IMG/VR virus record: IMGVR_UViG_3300042332_000866
Coordinates: 1-64,000 of that record
Length of the DNA stretch: 64,000 nt
Origin: a virus
Strand: one strand, 5' to 3'
Shown: piece after piece, positions 1-64,000 of the stretch
How the letters are laid out: each line of letters starts with the position of its first letter
How positions within the stretch are numbered: position 1 is the first letter of the stretch
Position numbers and translations under genes: made by a program
Notes under the pieces: generated by a model
What the model saw: only the letters and a program-made list of their open reading frames with translations
The model's database searches: none
What the model was told of the DNA's origin: nothing

Positions 1-493
1 AGATCACGTGGTCCATCTCGACAAGCATCTCCAAAGGCTCTACGAAGTCAACACTCAGCTTACCGAGATGCAGATCGAGCTGCGTCCAGCCATCGACCAG
101 ATGCAACCTATCTGGGAGCACAGCATCAACGACCACTTGCCGATGGTGAACCAGATGAACCCCGACTACAAGCGGTTCAAAGAAGCCCTGCAACAGCTTG
201 GAGAACTCATCAAGAACTCCCGCAAGCACCTCGACGCCGAGGACAAACGTGCTGCGGAGGAGGCAGGCCAAGCCGAGACCGAACTGTATGGCGGTACGCA
301 ACCCGGCCTGTTCGCAGCCGCCGTCGATGCCAACGCCCGAGCCGCCCAGAAAGACATGGTCGAGATCGAAAAAACCCGTGCTCAGATCCAAATGGACCAG
401 CAGCGTCACGCACAGGAGATGGCCGCTACCGACGTTCGCCTGGCTCTTGAGGTCGAGAAAGCCAAGCAGCAGAAAAACAAACCACAGGCTTGA
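1..493 (+). CDS. Portal protein, C-terminal fragment (5' truncated by window edge)
   Basis: The reading frame is open from base 2 with no stop before the window edge, and the first residues (DHVVHLDKHLQRL) read like the middle of a protein, so the GTG at base 8 is not a real start. The segment is almost wholly helical and charged, with a Q/K/E-rich coiled coil in its last 70 residues, as in C-terminal barrel and crown regions of phage portals. A portal N-terminus leaves the right window end at 63582, so the two pieces are probably one gene on a circular or permuted molecule. The assignment rests on that arrangement and on the scaffold and capsid genes that follow. It could instead be another head protein. 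Confidence 0.6.
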   Translation, partial: DHVVHLDKHLQRLYEVNTQLTEMQIELRPAIDQMQPIWEHSINDHLPMVNQMNPDYKRFKEALQQLGELIKNSRKHLDAEDKRAAEEAGQAETELYGGTQPGLFAAAVDANARAAQKDMVEIEKTRAQIQMDQQRHAQEMAATDVRLALEVEKAKQQKNKPQA

Positions 494-527
494 CGTATTG
501 GCGGATATTCGGTAAACTGAAAGTGAA

Positions 528-887
528 ATGATTTCCACCTCCCTTCCCGACAGCGACGAGCTTCGCCGTTTCCGTAAAAACGAGAACGCTGTAGCTCGTT
601 TAGCCGAGCTTCTGAGCGACCCAGTCATGCGCCAAGCTATCGACATTGTGGCGAGACTGGCGATTCCGAGAGCACTTCCAGACTCAGCAGCAGGTCTTCA
701 CCCAGATACCAACACAGCGCACCACATGCACATGCTTATTGGTATCAGCCAGGCTATCAGCAAAATTCAGAAGATGACGACACCGATCTTGCAGGGGCAA
801 CTCGACGACGAGGACGAGATCCACCGTGAAGAGTTCCAAGACTACGCGGACAAGATCACCAAAATGAACATCATCAAACCTTCCTAA
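528..887 (+). CDS. Small helical head-region protein, unknown function
   Basis: This 119-residue protein has no motif I recognise. It is mostly helical, with a histidine/methionine cluster near residue 65 and an acidic stretch near residue 92. It lies between the portal and the scaffold-like gene, with only 3 bases before the next start, so it is probably translated with the head genes. Portal, small helical protein, scaffold, capsid is a common podovirus-like order; a packaging accessory role is inference. No good Shine-Dalgarno sequence precedes the ATG. Confidence 0.75.
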   Translation: MISTSLPDSDELRRFRKNENAVARLAELLSDPVMRQAIDIVARLAIPRALPDSAAGLHPDTNTAHHMHMLIGISQAISKIQKMTTPILQGQLDDEDEIHREEFQDYADKITKMNIIKPS

Positions 888-890
888 CTT

Positions 891-2114
891 ATGCCAGAAG
901 CACCCACAGCCCCAGCACCTGCGCCATCCGCGCCTTCGTCACCACAACAAGCCCCAGCCGCGCCTACAGGGCCGTCCAACGGAATGGATTTGATGGCGAA
1001 ACTGTCGAATCTTGGCCCAAAACCCGGATCTCAGCCTGAAAAACCACAGGAACCGACGAAAAAAGCAGCTAATTCCCCTGCTTCTGACCATAAAAAGGCA
1101 GAAACCAAGCCTGCTGAGTCGAAAAATCCTTTCGATCTGGACGTGGTATCGACGGAGGAGCCTAAAACTGAAGTCAAAACCGTTGAGGAGAATGCTCCAC
1201 AGGAACTGAAGCCTGAAGCTCAGACCAAGTGGAAAGAACTGAAGTCCAAAGCCACGGAACTCGACCAGATCAAGCCGGAGTATGAGGCTTTGAAGGCCGA
1301 AGTCGCCAAGCTCAAGGAGACCCCTAACAAGCTACCTCCTGAAATCGAGTCCGAAATGACCGAGTTGAAGCGTTTCAAAGCCGCCTACGACGTAGAGAAC
1401 ACTCCAGAGTACCAAAGCTCCGTGCTTCAACCCTACGAGAAGAACATGGGACGCATTGCTGAGGTGGCCGACTTCGCAGGCGTTCCGATGGAGCGACTTG
1501 AAGCCGCTTTGAAGGAAAGCAACACCCTTGCTCGCGCCCGAGCCATCAAAGTAGCTCTCGAATCCAACTTAGAAGGCCCGGAAATCTCCTCAGAAGAGAT
1601 TGGCATCGTCGTCAGAGCCGCAGACGAGCTTCACGCCAACGTGTTTCCCAAGGATCGCGAACTTCGTGACAAAGCCTTGGAGATCCAGAACTCGTTGAAA
1701 GGCCAACAGGAAACGCTGACAGCCAAACAACAAGAAGCCCGTGAACAGACGCTCCAGACTTCCGCATCAGAGCTTTACTCGGTCATGGAAGCCAAACTCA
1801 AACCGATGGGTATCTTCAATAATCAGGATCTTGTCGAAGCCTTGAAGACGGCTCGACCAGCCGACCCTTCTAAAGAACCGATGACGGCAGTCGGCCAAGC
1901 GATGTCAGCGAAGCTGGTGCCTGTGCTTGTCGGTGAATACAACAAACTCGCTACCCAACTCAAAGAAGCTAAGGCCGCTCTCCGTGCCCGTGGCGAAGCC
2001 GGAGCAGGCCCAGGCGAAGGCGGTCGTCAGTCTGAGATCAAAAAGACTTCCGAAGAACCGGACGAAGGTCGCTCGCTGATGAGCGGTCTGAGTGGACTGC
2101 TTCGCAGACCATAA
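891..2114 (+). CDS. Putative capsid scaffolding protein
   Basis: The 407-residue protein starts with a Pro/Ala/Lys-rich disordered region (about residues 1-110), followed by long charged helices likely to form coiled coils (about 110-170 and 260-350), and ends in a short basic tail (LRRP). This composition and its place directly upstream of the tRNA island and the major capsid gene fit an internal scaffolding protein, which guides procapsid assembly and is then removed. No protease domain is visible. A strong hairpin with a T-run follows the stop. The function is inferred from composition and synteny. Confidence 0.7.
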   Translation: MPEAPTAPAPAPSAPSSPQQAPAAPTGPSNGMDLMAKLSNLGPKPGSQPEKPQEPTKKAANSPASDHKKAETKPAESKNPFDLDVVSTEEPKTEVKTVEENAPQELKPEAQTKWKELKSKATELDQIKPEYEALKAEVAKLKETPNKLPPEIESEMTELKRFKAAYDVENTPEYQSSVLQPYEKNMGRIAEVADFAGVPMERLEAALKESNTLARARAIKVALESNLEGPEISSEEIGIVVRAADELHANVFPKDRELRDKALEIQNSLKGQQETLTAKQQEAREQTLQTSASELYSVMEAKLKPMGIFNNQDLVEALKTARPADPSKEPMTAVGQAMSAKLVPVLVGEYNKLATQLKEAKAALRARGEAGAGPGEGGRQSEIKKTSEEPDEGRSLMSGLSGLLRRP

Positions 2115-2135
2115 AACTGTCCGTGTGTTGTTCAG

Positions 2136-2173
2136 AGCCTCGTTGCGAGAAATTGCAGCGAGGCTTCTTTTTG
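2136..2173 (+). terminator. Rho-independent terminator after scaffold gene
   Basis: An 11-bp stem with one G-U-type pair (AGCCTCGTTGC, 2136-2146, with its complement 2155-2165) and an 8-base loop is followed by TCTTTTTG. It lies 20 bases after the scaffold stop and separates the scaffold unit from the tRNA island. Confidence 0.8.
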
Positions 2174-2213
2174 TACTTGAACAAAGCTCAAAATGTATTA
2201 GCGTTTAAAGGTT

Positions 2214-2282
2214 AGAGGAAACGTTGGTGCAAATCCAACCGGGACCGATTGGTCGCGTCGTCTAGCTAGTTAGGACACCTCC
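2214..2282 (+). tRNA. Candidate circularly permuted tRNA (3' half before 5' half) or tRNA relic
   Basis: Reading left to right, the parts of a tRNA appear in permuted order: anticodon 3' strand AGAGG (2214-2218), AAAC, T-arm GTTGG-TGCAAAT-CCAAC (2223-2239), acceptor 3' strand CGGGACC (2240-2246), GATT, acceptor 5' strand GGTCGCG (2251-2257), TC, D-arm GTC-loop-GAC (2260-2276), A, and anticodon 5' strand CCTCC (2278-2282). The acceptor halves pair at 6 of 7 positions and the anticodon halves at 4 of 5. The D-arm resembles tRNA-Glu. Cautions: the T-loop has G where U55 is expected, the D-loop lacks the GG pair, and no anticodon can be assigned. Two unrelated tRNA halves brought together by deletion is the alternative. 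Confidence 0.4.
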
Positions 2283-2323
2283 ATTTTTTATCCATGAAAT
2301 TCAGTTTCCATTTCCGACCGACT

Positions 2324-2346
2324 AACCCCTGATGGGGTTGTTTGTG
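2324..2346 (+). terminator. Short GC hairpin between tRNA elements
   Basis: AACCCC (2324-2329), a TGAT loop and GGGGTT (2334-2339) form a 6-bp hairpin followed by a T-rich run. It may be a weak terminator or a processing signal between the permuted tRNA candidate and tRNA-Pro. Confidence 0.4.
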
Positions 2347-2351
2347 TTAAT

Positions 2352-2428
2352 CGGGTGGTAGCTCAGCTTGGTAGAGTACGGCGCTTGGAACGCTGTGGTC
2401 GTCGGTTCAAATCCGGCTCACCCGACCA
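2352..2428 (+). tRNA. tRNA-Pro (anticodon TGG), CCA encoded
   Basis: A complete cloverleaf can be folded by eye: acceptor CGGGTGG/TCACCCG (last pair G-U), D-arm GCTC/GAGT, anticodon stem CGGCG/CGCTG with loop CTTGGAA, T-arm GTCGG-TTCAAAT-CCGGC, discriminator A and an encoded CCA at 2426-2428. Anticodon TGG reads proline CCA and other CCN codons. The gene sits among late structural genes between scaffold and capsid. Confidence 0.93.
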
Positions 2429-2541
2429 AATTTGCATAGGTTAGAAACCAGTATCACGCGGCAGTCTTTCGATAGGTGGCAGTCGTGCTCTGTTGAGTTT
2501 CTCAATACCATAAATATCTCACCACACTGAAAGCACCCAGC

Positions 2542-2600
2542 GGTGACAGAGACCCCGTCACCCCATAGAAAAGCCGCACACTGCCAAGTGCGGTCTTTTT
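2542..2600 (+). terminator. Double hairpin terminator downstream of tRNA-Pro
   Basis: A first hairpin (GGTGAC 2542-2547 with GTCACC 2557-2562) is followed by CCGCAC (2574-2579) paired with GTGCGG (2588-2593) and then TCTTTTTATTT. The second has the form of a rho-independent terminator closing the tRNA transcript ahead of the capsid promoter region. Confidence 0.7.
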
Positions 2601-2616
2601 ATTTGTAATTTTGTTG

Positions 2617-2846
2617 TTGACTATCTTCAACACCTGTTACAAACTGCCGACGAGCATAAACCCGCAGCCTGCGGTTAGACCCAGCTCAGTCTGAGGTAAG
2701 GCACAATTCAAAGAGCGTTTTCATAGTTGGGTAGCTCCCCGACGCAAGCATCGAGACTTTCCGGTCTCTGTTCTGTGTCGGCCTCTTACGAGAGCACCCA
2801 AAGCAGCAGGGACGGATAAAACCCAAATCCACCCCCCACTACTACT
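2617..2846 (+). promoter_or_regulatory. Candidate promoter and long structured leader of the major capsid gene
   Basis: TTGACT (2617-2622) lies 15 bases before TGTTACAAA (extended -10-like, TACAAA 2638-2643). The spacing is shorter than ideal, so the call is tentative. The roughly 190 bases to the capsid ATG contain small hairpins (CGCAG/CTGCG near 2672; GAGAC/GTCTC near 2752) and no ORF that looks real. There is no Shine-Dalgarno sequence before the ATG, which follows a C/A/T-rich run. Confidence 0.35.
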
Positions 2847-4025
2847 ATGGCTGACAACATCAATCAGATGTTCGCTGAAGACGCTTCTCGCATCCAAGGC
2901 GACGTTTACTTCATTCAACGTGACCAAGGTCGCGTTTCTGCACTCATCAAGAAGGACACCCTGCCAGAAGGCATGGGCCACAACTTCACCACTCCTGTCG
3001 TCCAGCGCTCCAATCGCACTGGCGGATCTGGCTGGGTAGAAGTAGCTGACCCTACTGGCGCAGAAAACAACTGCGTTCCTTCCCCTGGCACCACGACCTC
3101 TGCTATTGACCTCCTTAGCTGGACGGCCAGCAAGCGCGTCGAGCGTTCGGACACCATCTGTCTTGACGACGCATGGGCCGCTTACGACTTCGGCGAACAG
3201 GTCATGCGCAAACGTGAAGAGTTCGTCAACACCATCGTTGACCTCTGGGAAGACCGCGACAAAGACCGCTTCTTCCACTACGCAGGCCACAAAATCGTCT
3301 TCAACAGCTCTCTGACTGAAGGCAACTCCACCACGATGCCCGCCACGGCAGCTACCTCCCAGATCACTCAAGGTCTGCTTGATAGTATCCGCAGCCGCGC
3401 CATCCGTGACGGTGCCGGACGTGAGCCTTACGCCATGAAGAACGGTGCTCCGCTTCTGCCCCTCATCCTCTCCGATGAAGCACAGCGCACACTGCTCCTC
3501 AACGACGCTTCTATCCGCAGCGACTTCAACTTCGCTGAAATGGGTAAAGGCTCTGAAGGTTCCAAGATCCTCCAGCGCTGGGGCGTTGACACCGGATACG
3601 GTGGCTACCTCCACATCATCGACACAAAGATGCCTCGCTACAACTTCACTGGTGGAGCCTGGGTCGAAGTGCCTTTCTACACCACTGCTGCTGCCACCAT
3701 CGGCACGAAGCTCGTCCTCAACCCAGCTTACCTCACAGCTGAATACGAAGACGCTTATGTCTGGCATCCAGACGTGGTGCATCGCATGGTTCCGAAGACC
3801 CGCACCACCGTCGGTGCCGACACCCGTTTCGGCGGATTCGACTACAACGGCACGGTCAAATGGACCAACATCCCAAGCCTCGACAACAACCCTCTGGAGA
3901 ACCAAGGCCAGTGGTTTGCACAGCTCTACGCTGCCTACAAACCAATCAAGGTTCAATACGGTTACGTCATCCGCTTCAAGCGCTGCCCGAACATCGTAAC
4001 CAGCCCTTGCCCTAGCTACGCATAA
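2847..4025 (+). CDS. Putative major capsid protein
   Basis: This 392-residue protein follows the scaffold candidate, has its own leader, and is closed by a very strong terminator, as expected for the most abundant late protein. It has the look of HK97-fold or N4 gp56-like capsid proteins: an N-terminal helical arm, an early Gly/Ser/Thr-rich loop (about residues 40-80), a central helix with WEDRDKDRF (about 133-141), and a beta-rich C-terminal half with a conserved-looking WHPDVVHRM segment (about 309-317). It has no signal peptide or membrane segment. The long open frame on the opposite strand is its shadow. The family assignment was made by eye. Confidence 0.82.
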   Translation: MADNINQMFAEDASRIQGDVYFIQRDQGRVSALIKKDTLPEGMGHNFTTPVVQRSNRTGGSGWVEVADPTGAENNCVPSPGTTTSAIDLLSWTASKRVERSDTICLDDAWAAYDFGEQVMRKREEFVNTIVDLWEDRDKDRFFHYAGHKIVFNSSLTEGNSTTMPATAATSQITQGLLDSIRSRAIRDGAGREPYAMKNGAPLLPLILSDEAQRTLLLNDASIRSDFNFAEMGKGSEGSKILQRWGVDTGYGGYLHIIDTKMPRYNFTGGAWVEVPFYTTAAATIGTKLVLNPAYLTAEYEDAYVWHPDVVHRMVPKTRTTVGADTRFGGFDYNGTVKWTNIPSLDNNPLENQGQWFAQLYAAYKPIKVQYGYVIRFKRCPNIVTSPCPSYA

Positions 4026-4044
4026 GTGCTAGGTAGGTAACACC

Positions 4045-4085
4045 CCTCGGGCGGAGCTTAAACTCTCCGCCCGAGGTTTCCTCTT
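4045..4085 (+). terminator. Strong terminator after capsid gene
   Basis: A perfect 12-bp GC-rich stem (CCTCGGGCGGAG, 4045-4056, with its complement 4065-4076) and an 8-base loop are followed by TTTCCTCTT. It closes the capsid transcript and may lower expression of the following fibre genes. Confidence 0.85.
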
Positions 4086-4092
4086 AAATACT

Positions 4093-4398
4093 ATGGAAGA
4101 TCTACCACCAGCTATGTCGATGGACGAAGAAGTCGAGGACGAGTTCTCCTTCAACGTACCACAAAACTTCTCTCCACCTGAAGGCTACGAAGAAGGCAAG
4201 CCCTTCGAGATGGTAGCCTCCCTGACCATGGAGAATGGCCGTCTCAAAATTAATTCACTCAACGGCGCGAAGCTCGCGGATGAAGAGGCCGAAGAGGAAG
4301 ATGAGACTGAAGAAGACGAGGCTGAGGTCGCTGAAGAAGCACCGATGATGCCCGACGGCGGCGAAAGTCTGATGAAAGCCCTTGGAACTCTTGGATAA
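4093..4398 (+). CDS. Small acidic protein, unknown function
   Basis: The 101-residue protein is very rich in Glu and Asp, with an acidic block at about residues 62-82 (EEAEEEDETEEDEAE). Similar small acidic proteins sit just after capsid genes in other phages, but no function can be read from the sequence. Its stop and the next start overlap as TAATG, suggesting coupled translation. Confidence 0.7.
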   Translation: MEDLPPAMSMDEEVEDEFSFNVPQNFSPPEGYEEGKPFEMVASLTMENGRLKINSLNGAKLADEEAEEEDETEEDEAEVAEEAPMMPDGGESLMKALGTLG

Positions 4399-4640
4399 TG
4401 ACTGTTTCACCATACGCATCCCAAGCTAAAATATCTGCCGCTTTGGCAGTCATTGGGTTGTCGTATATGCCGCAGACCAGACAACAGTTGTTACAAGCAG
4501 TTGCTCTCGCTTTTGCTAACAGAAATGCAGGTGGCGGAGATCCCCAAACTAATGTGTATAATGCCCTTGGGGGGTCGCCACTTGCTTCAAATGACCAAGC
4601 TCTTTTACAGCAAAATTTAGTACTCGCGGCTACGACATGA
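4398..4640 (+). CDS. Short fibre-anchor-like paralogue 1
   Basis: This 80-residue protein shares its N-terminal module with the next two genes: an SPYASQAK start, an Ala-rich helix and a QQLLQA helix near residue 30. After about residue 40 it has a short Asn/Gly region. It appears to be a stand-alone copy of a fibre N-terminal attachment module, the least conserved of the three. It overlaps its neighbours by 1 and 4 bases. Confidence 0.7.
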   Translation: MTVSPYASQAKISAALAVIGLSYMPQTRQQLLQAVALAFANRNAGGGDPQTNVYNALGGSPLASNDQALLQQNLVLAATT

Positions 4641-4873
4641 CAAGCTCCCCATACGCATCCGAGGCTAAAATAGACGAAGCTCTTGCAGCTATCGGAGCTG
4701 AACTTATAGGGCAAACGGAGCAGCAGCTACTTCAACAACTCGTCGTAGCCGCAGTCGTAGGGGCAGGATCAACTGTTAATACAGGCACTAAATTTGATGG
4801 CGGAATAGGCGGTAACTCATATACTGTAGATGAGGTTGTAAAAGCGCTTAAAGATCTAAGCCTGTTAGTATAA
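4637..4873 (+). CDS. Short fibre-anchor-like paralogue 2
   Basis: The 78-residue protein begins with SPYASEAKI and then follows AIGAELIGQTEQQLLQQL, nearly identical to the first 40 residues of the large glycine-rich fibre that follows. Its C-terminus is a short unique tail. It looks like a duplicated fibre base module carrying a different or no distal part. It overlaps the previous gene by ATGA. Confidence 0.75.
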   Translation: MTSSPYASEAKIDEALAAIGAELIGQTEQQLLQQLVVAAVVGAGSTVNTGTKFDGGIGGNSYTVDEVVKALKDLSLLV

Positions 4874-4890
4874 ACAAATTAAGAATCACT

Positions 4891-6339
4891 ATGAGCGTCT
4901 CCCCTTACGCATCCGAAGCAAAAGTAAACCAAGCTCTTACGGCTATTGGAGCTGAGTTAATCGGTCGAAATGAACAGCAGCTTCTTCAACAGCTAGTCGT
5001 AGCTGCGGCTACAGCGTCTGGAGGCGGTGGGGGAGGCTCAGTCGCTTTTTCGGCAATCACAGGGAGCCCTACAGATAACACCAATCTAGCCGCAGCGCTA
5101 AATGCTAAACTTCCGATAGTTGATCCAAACGCAACAAACAGTTTAACGGTCACGGGTATTGGTGAAGGGGAGTCCCCCATCTTCGCCCTCGTCACACCAA
5201 GAGCAGGCAGCGACGACATTTCAAGGTATTTGCCTAGCCAAGCTCCTGGTATTTCTGAATTCGTGAGTCCCGCAGAGAGCGGAACACTGCTTACTAACAA
5301 CTCAATTATTCAAGGCACGCAGTTAGCTGACACAACGGTTCCCACCGCAAAACTGGAAAACCCAGGCATCGAGATTAACGGGGTGGGAGTTAATCTAGGC
5401 GGGTCGATTACTGTCACAGCTAACTTGCCTACTGGGGGCACCACAGGTCAAATTTTAGCCAAACAATCCAACGCCGACGGCGATGCGGACTGGGAGACGC
5501 CACCTTCACTCGGGCCAGACGTGCGCGTTTACACAGCCGATGCAACGTGGGACAATCCAAGCCCGTCCACAGCTCGTCGCGTATTCGTTCGCCTCGTCGG
5601 CGGTGGTGGTGGAGGCGGATCAGGTCGCAAAGGCGTGGCAGGCGTTAACCGTTTTGGCGGTGGCGGTGCAGCCGCTGGCGCTGTTACTGAGTTTTGGACT
5701 TTAACAACAGAATTAGCCTCCACAAGACCTGTCACTATTGGTGCGGGCGGGATCGGTGGAACAGCAGTTACCACAGACAGCACGAATGGAAACTCCGGAA
5801 CGGCTGGTGGAGATACTAATTTTGCAGGGGTAACAGCTATCGGCGGCGCTTTTGGAGTAGGTGGAGGATCAAGCTCTGGCACTGCTGGAGCAACTACTGC
5901 TAACTCATGCGTATCTGGAGTCGCTGTTGCAAATAACGGCTCAGGTGGAGCAGGTGGCGCTGTTGCTGGCGCGGCAGGAACAACAGTTAATACCCTCACC
6001 CCAACTGGAGGCGGCGGAGGTGGTGGACTAGATACCTCAAACACTAACCGAGCTGGAGGCACTGGCGGCCCTATGGGTGCAGCGGCAATTATCACGCTCG
6101 CAGGCGGCACAGCCGGACTTTCTGGAGGCGGCAACGGCGGCAATGGCAACGATAACCGAGGCTCAGGCACAGGTGGCGGTGGTGGCGGCTCAAACAATCT
6201 AGGCGCAGGCGGAAGGGGCGGCAATGGCGGCGGTTTTGGCGCAGGCGGCGGCGGCGGTGCTGCTGGAACTAATATCGTCGGAGACTCTGGAGCTGGCGGA
6301 AATGGCGCCCAAGGTTACGCGCTCATTATTACTTACTAA
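4891..6339 (+). CDS. Glycine-rich tail fibre protein
   Basis: This 482-residue protein has the shared SPYASEAK anchor (residues 1-45), a central phage-fibre region containing NAKL and GGTTGQILAKQSNADGDADW (about 185-204), typical of fibre shafts, and a glycine-rich distal domain (about 225-482) beginning FVRLVGGGGGGGS. Such domains form the receptor-binding tips of many phage fibres by polyglycine-II packing. The glycine codons vary, so the repeat is kept at protein level. It forms a unit with the two short paralogues upstream. The proline-rich open frame on the opposite strand is a shadow. Confidence 0.85.
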   Translation: MSVSPYASEAKVNQALTAIGAELIGRNEQQLLQQLVVAAATASGGGGGGSVAFSAITGSPTDNTNLAAALNAKLPIVDPNATNSLTVTGIGEGESPIFALVTPRAGSDDISRYLPSQAPGISEFVSPAESGTLLTNNSIIQGTQLADTTVPTAKLENPGIEINGVGVNLGGSITVTANLPTGGTTGQILAKQSNADGDADWETPPSLGPDVRVYTADATWDNPSPSTARRVFVRLVGGGGGGGSGRKGVAGVNRFGGGGAAAGAVTEFWTLTTELASTRPVTIGAGGIGGTAVTTDSTNGNSGTAGGDTNFAGVTAIGGAFGVGGGSSSGTAGATTANSCVSGVAVANNGSGGAGGAVAGAAGTTVNTLTPTGGGGGGGLDTSNTNRAGGTGGPMGAAAIITLAGGTAGLSGGGNGGNGNDNRGSGTGGGGGGSNNLGAGGRGGNGGGFGAGGGGGAAGTNIVGDSGAGGNGAQGYALIITY

Positions 6340-6340
6340 T

Positions 6341-6730
6341 ATGAAACGAATCGCTCACATCGACGGAACCACGATCACCAATGTTTCTTTGGCACCTAAT
6401 GACGCGCCATTGGCACCGAATACCATGCTAGAAAGCGATGCTCTGGCTGCTGGTTATACTTACAAAAGCGCCACTGAAACACAGCCAGTCGTCGTTTCCA
6501 TGCGGAGCTTCCGTGAGGCTTGCGGACGGGAACTAACTTCAGAAATTAGTGCTTATATCGCCACCATTGAAGATCTCGATGAAAGGTTCAAAGCTCAGAA
6601 TGATTTTGAGTTTGCCGCCACAGTCTCCAGCGTTAATTTTCGTGTTTCGCAGATTGCATCAGCTTTGGGCAAGACTGAACCTGAGATTGACGAAGTGTTT
6701 GCTTTGGCTCAACAATTAGACGCTGCTTAA
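6341..6730 (+). CDS. Fibre-associated protein, unknown function
   Basis: The 129-residue product starts at the ATG directly after the fibre stop (one-base gap); a longer frame starting upstream inside the fibre gene is a shadow of the glycine repeats. It has no recognised motif. Its second half is helical and its N-terminus beta-like. The position right after a fibre suggests a chaperone, cap or fibre-assembly factor, as inference only. Confidence 0.7.
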   Translation: MKRIAHIDGTTITNVSLAPNDAPLAPNTMLESDALAAGYTYKSATETQPVVVSMRSFREACGRELTSEISAYIATIEDLDERFKAQNDFEFAATVSSVNFRVSQIASALGKTEPEIDEVFALAQQLDAA

Positions 6731-6733
6731 TTT

Positions 6734-6901
6734 ATGCAAGACAACCATGTCACTCCTTTCATCGGTTCACTAATTGCCTTTGCAAGCACGGTGACAAGCC
6801 TTGCGGAAATCGAAGTTTGGTTAAAGCTCAGTTCTCTTGCAGTCGGAACTCTAGCTGGTATATTAGGCTGCATTTCAGCAATCAAAAACCTGACTAAATG
6901 A
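6734..6901 (+). CDS. Small membrane protein, holin candidate 1
   Basis: This 55-residue protein has two hydrophobic segments (about residues 8-22 and 30-48) and a short basic C-terminus (KNLTK). Its size, topology and place at the head of the lysis genes fit a class II holin or antiholin. It ends by ATGA overlap with the next small membrane protein. Confidence 0.65.
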   Translation: MQDNHVTPFIGSLIAFASTVTSLAEIEVWLKLSSLAVGTLAGILGCISAIKNLTK

Positions 6902-7074
6902 AAGCATATCTACTCAAAAACTGGAAAACTTCACTTGTTGGCGTGTTCGCCATCCTCGCTGTGATTACCTCGACATGGCTGCCGCAATACAAAGACGAGC
7001 TTGAAACCGTCGCCGGAGTCCTTGCTGGTCTTGGTCTGCTTGCCGCAAAAGACAGCGACAAGACTGGAGTATGA
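6898..7074 (+). CDS. Small membrane protein, holin candidate 2
   Basis: The 58-residue protein starts with a positive N-terminus (KNWK), a hydrophobic helix (about 11-25), a turn with charged residues and a second Gly/Ala/Leu helix (about 36-50). The two-helix layout resembles small phage holins. It overlaps the genes on both sides by 4 bases. With the previous gene it could form a holin/antiholin pair. Confidence 0.65.
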   Translation: MKAYLLKNWKTSLVGVFAILAVITSTWLPQYKDELETVAGVLAGLGLLAAKDSDKTGV

Positions 7075-7295
7075 TAGGTATTATTGAACTGCTCAACCTG
7101 GCTTTGCGAGTCTGGCTGGCAGTCAATGCCTCGAAACCTTTTCAACGACTCCATGAAATTGATCGCGAAATACGCCGTTTGTCTATCGGCGCTAATGAGT
7201 CTGCTCTCTTGCAAATCGAAGCGCTCGACCGAGAGCGAAGAGTCCTTGATAAACTCGTCGGCACTCTACACACCGACCTCAGTAACAAGTCTTGA
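7071..7295 (+). CDS. Inner-membrane spanin-like protein (Rz-like)
   Basis: The 74-residue protein has an N-terminal membrane helix (about residues 2-20) followed by a charged heptad-like helix (about 26-66), the layout of an i-spanin anchored in the inner membrane. A lipoprotein is encoded within and beyond it in another frame from 7153, the classic Rz/Rz1 overlap. It is shorter than most i-spanins, so a minimal spanin is inferred. Confidence 0.6.
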   Translation: MIGIIELLNLALRVWLAVNASKPFQRLHEIDREIRRLSIGANESALLQIEALDRERRVLDKLVGTLHTDLSNKS

Positions 7296-7401
7296 GGGCG
7301 TCGAATATCAATTTGCTGAAGGACGCTGGAGAGGCACTGGCGAGCATCTTTATTCACAGGCCGCGTTCACTCGCGCCTTAACCATAGGAAGAGGCAAGTA
7401 A
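7153..7401 (+). CDS. Outer-membrane spanin lipoprotein (Rz1-like)
   Basis: Starting at the internal ATG, the product has a lipoprotein signal: a basic N-terminus (MKLIAK), a hydrophobic core and a lipobox ending LLSC (Cys at residue 20), with about 62 mature residues. The frame is also open upstream to 7084, but that start would bury the signal peptide. The first 143 bases overlap the i-spanin gene in a different frame. A lipoprotein spanin implies a host with an outer membrane. Confidence 0.65.
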   Translation: MKLIAKYAVCLSALMSLLSCKSKRSTESEESLINSSALYTPTSVTSLEGVEYQFAEGRWRGTGEHLYSQAAFTRALTIGRGK

Positions 7402-7405
7402 CACC

Positions 7406-8389
7406 ATGACTAAAGCCGAAATCGTTAGATCCTATCTTGAGCGTTTTCCTAATACAGAAAACCTCACACTTGCCAAGGTTTTGCATAAAGAGTTACCCAA
7501 GGTTTTTCTATCGCCCGAATCGGCTCGCGACATTGTGCGGAGGCTGCGAGGTGCAAAAGGGGACTACCACAGCAAGTACACCCCGGATAAATCAGCCTTT
7601 AAGCCGCTTGGCTGGCAGAAAGATGTCATGCCTAAGACGCTCGCAAGAACACGGGAGCCAATCGTTTTGAGCGGGGCCTTAAAGGTTCTGATTTTGTCAG
7701 ACATCCACATCCCGTATCACGACGAGATTGCAGTCGCTGCCGCTATCGCGCACGGCAAAAAGAAAAAGCCGGACGTGATTATTCTCAACGGTGACATCGG
7801 TGACTTCTATGGCGTGTCCCGTCACGACAAAGACCCACGTCGCTCGCTTGCTGATGAGTTGGACGCCATTCGCCAGTTCTTATTCCACCTCCGCAAGCAG
7901 TTCCCAAACGCCCGCATTCTCTACAAAATCGGAAACCACGAAGCGCGGATGGAGATGTTTCTGATTAAGAATGCTCCCGTGCTTCTCGGAGTTTCAGACT
8001 TCGAGCTTCCCGTGTTGCTTAAATTTGATGAGGCTAGGATTGAGCTTGTGCCATCGCTGACACTCATTCGACTCGGCAGCCTGCCAATTTACCACGGGCA
8101 TGAACTACCTCAGGGTATGTCCTCGCCAGTCAATCCAGCCAGAGGAATATGGATGCGCGTTCAGGAATCGCTTATTTGCGGCCACTGGCACCGAACAAGC
8201 GAGCACACTGAAAGCACGGGGCTAAACAAAAAACTCTCATCCTGTTGGAGCACTGGGTGCCTCTGCGATTTGACTCCCGACTACGCTATTGTGAATCGCT
8301 GGAATCACGGCTTTGCATGGGTGGAAACGCAGGCCGATGGCAACTACGAGGTGACTAATCACAAGATTATTAACGGGAGAGTTTATTAA
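7406..8389 (+). CDS. Calcineurin-like metallophosphoesterase
   Basis: The 327-residue protein carries the metal-binding motifs of the family in order: LSDIHIPYHD (about residues 95-104), LNGDIGDF (about 127-134), KIGNHEARME (about 174-183), YHGHELP (about 231-237) and GHWHRTSEH (about 259-267). The N-terminal 60 residues form a helix-turn-helix-like domain (AKVLHKELPK, SARDIVRRL), as in phage phosphoesterases annotated as DNA-associated. The substrate is unknown; DNA or nucleotide phosphodiesters are possible. Its place in the lysis and fibre region is odd for a nucleic-acid enzyme. Confidence 0.85.
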   Translation: MTKAEIVRSYLERFPNTENLTLAKVLHKELPKVFLSPESARDIVRRLRGAKGDYHSKYTPDKSAFKPLGWQKDVMPKTLARTREPIVLSGALKVLILSDIHIPYHDEIAVAAAIAHGKKKKPDVIILNGDIGDFYGVSRHDKDPRRSLADELDAIRQFLFHLRKQFPNARILYKIGNHEARMEMFLIKNAPVLLGVSDFELPVLLKFDEARIELVPSLTLIRLGSLPIYHGHELPQGMSSPVNPARGIWMRVQESLICGHWHRTSEHTESTGLNKKLSSCWSTGCLCDLTPDYAIVNRWNHGFAWVETQADGNYEVTNHKIINGRVY

Positions 8390-8404
8390 CAATCATCAAT
8401 CAAT

Positions 8405-8962
8405 ATGATCCCTTCATCTACCCCTAAAGCCAGTTTGGTTCGTATCAGCAAGGCTATCTCCAAAGCGAAGCTGACCGATAACGTCATCCTTGTCGGGGTT
8501 CGTGGTTACTACAAAGACACGATGGGTAAACCAGGCGTTAATGATCGAGGTATCTACGATGACGCTCTTTTTATCGTCTCACCAACCCACTTTTCAGCTT
8601 GGAATGCAAACACCGACCCTTCTATACACCGTCAAGGTATTGCCAGCCTTGTTACTGGAGTGCATCGTTATCGCCGCGGCAATCATGGTATCAGTCGTCC
8701 TGGAGGTGGGTATCCAGCTTTTCGTCCCGCTACGAAAAATGAAGAACTTCCTGTTGTCCGCGACGGAGTAACTAATCCAACCCCCGGAGTCGCTATCAAT
8801 ATTCATAAAGGATCTCGGAATAGCACCAGCAGTGAAGGCTGTCAGACAGTTCCTCCGCAGCAGTGGGACTCATTCTACGCAGCGCTTAGCGGGGAAATGA
8901 AGCGGCACAACGTCAAAGACTTTCCCTACCTGTTAATCAACGAGAGTGATTTACCATCTTGA
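8405..8962 (+). CDS. Putative endolysin or peptidoglycan-active enzyme
   Basis: The 185-residue protein contains NIHKG followed by a Ser-Ser-Glu-Gly-Cys-Gln-Thr segment (about residues 135-150) and an earlier GVHRYRRGNHG segment. This His-then-Ser/Gly/Cys arrangement resembles L,D-transpeptidase (YkuD) or related cell-wall folds with an SxGC active site. It has no signal peptide, so a holin would be needed for export, and holin candidates lie 1.5 kb upstream. The lysis role is inferred from motif and context. A fibre-tip hydrolase is possible. Confidence 0.5.
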   Translation: MIPSSTPKASLVRISKAISKAKLTDNVILVGVRGYYKDTMGKPGVNDRGIYDDALFIVSPTHFSAWNANTDPSIHRQGIASLVTGVHRYRRGNHGISRPGGGYPAFRPATKNEELPVVRDGVTNPTPGVAINIHKGSRNSTSSEGCQTVPPQQWDSFYAALSGEMKRHNVKDFPYLLINESDLPS

Positions 8963-8995
8963 TCTAATCAAACTCACCGAGTAGTCTGTCGCACC

Positions 8996-11900
8996 ATGTC
9001 CGACGCCATCAGCGCCAAAAAGCTACTCCCGCCACAGAGAGTTCCATTCACTCCGCTTTCGACGGACGTTTTTGTCGTCGAACAGTTCAATGTCGTCCAG
9101 TCTCCGAATGACAGCATTCCTGCGTACGGCACAGCCCACGATACGATCAGTAAACTGAAGTCGTGGCCGAATCATAAGTTCTGTCATCAGACTGATCCTG
9201 ACGAGCAAGGTAACTACCAGCGGGTTTATGTTGCCGACCAAGGCACGCAGCACCTTTATAACTGGGAGACTAGCGACGCTCCTGACTGGCCGACGATCAC
9301 TCAGACATTCATTGTTCCGAGAGCGACCTACGTCTTCCGCCCAACCACACCCGACACGACTTACCCACCACCACCAAGCGGGAACGTCAACACGACAGGC
9401 TACTCGATAACCAGCGTCGAAGAACAACGGATTGGAGAGCCAAGACTCGACAGTCTTTATGTAGCAGTCAAAATTACTCGGGAGAACGTCGCACTGACAC
9501 AAGTCCGCCGCTACGTCGATCTAGACACCAACACCGTTCAAGAGGAGACAGTTCAGAAAGTCCCAGCTGGAACTTCTGGTTCGGCGGTCGGCGCATCAGG
9601 CACCTACACAGATGTCTCGCCGCTGAACTCATACTGGTCCACGTCCTCAACCAAAAAAGCTCAAGGATTAGCGGGTAATGCCGTTCTTGGAGTAGCTTCC
9701 CGAACGATGTATTACCGGGACAACTACACCTGGCCCAGAGTTTTAAACTACATCGACATCCAGCCTATCTTGGCAGACCCCAGCGATATTTATTCGCCTG
9801 CAAGAGGGTTCGCTTGGAGACCTGTTTGGCTAGCGGATGCTTTTGACGGGCCGTGCAACTACACTCTTGTCGAGCGGTGGACGTTGGCGAAACCGATCTT
9901 TGGCGGCAACCCAAGCTGGAACACGACGACTGGAGGCAGTCCTGATATTCCTGAAGAGACGCCAATGTTAAGGCAAGAGATCGTCTTCAACGGGGTCGAT
10001 TTAAATATCAATATTCCCGCCTGTCTGCACCGGGAGATTCAGATCTGGGACACTCAGTTCTACGGCAGCTACCCGGCTACAACGCCGACAAACTGGCCTG
10101 CAACTGTTCTAGCTAGGGTAACTATATCCCCGGATCAAGGCGGCTGGTTGACCCGCATGTTCTACGTTGATTCTCCCGATAGCTCAGGAGTGGCTACTGG
10201 AATCGACCTAGCTCAGACCTCAGCAACCGCTAATACCTTTACGCTAACTTGGTCGATAGACGCCGCTGTCCCCGCAGGGACAATCAAGCTGAACGTAGCT
10301 ACGGACCCAAGTTTTAGTAATGGATTCCTATCCGGGTATCAAAATCTGACGGTAACAGGCACGACGATTCAGGTTTTAGGGGCGGCAAGAGGACAGATTT
10401 ACTATGCCCAAGTGTCGCGTGGAGGGGTAAAGTCCAACATCACTGTGTGTTTGACAGACCCACAACCTGAACTGTCTGTTACTAAGAGCAAACAGAACTT
10501 GCTGTCGGGCGGAACTCTAGCAGTAGGTTCAGCCGAACTAGGAGCTTCAGTATCAGATACCATAACACTTGAAAGTGTTGGTCTTGAAGCGCTCACAGGC
10601 ATAAAAGCCTTAATAGCAGATATTCCGCTAGACCCAGATTCAAGCGCAGGCTCATTTAGCATCACAGCACCTCCAGTAACGCTTTCTCCGACCACAACAG
10701 CGAACCTAAATATACAGTTCACACCCAAAGCCGTAGGTTCTAAGACGGCTAGGCTGACGATCACTTCGAGCGATGCTGCTTCCCCCTACACGCTAACGCT
10801 GACAGGCATCGGAGTTGCCGCAGAAGTTCAAATCGAGCAACCTGTTGGAAACATCTTAGTAGATGGTTCCAGCACCGTTGATTTCGGCACAGTTACAACT
10901 GGAAGTGCAACTAAGACTTTCCGAATCACTAACATCGGGAATACAACTCTTCGTTTGATTGAAGCTACCATAACTGGGGATAATGCTGATGACTATACGT
11001 TAACTACTCCGATAGCTTCGACAGAACTAGCTCCTAGCGCCTACGAAGACTTTATCGTAACTTTCGACCCAGTAGTGAACGCTAACGCTAGCGAGGCCCG
11101 CATAGCCACACTCTCAGTCACCAGCTCTGACGGCGATGAGAATCCGTTCACAGTATCTCTGACAGGGGTTTCAGACAGTCCATCTGCCCCAGGAGCGCCG
11201 GATCTCACTTACAACCCGAATGCAAACGGAACGATATTAAGTGCTGCGGTGCAGGCAGATGGAGAGGTTATCGTGGTGGGCGAGTTCACAAACATCGTCT
11301 CGACAGCGAGGAATTACATTGCCCGACTCAATACAGATGGGACACTCGACGCCTTCAACCCGAATGCCAACGGCATCGTTAGGTGTGTTGCCATTCAGGA
11401 GGATGGAAAGATAATCGTTGGGGGCGACTTCACTAACATTGCTTCTACCGCTCGAAACTACATCGCTCGTCTCAATACTGATGGGACCATAGATGCGGGC
11501 TACAACCCTAGTGCAGATGGCTCAGTGTATTGTCTTGCCATCAAAGAGGACGGAGAGTTAATTGTCGGCGGCGGGTTCGCCAATATCGGCGGTGGCGCTA
11601 AAGCCTATTTAGCTCGCCTCAATACTGATGGGACGTTGGATGCCGCATTCACTTCCGAAGTCGGCACTGTAACAAACCCTGGGGCAGTCTACGGTGTTCA
11701 AGTTCTGAGTGATAACCGCGTGGCTATTGTTGGAGACTGGTACGACACTGGAAATACAACTACCACGACGACCACAACAACTACGACTACTACGACTACT
11801 ACGACTACTACGACCACTGAGGAGCCAACTACTACGACTACTACGACTACTACGACCACTGAGGAGCCAACTACTACGACTACTACGACTACTACGACCA

Positions 11901-12094
11901 CGGAGGAGCCAACAACTACAACTACGACTACGACGACCACGGAGGAGCCAACAACTACAACTACGACTACGACGACCACGGAGGAGCCAACAACTACGAC
12001 TACTACAACCACGGAGGAGCCAACCACCACGACGACTACTACGGAAGAGCCTACAACTACTACGGAAGAGCCGACAACTACAACACCTCCATGA
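8996..12094 (+). CDS. Large tail fibre, N-terminal half, with mucin-like Thr/Glu/Pro tail
   Basis: This 1032-residue protein has an unrecognised beta-rich N-terminus (1-480), two choice-of-anchor-D Ig-like modules (about 490-725, with TLTLTGIGVAAE and DFGTVTTGSATKTF signatures), three delta-60 repeats (about 735-905, each ending in a form of ARLNTDGT), and a low-complexity tail (about 920-1032) made of Thr runs broken by Glu-Glu-Pro. The last delta-60 unit stops mid-repeat (IVGDWYDTG), and the gene at 13505 resumes at the matching point. It overlaps the next gene by ATGA. It is probably an adhesion fibre. The truncated repeat suggests gene splitting by insertion. Confidence 0.8.
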   Translation: MSDAISAKKLLPPQRVPFTPLSTDVFVVEQFNVVQSPNDSIPAYGTAHDTISKLKSWPNHKFCHQTDPDEQGNYQRVYVADQGTQHLYNWETSDAPDWPTITQTFIVPRATYVFRPTTPDTTYPPPPSGNVNTTGYSITSVEEQRIGEPRLDSLYVAVKITRENVALTQVRRYVDLDTNTVQEETVQKVPAGTSGSAVGASGTYTDVSPLNSYWSTSSTKKAQGLAGNAVLGVASRTMYYRDNYTWPRVLNYIDIQPILADPSDIYSPARGFAWRPVWLADAFDGPCNYTLVERWTLAKPIFGGNPSWNTTTGGSPDIPEETPMLRQEIVFNGVDLNINIPACLHREIQIWDTQFYGSYPATTPTNWPATVLARVTISPDQGGWLTRMFYVDSPDSSGVATGIDLAQTSATANTFTLTWSIDAAVPAGTIKLNVATDPSFSNGFLSGYQNLTVTGTTIQVLGAARGQIYYAQVSRGGVKSNITVCLTDPQPELSVTKSKQNLLSGGTLAVGSAELGASVSDTITLESVGLEALTGIKALIADIPLDPDSSAGSFSITAPPVTLSPTTTANLNIQFTPKAVGSKTARLTITSSDAASPYTLTLTGIGVAAEVQIEQPVGNILVDGSSTVDFGTVTTGSATKTFRITNIGNTTLRLIEATITGDNADDYTLTTPIASTELAPSAYEDFIVTFDPVVNANASEARIATLSVTSSDGDENPFTVSLTGVSDSPSAPGAPDLTYNPNANGTILSAAVQADGEVIVVGEFTNIVSTARNYIARLNTDGTLDAFNPNANGIVRCVAIQEDGKIIVGGDFTNIASTARNYIARLNTDGTIDAGYNPSADGSVYCLAIKEDGELIVGGGFANIGGGAKAYLARLNTDGTLDAAFTSEVGTVTNPGAVYGVQVLSDNRVAIVGDWYDTGNTTTTTTTTTTTTTTTTTTTTTEEPTTTTTTTTTTTEEPTTTTTTTTTTTEEPTTTTTTTTTTEEPTTTTTTTTTTEEPTTTTTTTTEEPTTTTTTTEEPTTTTEEPTTTTPP
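11757..12090 (+). repeat. Tandem trinucleotide-type array encoding Thr runs with EEP spacers
   Basis: ACT/ACG/ACC/ACA codons form about 330 bases of near-continuous threonine, punctuated by GAG-GAG-CCA spacers that become closer toward the 3' end. A 42-base unit is repeated almost exactly twice near 11820-11905. Thr codons vary elsewhere, so selection for the peptide is likely. Such an array is prone to slippage and length change. Confidence 0.95.
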
Positions 12095-12678
12095 TCCCTC
12101 TTGATAGCGTTCCTCCAGCCCGACCTTACACAGAGAACAGTGAGCACAGCCTTCCTTGGCATACTCACTTCATAGGTCAGCACATGCAGCACAATTATTG
12201 GCTTTACGCCATTATCGACCGTGTGATGATGGCGAACCCACAAATCCGCAGCATAGTGGAGTTAGGGACGGGAGCAGGAGCTGTTTCCACGGTATTTGGT
12301 CTGTGGGGTATCAAAAAGGGAATGTCTGTGCTGACCTTAGACAACGTGATTCGGCACGACACCAAGATCCTTGCCGCGTTGAAAGTCCGTTTTCGCCAAC
12401 TCGACATTTTCAGTGAAGATGCAGCTAACGAGATACAAGGTTGCGTCGGAGACTCCCCAACTTGGCTATTCTGCGACGGAGGTTTCAAAGGTAAAGAACT
12501 GCAAACCTTTTCTCCTAGTCTACCTAAAGGCTCTATTATCAGCGCTCACGATCTCGGCGTAGAGTTCAAGCACGACTATCACGCAGCTGCTCTTTGCCGA
12601 GAAGGCGTTATCGAACCGTACCGCCCTGAGTGGTGGATGGAGAATAACATCCAGTTAGCGATTTACAAAAAGCTATGA
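12091..12678 (+). CDS. Class I SAM-dependent methyltransferase-like protein
   Basis: The 195-residue protein has the methyltransferase motif I (IVELGTGAGAVS, about residues 54-65), an acidic motif II equivalent (VLTLDN, about 79-84) and a DGGFKGKE segment (about 130-137) as in CmcI or cephalosporin-hydroxylase-like small-molecule methyltransferases, which often act on sugars. It overlaps the poly-Thr fibre gene and the glycosyltransferase by ATGA on both sides. It probably works with the glycosyltransferase, for example by methylating a glycan. The substrate is inferred. Confidence 0.75.
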   Translation: MIPLDSVPPARPYTENSEHSLPWHTHFIGQHMQHNYWLYAIIDRVMMANPQIRSIVELGTGAGAVSTVFGLWGIKKGMSVLTLDNVIRHDTKILAALKVRFRQLDIFSEDAANEIQGCVGDSPTWLFCDGGFKGKELQTFSPSLPKGSIISAHDLGVEFKHDYHAAALCREGVIEPYRPEWWMENNIQLAIYKKL

Positions 12679-13508
12679 AATTAACGATCTCTATGGCGGT
12701 TTATGACGATTTCGATGGTGTTTTCTTCACCATCCAGTCGTTACGTATGCACCACAATCTTCCTGCCGATACAGAGTTTGTGGTGATCGACAATAATCCC
12801 GTCGGCCAAAATTCTGAAGCCACAAAAAGATTCCTGAAGGCGATCCCCAACACTAAACTCATTGAAGAAAAAAGCCGGAAGAGCAGTTTCGTCAAATATG
12901 ATGCCTTTAAGCACGCAACAGGTGATGTCATCCTCGGCCTTGATTGTCACGTCCTCTTGCAGACAGGTTTTATAGACTCCCTCTTAGCTTGGTGGGAGAA
13001 CAACCAAGGAAGCCCTAACCTACTCACAGGCCCACTTCTTTACAACGACCTTATTTCTAAGTCCTCCCACTTGTCGGAGACATGGCGCGGCAACGACTTT
13101 GGCACTTGGGCCACGAATAGCGAGGCTATGGAGACAGGAGAACCATTTGAAATCCCTATGCAAGGGATGGGTTGTTTCTCCTTTTGGAGAGCTACCGCGC
13201 CCCACCCCAACCCGGATTTCCGGTGCTTTGGGGCCGAAGAGTGGTACATGGCCGAACGCACACGTCGCAACGGTGGACGAGTTATATGTCACCCTCAGAT
13301 GGGCTGGATGCACCGATTTAATTGGCCCCCTCGCACGTTTCCGATGGCACTCAACGACAAAATAGTGAACTACTATCGAGGCTGGTTGGAGCTGTATGAA
13401 GACGTTAACCGTCCACGTATGCAGGAGATGACCCAACATTGGTTAACGCTCATTCCGCAAGACAAACTGGACGAACTGATTAAAAAAGCTAAATTGCCTC
13501 CCGTATGA
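12675..13508 (+). CDS. Family 2-like glycosyltransferase
   Basis: The 277-residue protein begins with a GT-A nucleotide-sugar fold: LTISMAVYDDFDGVFFTIQS (residues 2-21), VVIDNNPVG (about 36-44), and a DxD-like LDCH after GDVILG (about 87-97). The acceptor-side WYMAERTRRNGGR segment (about 192-204) fits the usual catalytic helix. It lacks a signal peptide and membrane helices, so it should act in the cytoplasm. Wedged between two fibre genes and behind a poly-Thr tail, it probably glycosylates the fibre. That role is inference. Confidence 0.8.
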   Translation: MKLTISMAVYDDFDGVFFTIQSLRMHHNLPADTEFVVIDNNPVGQNSEATKRFLKAIPNTKLIEEKSRKSSFVKYDAFKHATGDVILGLDCHVLLQTGFIDSLLAWWENNQGSPNLLTGPLLYNDLISKSSHLSETWRGNDFGTWATNSEAMETGEPFEIPMQGMGCFSFWRATAPHPNPDFRCFGAEEWYMAERTRRNGGRVICHPQMGWMHRFNWPPRTFPMALNDKIVNYYRGWLELYEDVNRPRMQEMTQHWLTLIPQDKLDELIKKAKLPPV

Positions 13509-16500
13509 GTATCCCTAACCGAATCGCCGTCCTTAATTCTGATGGGACAACTGACACCTCTTTCGCCCCCGGAGCAGGTTTGGATGCCGCAGGATACAGT
13601 GTCCAGGCTACTCCTGACGGCACGGTAATCGCAGGCGGTGCCTTCAATATGGTGAGTGGTTCAGTACAAGCTAAACTGGCTTTCTTTGATGCTGATGGTG
13701 CCCTTCAAGAGGGTACACCGACACCCAACAACACCGTCCGCACCCTCGCACTGCAAACAGACGGATCTGTGATATTCGGCGGGGAGTTCACCAACGTCAA
13801 CGGCACAACTCGTAACCGAATTGCCCGTCTCGAAAGCGACCTGACACTAGAGTCTGCCTACAATCCCAACGCAGGAGGCACCGTGTATGGGTTGCTCAAC
13901 CAAGAAGACGGAAAAACCGTCGCTGTTGGAGCCTTCACGACCGTGGGAGGAATAACCAGAAACAGGATTGCACGGCTCTATAATGACGAGGCACCTAAAA
14001 CACTTTCGGTTCTGTCAGTCGATCTTATTCAATGGTTGCGAGGAGGTTCATCTCCAGAAGTTGAGCGTGTCTCCTTTGAACTTAGCACCAACGGCGGAAC
14101 GACGTACGCAGACATCGCAGGAGTAACCACTCGGATCGAAGGCGGCTGGCAGCTTGTGCCCGCTTCCTCTTTGACTGGTGACGGGATTATTCGCGCCAGA
14201 GCCTACCCGACAGACTCCCACAGCGAGGGTATTCTTGAAGACACGGTCACGTTCGACGTAAATCCCGAGATCGAAGTGTCGCAAGGTTCCACAATCCTAG
14301 TAGATGGCTCCAGCACCGTCACTTTCGACGACACCCAACTCGGATCATCCCGAGACGTGACTATAACCATTACGAATACCGGGCTCACACACCTTGATCT
14401 GCAAGGGGCGACTAAAGTTCATCTTACAACCGGAACACAGTGGTCAGTAGTTTCCCAACCGACTTCACCTATTGAGTTCGGCGATTCAGTCAATTTTACC
14501 CTTCGTTTCACTCCAACTTCCGCAGGAGCTAAAACAGACACCGTCACTATTGACAACAGTGACCCTGATGAAGACCCATTCACGTTTGGCCTGAGTGGCG
14601 AGTGTCTCCCAGGCCCCGGCTCGGTCGATAATTCATGGCAGGTGACGCCTAATGCTACAACCTATGCTATAGCTTTGAATGCCACTGATGACACCCGGAT
14701 CGGCGGCGAGTTCACAACGGTCAATGCGTTGAATCGGAAGCGTTTTGCCAGTATCCGAGACACAATACCAGTATCAGTTTTGTCTCAGACAGGTAGTATA
14801 GATAATGGTGTCGTATTTTGCTTCTGCCAGCTCCCAGACGGTAAAGTGCTGGTCGGTGGAACATTCACATCGGTAAATGGTGTCACACGTAATCGTCTAG
14901 CTAGGTTTACTTCAAGCGGAGAGTTCGATGCCTCTTTTAATATAGCTGCAAATGGTGACGTACGTTCACTCGCTTTACAAGCTGACGGCTCAGTTATCGT
15001 GGGGGGCTTTTTTACCACTTTTTCAGGTGTGGCAAGACAAGGCTTAGCTAAAATCACTCCAACAGGCAGTCTCGATAACAGGTTTAACCCAGTATCTTCT
15101 TCTTCCTTTATTTATAACATTGCCACACAAACAGACGGAAAAATACTAGTCTGTGGATTATCAGGAATTGATCTAGCTTTTCCAGCTATACAACGGTTGA
15201 ACAGCGACGGGTCGAGAGATTCTACCTTCGAGGCCAACGCAAACAGCACTGTTTGGACATCTTTGGTAGCTGCAAACGGACACATCTATGTTGCAGGCAG
15301 CTACACTAGTATCGGAGGAGTCAGCAAAAGAGGTCTTAACCGACTCAATTCAACAGGAGCACTTGATGCAACCTTTAGCGAGGTTCAAACTGCGGCTGTA
15401 TCTTTAGCTTTGCAATGCGACGGAAGGTTGATTGCAGGTAGCACCTCTGCGGGTTCCTTGTCTTCTACTGAAAGATTAGTTCGTCTCAGCGCGACCGGAA
15501 CTAATGACTCTACATTCGTAGCTACCGCACGAAACAACGTATTCGGTCTTGGGTTACAATATGACGGTAAGGTAATTGTTGCAGGTAATTTTACCTTAGC
15601 TGGAGGAACTACTAAATATGCCTCACGCCTAATAAACGATCTTGGCGCATCTGTATCTTCCCTATCCGTAGTAAGCGAAACAGAAGTTCAATGGCTGCGT
15701 GGAGGCACAGCTCCAGAAACTCAAATAGTGGTTTTCCACTATAGCCAAGACGCAGGTATAACTTGGACGAGTCTAGGACAAGGGACACGTATAGCCGGAG
15801 GATGGAGGCTGTCTTCAATAGCTCTCCCTATTTCTGGCCTACTTCGAGCACAAGCATACATCCCTTGCGGTTTGTACAACGGCAGCACGTCAATTCACGA
15901 AGAGCAGGTGACGTTCTCCAATTTACCTTCGCCAGACCTTGTTGTAGAGTATCCAGTAGGTACAGTCATCGCGGACAACGGAACAGCAACACTGCCGGGA
16001 ACCCTAGCTCAACAGACATCCGACGCAATCATCACTTTGCGTAATACCGGAAATGCTAATCTGAGCAGCATCGTAGCTTCCTTTGCGGGAAGCGCCGGAG
16101 ACTTCTCTATTGTCAGCGCTCCAGCCTCCTCGGTGGCCCCCAACGGAACAACAACGCTGACGTTGAGGTTCTCCCCGCCAACTAATGCTATCGGCGTGAA
16201 GGTGGCAGCAGTTAACATCACCTCTAATTTGCCCGGAACAAAAAATCCCTACAAAGTCAATCTTCGGGCCAGCGCCGTAGGCGTACCTATAGCTACGACC
16301 GGATCTAGCTCAGCCCCAGCTTCAGGACAAAGGACTTTGAACGGAACTTTCCGAGCAAACCACGACACAGCTTCCGCTTACTTCCAATACAAACTAGCTT
16401 CTGCAACCACTTGGACTAATTCAAGTGCTACGACAATATCTGGATTTACAGATGTGCCTGTATCACAGGTAATCACAGGGCTTACTCCCGGACAGGCTTA

Positions 16501-16594
16501 CCAATACCGAGCTATCATCTACAATGCGGTGAATGCAGGTCAGTTGCCTGCCTCACCATTCGTCGGAAGCACCTCATCCTTTACCGCGACATGA
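13505..16594 (+). CDS. Large tail fibre, C-terminal half, with delta-60 and choice-of-anchor-D modules
   Basis: This 1029-residue protein starts inside a delta-60 repeat (NRIAVLNSDGTTDTSF) with no N-terminal anchor. Delta-60 repeats (1-160) are followed by a module with QWLRGG (about 177) and a choice-of-anchor-D domain (about 258-370); the same series is then repeated: delta-60 (375-715), QWLRGG (about 727), and anchor-D (about 820-925). The C-terminus (about 935-1029) is fibronectin type III-like (ITGLTPGQAYQYRA). It overlaps the glycosyltransferase by ATGA. It continues the architecture broken off in the 8996-12094 fibre, so both may come from one ancestral gene. Confidence 0.8.
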   Translation: MSIPNRIAVLNSDGTTDTSFAPGAGLDAAGYSVQATPDGTVIAGGAFNMVSGSVQAKLAFFDADGALQEGTPTPNNTVRTLALQTDGSVIFGGEFTNVNGTTRNRIARLESDLTLESAYNPNAGGTVYGLLNQEDGKTVAVGAFTTVGGITRNRIARLYNDEAPKTLSVLSVDLIQWLRGGSSPEVERVSFELSTNGGTTYADIAGVTTRIEGGWQLVPASSLTGDGIIRARAYPTDSHSEGILEDTVTFDVNPEIEVSQGSTILVDGSSTVTFDDTQLGSSRDVTITITNTGLTHLDLQGATKVHLTTGTQWSVVSQPTSPIEFGDSVNFTLRFTPTSAGAKTDTVTIDNSDPDEDPFTFGLSGECLPGPGSVDNSWQVTPNATTYAIALNATDDTRIGGEFTTVNALNRKRFASIRDTIPVSVLSQTGSIDNGVVFCFCQLPDGKVLVGGTFTSVNGVTRNRLARFTSSGEFDASFNIAANGDVRSLALQADGSVIVGGFFTTFSGVARQGLAKITPTGSLDNRFNPVSSSSFIYNIATQTDGKILVCGLSGIDLAFPAIQRLNSDGSRDSTFEANANSTVWTSLVAANGHIYVAGSYTSIGGVSKRGLNRLNSTGALDATFSEVQTAAVSLALQCDGRLIAGSTSAGSLSSTERLVRLSATGTNDSTFVATARNNVFGLGLQYDGKVIVAGNFTLAGGTTKYASRLINDLGASVSSLSVVSETEVQWLRGGTAPETQIVVFHYSQDAGITWTSLGQGTRIAGGWRLSSIALPISGLLRAQAYIPCGLYNGSTSIHEEQVTFSNLPSPDLVVEYPVGTVIADNGTATLPGTLAQQTSDAIITLRNTGNANLSSIVASFAGSAGDFSIVSAPASSVAPNGTTTLTLRFSPPTNAIGVKVAAVNITSNLPGTKNPYKVNLRASAVGVPIATTGSSSAPASGQRTLNGTFRANHDTASAYFQYKLASATTWTNSSATTISGFTDVPVSQVITGLTPGQAYQYRAIIYNAVNAGQLPASPFVGSTSSFTAT

Positions 16595-16782
16595 CCAACG
16601 AGCAAGAAGAGCGCCTAGCAGCTATGGAAGGTGAGCAAGGCGACGAACGCCAGTTTGAAGCTGTCCAAGACCGTACCAAAGAGTTGATAGAGCAGAGTTT
16701 CGACCTGTTCAGAATCATCTCAGGCGGGAGTCATACTTCCGTGCTGAAAGGCGAAAACCACTTAGTTAGTTACATGCCGTGA
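16591..16782 (+). CDS. Small charged protein, unknown
   Basis: The 63-residue product is rich in Glu and Gln in its first half (NEQEERLAAMEGEQGDE). It starts by ATGA overlap with the fibre gene and its stop overlaps the next GTG start. No function is recognised. Confidence 0.65.
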   Translation: MTNEQEERLAAMEGEQGDERQFEAVQDRTKELIEQSFDLFRIISGGSHTSVLKGENHLVSYMP

Positions 16783-16958
16783 ACGAAGAAGAATTTAACC
16801 AAATGACCGCTCAACAACAAGCTGATGCTTGGTTCGCGGAACTTGGGCAAATGCTTCGGGAAGCCCAGCAGGACATCTTCTTTCGAGCCGATAACGAAGA
16901 AACGATTGTCGTAACCGGGCTAACCACTATCGTCGCTGAAAGAGAGGACGTGTACTGA
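16779..16958 (+). CDS. Small protein with GTG start, unknown
   Basis: The frame from GTG (16779) encodes 59 residues (VNEEEFNQMTAQQQADAW...), overlapping the previous stop as GTGA and the next start as TGATG. An ATG at codon 9 is an alternative start. The tight overlaps support it as a real gene. No recognised domain. Confidence 0.6.
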   Translation: MNEEEFNQMTAQQQADAWFAELGQMLREAQQDIFFRADNEETIVVTGLTTIVAEREDVY

Positions 16959-17578
16959 TGACTTTCTCCCAATACCAACAGCTTCAAGGATTTGCCAGAA
17001 AAATGATCGCTGACAAAATAGCGGCGATACAACCGAGAGCAGGCAACTTATTCAGCGTCGTAGGCGATGGAATTGCCGTTGAATTACCAAAGGATTCTAC
17101 AGTAGACGAACAAACCGAAGAGCGATGGGTGTTTACTCTGTACTGCCGACGCCGATACATAAATATCGGACAAGGAGAGTATGATACCGAATGGTCCGAC
17201 TGGGTTGTTGCTGCTTGGGCACCGAGAACTAACTCTGCGATCCTATCGACGAGTTTCTGGGAGCAAACATCTTTCTTCAACGTCATTCCAGACGAAGAGG
17301 AAGCTCAGCCGTTCGGTAGGTCGGTAGAGGTGGATTTTCAGATCCGCACGTCACCAAGACCTTTTCCAGGCGGCGGCTGGCCAAGTTTTGAAGATGCGGA
17401 GTACCGATCGCCTATCGAACTCACTCTAGATGAAAACATCATGGAGCAAGGCCGACCCATAGAAACCGTAGAGACCTACAAAATAAAACTCCATCGCAGC
17501 GGGCATCAACAGACATTTAACCCCGAAACACCCAACACGTTCTATGAGTTGAGGCCCACAGCTTTTACGAGACTTTGA
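16958..17578 (+). CDS. Tail-region structural protein, unknown
   Basis: The 206-residue protein is mixed alpha/beta with aromatic-rich segments (EWSDWVVAAWAP; TSFWEQTSFF). It has no known motif. It sits between the fibre half and the tail proteins and is probably a virion component. Confidence 0.7.
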   Translation: MTFSQYQQLQGFARKMIADKIAAIQPRAGNLFSVVGDGIAVELPKDSTVDEQTEERWVFTLYCRRRYINIGQGEYDTEWSDWVVAAWAPRTNSAILSTSFWEQTSFFNVIPDEEEAQPFGRSVEVDFQIRTSPRPFPGGGWPSFEDAEYRSPIELTLDENIMEQGRPIETVETYKIKLHRSGHQQTFNPETPNTFYELRPTAFTRL

Positions 17579-17629
17579 TCGTATCCAGCTTGACTCCTAC
17601 AGTGCGTCAACTAAAATCAGCATCAAAAT

Positions 17630-18694
17630 ATGGCTTATCCACAAGAACGCAGAACTCAAGTCTTTACCGGCCCTCGGTTTGATAACCGCGTGTACCGAAA
17701 AGGTAAAATACAAGGTTACAGTCAAAATCAAAACCTAGATCCACGGCGATCAGGTGCTGATGCCGCAGCTATGTTGGAAGATCAGGCAGGTATCAAAGCC
17801 GATAGTCAGGGAAATTGGGGGTCAGTTAGAGATTATCAACGAGATCTGCTTTTAGGGTCTCAACAGCGTAATTCTCTGTCTCCCGGAGTCAAAGCTGGGT
17901 ATGGCTCGACGCTGCGTACGCCGTTAAACTCGAACCTTACTCCTCGAAACTTCTCTGAAGGTATCCGTCAACGTAACCAGACTCTTACCCCCGGAGCACC
18001 GGCTATGTCCCGCGAACAACGTATTGCTCAATCGCAGCAGGAAGGGACTTTCGACACCATTCGCGACAAGTACAATGCTGAGAACGCTGGTTCTGGCCTA
18101 CGGATGAACCGTTTCGGAAATATCCGTCAGGTAGCTCCGCAGACTGAAGGAATGAATGCTGCTTCGCTACCAGACTATCTAAAACGCCCTAACCAAGCTC
18201 TTGACCCAGACACTCCGGGAGGAGCTTCCGCAGCTGCTAGGGCCAAAATGATGCAGCCCCGTTCAGCTCTTGGAGCCTTGACTAAAGGGCTAGATTACAG
18301 TCTAACAGCTGGAAAAACAGGTTCTGCGCCAGCAGGAACTTCAGCCACACCGACATCAGTGTCGGCGGCTACGACAGCAGCCCCAAGTCAACAAGACATG
18401 AACCGAGCTGCTCTTGAAGATCGCGCTTCAGGTTTGCGTCTCCTGCGTGAGATGAGCCAAACGCCACTTCAAGTTACAGCTACTGAAGGCGGTAAGAGTC
18501 TCGTCGGCAAGTATGGAACAGGTTCATCTACGGCTACTACCGGATCGGGTAGAAAAGAAGGCATGATCAACGGGAAACCCGCTTCAGAAGCTCTTCAAGA
18601 ACTCGCCAATAAACCTGGGATCGCTCGCAAAGGTGACAAATATCAGCCACAGAAATGGTCAGCAGAAGATCTTCGCAAACTGAAAGCTAAATAA
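17630..18694 (+). CDS. Disordered Gln/Arg/Ala-rich virion protein candidate
   Basis: The 354-residue protein is low complexity, with many RN, QR and TPG segments and an Ala/Thr/Pro-rich linker (about 225-250). No enzyme motif is visible. Such disordered proteins occur among internal or ejected virion proteins near tail genes. It ends with a TAATG overlap with the next gene. Confidence 0.65.
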   Translation: MAYPQERRTQVFTGPRFDNRVYRKGKIQGYSQNQNLDPRRSGADAAAMLEDQAGIKADSQGNWGSVRDYQRDLLLGSQQRNSLSPGVKAGYGSTLRTPLNSNLTPRNFSEGIRQRNQTLTPGAPAMSREQRIAQSQQEGTFDTIRDKYNAENAGSGLRMNRFGNIRQVAPQTEGMNAASLPDYLKRPNQALDPDTPGGASAAARAKMMQPRSALGALTKGLDYSLTAGKTGSAPAGTSATPTSVSAATTAAPSQQDMNRAALEDRASGLRLLREMSQTPLQVTATEGGKSLVGKYGTGSSTATTGSGRKEGMINGKPASEALQELANKPGIARKGDKYQPQKWSAEDLRKLKAK

Positions 18695-19635
18695 TGGACA
18701 CACGTTTCACCGTCGCCGATTGCCGAGCCGCCCTCTATACCGAGGTCGATGCGACGGACATCAATTCGGCCTTGTTCCTGCCTGCGCTGAACGAAGTGGT
18801 TGAGTTTTTCACCTACAACGGAGCTTGGAAAGGCAACACCCCAAAGGTGACTATCCCAGCCTCAGACGGTTTTTTCACTCTTCCACGTTGGTATAGCAGC
18901 GTGTTGACTCTTCGCTATCAACGAGTTCCGCGTCCCATCTTCTCGCAATTCTACGAGTTCTCTGAGTCTGGCCCTGGGGAACTCCTAGATACAGATTCGT
19001 TTTATGGCGTGCTGGCTGATATGGGGGATGGATTCGCCACTCAATCAGACATCGCTACCGCAGGAACGCTTCGAGTAACTATCGGCGGTGCTGGAGATGC
19101 AGCCAAAGTTATCCGACTCTACGGGACGGATGCTTCTGGTAACGTCATTTACGATACGTCAGGAAACCAAGGCATCAACCTGACGACAGCAAATCCCTCA
19201 GCAGATACAACTCAGGTATTCGCCACAGTGACAGGTATCCAAGCTCCAGCCAACATGACGTTGCCTTGGACGCTGAGCGTGGTAAACGGCGGCATCCCGA
19301 CGCAGATCGGTTCATACTACCCTGGCGAAACTCGCCCATCCTACAAACGCTATCGTGTGGGTAAAACTGACGAAGCGATCCACACTATCTGCCGCCGTCG
19401 ATTCATCCCTTTAGTCGCCGAGACAGATTGGGTAATACCCGGCACTCTCCGAGCTTTACGTTACGGGCTCAAAGGACTGGCTTTTGAGAAAGCCGGACAA
19501 CTCGCTGAAGCAGATGCGTGTTTTACCCGAGCACTTGGTTTCCTCAACGATGAAGCCAAAGCCTCCCGTGGCGGTGCTCGCCCGATGCTAAATATCACCA
19601 CTGAATTGTCCCGAGGAGTTCAAATCGGAGCTTAA
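18694..19635 (+). CDS. Tail protein, possible head-tail adaptor or tail tubular protein
   Basis: This 313-residue protein has a helical N-terminus (FTVADCRAALYTEVDATD), a beta-rich middle with an inserted Gly-rich Ig-like domain (about 125-205), and a helical C-terminus (LKGLAFEKAGQLAEADACFTRAL). This helix, beta insert, helix layout is seen in podovirus tail tubular A or adaptor proteins that join the portal to the nozzle. The assignment is tentative and based on layout and synteny. Confidence 0.55.
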   Translation: MDTRFTVADCRAALYTEVDATDINSALFLPALNEVVEFFTYNGAWKGNTPKVTIPASDGFFTLPRWYSSVLTLRYQRVPRPIFSQFYEFSESGPGELLDTDSFYGVLADMGDGFATQSDIATAGTLRVTIGGAGDAAKVIRLYGTDASGNVIYDTSGNQGINLTTANPSADTTQVFATVTGIQAPANMTLPWTLSVVNGGIPTQIGSYYPGETRPSYKRYRVGKTDEAIHTICRRRFIPLVAETDWVIPGTLRALRYGLKGLAFEKAGQLAEADACFTRALGFLNDEAKASRGGARPMLNITTELSRGVQIGA

Positions 19636-19637
19636 TT

Positions 19638-20969
19638 ATGCCTAAAACCCCTAGTTTTGAAGAGATGTTTGGAGTTGGCAGCGTGCCGATTGCGAGCTAT
19701 TTCAACCTGCCGGAAGGCGCTTCAGCAGATACTCGTTTCTCGCCTGAAGCTCGCGCTCTGCTCGGACAAGGGGAGGAGTATGCTCGCGAACAAGCCGCTA
19801 GAGAAGCGGAACTCGCTGCCGAAGAACTGCTTGGCGGAGCGGCTGGAATGTCAGATGAGCAGATCCAGCAACAGTTGATCCAGAATCCGAGGATGTTTGG
19901 GACTCAGGCAATCCAGCCGTTGAGTGGCTACATGCAGTATCGGCAGAGCACATCTCCAATGAGTGACGAGGTGCTTGGACCAGTCATCGAAGCAAAAATC
20001 ACCGATCCCTACCATAAAGAGCGCTTCCGCAACCGGATGCTGCAAGATGGTTTGTCGGCAAACGATGCTTACGACGCTTACCTCACGGACGAGTACAATA
20101 ACAAGTTCGAAGTGCAGCTGGCTGAAGCAGGTGTCCCAGAGACTGAGTATGGGAAGCTGAAGACAGCTTCAGGTAAGTTCGACCCCGTCGCCGTGCCTCG
20201 CGCAGTGGCAGCAGCGAAAGCGGCTGTTAAGCTGAGCGGAACAGGTAAAAAAGTTGCTCCTATAGATGAAGAAGTCGAGTTCCTCAAAGACGCGATTGAG
20301 CAACGCCAGAAGATCTTTGAAGCAACGGGCCGAGCCGACAAACTAGCTGAAGATCCAGTGATGGCTGACTATATCACTCGTTATGAGAGAGCTGCTACGG
20401 AGAAACTTGCGGGGTTACGACAAGCCCCTAAAGCAAAAGTCACAGAACTTCCTAGCACAAGCGGAGCACCCCAAGTTGCCCCTACAGCAGCTACTCCTAC
20501 ACAAGGTTTCAGAACGCCAGAAGAACGTCTGAAAGCAGTAGCTGAGGCGGAGAAAGAAGCTCCTGTAAAACAAGCTATAGATAGCGCTTGGACTCAACAG
20601 AAAGCAAACTTAGCAGAACAGATACGGAAAGTCTATGGGGATAACCCAGAAGACATTGTGTTAGCCGCCAGAGCAGTTCTCAGCGGTGAATCTGATCCTG
20701 AAGCTAATCCTGCTGAAATCGAAGGTGGTCAAGCTAGCTACCTAGATTACCTTCTTCGTAAAACAGGTCGCAAAGCTAATGAAACAGCTTTTGAGGAACC
20801 TGGGAACAGACGAAAAACTCTTGGTATAGGAACTCAAAAAGTCAAAAATGACGAACTTCTACAAGCGTGGGCAAGAGATGTCCTAGCTCTAGCAGCTCAG
20901 TTACAACAATCTCCTACAACAACTCAAAAACCCGCTGGCAATATCAAAGGTTTGCAGCAGATTGAGTAA
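19638..20969 (+). CDS. Internal virion protein candidate, helical
   Basis: The 443-residue protein is helical and charged, with Gln/Ala-rich blocks and long runs with coiled-coil character (about 55-90 and 205-265). No catalytic motif is visible. It ends in a TAATG overlap with the giant virion protein gene, so the two are likely made and packaged together. Confidence 0.65.
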   Translation: MPKTPSFEEMFGVGSVPIASYFNLPEGASADTRFSPEARALLGQGEEYAREQAAREAELAAEELLGGAAGMSDEQIQQQLIQNPRMFGTQAIQPLSGYMQYRQSTSPMSDEVLGPVIEAKITDPYHKERFRNRMLQDGLSANDAYDAYLTDEYNNKFEVQLAEAGVPETEYGKLKTASGKFDPVAVPRAVAAAKAAVKLSGTGKKVAPIDEEVEFLKDAIEQRQKIFEATGRADKLAEDPVMADYITRYERAATEKLAGLRQAPKAKVTELPSTSGAPQVAPTAATPTQGFRTPEERLKAVAEAEKEAPVKQAIDSAWTQQKANLAEQIRKVYGDNPEDIVLAARAVLSGESDPEANPAEIEGGQASYLDYLLRKTGRKANETAFEEPGNRRKTLGIGTQKVKNDELLQAWARDVLALAAQLQQSPTTTQKPAGNIKGLQQIE

Positions 20970-23900
20970 TGCCAAACTACCTTGTAGAACTTGACGATGG
21001 ACGAAAATTTCGTGTAGAAGCTGAAACACCTCCGACAACAGAGGAAATTTTAGCCTATCTACAAGCTCCCGCAGCTGCACCCGCTGCCGACCAACCCGGT
21101 CGTCTCGGCAGTTTCGCTTCCAGCGTAGGTCGAGGCGCGTTGTCTGTCGTCCCAGGCACGGTTGGAGGAGTCGGCTACGCTCTAGGCTCGGACACACTGA
21201 CAGGCGCTGCCGACACCATCGAAGGTGGTATCAACCGAATGCTTCCAGTGAATCCTGAATATCAAGACGAGTTCTTGATGAAGGCAGGCGGAGCTATTGG
21301 TCAAGCTGGGGGCATGTTGGCTACAGGCGGCTTGCTAGGTGCGGCGGGTAAAGGTCTTGCCTTGTCCAGAGGTCTTGCTCAAGGTGCCGCAGCCGCTAAA
21401 GGTGCCGACCTAGCTAAAAACGTGCTTCTAGGCACTGGGATCGCACAAGGCATTCGCGGAGGCGGTCAGGAAGCTGAGAAGTACGGTCTGCAAGGTGGGT
21501 CTGCCTACGCCCGTGCTCTTCTTGGAGGAGCCATCGAAGGTCTGTCAGAGCGCTACTTGTTTGGAATGGGAACAGAGCTTGCACCTGTGAAGAAACTTCT
21601 CGGTGACGCTGCGGAGAAAGGCGTTGGCGGTATCGTCAAAGCCGCAGGCACAGAAGCAGGTGAAGAAGCCGCAGCCCAGATTGGCGGTAACGTCGCCACC
21701 TCTATTCTTGCACCCTACGGTGTTCAGACTCCAGGCGCTTTTGAAGGCGCTGGAGAAGCTGCTCTACTCGGCGGTATTGCTGGTGGAACAATCGGAGGAA
21801 TCAACGCACTTATCCAGCCATCACCCACTATCGAAGGTGAAACGATGGTTCCACCAGCAGGCACCGAGCCACCAGCTACTGCTGCCCAAGAACCCGAGGA
21901 CGACTTCGGACTGGCCGCGTTCCAACAGGAGATTGAACAGATCGTTCAGAATCCAGACCCTATTGTTCCTCTCCAGCAGACAATCAATCAAGCCGCTGTC
22001 ACATCAGTTAAAGCTAAAGCTGACTTGTTGCCTGCGACCGCAGCAGTGATCGAGGCTGGCGGATTGGCACCAGCACCGACACCTGTTGCAGCGCAACCAG
22101 CGGTTGTCGCACAAGCCACCAGAGAGGAACAGCTTGCACAGCTGAGAAATAAAATTCGGCTCGGATTAAGCGCAAAAGAGCGTGCAGACATGGAGCAGCA
22201 ACTCGCACAGGCAGAGGACGAAGGTGTCCTATCTGATGTATTTGCTGAAGAGCGTCGTAAAGCCGTGCAACGAGAAGACTTCCTTCGCCGTCAACGAGAT
22301 CTCGAAGATGAACGCCAGAGACTCGCCGACCAAGGTATTCTCAAAGACGTATTTGCTGAAGAGCGTCAAAAAGCTATTTCCCGTGAACAACCCACCCCAA
22401 CAATCGAGGAAACCACCCCGCCCGAGCAGCCAATACCAGCAGTCGAAGAGGCTCCTGCGCCTACTCAGCGGGCCATCGCTGAAGAAGACAAAGCCGAGCT
22501 TGCAGAACTGGAAGATTTGATGAGCCGCCGTGGACAGGCGCAGAACAAAGTCAAAGGGGTGAAGTTCTCCAAGAAAGACGAAGCCCGGTTTCAAGAACTC
22601 GGAGCTAAGCTCCGTCGTTATTTTTTCGAGACGGTTGACCCAGTCAATGACCCGGTTGTGGGGGAGGACATCTATGACCAACCCATTCGCCAGTCTGCGC
22701 AAGGGACATACTACACGGTTGAAAAAGGTCGAATCCGCACAGGCCCATGGTTCAAACTCGACCCTGAATATGTACGTCAACAGGATGAGCTTCTCCGTCA
22801 GGAAAAGGCGGTAAAAGAGGCTCCTGCGCCTGAAATCACCTCCGAAGAATTTCCGAATGTCGAAAATGTGATTGACGAGCCGGGGGCGGCTGAGGTAGTT
22901 TCGGGGATGGAAGAACTAAACGAGACCTACCAGCAATTCAGAGATCGTAAATTGCGGGAACTTGAGAGTGAAGATACTTTTCAAGACTTAGAAGCATCAG
23001 AGAAAGCAGACATCTTAGATGATTACGCTGACTTAGGAACCTGGGGAGAATCTTTGGTCAAAAGAGCCGAAACAGAACAACTCAGCGAAGAGGTGCTTGA
23101 TGATTATGTCGATAGATTTGGATTAGATACCTATGCCATTCGTTTTCGTGGAAAAGCGGAGCAGCGGCAATATAAGCCAAAAGCAGCTAGACAACAGCTC
23201 GGTAAAGAATCTTTGGATGTCAGAACCAGAGGACAAAAAGCGGCAGACACTCGAAAGGCGAAGCAAGCTCAACCCCCAAAAACCCAACCCGCCGCCGAGA
23301 AACAGGCTGCGGAGACGCAGGGAAAGAAAGGTCGCGCACTACCGACCTTCTCTCCTCCACCGAAAGAACCTTTCAAACCTTCTGCGGAACGGTTTACTCA
23401 ATTCTACGTTGACGCAGGTATCCCCGAAGCAACAGCCGCCAAGAACGGGGCAAAGCTGATGCAAGTGGTTGAGACAGGGGAGTGGTCTGATTTACTCCAT
23501 CCAGACAACAAAAAGTCCCGAGCTATATGGGAGACTTGGACTGGTAAGAAGTTGCCAAAGGGACTGGCTGCCAGTAAAGCTGCCGTCGCTGAGTTCGTCG
23601 CTGAGTATCGAGCTGAGAACTTCACCACACCTGCTTCAGAACTTTCGGACACAGAACTCAATGCAGAAATTCTGCGTCTTGCCGAGCAGGGAATGAAGCC
23701 ATCCGCTTCGCAGACTCTCAAAGACCGGGCTTTGGAGCTTTCAAAAGAGTTCCAACTTCGCCAAGAAACAGGAAAGGCGAAGGCCGAAGACTCTTCAATC
23801 AAAACTCGTAGAGCAGCCATTGCTCGAAAGGCACTAGCCTTCACAGGTGGTAAAGGAACTGTGGGCAACCTAGCAGGAGATTCCTTTGCGCAGATGCGTG

Positions 23901-26900
23901 CTGATCTTCTGTCGGAGATAACAGGAACGAAGGTGCCTAAAGCAAAAGCTGGTATCAACGCTTTGATGAAAGCATTCTACCAAGAGTTCGGCATCGCGTC
24001 TGACACTGAAGCTGGGATGCAGAAAAAGTTGTCTCAAGCTCTTCAAGAGGCTGTAGCACCCACCGCCCCAGCCCCACAGGCCGAGCAGCCTGCGCCCCAG
24101 CGTGACACGTCGAAGCCTGAGATACCCGCTGAATTGAAGGAAAAAGGAGTGTTGAGTTTTGTAGAGAAGAGCAAAGATGCGGAGACCTTCGACAAATGGC
24201 TCACAGACCAAGGTGTTTCTGATGCGCAAATAAACCCTGAAAAAGGGGACGGTGGAGCTGGCTACTTGTATTTAGATCGGGGGACTGAAAAAGTAGGACA
24301 GTTTTCATGGAGTCCGAAATCAAAAACCGGAGTGGATTCACGCTTAGTTTTCAAACTACCTGATGGCAGGAACGTCGTCTGGCTTATAGAGACACAGAGT
24401 ATCTACGAGGTCGATCCAACCAAGATTGATCCGAATCCTTACTTCAAAGAGGAGACTGCTTTCGAAAAGCCATCAGAACAGATGTCTCCTGAAGAGGCTT
24501 GGGCAGAAGAACAATCCGTGATGGGAAAAGCAGCGTCAAAAGCTGATACACGCATGGTTCACGAAATGGATGTGAACACAGCTCTCGGTAAAAAGAAACC
24601 AGTCTCCAAAGCCGCCGTGGACGCCTACGGCATCACTCTCCCAGAAGGCTACGTCGCCGAGGGCGAGCTTTATGTGTATCGTCCGGGAGGTGAGGTGAAG
24701 GCGGATAAAACTGAGCTAGCCCAAGTAGGTGATGAAGTAACGTGGGTAGCTGCGGGGAAAGAGGCTCAAGGTACTGTTTACGCGATCCGAGGTGATTCTG
24801 CAGACATCGACTATTTCGGACCAAAAACTGTCCCGCTATCAGATTTGAGTATTGTCCGCAAATCTGGTCGCAGGATTGCTCAAGAAAAAAGAGACGCAGA
24901 ATCAGCTAAATCTGAATCACCGCAAAAAACCCAAGAACAAGAGCAACTAAAACCGAAACGTAAATTCACTAAGGATGAGGTAGCTTCTTTGGAGCAAGGA
25001 AAGACACCTGAAGGCTGGACGTTTGATAAAGACAGATCATCTACAGAAGGTGTTTTTATCACCGATAAGAAAGGTCAGACGTGGAAAGTCGAGGTGCAGT
25101 TTTCACCGACTAAAATACTAACCTTAGTCAAAGGTGACGAAACCTACTCTTTCAGTGCGCAACCTACAGCTCCGGTTGAGTTCGGTTCCACCAACGCTAC
25201 TATCTCCACTCCAGAAGGCTACCAAGCCGCTAGAAAAAGGGTTGCCAAAAAGATCGGAGGTCAGACGAACGTCGGCGGGATGCTCGACCCTGTTCTCTTG
25301 AAGGATATTATCGCCATCGGCGCTTTCTACATCGAAGGTGGGGCACGCAGTTTTGCATCATTCTCCGCCAAGATGATCGAAGATTTAGGGGAAGGTGTGC
25401 GCAAATACATCCAGCCTGCCTACGACGAGCTACGCAAACGCACAGACATTGACACGACGGGGATGGACCCGGTAGAAGCCGTGGAGACAGCTCCTGTGGC
25501 TGAAGCGCCACCAGCGCCTGCTCCTGCTAAAGTAGAGGCCGAAGCACCTAAAGCACCTAAAGCGGCTCCGGCCCAAGCTGCTCCGAAACCTGCTCCTGCC
25601 GCAGCAGCGGAGCCAGGCGTTGTCCCCATTGCCAATGACCCAGTTGACGTGCAACGGGCAGCACTTGGTCTTCCTCCAATTATGCGAATGACAAAGGAAG
25701 CCTACACATTCCAGCAGATGTGGTCTGATGCTGAGGCGGCAATGGCAGCTAACCCAGAACGAGGTAAAACACTCGTCAATACGCTGAACGATAAACCTCG
25801 CAATATCAGCGCTCTGGAAGATGCGATCCTTCTGCGTGAACGTGTGAACCGAGTAAATGCTCTTGACCTCGCTATGATCGAGTTCAACGAAGCTCCGAAA
25901 GGCAACAACGAAGATCAGAGAAAAGCGCTGGACAACGCTATCACGTCGCTCACGGAACTCGACAACGCTCTTGCGGTAGCAGGCACCGAGCAGGGACGTT
26001 CTTTGAATGCCCGCAAGATGCTAGCGAGACAGGACTACACACTAGCTAAGATGATCTCTACGCTACGTGCGGCGAACGACGGAAATTTGTCAGAGGCAGA
26101 TATAGCTACGGTCACACGTCTTCAGAAACAGCTCGAAGAAACTCAGAAGAAACTCGCAGAAGTGGAATCTGGGCAAGCTGATCTCTTAGCAGACCGTCTA
26201 GCTGAAGCTGAGAAAGTCGCTTTTGAAGCAGGTCGTCAGGAAGTTCTTAAAGACATCGAAGACCGCGCTAAAGCGGACGCTGCGAAGGTAGCTGAGATGC
26301 AGAAACGTAAGGCTGAGTATCTGGCCGCAAAGAAAGAAGCTGCCAAGACTCCAAACAAATGGGAAGAAATTCGTGCTGCTGCCCGAGCTAGAAACGCTGA
26401 ACTCCGCAGCAATCTTTACAGTGACGTGGTGCTCGTCAAAGCCGCTTCGATGGCTGTGAACGATGTTATCATCGGCGCTACCTACATCGCTGAAGGCGTC
26501 ACTAAGTTCGCTGACTGGGTCTCCAAAATGCGTAGTGAGGACATCAACCTCACGGATGACGAGATGCAGCAACTTTTCAAAGAGTCTAAAGCATTCGATG
26601 CAGGTGAAGAATTACCTGCTTCAGAAGCTCCTCTCAAGACTCGGAAAACAAAAGCTCCAGCTATCGACAAGGTCAAAGCTATTGCGGCTGATGAAGAGCA
26701 ACTCGACTCCCGCACGGTTTACAACCTGGTTGTGGAGAAGATGAAGAAACGGGCAGAGGAGAGCAAAGCTGCCAAGCTGCTTGAAATGAGTCCTGCTGAC
26801 CTGACCAGCGTCATCAGTGAAGTCACTGAAGACGTTCGAGAGTTCTTCCCCGACATCACTGAGCGTGAAATCCGTGACTTGTTCTCTGGCTACGGTAAGA

Positions 26901-29329
26901 TCCTGATGCCTTCGCAGGACGAACTCTCGAAGCAAATGCGCCAGCTTAGTGCGCTTGGTAAACTGCAATCCGCCATCGAAGATGCTGAAGCAAAACGTGC
27001 GCCTCTGAAGTCCGGTCCTCAGCGAGACAAAGCCACTCAAGCAATCCGTCTCCAACAGAAGAAACTCGCTCGCGAGCTTCGTATGATGGGTCGCGATTAT
27101 GAAGCAGGAGAGGATCAACTTCGCTCCCCGCTCGACGCCATCAAAGCCCGTCTAAACAATCAGATAGACGACCTAGCTTTCGAGATCAATAATCGGAAAA
27201 AAATTCAACGTCGTCCAACTGTAGAATATGATGCTGAAACCAAAAAACTGGTTGAACTTCGCGACGAGCTGAAACGCATCTCTGACTTCGTCAACGCACC
27301 TGCTGGACCCACCTTCGCGGAGTTGGTGAACGAGGAGATGAAGAAACTGGACGCTCGCATCGCAGAACTTCAGAAGACGCTAGCTGAAGGAAAATTCGCT
27401 CCGAAAGAGGACACTCGGATCTACACTGAGGAACTCGCTAAAAAGAGAGCACAGCGGGACGAACTTAACGCCCAAGTAGCGAAACTCCGCAAGATCGAGG
27501 CTGACAAGTCCAAAACGCAAGAAGACATCGACAAAGCGGCTGTTGAGTCCGTGAAGGAGTCCATCAAAGAGCTTCAACGCAAAATCGACGAGAAAGACTT
27601 CACACGCCCCGAGCGCCGGACACCAACTGAGACTGCGGAGTATCTAGCCTTGGTGGCACAGAAAGAGGCACTGCAAGACCAAATTAAAGCCGAGCGGCTG
27701 AAGTTGTTCGGACGCCAAGGAATGTCTGACGAGCAGCGAATCAAGATGGCCACCGCAGCCCTCGACAAGTCGATTGAGCGTATGCAGAAAATGCTCACTT
27801 CTGGCAACTATGACGTTCCAAAGCGGACATCGAAGACGCCGGAGACGCCAGAACTTGCCCAAAAACGTGAGATTAAGAATACTCTCCGAAAACAGCTTCT
27901 TGAATTGAGAAAGCTGAAACGCGAAGCTGCGATTGACCCAATCGCCAAGCAGCTCAAAACCGACAAGAAGCGCATCCAGACACGGATGAAGAAGCTGAAG
28001 GAACGCATGGATAAGGGCGACTTCAGCAAACCTGTGAAGCGTCAGAAAGCCACAGATCAAGAGCTTCTAGACCTTCAAGTTAAAGAGGAGGAGCTAAAAG
28101 AGCAGTGGGCAAAGATGGTTTTCGAGCGTTATCTGGCTTCTCGCGGACCTGGTAAAAAGATTCTGGATGCCGGACAGCAGATCATCAATACTGCTCGCGC
28201 AGTTCTTACCAGTTTCGACGTTAGTGCCGTGCTGCGTCAAGGCGGTTTCATTGTTCTAGGTAATCCTGTTCGAGGTTTTCGTAATCTTGGACCTATGTTC
28301 CAAGCTTTTGGCTCAGATAAATTCGCCAAGGAAGAGAAATTTCGTTTGCAGAACCGAGAAAACTTCAAAAACGGTGCTTACCAGCAGTCGAAACTGTTCT
28401 TGGCTGATGTCAACAAAGTGGATCAGCTGAGCAAACAGGAGGAAGCCTTCATGTCTCGGTGGATCGACAAACTTCCGAAAGGTGCTCGCGGCTTGTATCT
28501 TGGCAGCGCCATTCAAGGTTCCCAGAGAGCTTATACCGTGTTCCTGAATCGTCTCCGCATGGATACCTTTGATGCCATGGTTGCCAACCTGAAGAAGGGA
28601 TCTGAGCCTACTCCGCAAGAGATGAGTGCTGTGGCAAACTTCATCAATATCGCCACTGGGCGCGGTGATCTCGGCAAGTTCAACCAAGCCGGAACGGCGC
28701 TGAATACCGTTTTCTTCGCCCCACGTCTCGTAGCTAGCCGTTTCCAGATCCTAGCCGGATACCCCTACTTCACGGCTTCTGGCCGCACGAAAGCTCTCGT
28801 TCTCCGCGAATACGCAAAGTTCTTCACAGGAGCTTTGCTGGTTTACGCTCTCGGGATGCTCGCCCAAGATGACGAAGATGAACCTATTGAAACTGACCCA
28901 CGTTCCAGCGACTTCTTAAAGATTCGTTTCGGTGACACCCGAGTTGATCCTCTAAGTGGTTTGATTCAAGCCACGGTGCTAGTTTCTCGTTTGGTCTCAG
29001 GCGAGAAGAAACAGGCTTCTGGTAAAATCGTCCCGATCAGAGGCGAAAAAGTCCCTTACGGAGCTGATGACTCTTTTGACGTTATGGGTAACTTCGCTAG
29101 AACCAAGTTCAGCCCTATCGTCGGTTCCTTAGTGAACGTGATTACTGGGAAGAACGTCGTTGGTGAGACTACCGATGTGGTCGAGGAAACCAAACGTATG
29201 CTCATCCCCATGTCATTTACCGAAATGAAAGAGACATTTGAGTCTCAAGGGATACCAGAAGCTACTGCTTTGACGACTCTTCAGTTGTTCGGTATGGGTG
29301 TTCAGACTTATACTCCTGGTAAGAAATGA
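20969..29329 (+). CDS. Giant polyvalent-type virion protein (2786 residues)
   Basis: The N-terminus (LVELDDGRKFRVEAETPPT) is followed by a Gly/Ala-rich hydrophobic domain (about 50-275). The centre is long coiled coil and Ala/Pro/Glu linkers, with two copies of a short module resembling IGAxYIxxGxxxFAxWxxKM (about 1447-1470 and 1830-1850). The last 400 residues form a conserved-looking domain with NIATGRGDLG, FFAPRLVASRFQ and a membrane-like helix GALLVYALGMLA (about 2625), as in the C-terminal domains of phage large polyvalent proteins. No lysozyme or protease site was found. The protein is probably stored in the head and injected to support DNA entry or early takeover. It is by far the longest gene. 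Confidence 0.8.
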   Translation: MPNYLVELDDGRKFRVEAETPPTTEEILAYLQAPAAAPAADQPGRLGSFASSVGRGALSVVPGTVGGVGYALGSDTLTGAADTIEGGINRMLPVNPEYQDEFLMKAGGAIGQAGGMLATGGLLGAAGKGLALSRGLAQGAAAAKGADLAKNVLLGTGIAQGIRGGGQEAEKYGLQGGSAYARALLGGAIEGLSERYLFGMGTELAPVKKLLGDAAEKGVGGIVKAAGTEAGEEAAAQIGGNVATSILAPYGVQTPGAFEGAGEAALLGGIAGGTIGGINALIQPSPTIEGETMVPPAGTEPPATAAQEPEDDFGLAAFQQEIEQIVQNPDPIVPLQQTINQAAVTSVKAKADLLPATAAVIEAGGLAPAPTPVAAQPAVVAQATREEQLAQLRNKIRLGLSAKERADMEQQLAQAEDEGVLSDVFAEERRKAVQREDFLRRQRDLEDERQRLADQGILKDVFAEERQKAISREQPTPTIEETTPPEQPIPAVEEAPAPTQRAIAEEDKAELAELEDLMSRRGQAQNKVKGVKFSKKDEARFQELGAKLRRYFFETVDPVNDPVVGEDIYDQPIRQSAQGTYYTVEKGRIRTGPWFKLDPEYVRQQDELLRQEKAVKEAPAPEITSEEFPNVENVIDEPGAAEVVSGMEELNETYQQFRDRKLRELESEDTFQDLEASEKADILDDYADLGTWGESLVKRAETEQLSEEVLDDYVDRFGLDTYAIRFRGKAEQRQYKPKAARQQLGKESLDVRTRGQKAADTRKAKQAQPPKTQPAAEKQAAETQGKKGRALPTFSPPPKEPFKPSAERFTQFYVDAGIPEATAAKNGAKLMQVVETGEWSDLLHPDNKKSRAIWETWTGKKLPKGLAASKAAVAEFVAEYRAENFTTPASELSDTELNAEILRLAEQGMKPSASQTLKDRALELSKEFQLRQETGKAKAEDSSIKTRRAAIARKALAFTGGKGTVGNLAGDSFAQMRADLLSEITGTKVPKAKAGINALMKAFYQEFGIASDTEAGMQKKLSQALQEAVAPTAPAPQAEQPAPQRDTSKPEIPAELKEKGVLSFVEKSKDAETFDKWLTDQGVSDAQINPEKGDGGAGYLYLDRGTEKVGQFSWSPKSKTGVDSRLVFKLPDGRNVVWLIETQSIYEVDPTKIDPNPYFKEETAFEKPSEQMSPEEAWAEEQSVMGKAASKADTRMVHEMDVNTALGKKKPVSKAAVDAYGITLPEGYVAEGELYVYRPGGEVKADKTELAQVGDEVTWVAAGKEAQGTVYAIRGDSADIDYFGPKTVPLSDLSIVRKSGRRIAQEKRDAESAKSESPQKTQEQEQLKPKRKFTKDEVASLEQGKTPEGWTFDKDRSSTEGVFITDKKGQTWKVEVQFSPTKILTLVKGDETYSFSAQPTAPVEFGSTNATISTPEGYQAARKRVAKKIGGQTNVGGMLDPVLLKDIIAIGAFYIEGGARSFASFSAKMIEDLGEGVRKYIQPAYDELRKRTDIDTTGMDPVEAVETAPVAEAPPAPAPAKVEAEAPKAPKAAPAQAAPKPAPAAAAEPGVVPIANDPVDVQRAALGLPPIMRMTKEAYTFQQMWSDAEAAMAANPERGKTLVNTLNDKPRNISALEDAILLRERVNRVNALDLAMIEFNEAPKGNNEDQRKALDNAITSLTELDNALAVAGTEQGRSLNARKMLARQDYTLAKMISTLRAANDGNLSEADIATVTRLQKQLEETQKKLAEVESGQADLLADRLAEAEKVAFEAGRQEVLKDIEDRAKADAAKVAEMQKRKAEYLAAKKEAAKTPNKWEEIRAAARARNAELRSNLYSDVVLVKAASMAVNDVIIGATYIAEGVTKFADWVSKMRSEDINLTDDEMQQLFKESKAFDAGEELPASEAPLKTRKTKAPAIDKVKAIAADEEQLDSRTVYNLVVEKMKKRAEESKAAKLLEMSPADLTSVISEVTEDVREFFPDITEREIRDLFSGYGKILMPSQDELSKQMRQLSALGKLQSAIEDAEAKRAPLKSGPQRDKATQAIRLQQKKLARELRMMGRDYEAGEDQLRSPLDAIKARLNNQIDDLAFEINNRKKIQRRPTVEYDAETKKLVELRDELKRISDFVNAPAGPTFAELVNEEMKKLDARIAELQKTLAEGKFAPKEDTRIYTEELAKKRAQRDELNAQVAKLRKIEADKSKTQEDIDKAAVESVKESIKELQRKIDEKDFTRPERRTPTETAEYLALVAQKEALQDQIKAERLKLFGRQGMSDEQRIKMATAALDKSIERMQKMLTSGNYDVPKRTSKTPETPELAQKREIKNTLRKQLLELRKLKREAAIDPIAKQLKTDKKRIQTRMKKLKERMDKGDFSKPVKRQKATDQELLDLQVKEEELKEQWAKMVFERYLASRGPGKKILDAGQQIINTARAVLTSFDVSAVLRQGGFIVLGNPVRGFRNLGPMFQAFGSDKFAKEEKFRLQNRENFKNGAYQQSKLFLADVNKVDQLSKQEEAFMSRWIDKLPKGARGLYLGSAIQGSQRAYTVFLNRLRMDTFDAMVANLKKGSEPTPQEMSAVANFINIATGRGDLGKFNQAGTALNTVFFAPRLVASRFQILAGYPYFTASGRTKALVLREYAKFFTGALLVYALGMLAQDDEDEPIETDPRSSDFLKIRFGDTRVDPLSGLIQATVLVSRLVSGEKKQASGKIVPIRGEKVPYGADDSFDVMGNFARTKFSPIVGSLVNVITGKNVVGETTDVVEETKRMLIPMSFTEMKETFESQGIPEATALTTLQLFGMGVQTYTPGKK

Positions 29330-29916
29330 AGCAGTTACTAGACACTTCTCGCCCCGTCTCTGGCATGTGGACTTACACGCAGCCGGAGACGGGAGTATCG
29401 TTCAAAGACATACACTGGGGTGGATTCATCAAGCGAATTCGAGCCCATAGACTAGCTAATGATCTGCCTCTGCAAGGCGGCTGGGTAGAAGAGCTTCAAG
29501 ACACTCTTTGTCAGGAAAACCCGGATCTTCCGTGTGCGGAAGTCGGTCATATCGCCCGTTACTACACGCAGGACGATGTCCAGCGGTTTGTCTCCACCAT
29601 GCTTGAACTGAACGCTTCTAAAACCGTGGTAGGTGAGGAGGAACAACGTCGTCGCATCGACATCTGCGCTACCTGCCCAAAGAATATCAACATGGGTGGG
29701 TGCAAGTTCTGTGTCTGGATCGCACAAAAAACGACCGAGCTACTAGCTGGACGGAAACTCTACCGAGTCTCTGAGACACATAAACGTGCTTGCGGAGCCT
29801 GTGGATGCGACATCACCGCCAAGACAGCAGTGCCGTTGGCGGTGTTGAAGGTTGTAGATGAGAAGTTGGGGACTACTCCCGACTATGCTGAGGGGTGCTG
29901 GATGCTTACAGAGTGA
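29326..29916 (+). CDS. Cysteine-rich zinc-binding protein
   Basis: The 196-residue protein has two Cys clusters in its C-terminal half: CATCPKN with GGCKFC (about residues 113-126) and CGACGCD (about 155-161), plus a late CW. These should bind one or two zinc ions (a zinc ribbon). It overlaps the giant gene by ATGA and is the last gene of the plus arm; its 3' end overlaps the convergent gene by 11 bases. It may be a virion or late regulatory protein. Confidence 0.75.
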   Translation: MKQLLDTSRPVSGMWTYTQPETGVSFKDIHWGGFIKRIRAHRLANDLPLQGGWVEELQDTLCQENPDLPCAEVGHIARYYTQDDVQRFVSTMLELNASKTVVGEEEQRRRIDICATCPKNINMGGCKFCVWIAQKTTELLAGRKLYRVSETHKRACGACGCDITAKTAVPLAVLKVVDEKLGTTPDYAEGCWMLTE

Positions 29917-30175
29917 TGATCCGTTTCTCCAAGGCTGTGTGAACCTGATACCCTTCCTCAGTGACGAGGATCTGGAAGTGAAGTTTCCCAGGCACGCCGG
30001 GGATGTCTTCAAGGCTATTGAGAGCTAGCTCAATGCCTTTAGCTGTCTTTTGCTCCAGTTGCGAGTCTTCTGCTTTACGGGCGAGGAGCTTCTGCATAGG
30101 TGTTTTTACCCGCTCCAAGAATGGGTGTTGGGTAGGTAGTGCGTGAGATGAGTTGGTAGTAGCTGTTTTTGACAT
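29906..30175 (-). CDS. Small protein, unknown, last gene of the minus arm
   Basis: The 89-residue protein has a helical basic middle (TPMQKLLARKAEDSQLEQKTAKGIELAL) and a beta-like C-terminus. It starts 5 bases after the stop of the gene upstream and converges with the plus-arm end. No terminator is visible at the 11-base overlap of the two arms. Confidence 0.6.
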   Translation of the reverse strand: MSKTATTNSSHALPTQHPFLERVKTPMQKLLARKAEDSQLEQKTAKGIELALNSLEDIPGVPGKLHFQILVTEEGYQVHTALEKRIITL

Positions 30176-30180
30176 GGTGA

Positions 30181-31326
30181 TTATTTATCTGGGAGTTTTC
30201 TGACCCATCCTGCGTGAAGAACCTCGTAACCGAGTGTCGGCAGGATCTTTTTGACAGTCGCTTTATCCAGTTTGCTCAACTCGACGATAGCGCCGACACG
30301 AGGTTGATCCATCGTGTTTAATGCTTCGAGGACACGCTGTTCTTTGGTGAGTGAGACGGATTTTGATTTATCAGGCAGAGGCTGCTTTTCGATCAAGGTA
30401 TTGATTGGTTGTGCGGTTTCCGCAGGGGTTACCCAATCTTTGAAATCCTCTTTCAAGGCTTCTTCATTTACCAGCACGCCATCTGTCTGACTCTCCACTA
30501 TTTTTTTGAGGAATGTTTTACCTGCGCCTTCCGGCCCTTGTATCACTTTAGGCCATACTGCTTTCTCACCGATCACTAACCGATGCAGTGATCCGTCTTT
30601 GCATCCATGCACGATAACAGCTTCGTCAGGAATAGTGCCTCCGACGGCGTTCTTCTCAGTAGGTAGAGGCTCACAGATGATTTCATCAAACTCACCACGG
30701 ACGTAGTTGCAGGTGCGCCAGCGGTCGTAGATGACGTGAGCACCGTGGACTCCTTTGCGGAAGAACGCCCAGCGAAGATAGATGTCCCAAGGAACGGGCG
30801 GATGTGATACTGGGTCTGGAAGACTGAGATCGTTCAACAGTGGAGCCAGTTCCTTATCCTTGTGCATGTTCGGTGGGTAGATCGCCACACCGAGTAGCAT
30901 GTCGTCACCTTCGATAGGCGTCAGATTACCTTCTGCATCACGCCATGCTGTAGGACGAGTGTAGCCGAAGTAAGGCTTCCCAGCCGCGTGATACTCATTT
31001 CGGAGCATCACATCCCATCCTGTCTTGATTGGGCAAGCATCCGGCTCCAGCCACAACCAAGGCTGGTCGTTACCGATCTCAGCGAGGTGGCGAATAATCC
31101 AGACAAACATGCGATCAGGTCCGACAGGCCAGCCGTTCGCAAACTCGTCTTCGGTGAGGACTACCGTTGCGTTGAGCAGGGCAGCTGCTGACTCCGCTTC
31201 AGTTTGTAACGAAGGCACGGAGACGATGAGAATCGGAGCCTCAACAACTCCAAGGCGGTTGATCGCCTGAGTTAGGAGGCGAAGATTTTGGGCGTCGGAC
31301 GGGCCGACAGGAATGACGATTAGCAT
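30181..31326 (-). CDS. Glycosyltransferase-like protein with P-loop fragment and winged-helix-like C-terminus
   Basis: I chose the ATG at 31326, just after the MazG-like stop, over one 21 bases upstream. Residues 1-240 look like a GT-A fold (MLIVIPVGPSD; PWLWLEPDACPIKTGWD, with an acidic metal site; late VHGCKDGS). Around residues 260-290 lies QGPEGAGKTFL, then VLVNEEALKEDF, a near copy of the P-loop segment of the phage's own primase-helicase, with no Walker B. The last 65 residues resemble a winged helix (TKEQRVLEALN; VGAIVELSKLDKATVKKIL). It is probably a modification enzyme with a fused relic. Confidence 0.65.
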   Translation of the reverse strand: MLIVIPVGPSDAQNLRLLTQAINRLGVVEAPILIVSVPSLQTEAESAAALLNATVVLTEDEFANGWPVGPDRMFVWIIRHLAEIGNDQPWLWLEPDACPIKTGWDVMLRNEYHAAGKPYFGYTRPTAWRDAEGNLTPIEGDDMLLGVAIYPPNMHKDKELAPLLNDLSLPDPVSHPPVPWDIYLRWAFFRKGVHGAHVIYDRWRTCNYVRGEFDEIICEPLPTEKNAVGGTIPDEAVIVHGCKDGSLHRLVIGEKAVWPKVIQGPEGAGKTFLKKIVESQTDGVLVNEEALKEDFKDWVTPAETAQPINTLIEKQPLPDKSKSVSLTKEQRVLEALNTMDQPRVGAIVELSKLDKATVKKILPTLGYEVLHAGWVRKLPDK

Positions 31327-31327
31327 A

Positions 31328-31714
31328 TCAAGCGAGCTTCCCTCCATGTTTATGTGAACGTGTCAGGTTGTATTCGTGCTTCGCCTTGATGGCGTCGCCG
31401 ATACGTAGGCCCAAAGCTGCGGAGGTATCAAGTGCGCGGATGATGATGTCAGCCAGTTCCTCTTCTGCGCAGGTCAGAGAGCGAGACCCACCGAGATCTT
31501 GCACGACTGCGTCTTTATCGCAAGGAGATTGAAGCTGTCCTTTCCGAGCAGCTTCCCAAAGTTCACTCACCTCACCATGGAGATTGGCTGTGTAGCGAGC
31601 CAGTTTTTGAACTTCAGTTTCTGTTTTACCAGCTTCGTGAAAGCCTTTGGCTACAGCGTTTTGATATACGACGTGTGATAGTCGGTTGATATTTTGATAG
31701 TCGATGTCGATCAT
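31328..31714 (-). CDS. MazG-like nucleotide pyrophosphohydrolase
   Basis: The 128-residue protein has the all-alpha NTP pyrophosphohydrolase pattern: LHGEVSELWEAARKG (about residues 45-59, the EXXE metal site), EEELADIIIRALD (about 83-95, the second EXXD site) and a KHEYNLTRSHKHGGK C-terminus typical of phage MazG-like enzymes. These hydrolyse dNTPs, NTPs or alarmones, affecting nucleotide pools or the stringent response. It has its own sigma70-like promoter placed so close that its mRNA should be leaderless. Confidence 0.85.
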   Translation of the reverse strand: MIDIDYQNINRLSHVVYQNAVAKGFHEAGKTETEVQKLARYTANLHGEVSELWEAARKGQLQSPCDKDAVVQDLGGSRSLTCAEEELADIIIRALDTSAALGLRIGDAIKAKHEYNLTRSHKHGGKLA

Positions 31715-31722
31715 AGGTTTTC

Positions 31723-31751
31723 AGTATATCGAAACTATACAACTTCGTCAA
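31723..31751 (-). promoter_or_regulatory. Sigma70-like promoter for the MazG-like gene
   Basis: On the minus strand TTGACG (31751-31746), 17 bases, TATACT (31728-31723), preceded by TTTCGA. Only 8 bases separate the -10 box from the ATG, predicting a leaderless or nearly leaderless mRNA. The -35 box overlaps the stop of the upstream gene. Confidence 0.75.
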
Positions 31752-32770
31752 CCTGCATTTTGTTTTGCACGTTTGAATCTTTCTAAATGAGCTTTTTCCG
31801 CAGCGAAGAACTCCGGCAAACGAGCGCATTGATATTCGTAAACCATCTCTCTGGCTTGCTGGAACGGGATGTTTTTCGTCTTGGCTACTTCTGAAGCGAC
31901 TGGGTTGATCGAAAGGTTTTTCTTCACTCCTGGGTATTGCCAGAAACCTGGCGGCGCGGTGATTAGATCTAAAGGTTTGAAGACTGGATCGCAGGAAGCC
32001 AGAGACAAAGCTGGTAGGTTGCCTATAGCTGGAAGTACAACTTCCCCGTTCGCGACGTGTTGAACCTCTGGCAGACCAGCGGCTTGCGGGAATACGCAGT
32101 CGGGAAATATGAGACTCGTCTCTTGGATTCGGCGGTGTTTGAGTCCTTCAGCAATGGCTCCGGCACTGCTCTGATTCCCGATGAATAGCTCCGAGCCTGC
32201 AATTAACTCAGCGACTTGGAGCAGGTTGTCTGTTTTAGCGTGCTCCACTTTGCCGTAGTCGCGGCAGAAATAGTGGTGTTCATGCTCTAGGCCGACGAAC
32301 AGAATGAGATCCTTGTAGTGGTCGGTGATCTTTTGCCACGGGAAAGAAGGGTTCCGGTAGCGTTCTGTCAGGTTCACGACAACTCGACCTTTGGACTCCT
32401 TCGACGGTTTGACCGTCAGCCAAGGTGAAGCCCCGTTTATCTTCAACCGAGACTGCTTGACCATGTTGTAGTGGTTCAAATGAGCCTGCATCAACGTCTC
32501 ACCTTCTGTAAAGTGTTTCAGGCTTCTGAAGTCCTCGCTTACCCAGTCAACTTTATCAGACGGTTCTAGGATCTTGAACTCTTTGATGTAGCCCTGCTGT
32601 GCGACGAGTGGCTCCAGCAGCTTGAACAACAGAACAGCTTTGTCTGCCGTCTTTGCTTTGGTCATCTGGGAGTGACGTAGGCCAAGCGAATGCGGTCCTC
32701 CGGGAATATGCTTCAGCAGATTCAGGAGGAAAATTATGTCACCTGCGTCACCTGTGGATGAGACCAGCAT
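31748..32770 (-). CDS. Glycosyltransferase family 9-like protein
   Basis: The 340-residue protein has the two-domain GT-B look of heptosyltransferases: an N-terminal GDAGDIIFLLNLLKH nucleotide-fold start, VVVNLTERYRNP near the domain hinge, and a C-terminal LLQVAELIAGSELFIGNQSS followed by AGAIAEGL (about 190-225), the region binding the sugar nucleotide in family 9. A Glu/Gln/Arg-rich tail follows. It lies next to a methyltransferase and close to another glycosyltransferase-like gene, suggesting glycan or nucleic-acid modification. The acceptor is unknown. Confidence 0.7.
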   Translation of the reverse strand: MLVSSTGDAGDIIFLLNLLKHIPGGPHSLGLRHSQMTKAKTADKAVLLFKLLEPLVAQQGYIKEFKILEPSDKVDWVSEDFRSLKHFTEGETLMQAHLNHYNMVKQSRLKINGASPWLTVKPSKESKGRVVVNLTERYRNPSFPWQKITDHYKDLILFVGLEHEHHYFCRDYGKVEHAKTDNLLQVAELIAGSELFIGNQSSAGAIAEGLKHRRIQETSLIFPDCVFPQAAGLPEVQHVANGEVVLPAIGNLPALSLASCDPVFKPLDLITAPPGFWQYPGVKKNLSINPVASEVAKTKNIPFQQAREMVYEYQCARLPEFFAAEKAHLERFKRAKQNAG

Positions 32771-32774
32771 ACAT

Positions 32775-33347
32775 TTACGCTTTGAGGTAAATAAACGTCA
32801 CCTGCGCCAATGCGTCCTGCATGGTCTGGTCGAGGCTCAGATCGTTCGTCTTGTGAAGTTTGTAGTGATCCAATTCGAGACGTGCGTCCACAAGCGTCAA
32901 GCCGCAGGATAAACCGATCTCCCGCATCTCTTTCATACCGTAGAATGGGTGTTGCGGTTTTGTTTCAGGGTCAACTAAGTCGAAACTAGCTTTGTGATCT
33001 CCGTTGTAACGAGAAGGCCATTGACGACGTTCGTAGAAAGTCCACGAAGGGACGTAAATTAGCATGTATCCACCTTCTTTTAGAACTCGGCTCCAGTTCT
33101 TCAATGCTGTACGGACATCGACCATGTGTTCTAGGCAGTGCGAAGCAGTCACGGCATCGAACTTCCCATCCTGAATAGTTTCAAGATACTGAGCATCTCC
33201 ATCACCCAGATCCCAACCGACTACTTTAGTTGGGTGAGGCAGTTTGATCGGGTCAGGCCCGCAACCAATGTCAAGAACCGAGCCTCGGAGAAAACGGTAG
33301 TCATCGTTGCGTAGCCGAGTAATGTGGGATTTAGATTGTTCGTTCAT
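32775..33347 (-). CDS. Class I SAM-dependent methyltransferase
   Basis: The 190-residue protein has motif I VLDIGCGPDPIKL (about residues 24-36), motif II VVGWDLGDGD (about 42-51), motif III-like FDAVTASHCLEHM (about 63-75) and motif IV LKEGGYMLIYVP (about 92-103). It resembles small-molecule or glycan methyltransferases (Methyltransf_11-like) more than DNA methyltransferases, which would show NPPY or similar. Its neighbours are a GT9-like enzyme downstream and the large terminase upstream. Confidence 0.82.
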   Translation of the reverse strand: MNEQSKSHITRLRNDDYRFLRGSVLDIGCGPDPIKLPHPTKVVGWDLGDGDAQYLETIQDGKFDAVTASHCLEHMVDVRTALKNWSRVLKEGGYMLIYVPSWTFYERRQWPSRYNGDHKASFDLVDPETKPQHPFYGMKEMREIGLSCGLTLVDARLELDHYKLHKTNDLSLDQTMQDALAQVTFIYLKA

Positions 33348-33359
33348 AATAGCTTTTTC

Positions 33360-33387
33360 AGATTATCGAAGATAGCTTTACAGTCAA
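33360..33387 (-). promoter_or_regulatory. Sigma70-like promoter for methyltransferase gene
   Basis: On the minus strand TTGACT (33387-33382), 16 bases, TAATCT (33365-33360), with CTTCGA before and GAAAA after the -10 box, the same surroundings as the promoter at 31723. The ATG is 13 bases downstream, so the leader would be about 5 bases. Confidence 0.65.
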
Positions 33388-33389
33388 CT

Positions 33390-35303
33390 TTATTCCCCCC
33401 AACCGCTGCTACTTCCGCCACTACTCCACCCTGCGTCTCCAACGAGATCGTCTCGGAACGAAGGTTTCGGAGGAGGCGACGGTTCCCACCAAGGTAGTTG
33501 TGGTGAGGTGACTTTTGGTCGTGCTGCGGCCTTAGATGCCGCTATGAACTTGTGTCTGCGTCGGCAAATCTCGATAAGCCCTACCCATGAGTCAGCTCGG
33601 TCGGGACTGTGAACGCCTGTGCGCTTCTTCATGTCGTCCTTCGGCTCGACCTGAACTTTATTCCCTCGCTCTGAGTAGGTGCGATCACACATCTCAGCCA
33701 TTGTCTCGGCATCCAGACCGCGAATTTGCCCACTGGCGACGAACTCTTTCCCGACATACCAAAGCTCGGAGACACGGTTCACGAAGCGCTCTTTGCCTTT
33801 CCGTTTGTCAGTCGTGCTGACGACCATATCAGAAGCAGCCCCTCCGAAAGACACAAGCTGGAAGCCATGACCCATCTTCATAGCAAGGATTGTGGCAAAC
33901 GGATCTCCGCCACCAGTAGCGTCAGTGCCTCGATCCTCGACGGCGACGTTTCTTTTCACGCACTCCGCAATGAATGCTTCCGCGAGTTGCTCGTTTCGGT
34001 CTTTGGTCTTGTGTCGTGCATCTACCTGCTTCATCAGATCCAACGTGTCAGTCTTCAGGAGTATCTGACGGTTGCTTCCATTGATCTGGGCAATACCGAA
34101 AAGTCCAAAACTGGCTGCGGCGGCATCTCCACCTTTGGAGAAAGATGGATCTAAGAAAGCTACGGGGGTAGGTTTGTAAAGCCACTGGTTGACCCCGTGA
34201 GCGCACAGATTCGCTGTCAGTTCAGGCTCCGAATAGATGGTGTCGGTGGCTCCTGTTGGACACGGGAAAGACTTCACCATTCGGTAGTAGCCTGGGGATC
34301 GAGGGCCGAAACGAGCTTTGATCTCATCCAACCCTTCTCGGGTCAAAAGACCGGGATACACCTGTTTTCCTGCTCGCACGTTCGGCGAAAGCTCTCCATC
34401 GAAGCGAATGCAGAAGCCGTTGACTTTGGTTCTCCACTCGAAGGTATTCTCATCGACGCTGTTCCACCCTTCTTTGGGTTCACAGAAAAGCCCCATCGGG
34501 TCGAACTGGGAACTGAAGTTGCCAGAAGCTAGCATTTTGAAGCCGTCATTAGCCATCAAGTTCGAGGTGGCGTCGTAAAGAGCGTGAGTCAGGAGCGGAA
34601 GCTCATCAGCCAGCAGCAAGAGGTTTTTAGCTTTGAAGCCGATCAGACTGCTGACATCGTCATTACCTTTACCGCCAGCTACCAGAGCGATGCCGACGAG
34701 GTCGTTGGCTTTTCCTTCAGGCGTGAGACCTGTGATCTTACCTGCGGATGATACCAGTTTGCCAGGCATTACCGGAGGTAGTTTCAAAGCGGTGTATAGA
34801 GATAGGAAGTAGCGGTTCGCTTCATTCCACATCCGTTCGACCTCACCCCAGACTCGGTTTCGAGAGTCTTTGAGCGAGGTCGAAGTGATTAAGACTTTTG
34901 TGCTCTCTGGGAATATCAGGAACATGCAGACTGCATACATGGAGAGAAATGCAGACTTACCGGAACTGGCGTGACCGGAAATAGCCATGAGTTTCTCGTC
35001 CCTTACGTGTCGGAGAATGGTCTCTGAGTATGGGTTCCAATGCCACTTGAAAGGCCAGTCTTGTCTTCCTAGAACATGGTTGACGAACAGCTTAAAATGC
35101 TCCTCCCAAGGCATCAGATCACTTTCTGGGATGCGAAGGATCTTGTCGTAATCCCTGAGAATTTGCATCTCGATTAAGACATCTGGCAACCTAGCCTGTA
35201 TCTTACCCGTGTTTAAATCACAGATGGGATTCCATTTTATCCCATACTTCAGTCGTTTGGCTGAATCAGGAATTGGCGGTCGCTTGGGAGGAGTTTTTAG
35301 CAT
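33390..35303 (-). CDS. terL: Terminase large subunit
   Basis: The 637-residue protein has the packaging ATPase Walker A SGHASSGKSAF (about residues 109-119) and Walker B NLLLLADELP (about 227-236), then an RNase H-like nuclease domain with AFLDPSF (about 388-394), a central VEDRGTDATGGGDPF (about 441-455) and a late SPDRADSW (about 587-594), supplying the acidic metal ligands. It cuts and translocates DNA into proheads through the portal. It is encoded in the minus arm next to modification genes, far from portal and capsid, which is unusual. It has a Trp/Pro/Ser-rich C-terminal tail. Confidence 0.9.
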   Translation of the reverse strand: MLKTPPKRPPIPDSAKRLKYGIKWNPICDLNTGKIQARLPDVLIEMQILRDYDKILRIPESDLMPWEEHFKLFVNHVLGRQDWPFKWHWNPYSETILRHVRDEKLMAISGHASSGKSAFLSMYAVCMFLIFPESTKVLITSTSLKDSRNRVWGEVERMWNEANRYFLSLYTALKLPPVMPGKLVSSAGKITGLTPEGKANDLVGIALVAGGKGNDDVSSLIGFKAKNLLLLADELPLLTHALYDATSNLMANDGFKMLASGNFSSQFDPMGLFCEPKEGWNSVDENTFEWRTKVNGFCIRFDGELSPNVRAGKQVYPGLLTREGLDEIKARFGPRSPGYYRMVKSFPCPTGATDTIYSEPELTANLCAHGVNQWLYKPTPVAFLDPSFSKGGDAAAASFGLFGIAQINGSNRQILLKTDTLDLMKQVDARHKTKDRNEQLAEAFIAECVKRNVAVEDRGTDATGGGDPFATILAMKMGHGFQLVSFGGAASDMVVSTTDKRKGKERFVNRVSELWYVGKEFVASGQIRGLDAETMAEMCDRTYSERGNKVQVEPKDDMKKRTGVHSPDRADSWVGLIEICRRRHKFIAASKAAARPKVTSPQLPWWEPSPPPKPSFRDDLVGDAGWSSGGSSSGWGE

Positions 35304-35312
35304 TAGCTCAAT

Positions 35313-35948
35313 TTAATAGGCCCACTTAGCATCGCCAAGAATTTCGTCGGAGTCGAGCCAACTTTCATCCCATCGTGCGTTAGTTGCAGCGTCCCAATCT
35401 GGGATAGCTGATGCAGCGTCTTTCCCAGTCAATGAAACTGGTAGCCACTTGATGCGATTGTTTGGGTAGATGGCTAACTGCCCATTCTCCAGTTTGATCA
35501 CGTTGGCTTCTTTGTGTTCTTCGAGCAGTTCGGCATCCCCAATGTCGAACAACCCAGAGGATTGACCCTCTGGAAGGTAGTCGATAGTGAACCAGTAATG
35601 ACCTCTAGCTGGAGCGAAGCCTTTTCCTAGATTGATAAGCACCGGAACATCAGCCAGTTGGTCTTTGCGCCAAACTTCGATAGAACCGGAAAGACACTCC
35701 CACATCTGGACTTTGTGCAAAGGCAGATTGCGTTTGTCGTCTTCGTCTGGCTCAAACCAGAACACGCAATGTGGAGGCACTTTGTCGAAACAAGCAGCAT
35801 ACTTGTCCACCCACACTTGGAAACAAAGTGGTCGGTTTCGCATAGCTCGCACTGATACCAGCCAAGCTGGTTCGTATTCAGATTCTGATCCTCCGAAGGC
35901 ATCGCAACGGATATAGACTCGGGCTTTGGGACAGTTTACATTTCTCAT
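35313..35948 (-). CDS. Hypothetical protein upstream of terminase
   Basis: The 211-residue protein has no recognised family. It is beta-rich with aromatic patches (CVFWFEPDEDDKRN; GHYWFTIDYLPEG) and a Trp/Asp-rich C-terminus. It lies 9 bases before the terminase and 3 bases after the next gene, so it is in the same transcript; a packaging accessory role is possible. Confidence 0.65.
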   Translation of the reverse strand: MRNVNCPKARVYIRCDAFGGSESEYEPAWLVSVRAMRNRPLCFQVWVDKYAACFDKVPPHCVFWFEPDEDDKRNLPLHKVQMWECLSGSIEVWRKDQLADVPVLINLGKGFAPARGHYWFTIDYLPEGQSSGLFDIGDAELLEEHKEANVIKLENGQLAIYPNNRIKWLPVSLTGKDAASAIPDWDAATNARWDESWLDSDEILGDAKWAY

Positions 35949-35951
35949 ACG

Positions 35952-36647
35952 TCAGTTTTTTTCAGTAGTTGATTCAAGTTCAGATCCCAATGCAGCATAA
36001 CCAATAATATCCACCCAGTTGTCGTGTTTAGGACTGGTGACGCTACGCGAGATTTTCAAGAGGATCATCATATCCGCCACGTCTTTTGCTGTGATGGTGA
36101 ATCCTTTATAGATACTCCAGAGCGCCGCGATACGTTCAAAACTAGCTCGGGCTTCTCCGTAGCTTTCAGCTCGGTCTCCGCGAATCAAGTCTCTGGCCTC
36201 CTCCAATATGTCTGTTGTCGTCTCTGGAGCTTTGTAGTTTGGCGGCAGCGTGACGTTAATCGGGATGGCGTAATAGTCTTCGGGATCTGCTAGCAGTAAC
36301 TGGCTTGAACCATCCCAAACTTCCGTTCGTTCATCCCAGACCAAAGATCCGTGAGGCAGTTTCTGCCAAGAGCGTAGTCCAGCATACAGGATATGTGTCG
36401 ATGGAGGTGGAGGTATCGTATGTGTCGATGGAGGTGGAGGTATCGTATCCGGCGCTGAAGAGTTTGCGGGAACGGCGTAGTAGGAGCCTTTGCATGGAAT
36501 AGCAGTAGTGGTGCCGCCAGTCCATACTTCGTTTGAAGATGACCAGAACAGTGATCCTGGCGGCAGGGTTTGCCACTTTTTTGGTCCGGTGTAAATAATG
36601 TGGGTTGCGGGTGGTGTCGGTATTTTTTCTTCAGTCATAAGTATCAA
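35952..36647 (-). CDS. DUF6378-like protein with duplicated N-terminal Trp-motif
   Basis: The last 80 residues (about 145-231: LIRGDRAESYGEARASFERI, then ISRSVTSPKHDNWVDIIGYAAL) match the phage DUF6378 pattern, a MazG-like helical domain of unknown role. The N-terminus carries two copies of a 31-residue motif (THIIYTGPKKWQTLPPGSLF and THILYAGLRSWQKLPHGSLV), separated by Pro/Ser repeats that come from a recent 27-base tandem duplication. It overlaps the HNH gene upstream by ATGA. Confidence 0.75.
   Translation of the reverse strand: MILMTEEKIPTPPATHIIYTGPKKWQTLPPGSLFWSSSNEVWTGGTTTAIPCKGSYYAVPANSSAPDTIPPPPSTHTIPPPPSTHILYAGLRSWQKLPHGSLVWDERTEVWDGSSQLLLADPEDYYAIPINVTLPPNYKAPETTTDILEEARDLIRGDRAESYGEARASFERIAALWSIYKGFTITAKDVADMMILLKISRSVTSPKHDNWVDIIGYAALGSELESTTEKN
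36392..36445. repeat. Perfect 27-base tandem duplication
   Basis: Two identical 27-base units (36392-36418 and 36419-36445) lie in frame inside the DUF6378-like gene and add nine residues (PPPPSTHTI). Complete identity indicates a recent event or slippage. Confidence 0.95.
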
Positions 36648-36931
36648 AATGGTTCGTTTTCTTCTTTCTCCTGCTGACGTTTGAGGTCAGCAACATTTTT
36701 CTTTTTGTGGCATTTGTGGCGACAGAGTAACTGGAGATTACCTTCGCGGTGTTGGTGCCGGTAAAAACTGATTCGTCTCGCTGTGTCCAATCGGTGATGA
36801 GCGTCTCCTTGGGGCAGGATGCAGTCGAAGTCGAGATTCTTGTCTGTTCCGCACTCAAAACAAGTGCCTCCCAGCTTGAACAGAAGTTCAAACCTAGCTT
36901 TCTTAGCCCACTCTTTCTGTCTCTTAGCCAT
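36644..36931 (-). CDS. Small HNH-type endonuclease
   Basis: The 95-residue protein has two zinc-binding Cys pairs (CFECG at about 24-28 and LLCRHKCHKKK at about 70-80) around a DAHHRLD core (about 44-50), the HNH nuclease pattern. A compact HNH next to terminase genes is often required for packaging cleavage in other phages, and its place in the terminase transcript fits. A homing role is less likely because it lacks extra DNA-binding domains. It overlaps both neighbours by 4-8 bases. Confidence 0.8.
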   Translation of the reverse strand: MAKRQKEWAKKARFELLFKLGGTCFECGTDKNLDFDCILPQGDAHHRLDTARRISFYRHQHREGNLQLLCRHKCHKKKNVADLKRQQEKEENEPF

Positions 36932-37178
36932 TGACTACTTTGAGTAAGGCTCTGGCTTCTGAAGGTTTCAGCGTGGCGGTGTTGTAGGTGACAGACACCA
37001 CTCGGGACATTTTCATCTTGGCTTTAGCTGCCAGTTCGCGAATCAGCATTTCTTGCTTGCCTCGTCCTAGGTTGACCCGGTTGACGATCTCCTTTTGGAG
37101 TTTTTCAATTTCAGCGAGAAGGGTGTCGTATTCGTGATAGCGTTTGGTAAAGGTTTCGAGTAGTTTTTGATCAGTCAT
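36924..37178 (-). CDS. Small coiled-coil and helix-turn-helix-like protein
   Basis: The 84-residue protein has an N-terminal coiled coil (YHEYDTLLAEIEKLQKEIV) and a C-terminal possible helix-turn-helix (IRELAAKAKMKMSRVVSVTY). It could be a small regulator or packaging adaptor. It starts 3 bases after the stop of a 25-codon ORF. Confidence 0.65.
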   Translation of the reverse strand: MTDQKLLETFTKRYHEYDTLLAEIEKLQKEIVNRVNLGRGKQEMLIRELAAKAKMKMSRVVSVTYNTATLKPSEARALLKVVNG

Positions 37179-37181
37179 AGG

Positions 37182-37259
37182 TTAGCAAAAGTCCTCTTCG
37201 TGTTTTATTGTTAGGGGTTTTTTCGCAACCGTACCTTCGCGGTTTAAATATGTGCCCAT
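37182..37259 (-). CDS. 25-residue microprotein ending in EEDFC
   Basis: The ATG at 37259 lies inside the last codons of the HNH gene in another frame, and the ORF ends in His-Glu-Glu-Asp-Phe-Cys, the C-terminal tag shared by eight larger proteins of this phage. The rest is basic (REGTVAKKPLTIK). It may be a true microprotein or the last exon-like remnant of a gene broken by the HNH insertion. The tag match makes a chance ORF unlikely. Confidence 0.5.
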   Translation of the reverse strand: MGTYLNREGTVAKKPLTIKHEEDFC

Positions 37260-37879
37260 AGAGCACGCCGAACAACCTTACTGATAACTGAGGCTGTCAC
37301 TCCAACTCGTTCGGCTAACATTTGCTGCGTAATACCCCCCTCTGCATACCTTCGACGAATGCGTTTGACCGCAGCGGGTGTGAGCTTGGCGAGACCGTTT
37401 CTTTCGCCTCTAGCTAAACATTCAGGACAACGTATTGCGTGGTGCCTAGCTCCTCGTGGACGGCTTTTTGGATGTATCCTAGACCCGTTTGCATCGCCTT
37501 TAGCTTGCCTGTTTTTAGCTACCATATCGCACACGTTATCTAAAAGGGTTCCAAGTTGAAGGTGTAGTGGGTTGCAGCAATCTCTTTGGTCACATTTGTG
37601 TAGGATACACGTTTTATTCGGGGAGTGGGTGTCTGGTATTAGCCCATACTCAAGAACCCAGGCTATCCGATGCGCTTGCAGTTGATGCCTGTTTGCCCAT
37701 AACTGCCCGTAACCAGTTGTGTCTTTATTCCCTAGCCACAACCAGCACCTATCCAAACCTTTATAATGCTTGTTGGTTTGGTCTGGTAAAGGGCCGTTTA
37801 TCTTGTCAACTCGACTCCAAAATCTTGCGGTGTCTTTGGCATTCAGTTTTAATAAGTTTGAAGGTTGGCTCATGTTCAA
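37244..37879 (-). CDS. HNH homing endonuclease
   Basis: The 211-residue protein has the HNH_3-type core: RCWLWLGNKDTTGYG (about 44-58), AHRIAWVLEYG (about 69-79), ILHKCDQRDCCNPLHLQLGT (about 91-110), followed by a C-terminal DNA-binding part (KLTPAAVKRIRRRYAEGG then a QQMLAERVGV helix-turn-helix). Free-standing genes of this class act as selfish homing elements. It sits between the helicase gene and the microprotein. Confidence 0.85.
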   Translation of the reverse strand: MNMSQPSNLLKLNAKDTARFWSRVDKINGPLPDQTNKHYKGLDRCWLWLGNKDTTGYGQLWANRHQLQAHRIAWVLEYGLIPDTHSPNKTCILHKCDQRDCCNPLHLQLGTLLDNVCDMVAKNRQAKGDANGSRIHPKSRPRGARHHAIRCPECLARGERNGLAKLTPAAVKRIRRRYAEGGITQQMLAERVGVTASVISKVVRRALWAHI

Positions 37880-37903
37880 TTATTCCACGGTTACACATAA
37901 AAG

Positions 37904-39355
37904 TCAGCAAAAATCTTCGTCTTCCGCATCAGTTTTGTTTGATGCGCTTATGCGACTTGGGAGGCGCATTCCTTTTTCTCTGAACGACTCTAGCAACTGT
38001 AAAGCGGTGAGCAGTCGGTCCTCGATCATCTTCTTCTCTTCGATGACACTCGCTACAGCGTAGTCAACTGTGTCAGGGCAGAGGATACGGTAAACAGTCA
38101 CCACGGTGTCTTGTCCTCGACGGTCGAGACGGGCGATCATCTGCTCGTAGTCTTCACGGCTATAGGTGAGAGTCATCCATACCAACGTGTTGCCGCCGTG
38201 CTGTAGGTTGAGTCCGTGGCCGACACTCTTGGGGTGAGCTACGAGGATGGGGATCTTCTTGTTGTTCCAGTCCTCCAACAACTGTTTCTGTGAGGTCTGG
38301 TTCTTGGCGTCCGCAAAGAACTTAGCCTGTGGGAACGCTTTGCGCAGTCGCTCTTGTTCATGTCTGAAGGCGCACGCTACGAGAACAGGCCCATCTGTCT
38401 GCTTGATGATCTTCTCCAGAGCTTTGATTTTCAGATCGTGGATGTCGTGCCACTTGCTATCGGCGTCGTAGATGCTGCCAGACGTGAACTGGAGCAGTTT
38501 GGCGACTAGAGCCGCTGCATTCGGCGCGGTGATCTCAGCAGACTTCAACTGAAGAACTAGCTCCTTCTCAAACTCCTTGTAGTCGTGGACAAGATTCGGT
38601 GGGAGTTTGACTTCCACGTCCTCGACCACTGTCTCGGGCAGGTTGAGCCAATCTTTCGAACGAAGAGTGAGCGTGATGTCAGCTAGCCTTTTTTCGATGG
38701 CCTCATTGGAGCCAGGTAGTTCCTTCCACTTGTAGCCTCCGTAACCTGTCTGCTTGAAGTAGGTCTGCTTGAAGTGCTCGAAGGCTCGTCCAAGACGTTT
38801 TCCGTTATCGACGAAGCGAGCTTGGGCGAATAGGTCGAGGAGTGAGTTTGGAGCTGGTGTTCCTGTGAGCGCCCAGATCCTTTTGTGTTGATCATGGGGT
38901 ATTTCTCGTCTATAGAGATTTGCCCTACGTCCGGTAGGGTTTTTTAGTTTTGTTGATTCATCTATGATCGTAAGATCAAACGGAAGTCCGAGACCCAGGC
39001 TCTTCCGAGTCTTCACTAACTCTACGAGCTTGGGTATAGACTCGTAGTTGCAGACATAGATGTGGGCTTGGTTACGCAGGAATGCCCGTTTGCCAGCCGG
39101 AGAGCGCAGGTTCGCCACCTTCATCCATTTGAAGTCGTCCCACCGCTCGACCTCCAAAGGCCATGTTAGGTTGGCAACGCGCATAGGAGCCAGCACCAGA
39201 GCGCCAATGGTCTTCTTCTGGTGGAATAGCTTGTTCAGTGCGTTGAGCGTCGCTGCGGTCTTACCGATACCCACGCCGACGAAGCCGAGGGCGTGTTCGT
39301 GGTCGAGCAGGTGCTGGGTCAACAGATCCTGTGGTTCTGAGGAGGGGAACTTCAT
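37904..39355 (-). CDS. SNF2-family (superfamily 2) helicase
   Basis: The 483-residue protein starts at the ATG overlapping the upstream stop (TGATG). Motifs: I GVGIGKTAATLNAL (about 27-40), II TIIDESTKLKNP (a DEAH-type box, about 129-140), III WALTGTPAPN (about 159-168), and motif VI EQMIARLDRRGQD near residue 430. It is a compact phage SNF2-like translocase, usually linked to recombination or replication restart, next to a VRR-NUC nuclease. It ends in Glu-Asp-Glu-Asp-Phe-Cys, the shared tag. Confidence 0.88.
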   Translation of the reverse strand: MKFPSSEPQDLLTQHLLDHEHALGFVGVGIGKTAATLNALNKLFHQKKTIGALVLAPMRVANLTWPLEVERWDDFKWMKVANLRSPAGKRAFLRNQAHIYVCNYESIPKLVELVKTRKSLGLGLPFDLTIIDESTKLKNPTGRRANLYRREIPHDQHKRIWALTGTPAPNSLLDLFAQARFVDNGKRLGRAFEHFKQTYFKQTGYGGYKWKELPGSNEAIEKRLADITLTLRSKDWLNLPETVVEDVEVKLPPNLVHDYKEFEKELVLQLKSAEITAPNAAALVAKLLQFTSGSIYDADSKWHDIHDLKIKALEKIIKQTDGPVLVACAFRHEQERLRKAFPQAKFFADAKNQTSQKQLLEDWNNKKIPILVAHPKSVGHGLNLQHGGNTLVWMTLTYSREDYEQMIARLDRRGQDTVVTVYRILCPDTVDYAVASVIEEKKMIEDRLLTALQLLESFREKGMRLPSRISASNKTDAEDEDFC

Positions 39356-39669
39356 CAGCAAAATTCAGTTGTTTGTCCTAATAGTTTCCGAATGAAGGCT
39401 TGCCCGCCTTCGACATCGTCGCACCAAGTCACGTTGCAGTTATGTGACGCGAGCAGCTCCATCTCTTTCAGCTGTAGTGTGGTCGGCTTTTTGCCTTTGG
39501 CCTTCACTTCGAGGAACCCAATCACACCTTGCGAGGTGATGATCATCCGATCCGGCACGGCTCGCCTCGCCGGACTAGTGAACTTCATATACAAGCAACT
39601 GTGTTTCTTGGCGAAGTCACCGATCTTGCGTTCGATGTCTTTTTCGAGCTGGGGACCGATGAGTTTCAT
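39355..39669 (-). CDS. VRR-NUC domain nuclease
   Basis: The true start is probably the ATG at 39669 (104 residues); the longer frame upstream overlaps another gene. The VRR-NUC pattern is clear: PDRMIITSQGVIGFLEVKAK (about 38-57), GKKPTTLQLKEMELL and a final VTWCDDVEGG. These PD-(D/E)XK nucleases cut structured or replication-associated DNA and often pair with SNF2 helicases, as here. It ends in Thr-Glu-Phe-Cys, the Glu variant of the shared tag. Confidence 0.88.
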   Translation of the reverse strand: MKLIGPQLEKDIERKIGDFAKKHSCLYMKFTSPARRAVPDRMIITSQGVIGFLEVKAKGKKPTTLQLKEMELLASHNCNVTWCDDVEGGQAFIRKLLGQTTEFC

Positions 39670-39839
39670 AGTCTTGCCTCCTCGACTCGGACGTTCTTCT
39701 CCAAGCGTTCGATCCACTTTGGAGCCGAGCACCGGACTAGGACATACGAAACCAAGGCAAAAGTGAACCCGAGCAGGAACACAGGCGGAACGAAGTTCGT
39801 AATAATGCGGTTGAGTTGCTGACGGAGATCAGGTTTCAT
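39666..39839 (-). CDS. Small single-pass membrane protein
   Basis: A 57-residue ORF begins with ATG at 39839 (overlapping the upstream stop as ATGA) and ends by ATGA overlap with the VRR-NUC gene. It has one hydrophobic helix (FVPPVFLLGFTFALVSYVLV, about 16-35) and a basic C-terminal tail. Function unknown. Confidence 0.6.
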   Translation of the reverse strand: MKPDLRQQLNRIITNFVPPVFLLGFTFALVSYVLVRCSAPKWIERLEKNVRVEEARL

Positions 39840-40135
39840 GTCTCGACCCCTGAAGTTAAAGCGTCTGCAATCTCATAGGCTTTTTTAACCCCTTCTTTTA
39901 CATCGAGATCCAGTCTATAGCTAGGATTTTTAGACTGAATCATAGCGACAATAATGCTATAAGCTCGTTCTTCGCGTTTACTGATAATGTAATTTTCGTG
40001 AAAAGCTACAGTTTTACGAAGCTGTTCGTTTTCAGCTTCTAAAGCTGCTATTTTACGGCTGGAATTTTTTACCACTTCTTTGAGTTGGTATTCTTTTTCT
40101 TCATGCCAATCTTTTGCTTGTTGGTGTAGGATCAT
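39836..40135 (-). CDS. Coiled-coil protein, unknown
   Basis: Starting at MILHQQ (99 residues), the protein is a long helix with heptads (KIAALEAENEQLRKTVAFHE, about 28-47) and a charged C-terminal helix. It follows the exonuclease stop by one base. Confidence 0.6.
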   Translation of the reverse strand: MILHQQAKDWHEEKEYQLKEVVKNSSRKIAALEAENEQLRKTVAFHENYIISKREERAYSIIVAMIQSKNPSYRLDLDVKEGVKKAYEIADALTSGVET

Positions 40136-40136
40136 A

Positions 40137-40736
40137 TTAAAACGTCTCCAGTTTGAGTTGTTGTTCTGCATCTGCCGCAGCTTGGTTTTCCGCTGCGCAC
40201 AGTTCCTGAAAGCATGGTAGCAAGATCAGGTGGTTCACTTGCGAGATGGCGTCGTCGAGAGCGTTGTGGTGCGTCCCAACGCGCTTTGGCATCTTGATGT
40301 GCGGATACATCGCCTTGAGAGTACGGTAGCAACGGTCATGCCAGAAAGCCCAAGGTGCTTTTAGGCCGATATTGTCGTAGGCAGCTTTCAGGAGAGCGTT
40401 GTCGAAGTTGGCTCCATTGCCCCAGAGTTCAACGACGTTGCTTGGGTAGCCTAACCATTCAGTGAAAGAATTGAGAACGTCGTCTATAGCGAAAGCCTCT
40501 TTCTGAAATTCAGAACGAGCTTCGTCCGACTGACGCATCCACCATTTGATCGTCTCGATGTCGATGAGCATTCCAACATCGACGCAGCTTTGCAGGTCGA
40601 TACGCATGTAGAAGGGCTCGCCGTAAGGTCCGTTTTCGTCGAACTTGGTTGCTCCAATGGAGGTGATAACTCCGCCCGGACGGGTCGAAAGTGTCTCCAG
40701 ATCGCACATAACGCGGGTTGGTTTTAGCTTTTGCAT
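40137..40736 (-). CDS. DEDD-family 3'-5' exonuclease
   Basis: The 199-residue protein has the exonuclease motifs: VMCDLETLST (about residues 9-18), WGNGANFDNALL (about 104-115) and THHNALDDAISQ (about 155-166), matching the Rv2179c-like branch of DnaQ-fold enzymes common in phages. It could act as an RNase or DNase in nucleotide salvage or repair. The DNA polymerase already has its own exonuclease domain. Confidence 0.85.
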   Translation of the reverse strand: MQKLKPTRVMCDLETLSTRPGGVITSIGATKFDENGPYGEPFYMRIDLQSCVDVGMLIDIETIKWWMRQSDEARSEFQKEAFAIDDVLNSFTEWLGYPSNVVELWGNGANFDNALLKAAYDNIGLKAPWAFWHDRCYRTLKAMYPHIKMPKRVGTHHNALDDAISQVNHLILLPCFQELCAAENQAAADAEQQLKLETF

Positions 40737-40741
40737 AAATG

Positions 40742-40969
40742 TTATTTTTTGAAAGTTACGCTCGATTTGAACAGCAGATTGCTAAGAAGCAAGATGCCGA
40801 AGGCTTGGGTTAAAGTGATCTTCGTGAGTCCAAAAATTACTGGCATGAGCCAGTTCCAAAGAAGCCACACAGGCAAGCTGATGATCAGAGAAATGAGCCC
40901 TGCAAGCATCAGAGAACCGACGATTGCTGCGGAGAATACAAGGAATTTTTCAAGTAGGGTAGGTTTCAT
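40742..40969 (-). CDS. Small membrane protein, two hydrophobic helices
   Basis: The 75-residue protein has two long hydrophobic segments (about 8-42 and 44-66) and a basic C-terminus (FKKX-like). It has its own promoter 13 bases upstream. It may be an early membrane-modifying protein; function unknown. Confidence 0.65.
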   Translation of the reverse strand: MKPTLLEKFLVFSAAIVGSLMLAGLISLIISLPVWLLWNWLMPVIFGLTKITLTQAFGILLLSNLLFKSSVTFKK

Positions 40970-40982
40970 AGTTTAGACAGTA

Positions 40983-41011
40983 ACTTTATTTCAGTTTCTC
41001 GAAACTGTCTA
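40983..41011 (-). promoter_or_regulatory. Sigma70-like promoter with embedded palindrome
   Basis: On the minus strand TAGACA (41011-41006), 17 bases, TAAAGT (40988-40983). The spacer holds AGTTTCGAGAAACT, a 6-2-6 perfect inverted repeat that could be an operator. It lies between the DNA polymerase stop and the small membrane gene, with a leader of about 6 bases. Confidence 0.65.
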
Positions 41012-41014
41012 GTT

Positions 41015-43219
41015 TCATTTCTGATAAAATTCAACCTCCCCGCCCTCAGCGGCAAGAGGCATTCCTTCAGCCCAAGGTGGCAGTTTGGTGAGGCACTCGA
41101 CGAAGTGATTCGGAGAACGATCTTCAGATAGGTCATACTGAGCTAAATCTTCATCGTGAATAATCATCAGGGTTGGATAGCCCGCTGCTTCGGCTTGTAG
41201 TAATCCGTTCGCCATGAAGTCACCTGCGATTCCTTGAATCTGATTGTTGCAAAAAATGCCTGGATGGGTCTCGACACGTCCCCAGTGAACGCTGGCGGGT
41301 AGCTGAGAAAAGATGGTGATGGCTTCACCGAGACGAACTCCTTTGATGTAAGGCTTCTTGGCTTGTTTTAGCGCCGTTCCTTCCAGTTCCTTCTGCTTTT
41401 TTGCTTCAATCTGTGAAGGTGTCGGGTTGAACAGTTTTTTGACTGTCGGTTCCTCGACCAGTTCGCCATTTTCATCTTTGACGAAATTTATCTCGGTCCA
41501 CCGTAACTGAGGAATGATCTCAGGTCTTGGATAAGCTATCTTCCGTCCGCTTGGCAGACGCATGAAGAGATACTTCATCCCTGCGGTGTGGGTGCTAAAG
41601 AACGAGCATCCTTTGCCAAACGGGAATACTTTTCCTGGAGTCCTGATGGCTGTTTTAGATGCTCGTTCGATGTCTCCCCACATCTTGACAATGGATGGGT
41701 TGGCCTCTCTCCAAGACATGATGATTCCTGGGAGTTCCTTCTTGGTGAGTCCTTGCTTGAGAGCGCCCATTCGGACAAGTGCGCCTGTCCCGCCTGCGTA
41801 CCCACAGGCCAGCTCGCCAGCCTTCGCTTTTTGACGTAATGGGTGATGCTTTCCGTGCTCCTTTTTGTAATCGTCAAAATCCTTCATCGTGACTCCGAAC
41901 ATCTGGCAGGCAGCGGCTTCATAGATCTTTCCGTGACCTTTGAATACTTCGAGCTTCCACTTTTCATCAGCTTGCCACGCTAGTAGGCGTGCTTCAATAG
42001 CTGAGTAGTCGGCGCTAAGCATCGGTTTACCGTCTTGGATAAAATGACGGATACAGGAAGCAATAACTTCCAGCGGGGGTCCATAGTTAAGACGCAGCCA
42101 GTCAGTATTACAACCTTCTTGAATGTCTTTGTAAGCGGATGGAGATAGACTCTCCATATATGGCGCGGGCTTCTTGAAGTTCTGCGGCTGCACCAAAGAT
42201 GCGCTCCATCTTCCTGTGCCTGCTCCATGGTAGGTATGTGTTCCTCGGACGCGATTGTCCTGCGGCCCAGCGCAACTTATCATAGTTGGGATCTTCTTCA
42301 GAGATGCGAAACTGATATGCTTCTTGATCTTTAGCACCTCCTTCAGTTCAGGTGAAGCTGCTTCGTCCTCTTCATCAAAAGTCTCAAAAAACTCCTCCAA
42401 CGTAACTGCCTGTAGATTGTCGTGTTTAAACCCACGCTCTTTCAACCAAACAAGCAGCTTGGCACCTTGGGATGGTTTCAAACCTGTAAGAGCTAAAAAT
42501 TCTGTTTCCAATCTCTCAGTCTCCTCGTTCACCAGCTTCTCAGCCTTCCGCAGCGCGTCCAGATTTACTGGGAAACCGCGACAGTTGATCTCAATATCGA
42601 GCAGGAAAGTTTGAAGCGGAAAGCCTGTTAGCTCGAAGTCTTTGAGTAAAGTTTTTGCTTCTCTTTCGGTCCTAGAATCTTGTAAACAATACTGACAAAA
42701 ATCTCTGAATGCTTCTGGATCATCATTCGGATCAATGAACTGACCTTTATGCTTGCCTGCTGTCTGAGGCACAGAGAATTTTCGTATAAGACCCTTCCCT
42801 TTACTGTCCTTCAAGTTTGTTAGATTCAAAGTCTCGGCTAGTTTCTCCAAACTACCTGGGAGAGCGGCTCGTCTAGCCATAGCCGCAACACACCTCCACT
42901 GTTTGTGAGGGATAGCCGGGTATCCGGTAGTGCTTTCAAAAAGAGAATCTGTGATTGCAATCTCAAACCCAGCGTTGAATGCTGACACAACAGCTTCTGG
43001 CTTGCTTAAATCAGCAAGCTCATTGTCTGGAACTATAGGAAGGTAGCCTTGAACAATAGAACGCCATTTCTTCGGAACCCAGATTCTAGGCTCTTGATTT
43101 TCCTTCAATAAACTGAAGCATAGAATCTCTGTGGTATTATCTCGCGCATATCTGTGTGCCCCACTTTTGCGAAGATCAACACGACTCCTAGTTTCATAAT
43201 CAAAAGAGTACTCAGGCAT
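41015..43219 (-). CDS. Family A DNA polymerase with proofreading exonuclease
   Basis: The 734-residue protein has an N-terminal 3'-5' exonuclease: exo I FDYETRS (residues 6-12), exo II AFNAGFE (about 80-86) and exo III YCLQDSRTERE (about 177-187). The polymerase motifs follow: A MLSADYSAIEARLLAW (about 400-415), B RQKAKAGELACGYAGG (about 462-477) and C MIIHDED (about 683-689). It is the replicative polymerase. The start overlaps the upstream HNH gene by 8 bases. It lacks the DFC tail found on its replication partners (it ends VEFYQK). Confidence 0.95.
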   Translation of the reverse strand: MPEYSFDYETRSRVDLRKSGAHRYARDNTTEILCFSLLKENQEPRIWVPKKWRSIVQGYLPIVPDNELADLSKPEAVVSAFNAGFEIAITDSLFESTTGYPAIPHKQWRCVAAMARRAALPGSLEKLAETLNLTNLKDSKGKGLIRKFSVPQTAGKHKGQFIDPNDDPEAFRDFCQYCLQDSRTEREAKTLLKDFELTGFPLQTFLLDIEINCRGFPVNLDALRKAEKLVNEETERLETEFLALTGLKPSQGAKLLVWLKERGFKHDNLQAVTLEEFFETFDEEDEAASPELKEVLKIKKHISFASLKKIPTMISCAGPQDNRVRGTHTYHGAGTGRWSASLVQPQNFKKPAPYMESLSPSAYKDIQEGCNTDWLRLNYGPPLEVIASCIRHFIQDGKPMLSADYSAIEARLLAWQADEKWKLEVFKGHGKIYEAAACQMFGVTMKDFDDYKKEHGKHHPLRQKAKAGELACGYAGGTGALVRMGALKQGLTKKELPGIIMSWREANPSIVKMWGDIERASKTAIRTPGKVFPFGKGCSFFSTHTAGMKYLFMRLPSGRKIAYPRPEIIPQLRWTEINFVKDENGELVEEPTVKKLFNPTPSQIEAKKQKELEGTALKQAKKPYIKGVRLGEAITIFSQLPASVHWGRVETHPGIFCNNQIQGIAGDFMANGLLQAEAAGYPTLMIIHDEDLAQYDLSEDRSPNHFVECLTKLPPWAEGMPLAAEGGEVEFYQK

Positions 43220-44132
43220 ATTGCAAAGGTTGTGTTAGAGATTTTTCAACGGTCCAGCCAAAAACACGCAGTCTAGCTGCCAAAGTCTGAGGTTTTAACC
43301 CAACTGTTTCGGCCCACTGCGTTAGAGTTTTAGTCTGCCCTTTGAAAGTTAAAATCTTATTGCGGCATTGGTTGTTCATTTGTTCTTTGTGGGTGGCCCA
43401 CCGAACATTTCCTGGTTCGTAATGTCCGTTATTGTTGATCCTCTCAACTGTATGCTGCTCTGAAATAGGCTGTCCTATGTCGTCAACAAAACACAAGAAC
43501 CCTGACTTTGATCCATCTCCTTCCTGCCATCTTTTGCATACCTGTATGCCACGCTCTTTGTATCGGTGATTTATCGGTTCATCTTTGTAGCAACGAATAT
43601 GCATAGCTTTCCATGCTTGGAGTATCTTTGAATATTTCCGGCCTACAGTGTGCCCGTGCGAAAGGTTTAACTTACGGACAGTTTCTTTCTGCAAACACCC
43701 GCAAGACTTGGTGCTCCCTGACAGCACGTGGTACCTGTTTCCTTTCCAGAACTTGCCGCAGGAGCAAACTCCTTCTGCTCTCATCCCATCATCGGCAGTA
43801 ATGGTTAGTTGGTGGTATGTTTTTCCTACCATTTCCCTAGGTTTTGTGTGTCGAGGTGAACGTGAGCATCCACAGGAAGTTGATTTTCCTTTCAGGACGT
43901 TACCATACCGACCAGCCCACTTTGTCCCGCACGCACAAATAGCTTCTACATGCCTCTCTTTATTGTACCGGATGCCTGTGATGGTAAGACTACCGTACGT
44001 CTTTCCCAGCATTTGATTTCGGACGCCCACCTTTCCGACCGTTATTCCTGGAGGCCGACCTCTTCGCTTCGGACTTGGAAGAGCCGCCAATTTTTCCGAG
44101 TGTGGCCGCTGCTTTGCTGATTTTTGTTTCAT
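43212..44132 (-). CDS. HNH homing endonuclease with two zinc modules
   Basis: The 306-residue protein contains two copies of a Cys-rich N-terminal module (GKTYGSLTITG...CACGTKW...STSCGC, then GKTYHQLTITA...CSCGKFW...TKSCGC), followed by an HNH core: YKERGIQVCKRW (about 191-202), VERINNNGHYEPGNVRWATH (about 229-248) and a C-terminal DNA-binding region (LTQWAETVGLKPQTLAARL). It overlaps the DNA polymerase start by 8 bases, a typical homing insertion place, and has a promoter of its own. Confidence 0.88.
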   Translation of the reverse strand: MKQKSAKQRPHSEKLAALPSPKRRGRPPGITVGKVGVRNQMLGKTYGSLTITGIRYNKERHVEAICACGTKWAGRYGNVLKGKSTSCGCSRSPRHTKPREMVGKTYHQLTITADDGMRAEGVCSCGKFWKGNRYHVLSGSTKSCGCLQKETVRKLNLSHGHTVGRKYSKILQAWKAMHIRCYKDEPINHRYKERGIQVCKRWQEGDGSKSGFLCFVDDIGQPISEQHTVERINNNGHYEPGNVRWATHKEQMNNQCRNKILTFKGQTKTLTQWAETVGLKPQTLAARLRVFGWTVEKSLTQPLQYA

Positions 44133-44138
44133 TTTTCA

Positions 44139-44167
44139 TGTGTAACCTAAGCGTATGAGTTTGTCAA
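44139..44167 (-). promoter_or_regulatory. Sigma70-like promoter for HNH/DNA polymerase unit
   Basis: On the minus strand TTGACA (44167-44162), 17 bases, TACACA (44144-44139). The -10 box ends 6 bases before the HNH ATG, so transcription would start at or next to the start codon. The -35 match is perfect. Confidence 0.7.
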
Positions 44168-44169
44168 TA

Positions 44170-44500
44170 CTTTGTTGGAAAACAGAATCCAACGGGCAGG
44201 CTAGCGGATGTGGCACCGCCTGCAACGCTTATGCTTTGACCGACAAGACCGAACATCAGCGCTTACTGGGTCTTGCCGCTGGGCTTTCTCGCGTCTGGCC
44301 GCTGGATTCTATTTTCAAAATGGGTGAGCCACCACATTGTCAGCAGGTTGCCCAGTCTCTTGTGCAGGCCTTTGATACCCGTGAGTTATACTGCCTCCCT
44401 CACACAGGTTTTCTACCCACCTGTCGCTCTTTTCGGTTTATAAGCCGCGTGAGATCGCTGACACAGTGTTGAGTCCTTGCGGACTGCGGGAGGAAATTAG
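44170..44500. other. Gene-free, hairpin-rich stretch; candidate structured RNA
   Basis: No convincing gene is present; a 105-codon plus-strand frame has Cys/Ser-rich, frame-shadow-like content. Several inverted repeats are visible: GTTGGA/TCCAAC (44174-44193), GACAAGACC/GGTCTTGCC (44242-44277), ACAGGT/ACCTGT (44404-44424) and AGTCC-TTGC-GGACT (44472-44485). The stretch lies directly beside the tRNA-like element, so both could belong to one non-coding RNA. The strand is not settled. Confidence 0.35.
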
Positions 44501-44609
44501 TGACTCAGGCAGGAATTGCACCTGCTACAAGTTCTTGGGCTGTGGGTTTACTCCACTTACGGTAATTATTCCGTCGCTTGTAGCGTGTCGCTGTCCACGC
44601 CGCTGAGTC
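44501..44609 (-). ncRNA. tRNA-like structure with enlarged anticodon domain
   Basis: Read on the minus strand from 44609: acceptor GACTCAG pairs fully with CTGAGTC, discriminator A (44501) without CCA; a D-like hairpin GCGTG/CACGC; a 7-bp stem CTACAAG/CTTGTAG enclosing about 45 bases with two further hairpins (ACGG/CCGT, GTGG/CCAC); then T-arm GCAGG-TGCAATT-CCTGC. The T-loop has the same G55-like anomaly as the permuted candidate at 2214. It could be an intron-bearing tRNA, a tRNA mimic or a diverged tRNA-like RNA. It lies 8 bases after the DUF2815 stop. Confidence 0.5.
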
Positions 44610-44617
44610 AAATTGGT

Positions 44618-45184
44618 TTAGACATCGTCTCCTGAGTCTTCGGACTCGTCGGAGAACACGTCTTCAGCGCGGACACGGGTTCCGCCACCGCTGAGAGGCT
44701 CACCATCACGAAGGAACTGAATAGCCTCGAAGCCTGCGAATAGACCACGACCACCGTTCTCCGTGCCGTAGAAACGAACGACGACCTTGGCGTAGCAACC
44801 AGAGTAGGGTTTGTTGTCTTCGGCAGCGAGCGGTGTGCGACCGTCTGTATCGACGATGACCGGGCGATTCTTGTTGCTGGCGGAGACGACCTTCATACCA
44901 GCGTAAGCAGGTTTGATCTCGTCGTCCTTGTCGGTGTGGGTGTTGCCATCAGAAACACAGAAGCGTTTTGGGTCTTTCCAGGTAAGCGGATATTTCTTCC
45001 ACTTGTCGAGGGAGACGTGCTTCACGGCGGCGTCGATGGCTGCGATGGAGGCTTTGTCTTTGGGATCGACAATGCAGGTAATTTTGTACTTGGGGTTGCC
45101 TTGGTTAAGTTGTCCCTCGAACGGCTTGAAGCAGTGAAGGTAATCGACGCGGCATTTGATGATGGCGGTTGCTGGATCAGACAT
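44618..45184 (-). CDS. DUF2815-like single-stranded DNA-binding protein
   Basis: The 188-residue protein matches the phage DUF2815 pattern: an OB-fold-like start (RVDYLHCFKP, then KYKITCIVDPKDK), a central KKYPLTWKDPKRFCVSDG and YAGMKVVSASNKNRPVIVD, a Tyr-Ser-Gly-Cys-Tyr-Ala strand (about 132-137) and an acidic tail (EDVFSDESEDSGDDV). An acidic tail on a single-strand binder usually docks partner proteins. It has its own strong promoter and probably high expression. Confidence 0.8.
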   Translation of the reverse strand: MSDPATAIIKCRVDYLHCFKPFEGQLNQGNPKYKITCIVDPKDKASIAAIDAAVKHVSLDKWKKYPLTWKDPKRFCVSDGNTHTDKDDEIKPAYAGMKVVSASNKNRPVIVDTDGRTPLAAEDNKPYSGCYAKVVVRFYGTENGGRGLFAGFEAIQFLRDGEPLSGGGTRVRAEDVFSDESEDSGDDV

Positions 45185-45250
45185 AGTGGTATCAGTATTG
45201 TAGTTTGGATTGAGTGTATAAGAGGCGCATTGTTGCGCTTTAACGAAGTA

Positions 45251-45279
45251 ACTTTAGTTCGAGAAACGGAAACTGTCAA
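45251..45279 (-). promoter_or_regulatory. Strong sigma70-like promoter for the DUF2815 gene
   Basis: On the minus strand TTGACA (45279-45274), 17 bases, TAAAGT (45256-45251), with CTCGAAC before the -10 box. The leader would be about 60 bases, the longest among the minus-arm promoters found. Confidence 0.75.
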
Positions 45280-45287
45280 GAGGATAT

Positions 45288-46499
45288 TTAACAGAAATCT
45301 TCAGCTCCCGTTTCATCGGAAAACACGTTCACCAGATTCTCCGATCCATAGACAGGTCGTGGATCGTCAATCGAAACGAGCGTCGGGCCGCCCTCCGGCT
45401 TGACGATGAGTTTCTGGATGACACTCCACTCTTCTTTCTCGAAGTCGTGCTCGAACTCAGAAACTTGCGTCGGGGTGATCAGATCTTCGGTGATGATGTC
45501 TTCCCGTTTGAGCTTGGTCAGCAGCTTCTCTTTAGCGAGGTCTGGATTGCCCCATTTACGGTGCCCGCCTTTGCCTTTGACTAGCTTCAAACCAGGTAGA
45601 GCTTTGCCGTTGAGGGCCATCGAAGTTGCATATTTCTCAGCGGAAGATAACCACTTCTTGATGTCGTCGATCTTGAGCACGATCTTGGATAGAACATCGT
45701 CCGATATGCTGTCCGCTTTCGGCAGTTTTGGCACTTCCCCAGTCGTGATCGTCTCCAGTGGCGTGTCGTCAAGCAACCACTTTGTCCGGGCCTCGCAGAA
45801 TGACTCGCAGGGGCAAAACTGACAGGTCTTGGTGCCTGGGCGAAATTCCAACGTGAGAGCTTTGGCTTGGATGTCTTCAGCTGGTCCGAGAACTCGGTCA
45901 TCGGTGAACTGAACAAGCTCTTTGTAGTCGATGGTCCAAGTGCTCTGCTTGTCTCCCTGACGCACTCGCGGCTGGTAAATGTGCATGTGGACAGTTTCAG
46001 GCTTGAGCTTGAGTTGCTCGATCATCGACCGTGCGTAGATCGCCATCTGTATGTTCTCGAAGGCGGATACAGCCACACCTTGACCATACTTGTAGTCGGC
46101 AATGTGAACACCGTCGTCAGCGATGCAGCAGAAATCTACGAAGCCGTTGCGAGCAGGCATGTAGAATAAACTGACTTTCAGTTCGCTCCACCATCTGTCG
46201 TTCATACCTGTGCGTTTCAGGTGATCCGTTGCGCCGGGGGCTTTCTTATCGAGGCAGAAATCGACGAACATCTGTCCGTGTTTCTTCATCTCAGGAGTAG
46301 CTTTATCAGACAGTTTAGTCTTCTTGAATAACGACTCGACGACTCCGTGAGCTACCGTGCCTTCGACCGAGAACTCGGTGTCTTGCGGCGGTATGCGATT
46401 AGCATTAGCTACGACGTAGTGCGGTTGAGCCGTGCAGGAACTCCAAGTGCTTGCGGCTGAAGCATTTAGATTTAATTTTAGGTATCGGGATGTGCTCAT
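45288..46499 (-). CDS. RecB-like PD-(D/E)XK nuclease (DUF2800-like)
   Basis: The 403-residue protein has the Cas4/RecB layout: STWSSC near residue 16, VEGTVAHGVVESLF (about 44-57), nuclease strands GFVDFCCIADDGVHIADYKYG (about 119-139, the D and DYK catalytic residues) and a cysteine group CQFCPCESFCEAR (about 222-234) that may hold an iron-sulphur cluster. It would resect DNA ends for recombination with the ssDNA-binding protein next to it. It ends in Ala-Glu-Asp-Phe-Cys, the shared tag. Confidence 0.88.
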   Translation of the reverse strand: MSTSRYLKLNLNASAASTWSSCTAQPHYVVANANRIPPQDTEFSVEGTVAHGVVESLFKKTKLSDKATPEMKKHGQMFVDFCLDKKAPGATDHLKRTGMNDRWWSELKVSLFYMPARNGFVDFCCIADDGVHIADYKYGQGVAVSAFENIQMAIYARSMIEQLKLKPETVHMHIYQPRVRQGDKQSTWTIDYKELVQFTDDRVLGPAEDIQAKALTLEFRPGTKTCQFCPCESFCEARTKWLLDDTPLETITTGEVPKLPKADSISDDVLSKIVLKIDDIKKWLSSAEKYATSMALNGKALPGLKLVKGKGGHRKWGNPDLAKEKLLTKLKREDIITEDLITPTQVSEFEHDFEKEEWSVIQKLIVKPEGGPTLVSIDDPRPVYGSENLVNVFSDETGAEDFC

Positions 46500-46510
46500 A
46501 GGCTTGTACT

Positions 46511-46541
46511 GCCAAAAGGCGCAGATCCGAAGACCTGCGCC
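46511..46541 (-). terminator. Hairpin terminator after the 46560-47249 gene
   Basis: On the minus strand GGCGCAG (46541-46535) and CTGCGCC (46524-46518) form a 7-bp stem with a 10-base loop, followed by TTTTGGC. It lies between two replication genes and may partly end the primase transcript. Confidence 0.55.
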
Positions 46542-46559
46542 CGATGACGGCGGAACGGT

Positions 46560-47249
46560 TTAGACTTCCTTCTGATCTTCTTCGTTGGCGGCGAGATACT
46601 CGCGGATCTTGGCCTCCATCTGACGGAGCATGTCAGGGTCAGACATCTCACGGGTCATCTTGGCGAAGCCGAGAGTATCGTTGCGGAAATCGACGAGCAG
46701 CTTGGTGTACTTGGTGTCCTTGAGAGGCTTCATCAGTTCGACAAGCTCCGTGCCGGACAGGTAAGGCTCCTCTTCCACGGCTGGCGCTGGTTCTGGCGTT
46801 GGCTCAGGAGCAGGTGCTGCCTCAGCTTTTGCCTTAGTACCGCGCTTCTTGACGGGTTCGGCGGGTTTGTCTTCGGACTCATTGGTGCCAACAGAGCCTA
46901 CAGAGCCTACACAAACGTCGTTCGGAATGATGACTCCTTTGGCGGTGGTGTTGCGGTCGATAGCTTCGACGAGTGGCTTGATGAGGATTTCGTAGATGTC
47001 GTTAAACAGGGTATTCATAGATGTATGTTTTCGTGTTTTTTGTTGTGGTTTTTCTGTCGCGTCTTGTGACGCTACTGGAAAGGTTTTTAGGCTGGCTTGG
47101 ATATAAGCCTTGTGGAAGTCGCCTCCGCGTTCGTTGGCTACTTTGATGAGTAGTGAAATGCTCTCGGTGTCTCGCTCATCTTGGCTGTGCCATTTCGCTT
47201 GGGACAGGCACTTGCGGTAAAAGTCAATCGTAAAGTCGGCTGGTTGCAT
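46560..47249 (-). CDS. Phage replication-region protein with Ala/Pro/Glu linker
   Basis: I chose the ATG at 47249, which overlaps the primase stop as TAATG (229 residues); the frame is open further upstream but only as a shadow. It has a helical N-terminus (PADFTIDFYRKCLSQAKWHS), a Pro/Ala/Glu linker (about 150-175) and a helical C-terminal domain ending in acidic residues. An internal ATG near 47018 could give a shorter product. No family recognised. Confidence 0.65.
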   Translation of the reverse strand: MQPADFTIDFYRKCLSQAKWHSQDERDTESISLLIKVANERGGDFHKAYIQASLKTFPVASQDATEKPQQKTRKHTSMNTLFNDIYEILIKPLVEAIDRNTTAKGVIIPNDVCVGSVGSVGTNESEDKPAEPVKKRGTKAKAEAAPAPEPTPEPAPAVEEEPYLSGTELVELMKPLKDTKYTKLLVDFRNDTLGFAKMTREMSDPDMLRQMEAKIREYLAANEEDQKEV

Positions 47250-49885
47250 TAGCAAAAGTCCTCCTCGTCGTTTTTCGGTTTCGGTTCTTTTCCTTCCAGT
47301 CGATCTCTTGCGATCTGGAATACTTCTGCGGGCATCTTGCCGTCGAACTTGCCCTGCTTGATCCACAGGTATCCTCTCATGCCGTCGATCATCGGTCGGC
47401 CCGGAACTCGTAGGAAGTGCTCTTCTCTGAGCAACTTGCCGATACGCTGCGGACTCTCTTTGACCCCTTCCATGGTGAGTGCTCCTGAGAGGCTAGGCTC
47501 CCAGATCATGTCGTCTCTGAGCAGAGGTGACTCGGACTCCCGAATGGTGCGACGGATAGCTGAGGTAGCCTCGTCAGCAGAGTCTTCGATCATTTCGTCG
47601 AGATACTTGGTCTTCGGTGCTCGTCCATTAGCGTTGAAGCTAGGACTGATTTCCCACGTCTCGAAGAAGCTGCGGAGTCCGCCGCCGAGATTCGCCAGCA
47701 TACCGAACATGCGGTCGAAGTATCCTGGGCCGAGAGCCGCTACCTGTTCTTCAGTCTGTAGCTTCAACTTCAGGACGAAGTATCTGCGACTGCCGGACAT
47801 CACCGCGAGCGCGTCGTGGTGGTTGGTGAACATGATGTAGTTGGTGATGTTCCGGCATTTCTTGGTGTCGGCATGTTTCCGGTTCACTGGGACGAAGTCG
47901 TCTGTGACCAGATCCTTCAACTTGTTCATCACGTCATGGCGGTTGTGTCCCGAGATGCGAACTTCGCCAATCACAGTAATCTGAGATCCGACGGCCCATT
48001 CATTCCAGTTGCCTCGGATAGCTTCATTGTTGACGTACATCACGTTTTCTTCCCCGAGCAGCGTTCCAAGCAGGAGGGCTAGAAACGTCTTTCCGCAGCC
48101 TTCCGCTCCTTGAAAAAGCGGTGCCCAACGACATTTTTTACCGGGGTGTTGGACGTGGTAAGCGATGTAGTCGAGCACGACTCTCTGATATTCCGTCTCG
48201 ATGATTAGATTGCGCAGGTGCTCTTGGAAAATGGCTCCGGCTGCTTCAGCGTCAGACGCTTTGGGTTTTACATGGCAAGCTCGGTAAGTGTTTACAAGTT
48301 TGAGACCGTTTGCGTCTTCGCTGTAAATTTCTTTCGGTGAGGTTGGATCGTAGGTAGTGTCGTCAACGACCGGACACTCAATCTTGTTGAGCAGGTATTG
48401 GTGAGGGAGAATCGGCGGGACATACAGAGCGGCGTCCGACGTGTCTTTTCCCTGAGATTCGAGTTGCTCGGCGGTGTTGAGCAGGAAGCGAGAGTATTCA
48501 GCATTGAATGCTTCTTTCGTGCGCCATTGGTGAGAGGCTGGACGGAAAAACTGCTCGCGACAGGCGACGTAATACCACCCTTTCGTCCAAGCGGGGTCTT
48601 TCTTGATGGACTCTTCCGGTGTTTTTGACTTGAGTTGCGCTTTACGGAGCTTGTCGAGGTCTTGACGGAGATCTCCGAGGCGTCCTTTTTCCCCGATCTT
48701 GGTGAGTGCTCGCAAAATGGAGTTGAGCAGGGTGCCTTCCTCGACGTGAGTCAAAATCGGCAACTGGGCGATCTTCTCCAACGCAATATGCGTCATCTCA
48801 TGGAACGTCTTGGCGGTGTCGTTGATCCAATCGTTGACGACTTTGAAGCAGTCTTCTTTGACCTTCCCTGCGTTCCAGCCTGCGTCCGCCGCACGTTTGA
48901 TGAGGGTACGGATGGTGACGGGGACTCGACCTCTTGGGGTCGTATAGACTTGGTTCCACTTCGCCAGGGTTCCGTCTGGGCCAGGATAGCCATCACCTTC
49001 GCCAGACCACTTATCGAACAATTCGTAGGCTGCGTCTTCCTGCTCAGTATCTGAGTATTGGTGACGGAGTGCGCAGCATACTTCAAACCACTCTTGATAG
49101 TTGCAGTTCGGTGACAAGCTGTTGAGTGCCTCCACGACATCCTTGAACTCGACCCCCATCAGCGGTGCTCGAAGGTATTCGAGTCCGTCGTCTTCGCTGT
49201 AGATCTTCTTGCTCGACTTCTCGGGATTGATCGTCGCGTCTTGGATGTCAGATAGTGTGAAAGCGTCACCCTTCAAAAAACTGACCACCATGGGATGCTC
49301 TGAATCAGGATCTTGATCCAAGAACAAGCTCGGGCAGATCATCGGCTGGTTCGGAGTCAGAGACTCGCGGGTGATATTTGCCAGTCCGATTCTCGTCGCT
49401 ATGGTCTTAACGGCGGCTGGATAAGCCTCCAACGTGATGTTGTCTGCGTCCACCACGATCCGCATACGAGGCTTGGCAGGTGTCGAGCTTGCCGTCGTAT
49501 AGGCTGCGAAGTTGAAGGGCCGCATGGCCTTCAGCAGGATGTCTGGGTTCGCCAGAAATGGAGCCGCAGGACTAGTTCCACCTTTCTCGGTGTCTAGGTC
49601 GAGGAAAAGCAGGTTACAGCAGTTGGCTTTGTCGGCGAACTGACGCTCGCGACTGGTCTCGTCGTCTGAATAAACGCAGGCAACAAGGTAGGTCGTGTCT
49701 TTTGCAGACAGCCTCGCAGCTCTACCTTCCGACGTGTCAGAAGGGATAGAATTATACTCGTCCCGTGTCAGGTGCAGGGGCACAGCCGTATCCAGATGCT
49801 TTTTGACAAGCTCACTGAACGTGCGGGCAGCCGTCAGCTTAACGCGGTTGCTCTTGACTGAGCTACCGTAGAAGTATTTTGCCAT
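47249..49885 (-). CDS. Primase-helicase (AEP-like primase fused to D5-type ATPase)
   Basis: The 878-residue protein has a primase-polymerase-like N-terminus: LLFLDLDTEKGG (DxD, about residues 92-103) and STPAKPRMRIVVDAD (about 134-148). After a PriCT-like region (WFEVCCALRHQYSD, then a zinc-free linker) comes a superfamily 3-like ATPase with LFQGAEGCGKTFLALLLGT (about 588-606), VIGEVR (about 641-646) and MFTNHHDALAV (about 684-694). It unwinds and primes the fork. It ends in Asp-Glu-Glu-Asp-Phe-Cys, the shared tag, resembling the acidic Phe-ending tail of phage T7 helicase in place. Confidence 0.88.
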   Translation of the reverse strand: MAKYFYGSSVKSNRVKLTAARTFSELVKKHLDTAVPLHLTRDEYNSIPSDTSEGRAARLSAKDTTYLVACVYSDDETSRERQFADKANCCNLLFLDLDTEKGGTSPAAPFLANPDILLKAMRPFNFAAYTTASSTPAKPRMRIVVDADNITLEAYPAAVKTIATRIGLANITRESLTPNQPMICPSLFLDQDPDSEHPMVVSFLKGDAFTLSDIQDATINPEKSSKKIYSEDDGLEYLRAPLMGVEFKDVVEALNSLSPNCNYQEWFEVCCALRHQYSDTEQEDAAYELFDKWSGEGDGYPGPDGTLAKWNQVYTTPRGRVPVTIRTLIKRAADAGWNAGKVKEDCFKVVNDWINDTAKTFHEMTHIALEKIAQLPILTHVEEGTLLNSILRALTKIGEKGRLGDLRQDLDKLRKAQLKSKTPEESIKKDPAWTKGWYYVACREQFFRPASHQWRTKEAFNAEYSRFLLNTAEQLESQGKDTSDAALYVPPILPHQYLLNKIECPVVDDTTYDPTSPKEIYSEDANGLKLVNTYRACHVKPKASDAEAAGAIFQEHLRNLIIETEYQRVVLDYIAYHVQHPGKKCRWAPLFQGAEGCGKTFLALLLGTLLGEENVMYVNNEAIRGNWNEWAVGSQITVIGEVRISGHNRHDVMNKLKDLVTDDFVPVNRKHADTKKCRNITNYIMFTNHHDALAVMSGSRRYFVLKLKLQTEEQVAALGPGYFDRMFGMLANLGGGLRSFFETWEISPSFNANGRAPKTKYLDEMIEDSADEATSAIRRTIRESESPLLRDDMIWEPSLSGALTMEGVKESPQRIGKLLREEHFLRVPGRPMIDGMRGYLWIKQGKFDGKMPAEVFQIARDRLEGKEPKPKNDEEDFC

Positions 49886-49890
49886 GTTGG

Positions 49891-50112
49891 CTATGCTCCC
49901 GTCAGGGTGTTTAGTGATACTCTGAGAGCTTTAGCTAGCTTTATCAGAGTGGTTGTGTTTGGTTGGCGGATGCCGGACTCGACATCTGAGATCGTTCCGA
50001 CACCTACCTCAGCTTTGGCGTGTAACTGCACTATCGTCAGCTCACGCCACTGGCGAATGCTTCGGAGTCGTACGCCGATTGGTGTGGAAGAATCAAAAAT
50101 TGGTTTAGCCAT
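49891..50112 (-). CDS. Cro/C1-type helix-turn-helix regulator
   Basis: With the start at the ATG at 50112 the protein has 73 residues; upstream sequence in frame overlaps the regulatory region. The HTH_XRE core is RLRSIRQWRELTIVQLHAKA, then a recognition helix (VGVGTISDVESGIRQP) and NTTTLIKLAKALRVSL. A small repressor at the head of the primase genes probably controls the early to middle switch. A TTTCGATAAC box 8 bases before its ATG may be its promoter and operator. Confidence 0.85.
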   Translation of the reverse strand: MAKPIFDSSTPIGVRLRSIRQWRELTIVQLHAKAEVGVGTISDVESGIRQPNTTTLIKLAKALRVSLNTLTGA

Positions 50113-50150
50113 GGTAATTCGGGTTATCGAAACACCGAATGATACGTAGG
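50113..50150 (-). promoter_or_regulatory. Candidate promoter/operator of the repressor gene
   Basis: On the minus strand GTTTCGATAACCCGAA lies just before the ATG, matching the TTTCGATA...GAA box found at 31723, 33360 and 54060. A TTGACC (50154-50149) is 22 bases upstream of the -10-like box, which is too far for a standard promoter, so an operator or activator-dependent promoter is more likely. Confidence 0.4.
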
Positions 50151-50441
50151 TCAAACGAAATCGTCTTCCGGTTCGACTTTCTTCGTCGCAGGTATTTTGG
50201 CGATCAATATTGTGCGCCAGCCGCCGTGTTGACCGAGCGACACGCGATCCAGGAGCGCGACGTTTTTACCTGAGTTGGCGGTGTTGGTGATGAAGTCGTT
50301 CACTTTGGGTAGAGCTAGGTGAATGATCTCAGGGTAAACGGTGTATCCCTCCGCTTCAGGGAATAGCCAAACGTCGCAGTCTGGCGCGGCTCGTCGCATC
50401 TCGGCAACTTTGTTTTTGATGAATTGATCAATGTTGTCCAT
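50151..50441 (-). CDS. Small protein, unknown, ending in EPEDDFV
   Basis: The 96-residue protein is alpha/beta with an acidic C-terminus close in form to the DFC tag but ending in Val. It has no known domain. Its start overlaps the previous gene. Confidence 0.65.
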   Translation of the reverse strand: MDNIDQFIKNKVAEMRRAAPDCDVWLFPEAEGYTVYPEIIHLALPKVNDFITNTANSGKNVALLDRVSLGQHGGWRTILIAKIPATKKVEPEDDFV

Positions 50442-50739
50442 AGTCGATAATATTTTTTAGTCTGTCGATCTCGACGGCCTGCTGTTGGATGGTTTGCACG
50501 TCTCGGGCTGACGCTGCAAGGTGTGACTCGGTGCGTTCGCGGAGACGCTCTAAAAGCTCGGCGTTGGCGGTTAGTGCTGCGTCTCGCTCGCGTTCTAGTT
50601 TTATGACAAGCCTCCTATCGGCCGCGTAACTAAACTCCCATTCCTGCATACCTTGTGTCTCAAAGTAAACATGTAAAGTTAGAGCAGCGTTTGAAATTTC
50701 TTCTGGGATGTGATTTAAGGGAATATAATTCGGTATCAT
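50428..50739 (-). CDS. Small coiled-coil phage protein
   Basis: The 103-residue protein has a helical, Arg/Glu-rich second half (KLERERDAALTANAELLERL) typical of short phage coiled-coil proteins. It overlaps its neighbours by 14 and 4 bases. Confidence 0.65.
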   Translation of the reverse strand: MIPNYIPLNHIPEEISNAALTLHVYFETQGMQEWEFSYAADRRLVIKLERERDAALTANAELLERLRERTESHLAASARDVQTIQQQAVEIDRLKNIIDYGQH

Positions 50740-50996
50740 GGTGTGATGAATGGTCGAAGTTTGGCGAGGGCAAGATGAACAGATTCCATTGTTTCCGATT
50801 CTCGTTCAATGTCGCTGTTATTGCGTGTAAAGATTGGTTGAACGATCAGGTAATTTAAGCATTTGTGCAAAGCCAAGTCGGCATCGCGGATGGCTTTGAT
50901 TGACTCGTTGAGTTCGCGTTCCAGTTGTCGGGCAAAGTCAACACTAACTCGACCTGTGCCAAACTGCGCTGCGTCTGTTCTCGGTGTATCGCTCAT
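50736..50996 (-). CDS. Small phage protein of the MSDTPRTDAA type
   Basis: Starting at MSDTPRTDAA (86 residues), it has the common phage pattern VDFARQLERELNESIKAI followed by a helical tail. Such proteins are frequent in accessory regions of many phages; function unknown. An upstream extension in frame is a shadow. Confidence 0.7.
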   Translation of the reverse strand: MSDTPRTDAAQFGTGRVSVDFARQLERELNESIKAIRDADLALHKCLNYLIVQPIFTRNNSDIERESETMESVHLALAKLRPFITP

Positions 50997-51010
50997 GTTG
51001 TAATAAAGAG

Positions 51011-51301
51011 TTAAGGTTTGGCAAAAGCTGCGTATTTTTCCATCCACTCGTTGGCTCGCGGCCAGCTCTCCTTGTGGTGGTCGAGTGCGTCCATATAGAG
51101 CACCTGAATGATTTTGTGCGCCTCCCTGATAGCCTCGCGCATCGCCTGAATCTCCTCAGCCGGATCAACCATGCCAGCGCAGGCGTTGACGCATTCTGCT
51201 ATTCGGCGCTCATCTCCAGCGTTGCCGTTGCGGGTTAGCGCAAGATCGAGGTCGTAGTTATAATTCCACGGCTCGCCGTAGTCGGGTGTTGGTGCGTTCA
51301 T
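51011..51301 (-). CDS. Small phage protein with CVNACAG motif
   Basis: The 96-residue product begins TPDYGEPWN and contains ERRIAECVNACAGMVDP (about 32-48) and a helical EIQAMREAIREAHKI. This pattern recurs in phage accessory proteins. Function unknown; it overlaps the upstream gene by ATGA. Confidence 0.7.
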   Translation of the reverse strand: MNAPTPDYGEPWNYNYDLDLALTRNGNAGDERRIAECVNACAGMVDPAEEIQAMREAIREAHKIIQVLYMDALDHHKESWPRANEWMEKYAAFAKP

Positions 51302-51609
51302 GGCTGTTCTCCTTTCGAGAATTCATAGGCTTTTATGGCTGCAAAAGCAGTAGGCAAAGGGTTATTGCCTTCGTGCTTTTGCCATAAATATTCGTCACCG
51401 AACTGGAACCTTCGGTCTTCATATTCCTCTGTGATTAAAGCCAAGGCATTTGCCAAAGTTCTAATCATGACATTTTGATCCTTAATCGTCGCCATATCTT
51501 CCGCTCGAAGGTTGGCCAGTTGGAGAGCAAGCTCTGCAAGCTCGTCATACTCGCGCTGTTCGACGAGTTCAATCAGCTGGTCGCCGTCCATGTAGGGGTA
51601 GGTTTTCAT
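51298..51609 (-). CDS. Small helical protein, unknown
   Basis: The start at 51609 (MKTYPYMDGD, 103 residues) is preceded by GAGGAGG 8-9 bases upstream, one of the few clear Shine-Dalgarno sites here, and overlaps the upstream stop by ATGA. It is helical with an acidic middle. No family. Confidence 0.65.
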   Translation of the reverse strand: MKTYPYMDGDQLIELVEQREYDELAELALQLANLRAEDMATIKDQNVMIRTLANALALITEEYEDRRFQFGDEYLWQKHEGNNPLPTAFAAIKAYEFSKGEQP

Positions 51610-51776
51610 TTCAATGCCTCCTCGCAATTTATAACCTCGCAAGCATACAGGAAATCGTCATAGTTACGATCCCCTTCCATGGTTTGCGCTAGATCTTTAG
51701 CTTCGCGTTCACTTTCGGCGACAACTTCAACAGTTTCCGAGTATTGGTATATTTTTTTAACGGTGTAGGTTTTCAT
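51606..51776 (-). CDS. 56-residue protein, unknown
   Basis: This ORF starts with ATGAAAACC like many genes here, and overlaps both neighbours by ATGA. The product has a beta-like start (TYTVKKIYQYSETVEVVAES) followed by a helix (EREAKDLAQTM), like small proteins with a YTVxAxSExEA pattern. Function unknown. Confidence 0.65.
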   Translation of the reverse strand: MKTYTVKKIYQYSETVEVVAESEREAKDLAQTMEGDRNYDDFLYACEVINCEEALK

Positions 51777-52096
51777 TGTTTCCAAAGGTTGAGGGTTAAG
51801 CCGATTGCTTCGGCGCGTTGGGCTGCGGTTGCGTGAACTGCTGTTTCGCGCCCAAATGGAGTTGGGTTGAGGCGATTAATGCGATTAACGTATTCCCACC
51901 ATGCGTTTACTCCTTTTTCAGTCAGCAACTTCTCCAACTCATGCACCGCGTTAAGGTCGGTGTAGAAGTCGGGAATAGTTGACAGAGGCTGGACACTGTG
52001 TGGAGAGTTTGGAGGGATGACAACGAAGCGGTCTTTAGGATGCACTTTCCACCCACCAGCTTCGGCTAGTTTGATTCGTTTTTCTTCTTGGGTCAT
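51773..52096 (-). CDS. Phage ABA-sandwich-like protein
   Basis: The 107-residue protein has a GGWKVHPKDRFVVIPPN start, an IPDFYTDLNAVHELEKLL segment (about 41-58) and VHATAAQRAEAIGLTLNLW at the end, matching the phage ABA-sandwich domain pattern. Function unknown, frequent in phage accessory regions. Confidence 0.75.
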   Translation of the reverse strand: MTQEEKRIKLAEAGGWKVHPKDRFVVIPPNSPHSVQPLSTIPDFYTDLNAVHELEKLLTEKGVNAWWEYVNRINRLNPTPFGRETAVHATAAQRAEAIGLTLNLWKQ

Positions 52097-52446
52097 TTCG
52101 CTGCCTCCCAGATGGTGATGATTTGTTGGAGTTGTTGGTTGGCGCTTTCAACGGGGACTGCGTATTGCTCCAGCCATTCGATCTGGCCTAACAAACACTC
52201 CGCCGTCGCTGGTGAGATGTTGCGGGAACGGGCGATGAAGGTGGCGTCATTAATTCCAGTTCTAACGCCAGAGCTGTCCTCAGCTTTACTACCAAGGACA
52301 ACTACTGACGTATCGCCAGCTTCAATACCCGGACAGTCAAAATATCCGACACATTTAAAAACACGCCACTTCCCATGCGTGATCGTCTTCGACAGTTCAA
52401 GGAACTCGCGGAGTTCTTGTTTTAGGTTTTCGATTTGTGTTTTCAT
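52093..52446 (-). CDS. Small phage protein with DATFIARSRNI motif
   Basis: The true start is MKTQIENLKQEL at 52446 (117 residues). The Leu/Pro/Met extension upstream is a shadow of the Ala-repeat gene. The DATFIARSRNISPATAECLL segment near residue 75 is typical of small phage proteins of unknown role. Confidence 0.7.
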   Translation of the reverse strand: MKTQIENLKQELREFLELSKTITHGKWRVFKCVGYFDCPGIEAGDTSVVVLGSKAEDSSGVRTGINDATFIARSRNISPATAECLLGQIEWLEQYAVPVESANQQLQQIITIWEAAK

Positions 52447-52453
52447 CGTTTTC

Positions 52454-53056
52454 TTATGCAAAGTTTGGTTTGGTGTTGTCGCGAAGCCATTGGGCTTGGG
52501 CGGATTCAGCTTCGGCAACGCGGGCAGCAGCAGTGGCAGCAGCATCGGCAGCAGCATAGGCAGCAGCATGGGCGTCGGCGTCGGCAGCAGCATCGGCAGC
52601 AGCATAGGCAGCAGCATGGGCGGTAGCACGGGCAGCGTAGGCAGCGTAGGCAGCGTAGGCAGCATCGTAGGCAGAAGCACTGGCAGCAGCATAGGCAGCA
52701 GCACGGGCAGCAGCATAGGCAGCAGCATCGGCAGCACGGGCAGCAGCACGGGCAGCAGCATGGGCGGTAGCATGGGCAGCGTAGGCAGCAGCGCCATTAG
52801 CATAACGCTCAGCAACGTCGAGGGCGTTGAGGCTGCGCTCGTCGGTCATTAAATGTTGCACCTGCCTAGCCGACCATACGGCGAACCGCCTAAGCTCAAC
52901 GTCGGTCAGCACTCCTTCTCGGGTGGCTATCCACACCAGCCAGTTGGGCCTCGCAGTTTGCCACACCTCATTCATGTCCTTGCAGTGGGTGAGTGCCCAT
53001 GTTCGACCGTCGCGGCAGGCATAGTGTTTGTCGCAGAATTCTTTGATCGTTTTCAT
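52454..53056 (-). CDS. Alanine-repeat protein
   Basis: From MKTIKEFCDKHY (200 residues), an N-terminal globular part with RTWALTHC and VELRRFAVWSARQVQHL (about 18-82) is followed by about 95 residues built of Ala-Ala-X repeats (X = Tyr, Arg, Asp, His, Ser), a long regular helix, and a short tail (QWLRDNTKPNFA). The pattern is known from many phages of diverse hosts with unknown function. The DNA is a degenerate repeat of GCAGCA-type units, which also opens long shadow frames. Confidence 0.8.
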   Translation of the reverse strand: MKTIKEFCDKHYACRDGRTWALTHCKDMNEVWQTARPNWLVWIATREGVLTDVELRRFAVWSARQVQHLMTDERSLNALDVAERYANGAAAYAAHATAHAAARAAARAADAAAYAAARAAAYAAASASAYDAAYAAYAAYAARATAHAAAYAAADAAADADAHAAAYAAADAAATAAARVAEAESAQAQWLRDNTKPNFA

Positions 53057-53454
53057 CGTGCGTCCTCCTTGGCTGCGGGTTCGAGACAACAGAATTCAAA
53101 AGTGCCATTGTGAGGGGTGAAGTGCTCAAACCATCGGCACACAACATCGCCGTTAAACCGAAATCCTGATATAGCCATCAGCGGCCCGCCAGACTTGAGC
53201 CTGACGACATCGCCGACTTGCGGTGTCCATTCTGATTTCGTTACCAAAGGGTCTAGCTTCTCTGTGGAAGGCAGGTGGATGTCGGAGAGTGGGCGGAGTT
53301 GGGAGAGGCTCAAAACTTCCTGCTCAGTCTGCTCCGGCAGGTTGTCGAGAAAGGCGCGGGCGATGCCAATCCAAAATCCGTCGTCACCGCTTGATTCGTG
53401 AAAGGCCACGTCAATAGCTTCTTGGAGTTGTTCGTTTGTGTATGTCGTTTTCAT
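53053..53454 (-). CDS. YodC-like (DUF2158) domain protein
   Basis: From MKTTYTNEQLQEA (133 residues), the C-terminal half has VGDVVRLKSGGPLMAISGF, then CRWFEHFTP and FEFCCLEPA, the DUF2158/YodC beta-barrel pattern. The N-terminal part is helical with an FWIGIARAFLDNL segment. Upstream extension is a shadow. It overlaps the Ala-repeat gene by ATGA. Confidence 0.78.
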   Translation of the reverse strand: MKTTYTNEQLQEAIDVAFHESSGDDGFWIGIARAFLDNLPEQTEQEVLSLSQLRPLSDIHLPSTEKLDPLVTKSEWTPQVGDVVRLKSGGPLMAISGFRFNGDVVCRWFEHFTPHNGTFEFCCLEPAAKEDAR

Positions 53455-53477
53455 TTTGTTTGATGGGTGTTTGATCG

Positions 53478-53747
53478 TTACTTGCTGGAGACCGCGTCGA
53501 TAAGCTGGAGCCACTCGGCTTCGGTTCGTAGCCCTTGATGCAGATGGATGATGTTGCCGACTTTGTCGGAAGACCATCCTTGGAGCTTCTTCAGGATGTG
53601 GCTACGCCTTAGCTTGTTGGTTTTCATGGCGTCATATATGGCCACTGTCAGGTCAACGCGGGCTGCGTTTCTGATCTCCTTGGCTTTAGCCAGCGCGGCC
53701 TCGGTGCGCTGGAGTTTTCGTAGGTGCTTGATGAGTTTTGTTTTCAT
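53478..53747 (-). CDS. Small helix-turn-helix-like protein
   Basis: From MKTKLIKHLRKL (89 residues), it is basic and helical in its first half (QRTEAALAKAKEIRNAARV) and has a possible recognition helix (RRSHILKKLQGWSSDKVGNI, about 51-70). It could be a small DNA-binding regulator. Confidence 0.65.
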   Translation of the reverse strand: MKTKLIKHLRKLQRTEAALAKAKEIRNAARVDLTVAIYDAMKTNKLRRSHILKKLQGWSSDKVGNIIHLHQGLRTEAEWLQLIDAVSSK

Positions 53748-53754
53748 GCTGTCG

Positions 53755-54039
53755 TTATGCGAAGTCGGTTTCTTTGCGACTACGACGCAAGATCGTGATG
53801 TAGGATGGGGTGCAGCCGAGTTTCTTGGCATTTTCGTTGTTGCTGAGTGACCAGTCGATCTCGTTAAGCGCGAGCTTCTGAGGTCTGCCTGAGCCTGGAC
53901 TGCGCGGTCCTTTAGGCTTCCCACGGAGACGGCGGAACTGGCTAACGACGGCGCTGGTAGCTTGGTACTTAGCCGCGAGTGTGCGGTTGTCGTTTTGACT
54001 CCATTCGGAGTCGGATATGCTGTGCAAGTTTGAAGGCAT
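53755..54039 (-). CDS. Regulator with two helix-turn-helix motifs
   Basis: The 94-residue protein carries two similar helix-turn-helix units (NRTLAAKYQATSAVVSQFRR, about 18-37, and NENAKKLGCTPSYITILRRS, about 69-88) joined by a Gly/Pro/Arg hinge (GKPKGPRSPGSGRP). Tandem HTH proteins of this size bind DNA as monomers or dimers. It has its own TTTCGATAAACT box upstream. Confidence 0.75.
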   Translation of the reverse strand: MPSNLHSISDSEWSQNDNRTLAAKYQATSAVVSQFRRLRGKPKGPRSPGSGRPQKLALNEIDWSLSNNENAKKLGCTPSYITILRRSRKETDFA

Positions 54040-54054
54040 AGAGGTATAATTACT

Positions 54055-54075
54055 CTTTCAGTTTATCGAAATCAA
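54055..54075 (-). promoter_or_regulatory. TTTCGATAAACTGAAA promoter/operator box
   Basis: On the minus strand the box TTTCGATAAACTGAAA (54070-54055) matches the -10 surroundings at 31723, 33360 and, with one change, 40990. No good -35 element is found at 17 bases, so it may need an activator or be an operator. Confidence 0.45.
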
Positions 54076-54096
54076 GTGACAAAAGTTTTTTATTTT

Positions 54097-54167
54097 GTTC
54101 ACCGCTTTGGGTCGGTTTTCGGAGTTGGTATTTAGCTGTTTGATGGGTGTGAGTGAGTTACAGATTG
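54097..54167 (-). repeat. Intergenic cassette element, copy A
   Basis: This copy spans the GTTCACCGCTTTGGGTCGGT core (54097-54116, plus-strand view) and a distal GAGTTACAG end, about 65 bases in all. The core folds as an ACCG/CGGT hairpin. Here the distal TAA is the stop codon of the upstream gene. Confidence 0.85.
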
Positions 54168-54499
54168 TCGGTAGTTGCCCGTTCTTGTTTCGGTAGACTT
54201 AGACCATTAATCCAACGTACGGGTATAATATTGCGTGCAACTCCTTCTGTACACAGGAAGGCGGCAGACCAATGGCGCATGAACATATACAGCTTGTCTC
54301 TGCCGCCTTCGCTTTTTAATCCTTTACGGAAGTCCGCGTTGTTCTGGTAAATTCTCTCAGCTTTTTCCACAAGATGAGCGGTTAATCGGTCGGTTAGCTG
54401 CTTAGATCCTGAGATCGTATAGGCTTCCCCAGCCACGCTCTCTGCGATTAACCAGGGGATAATAGGCGTTTCATCTTCGATGATATATTTCTTTTTCAT
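54158..54499 (-). CDS. Cassette gene 1, unknown
   Basis: The 113-residue protein is helical, with PWLIAESVAGEAYTISGSKQ near the start and a RDKLYMFMRHWSAAFL segment. Its stop codon lies inside repeat copy A and its start is next to copy B. No recognised family. Confidence 0.7.
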   Translation of the reverse strand: MKKKYIIEDETPIIPWLIAESVAGEAYTISGSKQLTDRLTAHLVEKAERIYQNNADFRKGLKSEGGRDKLYMFMRHWSAAFLCTEGVARNIIPVRWINGLSLPKQERATTDNL

Positions 54500-54510
54500 G
54501 TGGGTAGGTT

Positions 54511-54580
54511 GTTCACCACTTTGGGTCGGTTTTCGGAGTTGGTATTTAGCTGTTTGATGGGTGGGAGTGGGTTACAGACT
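54511..54580 (-). repeat. Intergenic cassette element, copy B
   Basis: Core at 54511-54530 with ACCACT for ACCGCT, so the hairpin is weakened by one base. The 60 bases after the core are almost identical to copy A (TTTTCGGAGTTGGTATTTAG), the closest pair in the set. Confidence 0.85.
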
Positions 54581-54815
54581 ACTGTTTCACGTAGTCTAGG
54601 TATCCGCGAAGGATTTGGATCTGTATGTTTGCCCTACTGTCTGGCTTGATTTTACCTTCGATGCTTTGTTGCCAGCGCCAGCTTGAAAGATCCTTCTTGG
54701 TGAAAAAGTGGTGCCAGCGATTAGCTGCTAGGATCTCAGCTCTTAATCTTTGGACTTCAGTTTTTACTTCTTGTAGCCAAATTGCGTATTCGTGAGGGTG
54801 TGACAGGCATTTCAT
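54579..54815 (-). CDS. Cassette gene 2, unknown
   Basis: The 78-residue helical protein (EYAIWLQEVKTEVQRLRAEI; WHHFFTKKDLSSWRWQQSIE) lies between copies B and C. No recognised family. Confidence 0.65.
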   Translation of the reverse strand: MKCLSHPHEYAIWLQEVKTEVQRLRAEILAANRWHHFFTKKDLSSWRWQQSIEGKIKPDSRANIQIQILRGYLDYVKQ

Positions 54816-54826
54816 AAAATAATTTC

Positions 54827-54858
54827 GTTCACCGCTTTGGGTCGGTTTTCGGAATTGG
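54827..54858 (-). repeat. Intergenic cassette element, copy C (short)
   Basis: The core (54827-54846) is perfect but the distal GAGTTACAG half is missing: the upstream gene ends 12 bases after the core. This truncated copy may reflect deletion. Confidence 0.8.
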
Positions 54859-55206
54859 TTAAACTTTGAATTTAACTGGTCTCCCTTTCCTAATCGGTTT
54901 AATTGGTTGAACTTCGCATATATCGGCTATCATTTTCGCTGCTTTAACCATATCGGCTATAGCTTGTGAGGAAAAAGGGTTAGGTACCTTTTCAGAGTTC
55001 TCGACCGAAAAAACCCTCATTCGATTGGTTCCCAACATTACCGCCATTTGAAAAACTGAGAGACCTGAGCGGGCGCGTTCCTTAGCGAAAAGTTTCCCTA
55101 GTTCTACACGAATAGCTAAACTGTCTCTTTTATAGGTGTTCTCGGCTTCTGTAAGTGCTTCACGCACTTGTTTTTCTTTTTCTAATAGTGATTCGATTGT
55201 GTGCAT
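54859..55206 (-). CDS. Cassette gene 3, helix-turn-helix protein
   Basis: The 115-residue protein has an N-terminal coiled coil (LLEKEKQVREALTEAENTY) and a Cro/C1-like segment (ERARSGLSVFQMAVMLGTNR, then MRVFSVENSEKVPNPF, about 43-80), so it should bind DNA. It is bounded by copies C and D. Confidence 0.72.
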   Translation of the reverse strand: MHTIESLLEKEKQVREALTEAENTYKRDSLAIRVELGKLFAKERARSGLSVFQMAVMLGTNRMRVFSVENSEKVPNPFSSQAIADMVKAAKMIADICEVQPIKPIRKGRPVKFKV

Positions 55207-55214
55207 AATCTATT

Positions 55215-55283
55215 GTTCACCGCTTTGGGTCGGTGTTTGCGGGTTGAATTGAGGTTGGTGAAGGTGTGGAGTGAGTTACAGAC
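55215..55283 (-). repeat. Intergenic cassette element, copy D
   Basis: Core at 55215-55234, distal GAGTTACAGACT ending at the TAG stop of the upstream gene. The 40 bases between are unlike copy A apart from G/T richness. Confidence 0.85.
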
Positions 55284-55636
55284 TAAGCGCTCTGACTGAG
55301 CCACCAGACGGCGGCGATTATTGCGCTCCAGGTAGCCAGGCAAGCCAGGATGAGGGGCCGGAAGCTGGCGCGGTCGCCTGCCTGCGCGTCGAAGTAGCGC
55401 TTGAGCTGGTAGTCTTCGAGCCGTTGAGGGAACAAGTGACGCTTGTCAGTGATTCGTACAGCCGGGGGCGCTGGCGCTGGCGCTGGCGCTGGCGCTGGCG
55501 CTGGCGCGGGCGCTGGATCGTCTGGCATATAGGCCGGATTTCCAGTCTCTCGGGGGCGGCTGTAGTGCTTAGAAGCTAGCCTGAGTTTGATCAGGAAACG
55601 GGTTCGCTGAATGTGGAGAGGTAGGTATGAGGTCAT
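55283..55636 (-). CDS. Cassette gene 4, Pro-Ala repeat membrane protein
   Basis: The 117-residue protein has a basic N-terminus, a run of Pro-Ala repeats (about 42-57), a charged segment and a C-terminal membrane helix (LACLATWSAIIAAVWWL, about 97-113). The repeat DNA is a 6-base GCGCTG-type array. It may be a tail-anchored protein in the host membrane. It overlaps the upstream gene by ATGA. Confidence 0.7.
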   Translation of the reverse strand: MTSYLPLHIQRTRFLIKLRLASKHYSRPRETGNPAYMPDDPAPAPAPAPAPAPAPAPPAVRITDKRHLFPQRLEDYQLKRYFDAQAGDRASFRPLILACLATWSAIIAAVWWLSQSA

Positions 55637-55869
55637 GGGATGGTGGCTAGGATTTCATTAAACTGTCTGATTTCGTTTATCTGCCGACGGCTTGCCAGAC
55701 TCATATCGCCGTTCGCGAAGTAGCCACCGCTTGCCAGTTTTATAATGCGTTCACGGTTATGAGGCTGAGGGTGCAACATGCAGCCTGTTTGGTAATCTGG
55801 ATATATCACCCAGGCGGCTTTTAATTCTCGGGGGAAGTGATCCGGTGGAGATAGTTTTCTACGTTTCAT
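55633..55869 (-). CDS. Cassette gene 5, unknown
   Basis: The likely start is ATG at 55869 (MKRRKLSPPDH, 78 residues). An upstream ATG at 55914 lies inside repeat copy E and would translate the repeat. No family recognised; the ASGGYFANGDMSLASRR segment is glycine-rich. Confidence 0.65.
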   Translation of the reverse strand: MKRRKLSPPDHFPRELKAAWVIYPDYQTGCMLHPQPHNRERIIKLASGGYFANGDMSLASRRQINEIRQFNEILATIP

Positions 55870-55890
55870 AGTTTCTAGGCGTGAGAGTTC

Positions 55891-55955
55891 GTTCACCGCT
55901 TTAGGTCGGTGCATGGATCTGCTGAATACTTGGTTGAAGCTGTGGGGCGGGTTAC
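55891..55955 (-). repeat. Intergenic cassette element, copy E
   Basis: Core at 55891-55910 (ACCGCTTTAGGTCGGT), distal GGGTTACAGAAA whose TAA is the stop of the upstream gene. The start-side flank CTAGGCGTGAGAG is shared with copy F. Confidence 0.85.
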
Positions 55956-56128
55956 AGAAACTTGATTTCCCCTTTCGGGTTTCTCTTGGCGCTTGTGATC
56001 GTGCTGCAATCCAGTTTCGGCCCGCGATAGGTGACGGTGTACCATCCTGCGTGAATGCGTTTGACCCCGGCTGCTCTGAGTAGTTCTGGGTTTCCGTGCG
56101 TGAGTGCGTTTATCTGCATGGTTTTCAT
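55952..56128 (-). CDS. Cassette gene 6, 58-residue protein
   Basis: From ATG at 56128 the frame reads MKTMQINALTHGNPELLRAA and ends KGEIKFL at the TAA inside copy E. It contains a Trp-Tyr-rich strand (HAGWYTVTYRGPKL). A longer frame elsewhere at this site is a shadow. It overlaps the next gene upstream by ATGA. Confidence 0.65.
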   Translation of the reverse strand: MKTMQINALTHGNPELLRAAGVKRIHAGWYTVTYRGPKLDCSTITSAKRNPKGEIKFL

Positions 56129-56325
56129 GGCGTGGGTGCATGTTTAGTGGTTATTTCGTAGCCTGCTTTTATAAGTGCGTTCTCTGCTAATGAAGCCAGA
56201 GTGTCTAGATTGCCTATTCCGTGGCCGTTCGCTGCGTTTCGTAAGTCCAGCGCCAAGGCTTCCAGAGCCTCCAATAGGTCGGGGATGGCTGAAATGATGC
56301 CGGCTTTGTTTCTAGGTCTTTTCAT
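56125..56325 (-). CDS. Cassette gene 7, unknown helical protein
   Basis: The 66-residue protein has an IPDLLEALEALALDLRNAAN segment and a final LAENALIKAGYEI helix, a pattern common in small phage proteins of unknown role (the LLEAL..A type). Confidence 0.65.
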   Translation of the reverse strand: MKRPRNKAGIISAIPDLLEALEALALDLRNAANGHGIGNLDTLASLAENALIKAGYEITTKHAPTP

Positions 56326-56368
56326 AGCGTGGGTGCGTTTAGTTGCATGGTTTTCATGGCTTTAAAAA
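56326..56368 (-). pseudogene. Remnant of a duplicated gene start
   Basis: ATGAAAACCATGCA at 56358-56345 repeats the start of the 55952-56128 gene, but the frame closes after 11 codons. It looks like the leftover of a tandem duplication or recombination at gene starts. Confidence 0.4.
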
Positions 56369-56605
56369 TCACCAGTTTACAGGTTTAATTTCAGGAAAGC
56401 CCATTGCTGAAGCGGTTCTAGAAGCCGAGCGGTGGCTTTTGAAGCGGTAGGCTTTTTCTAACCTGCCCATTTCAGGGGAGGGAGTGCCATCTTTTGCGAT
56501 AGATCCATCAGCTAGACGGCAGTATCCTTTAGGAGCAACCACAGCGCTAACCGATTCGTGCGCTCCCTTCGATAAGATAATATATTGAGTATTTTTAGTT
56601 TCCAT
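56369..56605 (-). CDS. Cassette gene 8, unknown
   Basis: The likely start is METKNTQYI at 56605 (78 residues), since the longer frame translates copy F. It has a VVAPKGYCRLADGSIAKDG segment and an Arg/Ser-rich helix (FKSHRSASRTASAMGF). Confidence 0.65.
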   Translation of the reverse strand: METKNTQYIILSKGAHESVSAVVAPKGYCRLADGSIAKDGTPSPEMGRLEKAYRFKSHRSASRTASAMGFPEIKPVNW

Positions 56606-56626
56606 AGTTTCTAGGCGTGGTTTTCC

Positions 56627-56695
56627 GTTCACCGCTTTGATTCGGTGCATGGGGTTACTTTCTAGGCGTTTGAAAGTGTGAAATGAGTTACAGAC
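56627..56695 (-). repeat. Intergenic cassette element, copy F
   Basis: Core at 56627-56646 (ACCGCTTTGATTCGGT, with ATT in place of GGT), distal GAGTTACAGACTGG just after the next upstream gene's TAG. Confidence 0.85.
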
Positions 56696-56700
56696 TGGCG

Positions 56701-57117
56701 CTATTCAGCCCCGACTTCGTTTTTGTCCGTGACGTACAGATTAATTACGGGGTAACATTTCGCCAGTTTGGTGAACGTATCGCCGTACGTAGGATAATAT
56801 CCATCCCAGAACCCGGCCCCGTGGCCGTTCTGAGTAAGCCAGAAGTCATGGCCTGCTTGGCTGGCCTCGGGCTTCTCGCCTTTCCTGCCTTCCTCATAAT
56901 TGAGATAGTACCACATGCGAGACCAGAACGAAAAAGCATGGGCGCGTAGGATTTCGCGTGATTCGTCCGTGAAGTCGTCCGTGCTGAAATGCCTGTCGAA
57001 TGGATCGCCGTCACGTTCCCCAGGTTCGCCGTCGCTGTCTTCTGATATTGTAGACGACCACAGGGCCGCGTGTAAATAGGATCGAAAAAATTCAGGGAAG
57101 TCTGCTTTAGTTGTCAT
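56701..57117 (-). CDS. Cassette gene 9, phage/plasmid protein with GHDFWLTQNGHG motif
   Basis: From MTTKADFPEFF (138 residues) the protein has YLHAALWSSTISEDSDGEPG near the start and AGHDFWLTQNGHGAGFWDG (about 91-109), a signature of widespread phage and plasmid proteins of unknown function. The start at 57156 would include the repeat side and is unlikely. Confidence 0.78.
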   Translation of the reverse strand: MTTKADFPEFFRSYLHAALWSSTISEDSDGEPGERDGDPFDRHFSTDDFTDESREILRAHAFSFWSRMWYYLNYEEGRKGEKPEASQAGHDFWLTQNGHGAGFWDGYYPTYGDTFTKLAKCYPVINLYVTDKNEVGAE

Positions 57118-57150
57118 GGTAGTTTGGTTTTTTTTAGTGCGTGGTTTTCC

Positions 57151-57220
57151 GTTCACCGCTTTAGGTCGGTGCGTGAAAGTTGTTTTTGTGTGTCTGGATG
57201 TCGGGGGCGGGTTATAGAAT
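57151..57220 (-). repeat. Intergenic cassette element, copy G
   Basis: Core at 57151-57170, distal GGGTTATAGAATGG close to the TAG of the next gene. This is the last copy found; genes beyond it use a different leader. Confidence 0.85.
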
Positions 57221-57224
57221 GGCG

Positions 57225-57788
57225 CTATTCGGCAGAGCAGAGGGCCGCTTTTAGGTCTTCCGCTTCTCGGGCTTGTTCTTCAGCTTCTCGGGCTTGGTCT
57301 TCAGCTTCTTGCTGCTCCCTTTCATCTTCCGCGATGCTTTCGGCCAGGTCGTCGGCTGCGCGTGCTGCGTCGGTCTCAGTTTCGTAAATATCGCCTTCGA
57401 TGGCTGAGGCCATGCCCTCGCCCATTGTCCAGCCTGCCAAGAATCCGCGTGAACGTGGCAAGCGGAAAACTAGGCCGCGTATTTTTGAATCCTGATAATT
57501 GTCCGCGTACCATCCTGTGTGTTTGATGCGCGTGCCTGCTACCTCATCGCAGTGTTGCCAGCGTAGCGCGAAAGGTGCGGATCTGTCACCGAGATAAAAG
57601 CCTTTGCCTTTTCCGGCCTGCTCGGGTTTCGGCGCATGGTAGCAGGGGCCACATATCGGCCTTTGATATTGTCGCAGCCTGTCAGACTTCGGCCCGCGTG
57701 GCAGGCTGGCAACGTAGCGAGGCCAAGAAAATCCGGCAAAGGTGAACTCGGGGGCAGGGAGAGTGAATCGGCTTGTGTGGGGTTTCAT
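57225..57788 (-). CDS. Conserved phage protein with MGEGMASAI motif
   Basis: From MKPHTSRFTL (187 residues) it carries HTGWYADNYQDSKIRGLVF (about 92-110), SRGFLAGWTMGEGMASAI (about 116-133) and a long acidic Ala/Glu helix with EAxDQAREAEE repeats. This pattern recurs in phage accessory regions; function unknown. The Arg/Pro-rich upstream extension is a shadow. Confidence 0.75.
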   Translation of the reverse strand: MKPHTSRFTLPAPEFTFAGFSWPRYVASLPRGPKSDRLRQYQRPICGPCYHAPKPEQAGKGKGFYLGDRSAPFALRWQHCDEVAGTRIKHTGWYADNYQDSKIRGLVFRLPRSRGFLAGWTMGEGMASAIEGDIYETETDAARAADDLAESIAEDEREQQEAEDQAREAEEQAREAEDLKAALCSAE

Positions 57789-57890
57789 GGTGTCCTGATT
57801 TTCTTTGGGTGTGTGTGTGTGTTTCGGGCCGCGTTTGGCCTCGCTACCGCCCCTAGATTTCTGGGATCTGGGGGCGGGATGCGGGGTCAA

Positions 57891-58082
57891 TTAAGCAGCG
57901 TCACAAGCGTCTTGCCATCCCTCGCCAGTTTTGAGGAAAAGAGCGGTCAGAGAGGCTTTTAGTGGGGAGTACCCGCATTCGTCTTGTAATGCGTGACGAA
58001 TGGCGTTCTGGCTGTACCGCTTGGCCTGCTTTCGTGCGGTTGTGATATTGCCGTTGATGAAGTTTTCAATTAAAGAGTTCAT
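57891..58082 (-). CDS. Conserved small phage protein with FINGN..AKRYS motif
   Basis: From MNSLIENFINGNITTARKQA (63 residues) it has a helical middle and a C-terminal FLKTGEGWQDACDAA. Similar short proteins recur in phages; the upstream extension is a shadow. Confidence 0.72.
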   Translation of the reverse strand: MNSLIENFINGNITTARKQAKRYSQNAIRHALQDECGYSPLKASLTALFLKTGEGWQDACDAA

Positions 58083-58086
58083 AGAT

Positions 58087-58245
58087 TTAGTCTTTCCAGG
58101 TTTTGCAAGCACGGGTTGAAAGGTAATAATGCGCGGAGGGGTCCGAAAGTCGGTATTCTTTGAGCATTTCCCGCGCCTCTTTGCGCGTGTCGAATTGATC
58201 CACTGTTTCGAGGTCTTTCCCGTCTTTTCTTTGGATGTAGTACAT
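58087..58245 (-). CDS. Small MYYIQRKDG-type protein
   Basis: From MYYIQRKDGKDLETVDQFDT (52 residues) it reads KEAREMLKEYRLSDPSAHYY and ends in RACKTWKD, a pattern seen in many phages. It has a compact beta-beta-alpha look. Function unknown. Confidence 0.75.
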   Translation of the reverse strand: MYYIQRKDGKDLETVDQFDTRKEAREMLKEYRLSDPSAHYYLSTRACKTWKD

Positions 58246-58288
58246 GGTGTGGCTTTTCTTTGGTTTGGGTTTGATGGTGTGGGAAGTT

Positions 58289-58765
58289 TTAGAGCATGTT
58301 CGCGAGCGCTCCGAAACGCTCAATCTGTGCGGATGTCAGACCAAGGGCGCGAAGTTTTGGGCCCAAATTCTGGCAGTCTTCATAAATGCGAAAGGCTTTC
58401 CGGCTGTCTTGATCGTACCCGAAATCATCCGACCAGTCTGCAAAGCTGGCGTTGATTGTAGAGGTATAATCCGCACAGACCCGGCCTAGAACCTCTGCCG
58501 GATCGGGTTTTTTAGGGCCAAGTACGGTTTTACCGTCTCGGGCTTTGATGGTGTTTCCTACACCGCTTTTCCAATCAAAATAAACGGGAGTCTTCCCCGT
58601 AGGACAGAAACCTAGCTGGAAAGCGTAATGTTTCCAGCCGTCGGAATCGGTCGCGATGTGGCCGCCGTGAATCTGTGTACCATTTTTCCAGCCTAAAGCT
58701 GAAAATTCAGTGGCTAGGATTTCGGCGGCCTCTACGTGGTCGGTGATTTCTTCAATAGGTTTCAT
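58289..58765 (-). CDS. Accessory protein, unknown
   Basis: The 158-residue protein has HYAFQLGFCPTGKTPVYFDW (about 46-65) and ADWSDDFGYDQDSRKAFRIY (about 108-127), patterns that recur in phage accessory proteins. It may act early in infection; the role is unknown. It starts 6 bases after the leader box CAAAGGAAAAC. Confidence 0.7.
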   Translation of the reverse strand: MKPIEEITDHVEAAEILATEFSALGWKNGTQIHGGHIATDSDGWKHYAFQLGFCPTGKTPVYFDWKSGVGNTIKARDGKTVLGPKKPDPAEVLGRVCADYTSTINASFADWSDDFGYDQDSRKAFRIYEDCQNLGPKLRALGLTSAQIERFGALANML

Positions 58766-58806
58766 AGTGTCTTGTTTTCCTTTGTGTGTGGTGTGGTGTG
58801 GGGAGA

Positions 58807-58983
58807 TTAGGCTTTGTACTTGTCGTTTGTGGCATCCTGCCAGCCAGCATTATAAGCTTGCGTTTTGACGTGACGGAAGAGCTGCGCGTCGTGGCGCTCG
58901 CGTCTCCAGACTAGGACAGTGAAAGCAGCCGTGGCTGCTAAAGAGCCACACAGGAAAGCGAGGATTGAGGGGAGGAATTCCAT
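58807..58983 (-). CDS. 58-residue membrane-anchored protein
   Basis: The frame from ATG at 58983 encodes an N-terminal hydrophobic helix (FLPSILAFLCGSLAATAAFT) followed by a basic WRRERH stop-transfer and a soluble tail ending KYKA. It could be an inner-membrane protein acting on the host early. Confidence 0.65.
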   Translation of the reverse strand: MEFLPSILAFLCGSLAATAAFTVLVWRRERHDAQLFRHVKTQAYNAGWQDATNDKYKA

Positions 58984-59001
58984 GGTGTTTTTTGGGTGTG
59001 A

Positions 59002-59148
59002 TTAGCGAGTGAGGAAAAAGGCAGCGACTAGGCCGAAAGAGATCAAATATATGGCTGCATCTTCAAGGCTGCGACGGCGGGCTTCTTTGGCGCGGGCTTC
59101 GCAAATTGCGAACCATTCGTTTGCATGGGCTTCGGATGAGTTTTTCAT
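59002..59148 (-). CDS. 48-residue tail-anchored membrane protein
   Basis: The frame from ATG at 59148 reads MKNSSEAHANEWFAICEARA, a basic KEARRRSLEDA segment and a C-terminal membrane helix (IYLISFGLVAAFFL). It is the first gene of the minus arm next to the divergent control region, so an early takeover role is plausible. Confidence 0.65.
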   Translation of the reverse strand: MKNSSEAHANEWFAICEARAKEARRRSLEDAAIYLISFGLVAAFFLTR

Positions 59149-59389
59149 TTTTTTGGTGGAGTTGAGTGTTTTTAGCTCGTTTGAGCGTCCCCATCATTAC
59201 CATACCGCCGAAAAGCTGACAAATGTTTTTTTATTTTATTTTCATTAGGAGGTTTAAACCGTTGGTTGTGAGTAAAAAAGAGTCAGTCAGAAATGGTGCC
59301 AAAAGTTTGGAATTGGTAGTATTTTAAACTGTGGCTTGGTCTCGGCTTATATTTTGACCATGTTTTTTCTGTCTCATATAACCACGGGC

Positions 59390-59433
59390 TTGGCTTTTTA
59401 CGGTCGTAAATTCAACCACGGTCAAAAAGCCAA
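59390..59433. repeat. 10-bp inverted repeat TTGGCTTTTT/AAAAAGCCAA
   Basis: Perfect 10-bp arms (59390-59399 and 59424-59433) flank 24 bases that carry two CGGTC copies. On the minus strand it lacks a T-run beyond the stem, so an operator or origin element is as likely as a terminator. Confidence 0.75.
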
Positions 59434-59437
59434 ACTT

Positions 59438-59508
59438 CTGGCAGTGTTTTGGCAGCTTGGGACTGCCACAATCGCTGCCAGCTTTATTTTCTGGCAGCGA
59501 TTTGGCAG
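59438..59508. repeat. Long hairpin and GGCAG iteron-like cluster
   Basis: CTGCCACAATCGCTGCCAG (59463-59481) pairs with CTGGCAGCGATTTGGCAG (59491-59508) over 18 bp with one bulge and a 9-base loop. Two more CTGGCAG/TTGGCAG sites lie just left (59438-59455). Six half-sites in 70 bases suggest an initiator or repressor binding array. Confidence 0.75.
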
Positions 59509-59872
59509 CTGTTTTGTCGCACTATCATTCGTTAGGCCAAATCTCTTGAAACCCTTATTTTATAAGGCTCGCAGCGTGTAGCTGTTTTTTTATTAACTGC
59601 ATTTTTAGATAGCTTATGGCTAATTATTTTGAATAAAGTGTCAGATTGCATACAGGAACGAAAAAGGAATTTACCGGTTATATAGAGCAATACATATTTA
59701 TACATGCCCCACATTTGATTTCCATCCTGAAGGAAAATGCAAAAGAAACCTTATTTTCTGACATCTGACTGAGTGTTTTTTAGTTAACTATTTTTAAACT
59801 CAAAACAGACGTTTTTTAGTTTCTTATATATTCGGGTTGAATGTTTTATAAATATAGTTAAACTCCTGATAT

Positions 59873-60589
59873 ATGGTCAAGAAGATTATGATGTCCCCTT
59901 TTCAGCTCCCCGAGGAGCTGGCTACTAAATTGCGCGATGCTGTGAGATCGCGCGGTCTCACACTGTCGAGCGTTTACGAACAAGCGCTGACACAGTGGCT
60001 CGAAGCTGGTGGAACGGGCGAAACTGAGACAAGCGAGAAAACGGAAAAGGTTTTCTGCCCGGCAGGTATGAAACTGGTTTCGGGTTTTCCGGCTCCTCCT
60101 GATATGGTGGATCGTCTCACGTCCTTTGCGCCGTCATTGGGCGGGCATGACAAGATGATGGCAGGCATGGTAAAAGGCTGGTTAAATGGTCGGAGATTGC
60201 CGGGTGAGAGCTACCAGAGACCACATGAGGAAAAGCTGACACCAGAGCAGGAAAGAGAGGTCGAACTAGAGCGACGGCGCAAAGTGGCCGCTGTGCGTTA
60301 TTCTCGCGGGACTCCTCCCCTTGTGGGGCCAAGCGTCTTTTGGCATAGAAAAGCGCATCCTGCTCCGTGGGAGATTATTGGCCTAGCCTCGCCAGATTGG
60401 GACCATTTGAAAGACGAAATCAAAGCACTCTGTGAAAAGGAGCACGCCGAACACGTAAAAGCACAAGAAGCCGAAGTGAGAGCACGCGCAGCACTGGAAC
60501 CCGTCGAACCTGCTAAAAAATACCGTGTAGAGATCCAAGGCACGCGGCTTGTGAAGATCGAGATTAAACCGGAGGGGGATTTCTGCTAA
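59873..60589 (+). CDS. Ribbon-helix-helix-like regulator with C-terminal extension, ends GDFC
   Basis: The first 45 residues (SPFQLPEELATKLRDAVRSR, then GLTLSSVYEQALTQWL) fit a ribbon-helix-helix DNA-binding domain. The rest (238 residues in all) is helical and charged with a conserved-looking VGPSVFWHRKAHPAPWEIIG segment. It is the first gene of the plus arm after the control region and may regulate it. It ends in Glu-Gly-Asp-Phe-Cys. The stop and next start are arranged as TAATATG. Confidence 0.72.
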   Translation: MVKKIMMSPFQLPEELATKLRDAVRSRGLTLSSVYEQALTQWLEAGGTGETETSEKTEKVFCPAGMKLVSGFPAPPDMVDRLTSFAPSLGGHDKMMAGMVKGWLNGRRLPGESYQRPHEEKLTPEQEREVELERRRKVAAVRYSRGTPPLVGPSVFWHRKAHPAPWEIIGLASPDWDHLKDEIKALCEKEHAEHVKAQEAEVRARAALEPVEPAKKYRVEIQGTRLVKIEIKPEGDFC

Positions 60590-60590
60590 T

Positions 60591-61106
60591 ATGGCTGCAA
60601 AATCACTTGCCTCTCCTGACGTGTGGAGAGCTATCAAGCTGGCCTCAATTAGGGGCGTACCTGACGCCGAACTAGCTGAGCATTTCGGTGTGACTACAAA
60701 TGCAATATCCAGTCGCCGTTTCGATGATGACGAATGGCGAGCAGCTAAACCGAAACTATCAGGCCTGCCTCCAGTAAGAAAAGCGCAAAGCAAAGCCCAA
60801 GACATTCAAGATGTCACAGAGGCCAGTTTAGCCGAAATCGGAGAGCAAAATTCCCTGTTGCTTGCTCGCTACGTAGGGCAGAAAATTAAAAACAGCGTTG
60901 AAAGTGACCTCCTGCCCGACCCTGAAGACTGGGCGCAAATTAAAACAGCATCGGAGATCCTCAGAAAAGCGACGGGCCAAGACCGAGATCAGCCAGCTGT
61001 GAGCGTCAATCTGTTCTCAGCCTCCCAGTTTTACGACGACGTGGCCCCGACTTTTGAGGCTGATCTTGTTGAGACTGAGCCCGAAAATACACCAGATTTC
61101 TGTTAA
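60591..61106 (+). CDS. Helix-turn-helix protein, possible small terminase, ends PDFC
   Basis: The 171-residue protein has an N-terminal helix-turn-helix (GVPDAELAEHFGVTTNAISS, about 20-39), a central helical region (ARYVGQKIKNSVESDLLPDP) and ends TPDFC. The DNA-binding start and helical middle match phage small terminase subunits, and it lies in the arm that leads to the portal, but the large subunit is elsewhere. A transcription factor is the alternative. Confidence 0.6.
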   Translation: MAAKSLASPDVWRAIKLASIRGVPDAELAEHFGVTTNAISSRRFDDDEWRAAKPKLSGLPPVRKAQSKAQDIQDVTEASLAEIGEQNSLLLARYVGQKIKNSVESDLLPDPEDWAQIKTASEILRKATGQDRDQPAVSVNLFSASQFYDDVAPTFEADLVETEPENTPDFC

Positions 61107-61435
61107 ATCACACCTAAGTCGTTGAGTATCAACGCACAAGCAACTTATCATTACGGTCGTTGTTAGTAGTTAATAAATACCATAACGATTTCGGCATTCA
61201 GCGCGGCTGGAAACGGGATGAGCAGGCACACAGGCACACAGGCACGCAGGCACAAGCGGGCACAAGGGCCAAGCGCCTGTGTGCTCAGTGGAGGGTGCCT
61301 GGCTGCCAGCGACGGGGGGACGCCCGGCCTACCCTAGGGCTGGATTTGCGGGAGCGTCAGCGCTAGGTAGGGGTTGAGAAAAATTTTGTTTAAAATACAC
61401 CTTTTCACTTTATCAAAATAGGTTTATAGGTCTTG
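61107..61435 (+). other. Gene-free GC-rich repeat stretch before HNH gene
   Basis: No gene. Four 8-base repeats of AGGCACAC type (61224-61255) are followed by GCCTGTGTGCTC (61275-61286), complementary to the repeat side, then a GC-rich stretch unlike the flanking AT-rich DNA. Near 61388-61414 TTGTTT, 17 bases, TTTATC is a weak promoter guess for the HNH gene. It could be a packaging site or a recombination relic. Confidence 0.5.
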
Positions 61436-62182
61436 ATGCCAAAACCAAAAGACATACTTGGTCAGAAATTTAATTCTCTAACCGTAGTGGTACTCAATAA
61501 GCCCGCTAGTTTTAAGATACTCCCAAACGGTCGTAGAGTAACAGTAAGCAACACTTGGGATTGTTTATGCGATTGCGGTAAGACTAGGAACAACGTATCT
61601 AGATACCACCTCCAACATGGCAGCATCAAGACTTGTGGATGTATCAAAGAGTTTAACTATGCTAAAACTAGACGCCATTTAACCGAAGGCACATTGACTA
61701 CTCCACCGTATGCTTTCTCTAGAGGAGTAGGTAATTTTTACAAAGTGTGGGAAGCTATAAAAATGCGTTGCTACTGCAAGAATCACAAATCCTTCCACAA
61801 CTACGGAGGTAGAGGCATCAAGGTACATTCAGACTGGAAGAGTAGCTATCGTACTTTTGCTATAGCTGTAGGTCCGAGACCTTCACGGCTACATTCCATA
61901 GACAGAATCGACACCAACAAAGACTATGAACCTGGGAATGTAAGGTGGAGCACCAGCGTAGAGCAGGCTAATAACAAGAGAACGAACATTTGGCTACGTT
62001 GGAAAAATGAATCAATTACGTTAACAAAACTAGCTGAAAAAGAGCAGGTAAGTTACCGCCTTTTGCATCGACGTATTAAAAGATACAACATGCCTGTAGA
62101 AGAAGCTGTATTGAGCGCTAGAAAAACCGGAAAGCCTTTCATACCACATAGAAGACCAAAATACTCCGAAGATTTTTGTTAA
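61436..62182 (+). CDS. HNH homing endonuclease, ends EDFC
   Basis: I chose the ATG at 61436 over the TTG three bases upstream (248 residues). A Cys-rich N-terminal module (LGQKFNSLTVV; CLCDCGKTRNN; IKTCGC) is followed by the HNH core YGGRGIKVHSDW (about 121-132), HSIDRIDTNKDYEPGNVRWS (about 151-170) and a C-terminal helix-turn-helix-like part (LTKLAEKEQVSYRLLHRRI). The C-terminal tag Ser-Glu-Asp-Phe-Cys on a homing enzyme suggests the tag is useful to mobile genes too. Confidence 0.87.
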   Translation: MPKPKDILGQKFNSLTVVVLNKPASFKILPNGRRVTVSNTWDCLCDCGKTRNNVSRYHLQHGSIKTCGCIKEFNYAKTRRHLTEGTLTTPPYAFSRGVGNFYKVWEAIKMRCYCKNHKSFHNYGGRGIKVHSDWKSSYRTFAIAVGPRPSRLHSIDRIDTNKDYEPGNVRWSTSVEQANNKRTNIWLRWKNESITLTKLAEKEQVSYRLLHRRIKRYNMPVEEAVLSARKTGKPFIPHRRPKYSEDFC

Positions 62183-62225
62183 AATACGTCTTTACACTTT
62201 AAGGAACGTGTATATAGTTACTCAC

Positions 62226-62391
62226 ATGACCCCCTGCCCTCGAAAAACGCTTCCACGACCTATTGGTCAAAGACCTCAGAGGAGAGACCAGCCCCTCAGA
62301 AAAGAAGAAACTCGACATCCTCGAACGTAGGCGCTCAGCACCAACCGACTACGAGAAGAAACAGATCGCACGACTTGATTGGAGCACCTGA
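62226..62391 (+). pseudogene. Frameshifted small gene
   Basis: The ATG at 62226 enters a CCCCC run; without one C the frame would read MTPALEKRFHDLLVKDLRGE and continue as a protein-like charged sequence to a TGA at 62389-62391 (54 residues). As written, the ATG frame ends after 34 codons. A sequencing or assembly error is possible; so is translation from the in-frame TTG at 62263. Confidence 0.4.
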
Positions 62392-62506
62392 GAACTGAAG
62401 AGGATACTGGGCGCAATCAACCGAACAACTAAAGGAGTCGTACTGCCGAGAAACCCGTGAACACAACCATCCACCCCACCCACTCGCCTCACCCCCCATC
62501 CACCCC

Positions 62507-62755
62507 ATGACATCATTCCCCACAGCAACTCAGTCCCGAGCAGCCTCCGTAGCCGCAGCACTCAGAAACAAGCTACAAGGAGAACTCAACGAAGTCGCAG
62601 CCCTCATCAACGAGACCACCAGCATCAGGCAACTAGAGCTGACCATCATCCGAGCGATCAGCACCCAAGCAACTGAGTTCCTGACAGGGCTTGGTTATCA
62701 AGTGGTTCACTCTACAAGCCTTCACACCGAGGCAAAGACCACGATCAGTTGGTAA
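62507..62755 (+). CDS. Small protein, unknown
   Basis: The 82-residue protein is a Thr/Ala-rich helix bundle (SRAASVAAALRNKLQGELNE; RQLELTIIRAISTQATEFL) followed by a short beta-like end (GYQVVHSTSLH), resembling small phage proteins with a GYxVxHS ending. It may be a head accessory protein. Confidence 0.65.
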   Translation: MTSFPTATQSRAASVAAALRNKLQGELNEVAALINETTSIRQLELTIIRAISTQATEFLTGLGYQVVHSTSLHTEAKTTISW

Positions 62756-62760
62756 CACTA

Positions 62761-63029
62761 TGCCCGCATTCCAGAAACACGACCTCACCAACCGCACAGT
62801 TGGCTACTGGACCGTGCTTCGCGAGAACAAAGCTCATCGGAAAGAAGTTCAACGCACCTATGCACCAGGCTCCATTGCTCCGACCTTCTGGATATGCAGG
62901 TGCATCTGCGGCAAGATCAAACCCACCGTTCGCGGATCAGTTCTGATGGATGGACGCTCTCAATCATGTGGGTGCCAGCGGAAACACACCCTCAAGCGTC
63001 AAGCTCAACAGGACCAAGACTTTTGTTAA
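62761..63029 (+). CDS. Stand-alone zinc module related to HNH N-termini, ends QDFC
   Basis: From ATG at 62761 (89 residues) it reads NRTVGYWTVLREN, then WICRCICGKIKPTVRGSVLM and SQSCGCQRK: the same Cys-x-Cys-x-x-Cys-Gly and Ser-x-Gly-Cys pattern as the N-terminal modules of the two HNH endonucleases at 43212 and 61436, without the nuclease part. It ends in Asp-Gln-Asp-Phe-Cys. It may be a DNA-binding domain released from, or captured by, HNH genes. Confidence 0.72.
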
Positions 63030-63054
63030 TTCCACTTCTCGAAAACAAATATTC

Positions 63055-63083
63055 TTGACTCCCAAACCCACTAGCCTTAAATT
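63055..63083 (+). promoter_or_regulatory. Sigma70-like promoter for DUF6321-like gene
   Basis: TTGACT (63055-63060), 17 bases, TAAATT (63078-63083), only 5 bases before the ATG at 63089, so transcription would begin at the start codon. A CTTCTCGAAAAC sequence 15 bases upstream resembles the TCGAAA boxes of the minus arm. Confidence 0.65.
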
Positions 63084-63088
63084 CAATC

Positions 63089-63358
63089 ATGGCCAAGAAA
63101 GCAGCAACTAAGAAATCAGCATCAAAGAAGCCAAGCCTATCGGTAGGACGTGGTGAGAAGCTATCCATCGCTCAAGGTGGGGGTTTATCCGCGAAGGGCC
63201 GCGCACGTTATAACGCAGCCACAGGCAGCAACTTGAAGGCCCCAGCTCCGAAGCCCAAGACCGAGAAGGACAAAGCTAGGAAGAAAAGTTTCTGCGCTCG
63301 ATCCCAAAGCTGGACAGGCGAGCGTGGCAAGGCCGCACGTAAGCGTTGGGCCTGCTAA
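63089..63358 (+). CDS. DUF6321-like basic protein of the packaging region
   Basis: The 89-residue protein has a Lys/Ala/Ser-rich start, a central GGLSAKGRARYNAATGSNLK (about 31-50) and a C-terminal KKSFCARSQSW then RKRWAC, the pattern of DUF6321, found near terminase and portal genes of many phages. The high lysine content suggests DNA binding during packaging. It ends in Cys but without the DFC tag. Confidence 0.8.
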   Translation: MAKKAATKKSASKKPSLSVGRGEKLSIAQGGGLSAKGRARYNAATGSNLKAPAPKPKTEKDKARKKSFCARSQSWTGERGKAARKRWAC

Positions 63359-63372
63359 ACAATTTCCACGGT

Positions 63373-63415
63373 CCAGTCTTGTTCCTTCTTAAAGACTGGA
63401 ATGCTTTCTCCCAAA
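63373..63415 (+). terminator. Hairpin terminator after DUF6321-like gene
   Basis: CCAGTCTT (63373-63380) pairs with AAGACTGG (63392-63399), with an 11-base loop, followed by AATGCTTTCTC. The T-run is weak, so partial termination is likely. Confidence 0.55.
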
Positions 63416-63434
63416 GCACGCACTATCCACTCTT

Positions 63435-63548
63435 GTGCGCCGAGTCGGAGCTAGGTTCTTTTTAACCCTCAAACTTGCACCTGACCTTGTGCAAGAAGCT
63501 CTGCCAAAGGTGGACAAGGTCATTTTAGCCTTCAAACAACTTTCTTGA
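63435..63548 (+). CDS. Possible small protein before portal, GTG start
   Basis: A GTG-started frame encodes 37 residues (RRVGARFFLTLKLAPDLVQE and a short tail) with protein-like amphipathic character, and stays open further upstream without an ATG. It lies 33 bases before the portal start. Chance is possible. Confidence 0.3.
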   Translation: MRRVGARFFLTLKLAPDLVQEALPKVDKVILAFKQLS

Positions 63549-63581
63549 CTACGCCTATCAATAAGTCGAAGATTGCAGACC

Positions 63582-64000
63582 ATGCCCACTTCTCCGCTCG
63601 TAGCCGACGCCAACCAAGTCGCAATATCCATACCTCCTGTCGTCTCACCTGACGACAACGAGATTGTGAAACGTCGGTTGAAGAGCGCGTCCGACCTATC
63701 TAATCTCTATCAAAGCCTCTTCAACGAGGACTTGGAATCGAGCCGCAAGCGTTCAATGGTGGACGCAGCGATTGGTGGAGAAGCTCCCTACGATCCACGG
63801 AAAGAACGAAAACTAGGCACTCTGGGCCGTTCAAATATCAACTTTGGCATCCTGCTTCAAAATGTTGAGGAGGCCCAAATGCCTTTTTTCAGGCTCCTTG
63901 AGAGTCTTGATACCCTCTGCACGATGCCGTTGAAGTCTGACTTCGCGGATGAAGAGACACGGCAGATGTGGGAGCCAGCTATTGCTGAAGAGTTCTCCAA
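63582..64000 (+). CDS. Portal protein, N-terminal part (cut by window end)
   Basis: The ATG at 63582 opens a frame that runs to the window end (139 residues and beyond). It reads DNEIVKRRLKSASDLSNLYQ, then NEDLESSRKRSMVDAAIGGE and GTLGRSNINFGILLQNVEEA followed by QMPFFRLLES, the N-terminal pattern of large phage portal proteins (a helical wing start with a conserved NINFG turn). The portal ring is the DNA entry gate to which terminase docks. The C-terminus is probably the fragment at the left end of the window. Confidence 0.8.
   Translation, partial: MPTSPLVADANQVAISIPPVVSPDDNEIVKRRLKSASDLSNLYQSLFNEDLESSRKRSMVDAAIGGEAPYDPRKERKLGTLGRSNINFGILLQNVEEAQMPFFRLLESLDTLCTMPLKSDFADEETRQMWEPAIAEEFS

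What the first reader, a model, noticed from the sequence alone, without database searches (positions are those of the whole stretch)
11750..13560. Fibre gene split inside one delta-60 repeat by a poly-Thr tail, methyltransferase and glycosyltransferase
The 8996-12094 fibre stops in the middle of a delta-60 unit (IVGDWYDTG) and the 13505-16594 fibre begins at the complementary part of the unit (NRIAVLNSDGTTDTSF). Between them lie the Thr/Glu/Pro tail, a small methyltransferase and a GT2-like enzyme, all joined by ATGA overlaps. This looks like a module inserted into one ancestral fibre gene, leaving two proteins and supplying the enzymes that could decorate the new tail.
Basis: partly seen in the sequence, partly recalled or inferred. 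Interest (0 to 1): 0.85.

Follow-up and report, generated by a model that had tools for sequence, protein, structure and literature searches.

The report
Phage fibre split by glycosylation cassette
In a small clade of uncultured phages, one propeller-shaped domain of a fibre-like protein is split between two genes at exactly one loop, and the gap holds an exchangeable set consisting of a repetitive Thr/Ser/Pro tail plus sugar- and methyl-transferring enzymes, one of which folds like the animal enzymes that start mucin glycosylation, so the phage probably sugar-coats the tail.

Summary
Fib1 (8996-12094) ends after 3.5 delta-60 blades plus a 112-aa tail (86 Thr, 16 Glu, 10 Pro). Fib2 (13505-16594) starts with the other half-blade plus 3 blades, giving 7 in all. 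Its second, intact array has 7 blades, and so do most uninterrupted bacterial homologues. The broken loop sums to 9-11 residues, against 10 in 69 of 84 intact units. All ten complete loci share the split point; no unsplit phage homologue was found.

The gap is an exchangeable cassette. Near-identical fibres (fib1 93% or 97% identical) carry different tails together with different enzymes. All cassette enzymes found are, or resemble, glycosyltransferases or methyltransferases. Poly-Thr tails always carry one glycosyltransferase (7/7), other tails never (0/3). Its predicted fold's 50 best PDB matches are all polypeptide GalNAc-transferases, and the DxH and distal His are invariant.

Fib2's N-terminal half-blade is its most conserved stretch, at protein but not synonymous-site level. 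I infer that the halves rejoin in trans as one propeller that displays a glycosylated, mucin-like tail. Rejoining and glycosylation are not shown experimentally. Virion glycosylation by phage transferases is known. The split propeller with matched tail-and-enzyme cassettes appears new.

The parts
8996..12094 (+). fib1: clade-specific N-terminal region, two ASH/choice-of-anchor-D domains, 3.5 delta-60 blades, poly-Thr tail
10493..11170 (+). two ASH / choice-of-anchor-D Ig-like domains (boundaries approximate)
11210..11644 (+). blades 1-3 of the split propeller (fib1 residues 739-883)
11678..11755 (+). first half of blade 4 (fib1 residues 895-920, ending IVGDWYDTGN)
11756..12091 (+). 112-aa Thr/Glu/Pro tail (86 T, 16 E, 10 P), predicted O-glycosylation acceptor
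12091..12678 (+). MT-A, SAM-methyltransferase-like protein (GTGAG motif; homologue in L004 matches FtsJ/Methyltransf_23 weakly); exchangeable cargo
12675..13508 (+). GT-A, polypeptide GalNAc-transferase-like glycosyltransferase (D90-x-H92, H213)
13505..16594 (+). fib2: half-blade 4, blades 5-7, LSV domain, ASH, intact second propeller, LSV, ASH, Fn3-like end
13505..13564 (+). second half of blade 4 (fib2 residues 1-20), most conserved stretch of fib2
13565..13987 (+). blades 5-7 of the split propeller
14636..15649 (+). second, uninterrupted 7-blade delta-60 propeller (internal paralogue)
15650..15934 (+). LSV domain, second copy (VQWLRGG...), used to find the Verrucomicrobiaceae homologues

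Best explanation
An ancestral virion fibre gene encoded a 7-blade delta-60 beta-propeller. A cassette entered the loop between the second and third strands of blade 4, turning one gene into two. The cassette consists of a low-complexity Thr/Ser/Pro tail, which became the new C-terminus of the first protein, followed by glycosyl- and methyltransferase genes. The two products most likely rejoin in trans, with fib2's first strands completing blade 4, so that fib2 is attached to fib1 and the tail hangs out of the propeller. In poly-Thr types the GalNAc-transferase-like enzyme GT-A adds the first sugar to tail Thr residues, and the variable enzyme (second glycosyltransferase or methyltransferase) extends or caps it. 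Cassettes are exchanged by recombination between the conserved flanks, giving related phages different surface coats. Shown: split anatomy, conservation, exchange of tail with enzymes, enzyme families, predicted fold of GT-A. Inferred: presence in the virion, trans assembly, glycosylation, biological benefit.
For: Complementary half-blades in all ten complete loci. Second array of 7 blades, AF2 model with seven strand groups. Uninterrupted 7-blade homologues with the same LSV-ASH order in Verrucomicrobiaceae. Exchange: L005/L040 (fib1 93%, fib2 81%) and L006/L007 (fib1 97%, fib2 93%) differ in tail and enzymes together. All cassette gene families are glycosyl- or methyltransferases (MT-A only weakly). 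Poly-Thr tail with GT-A 7/7 against 0/3 (Fisher p 0.008; 0.048 after clustering relatives). GT-A model pTM 0.88, all 50 best PDB matches polypeptide GalNAc-transferases. Fib2 residues 2-20: mean pairwise identity 0.86 against 0.45-0.66 elsewhere, while 4-fold sites are 0.40, near the 0.32-0.37 elsewhere. Fib2 has no N-terminal docking domain of its own.
Against: No phage with an unsplit gene was found, so the insertion itself was not observed. Complex formation could not be modelled here. Strong conservation of fib2's N-terminus could serve another contact. Most distant GT-A relatives in other phages do not sit beside Thr-rich genes. MT-A occurs with both EEP and APP tails, so enzyme and tail motif are not matched one to one. 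Virion location is inferred from gene neighbourhood only. Sample: ten complete loci, about seven independent lineages.
Confidence: 0.66

Rival explanations
1. Split and cassette exchange are real, but the halves do not rejoin: fib1 and fib2 are two independent fibre proteins, each with a partial propeller closed in another way (e.g. by homo-oligomers).
For: Two separate ORFs; the AF2 model of fib2 alone keeps blades 5-7 folded (block pLDDT mostly 73-90) without fib1.
Against: Half-blade 4 is the most conserved part of fib2 at protein level; residues 1-20 have lower confidence in isolation; the loop sum fits an intact unit; fib2 lacks its own docking domain.
Confidence: 0.22
2. The enzymes do not act on the tail. 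They modify host surface polysaccharide (as proposed for cyanophage glycosyltransferase clusters in PMC7824862) or another virion protein, and sit here only as passenger genes (morons).
For: GT-A relatives in other phages mostly lie away from Thr-rich genes; the phage glycosyltransferase-cluster proposal is in PMC7824862.
Against: Tail class and enzymes change together while the flanks stay the same; GT-A fold is closest to enzymes whose acceptors are Thr/Pro-rich peptides; it occurs with every poly-Thr tail and no other tail type; ATGA coupling to the tail gene.
Confidence: 0.15
3. An intron, intein or pure sequence artefact splits one gene, which is rejoined at RNA or protein level.
For: Exact complementarity of the two halves.
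Against: No Rfam intron match; the insert is fully coding, with its own start and stop codons overlapping as ATGA; no splicing-type domain in the family hits of the four proteins; the tail and enzymes differ between relatives; many independent contigs.
Confidence: 0.02
4. Two fibre genes were always separate; each independently captured delta-60 repeats, and the half-units are coincidental array edges.
For: Delta-60 repeats are widespread and arrays expand easily; unsplit phage versions were not found.
Against: Sum of exactly 7 blades with complementary half-units in every relative, and the same domain order as uninterrupted bacterial proteins.
Confidence: 0.06

Closest known systems
Virion glycosylation modules of mycobacteriophages (cluster O: three tandem glycosyltransferases plus an O-methyltransferase modify capsid and tail tube; PMC11600133, citing Freeman et al. 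2023)
   Same: Phage-encoded glycosyltransferase and methyltransferase genes grouped together; the proposed target is the phage's own virion protein.
   Different: Here the set sits inside a fibre gene, carries its acceptor tail with it, and is exchanged as one unit; enzyme families were not compared; modification not demonstrated.
Polypeptide GalNAc-transferases (ppGalNAc-T, GT27), initiators of mucin-type O-glycosylation
   Same: All 50 best fold matches of GT-A; DxH and distal His conserved; acceptor beside it is a Thr/Pro-rich mucin-like sequence.
   Different: 277-aa catalytic domain only, no lectin domain; 14-18% identity; donor sugar and activity untested.
Delta-60 repeat / DUF5122 propeller proteins with choice-of-anchor-D domains in Verrucomicrobiaceae
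   Same: Same 7-blade array, LSV domain and ASH order; two such modules in one protein (L090).
   Different: Bacterial versions are single uninterrupted proteins; the phage version is split in blade 4 of the first propeller.
Mosaic exchange of tail-fibre tips among phages (general knowledge)
   Same: Conserved flanks with exchangeable middle or end parts.
   Different: The exchanged part is a low-complexity tail with its enzymes, not a receptor-binding tip, and it divides a folded domain.

Membership tests
Delta-60 / DUF5122 beta-propeller | Repeat profile above curated cut-off | tested here: met
   PF17164 121.5 and 225.1 bits (cut-off 27); TIGR02608 90.7 and 127.8 bits (cut-off 76.5)
Delta-60 / DUF5122 beta-propeller | Array of 7 blades | tested here: met
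   Second fib2 array: 7 blades by HMM and seven strand groups in the AF2 model; for the split array only the sum of 7 was shown
Delta-60 / DUF5122 beta-propeller | Split array closes in trans | not testable with these tools
   No complex prediction available; conservation supports it
Polypeptide GalNAc-transferase (GT27) | Catalytic-domain fold | tested here: met
   top 50 PDB matches all ppGalNAc-T, best E 2e-14, TM-score up to 0.74 on the query
Polypeptide GalNAc-transferase (GT27) | Metal-binding DxH and distal His | tested here: met
   D90, H92, H213 invariant in 12 sequences and aligned to DSH and the His of HIYR in 2d7i
Polypeptide GalNAc-transferase (GT27) | Significant sequence match | tested here: inconclusive
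   2d7i E 0.006 whole sequence, 0.03 for the stretch; Pfam assigns Glycos_transf_2
Polypeptide GalNAc-transferase (GT27) | C-terminal ricin-type lectin domain | tested here: not met
   Protein is only 277 aa; no lectin hit
Polypeptide GalNAc-transferase (GT27) | Transfers GalNAc to Thr/Ser of peptides | not testable with these tools
   needs an enzyme assay
Phage virion glycosylation module | Glycosyltransferase and methyltransferase genes grouped with structural genes | tested here: met
Phage virion glycosylation module | Virion protein carries the glycan | not testable with these tools
   uncultured phage; needs mass spectrometry
Group I/II intron or intein | Known intron RNA or splicing domain | tested here: not met
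   Rfam: no match up to E 0.1; no splicing domain among family hits

The most novel reading that the evidence does not exclude
A phage fibre is built from two genes whose products each hold half of one beta-propeller and lock together by strand complementation. The break serves as a docking site for interchangeable acceptor-tail-plus-enzyme cassettes that give the virion different mucin-like glycan coats, started by a bacteriophage polypeptide GalNAc-transferase-like enzyme.
Probability: 0.5. Interest if true: 0.9.

Novelty: new variant of a known kind. Interest (0 to 1): 0.82.

Why it matters
Phage virion glycosylation is known, but I know of no case in which acceptor and enzymes travel as one unit. 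Here the genome itself pairs each tail type with its enzymes, so acceptor specificity can be read from natural swaps and tested with short peptides. The GT-A fold match suggests that phages carry mucin-type initiating transferases. A propeller split in mid-blade across two conserved genes is a direct natural test of domain complementation in virion assembly.

Tried and rejected
Intron or RNA explanation: no Rfam match; promoter and terminator scans at or below chance. Unsplit phage homologue: not found with fib1, fib2, the g18694 neighbour or LSV-domain queries in viral contigs, nor in annotated phages. Prophage search with the g18694 neighbour in genome contigs: none. MT-A versus PDB: nothing. 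General link of MT-B relatives to poly-Thr genes: only 4 of 63 loci have such a gene within three genes upstream, against 9 of 606 other ORFs, not a clean comparison, so not used as main evidence. Whole-model fold search of fib2 gave generic multi-domain Ig/propeller matches with low TM-scores. First AF2 job for GT-A failed and was repeated. Distant delta-60 proteins L047-L060 are generic. Literature: no paper found on split delta-60 fibres, phage GT27-like enzymes or poly-Thr tails; the library holds open-access papers only.

Full report
WHAT WAS CHECKED. The window lies in a 65,516-base IMG/VR virus record. PHROGs assigns a terminase, DNA polymerase, primase and exonuclease to other genes, so it is a tailed phage. 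The four genes 8996-12094, 12091-12678, 12675-13508 and 13505-16594 exist as described and are joined by ATGA overlaps. The fib1 tail is 112 aa with 86 Thr, 16 Glu and 10 Pro.

ANATOMY OF THE SPLIT. A blade HMM built from intact units finds in fib1 three full blades and the first part of a fourth; in fib2 the last part of a blade and three full ones; then an LSV domain, an ASH domain and a second array of seven blades. 3 + 1/2 + 1/2 + 3 = 7, the same as the intact second array. Intact units have 10 residues between the G-x-F and I-A-R-L motifs in 69 of 84 cases; the two halves add up to 9-11 in the ten complete loci. Nothing is lost or duplicated at the break, which lies in the loop between the second and third strands of blade 4. 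AF2 of fib2 (pLDDT 83.8) shows seven strand groups for the second propeller and three blades plus a less certain N-terminus for the first.

RELATIVES. Searches with GT-A, fib1 and fib2 gave a small clade of uncultured phages. Every complete member has fib1, cassette, fib2, with the same split point. No unsplit viral version was found. Uninterrupted homologues exist in bacteria: a Verrucomicrobiaceae MAG encodes a 2056-aa protein with 7 blades, LSV, ASH, 7 blades, LSV, ASH and Fn3-like end. LSV-type domains occur in 30 of 68 genomes of that family. Of ten bacterial arrays counted before an LSV domain in short fetched loci, eight had 7 blades, one had 8 and one had 1; a further array running off its reading frame was left uncounted, and one of the eight is a second fetch of the L090 protein. 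This fits a Verrucomicrobiota host or gene source, but a host was not tested.

THE CASSETTE IS EXCHANGED AS A UNIT. L005 and L040 share 93% of fib1 and 81% of fib2, yet have a TTAPP tail with two GT2-type enzymes versus a PTPDVS tail with GT8 and a methyltransferase-GT29 fusion. L006 and L007 share 97% of fib1, 97% of GT-A and 93% of fib2, but differ in tail (EEP versus APP/S) and in the variable enzyme (Methyltransf_25 versus FkbM fusion). Conversely L003/L006 share the methyltransferase at 78% with fib1 at 60% and fib2 at 49%; L007/L042 share the FkbM gene at 87% with fib1 at 64% and fib2 at 49%. A third class (L038) has a Ser-Pro tail with GT9 and Capsule_synth-type enzymes. MT-A itself has only weak methyltransferase matches, through its L004 homologue.

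TAIL-ENZYME PAIRING. Poly-Thr tails carry GT-A in 7 of 7 loci, other tails in 0 of 3 (Fisher p 0.008; 0.048 when close relatives are merged). The pairing of spacer motif with the second enzyme is looser: MT-A occurs with both EEP and APP tails. In the PTPDVS class an HNH_3 endonuclease gene sits antisense between the cassette and fib2, a possible mobiliser; this is inference.

WHAT GT-A IS. Pfam gives Glycos_transf_2. The AF2 model is confident (pLDDT 88.2, pTM 0.88), and its 50 best PDB matches are all polypeptide GalNAc-transferases (best E 2e-14, TM-score up to 0.74). A sequence profile aligns the whole catalytic region to GalNAc-T10 weakly (E 0.006 to 0.03), placing the invariant D90-x-H92 on DSH and H213 on the distal His. 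These enzymes act on Thr/Ser in Thr/Pro-rich peptides (established knowledge of the family), and that is what lies next to GT-A. Against a general rule, most distant GT-A relatives lie in other phages away from Thr-rich genes; L030 is an exception.

DO THE HALVES REJOIN? Fib2 residues 2-20 have mean pairwise identity 0.86; the other parts have 0.45-0.66, and the twelve most conserved 19-residue windows of fib2 all lie at this end. Fourfold-degenerate sites there agree at 0.40, close to the 0.32-0.37 elsewhere, so selection acts on the protein, not on DNA homology for recombination. Fib2 shows no N-terminal docking domain. Trans complementation with fib1's half-blade explains this best, but no complex could be modelled here.

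COMPARISON WITH KNOWN SYSTEMS. Glycosyltransferase-plus-methyltransferase sets that modify capsid and tail tube are known in mycobacteriophages (PMC11600133, citing Freeman et al. 2023, which is not held). Polymorphic glycosyltransferase clusters in cyanophages have been read as makers of diversified outer polysaccharides (PMC7824862), which is the main functional rival. I found no report of a delta-60 propeller split between genes, or of tail and enzymes moving together, but the library is limited to open-access papers.

VERDICT. Observation confirmed. Insertion of an exchangeable module into one ancestral array: about 0.85. Tail glycosylation by the cassette: about 0.75. Trans reassembly: about 0.6. 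Overall confidence 0.66.

Noticed in passing
L040:5912-6457 (-) and L039:9391-10239 (-): An HNH_3 endonuclease gene lies antisense between the PTPDVS-type cassette and fib2, a possible homing-type mobiliser of the cassette.
   Followed up: partly
window 8405-8962; L061:7576-8133 and 8178-8714: The gene before fib1 varies: phrog_3000-type protein in the window and L003, but Amidase_3 plus a deoxynucleotide monophosphate kinase gene in L061; other relatives also carry a kinase-like gene there.
   Followed up: partly
L030:2-8101: In an unrelated phage a Thr/Gly/Pro-rich protein is followed by a run of glycosyltransferase-like genes, two of them GT-A relatives; the contig ends upstream.
   Followed up: partly
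L133:250-7340, L135, L139: MT-B-type methyltransferases in other large phages follow a conserved ~306-aa protein of unknown family and structural-looking genes; those of L133 bear TTTTT stretches, with a GT2 gene after MT-B.
   Followed up: partly
window 20969-29329: A 2786-aa protein with no PHROG match in the structural gene block, possibly an internal virion protein.
   Followed up: no
window 4891-6339: Gly-rich protein (weak Gly_rich_2 match, E 0.0019) whose N-terminal part has two partial matches in L003.
   Followed up: no
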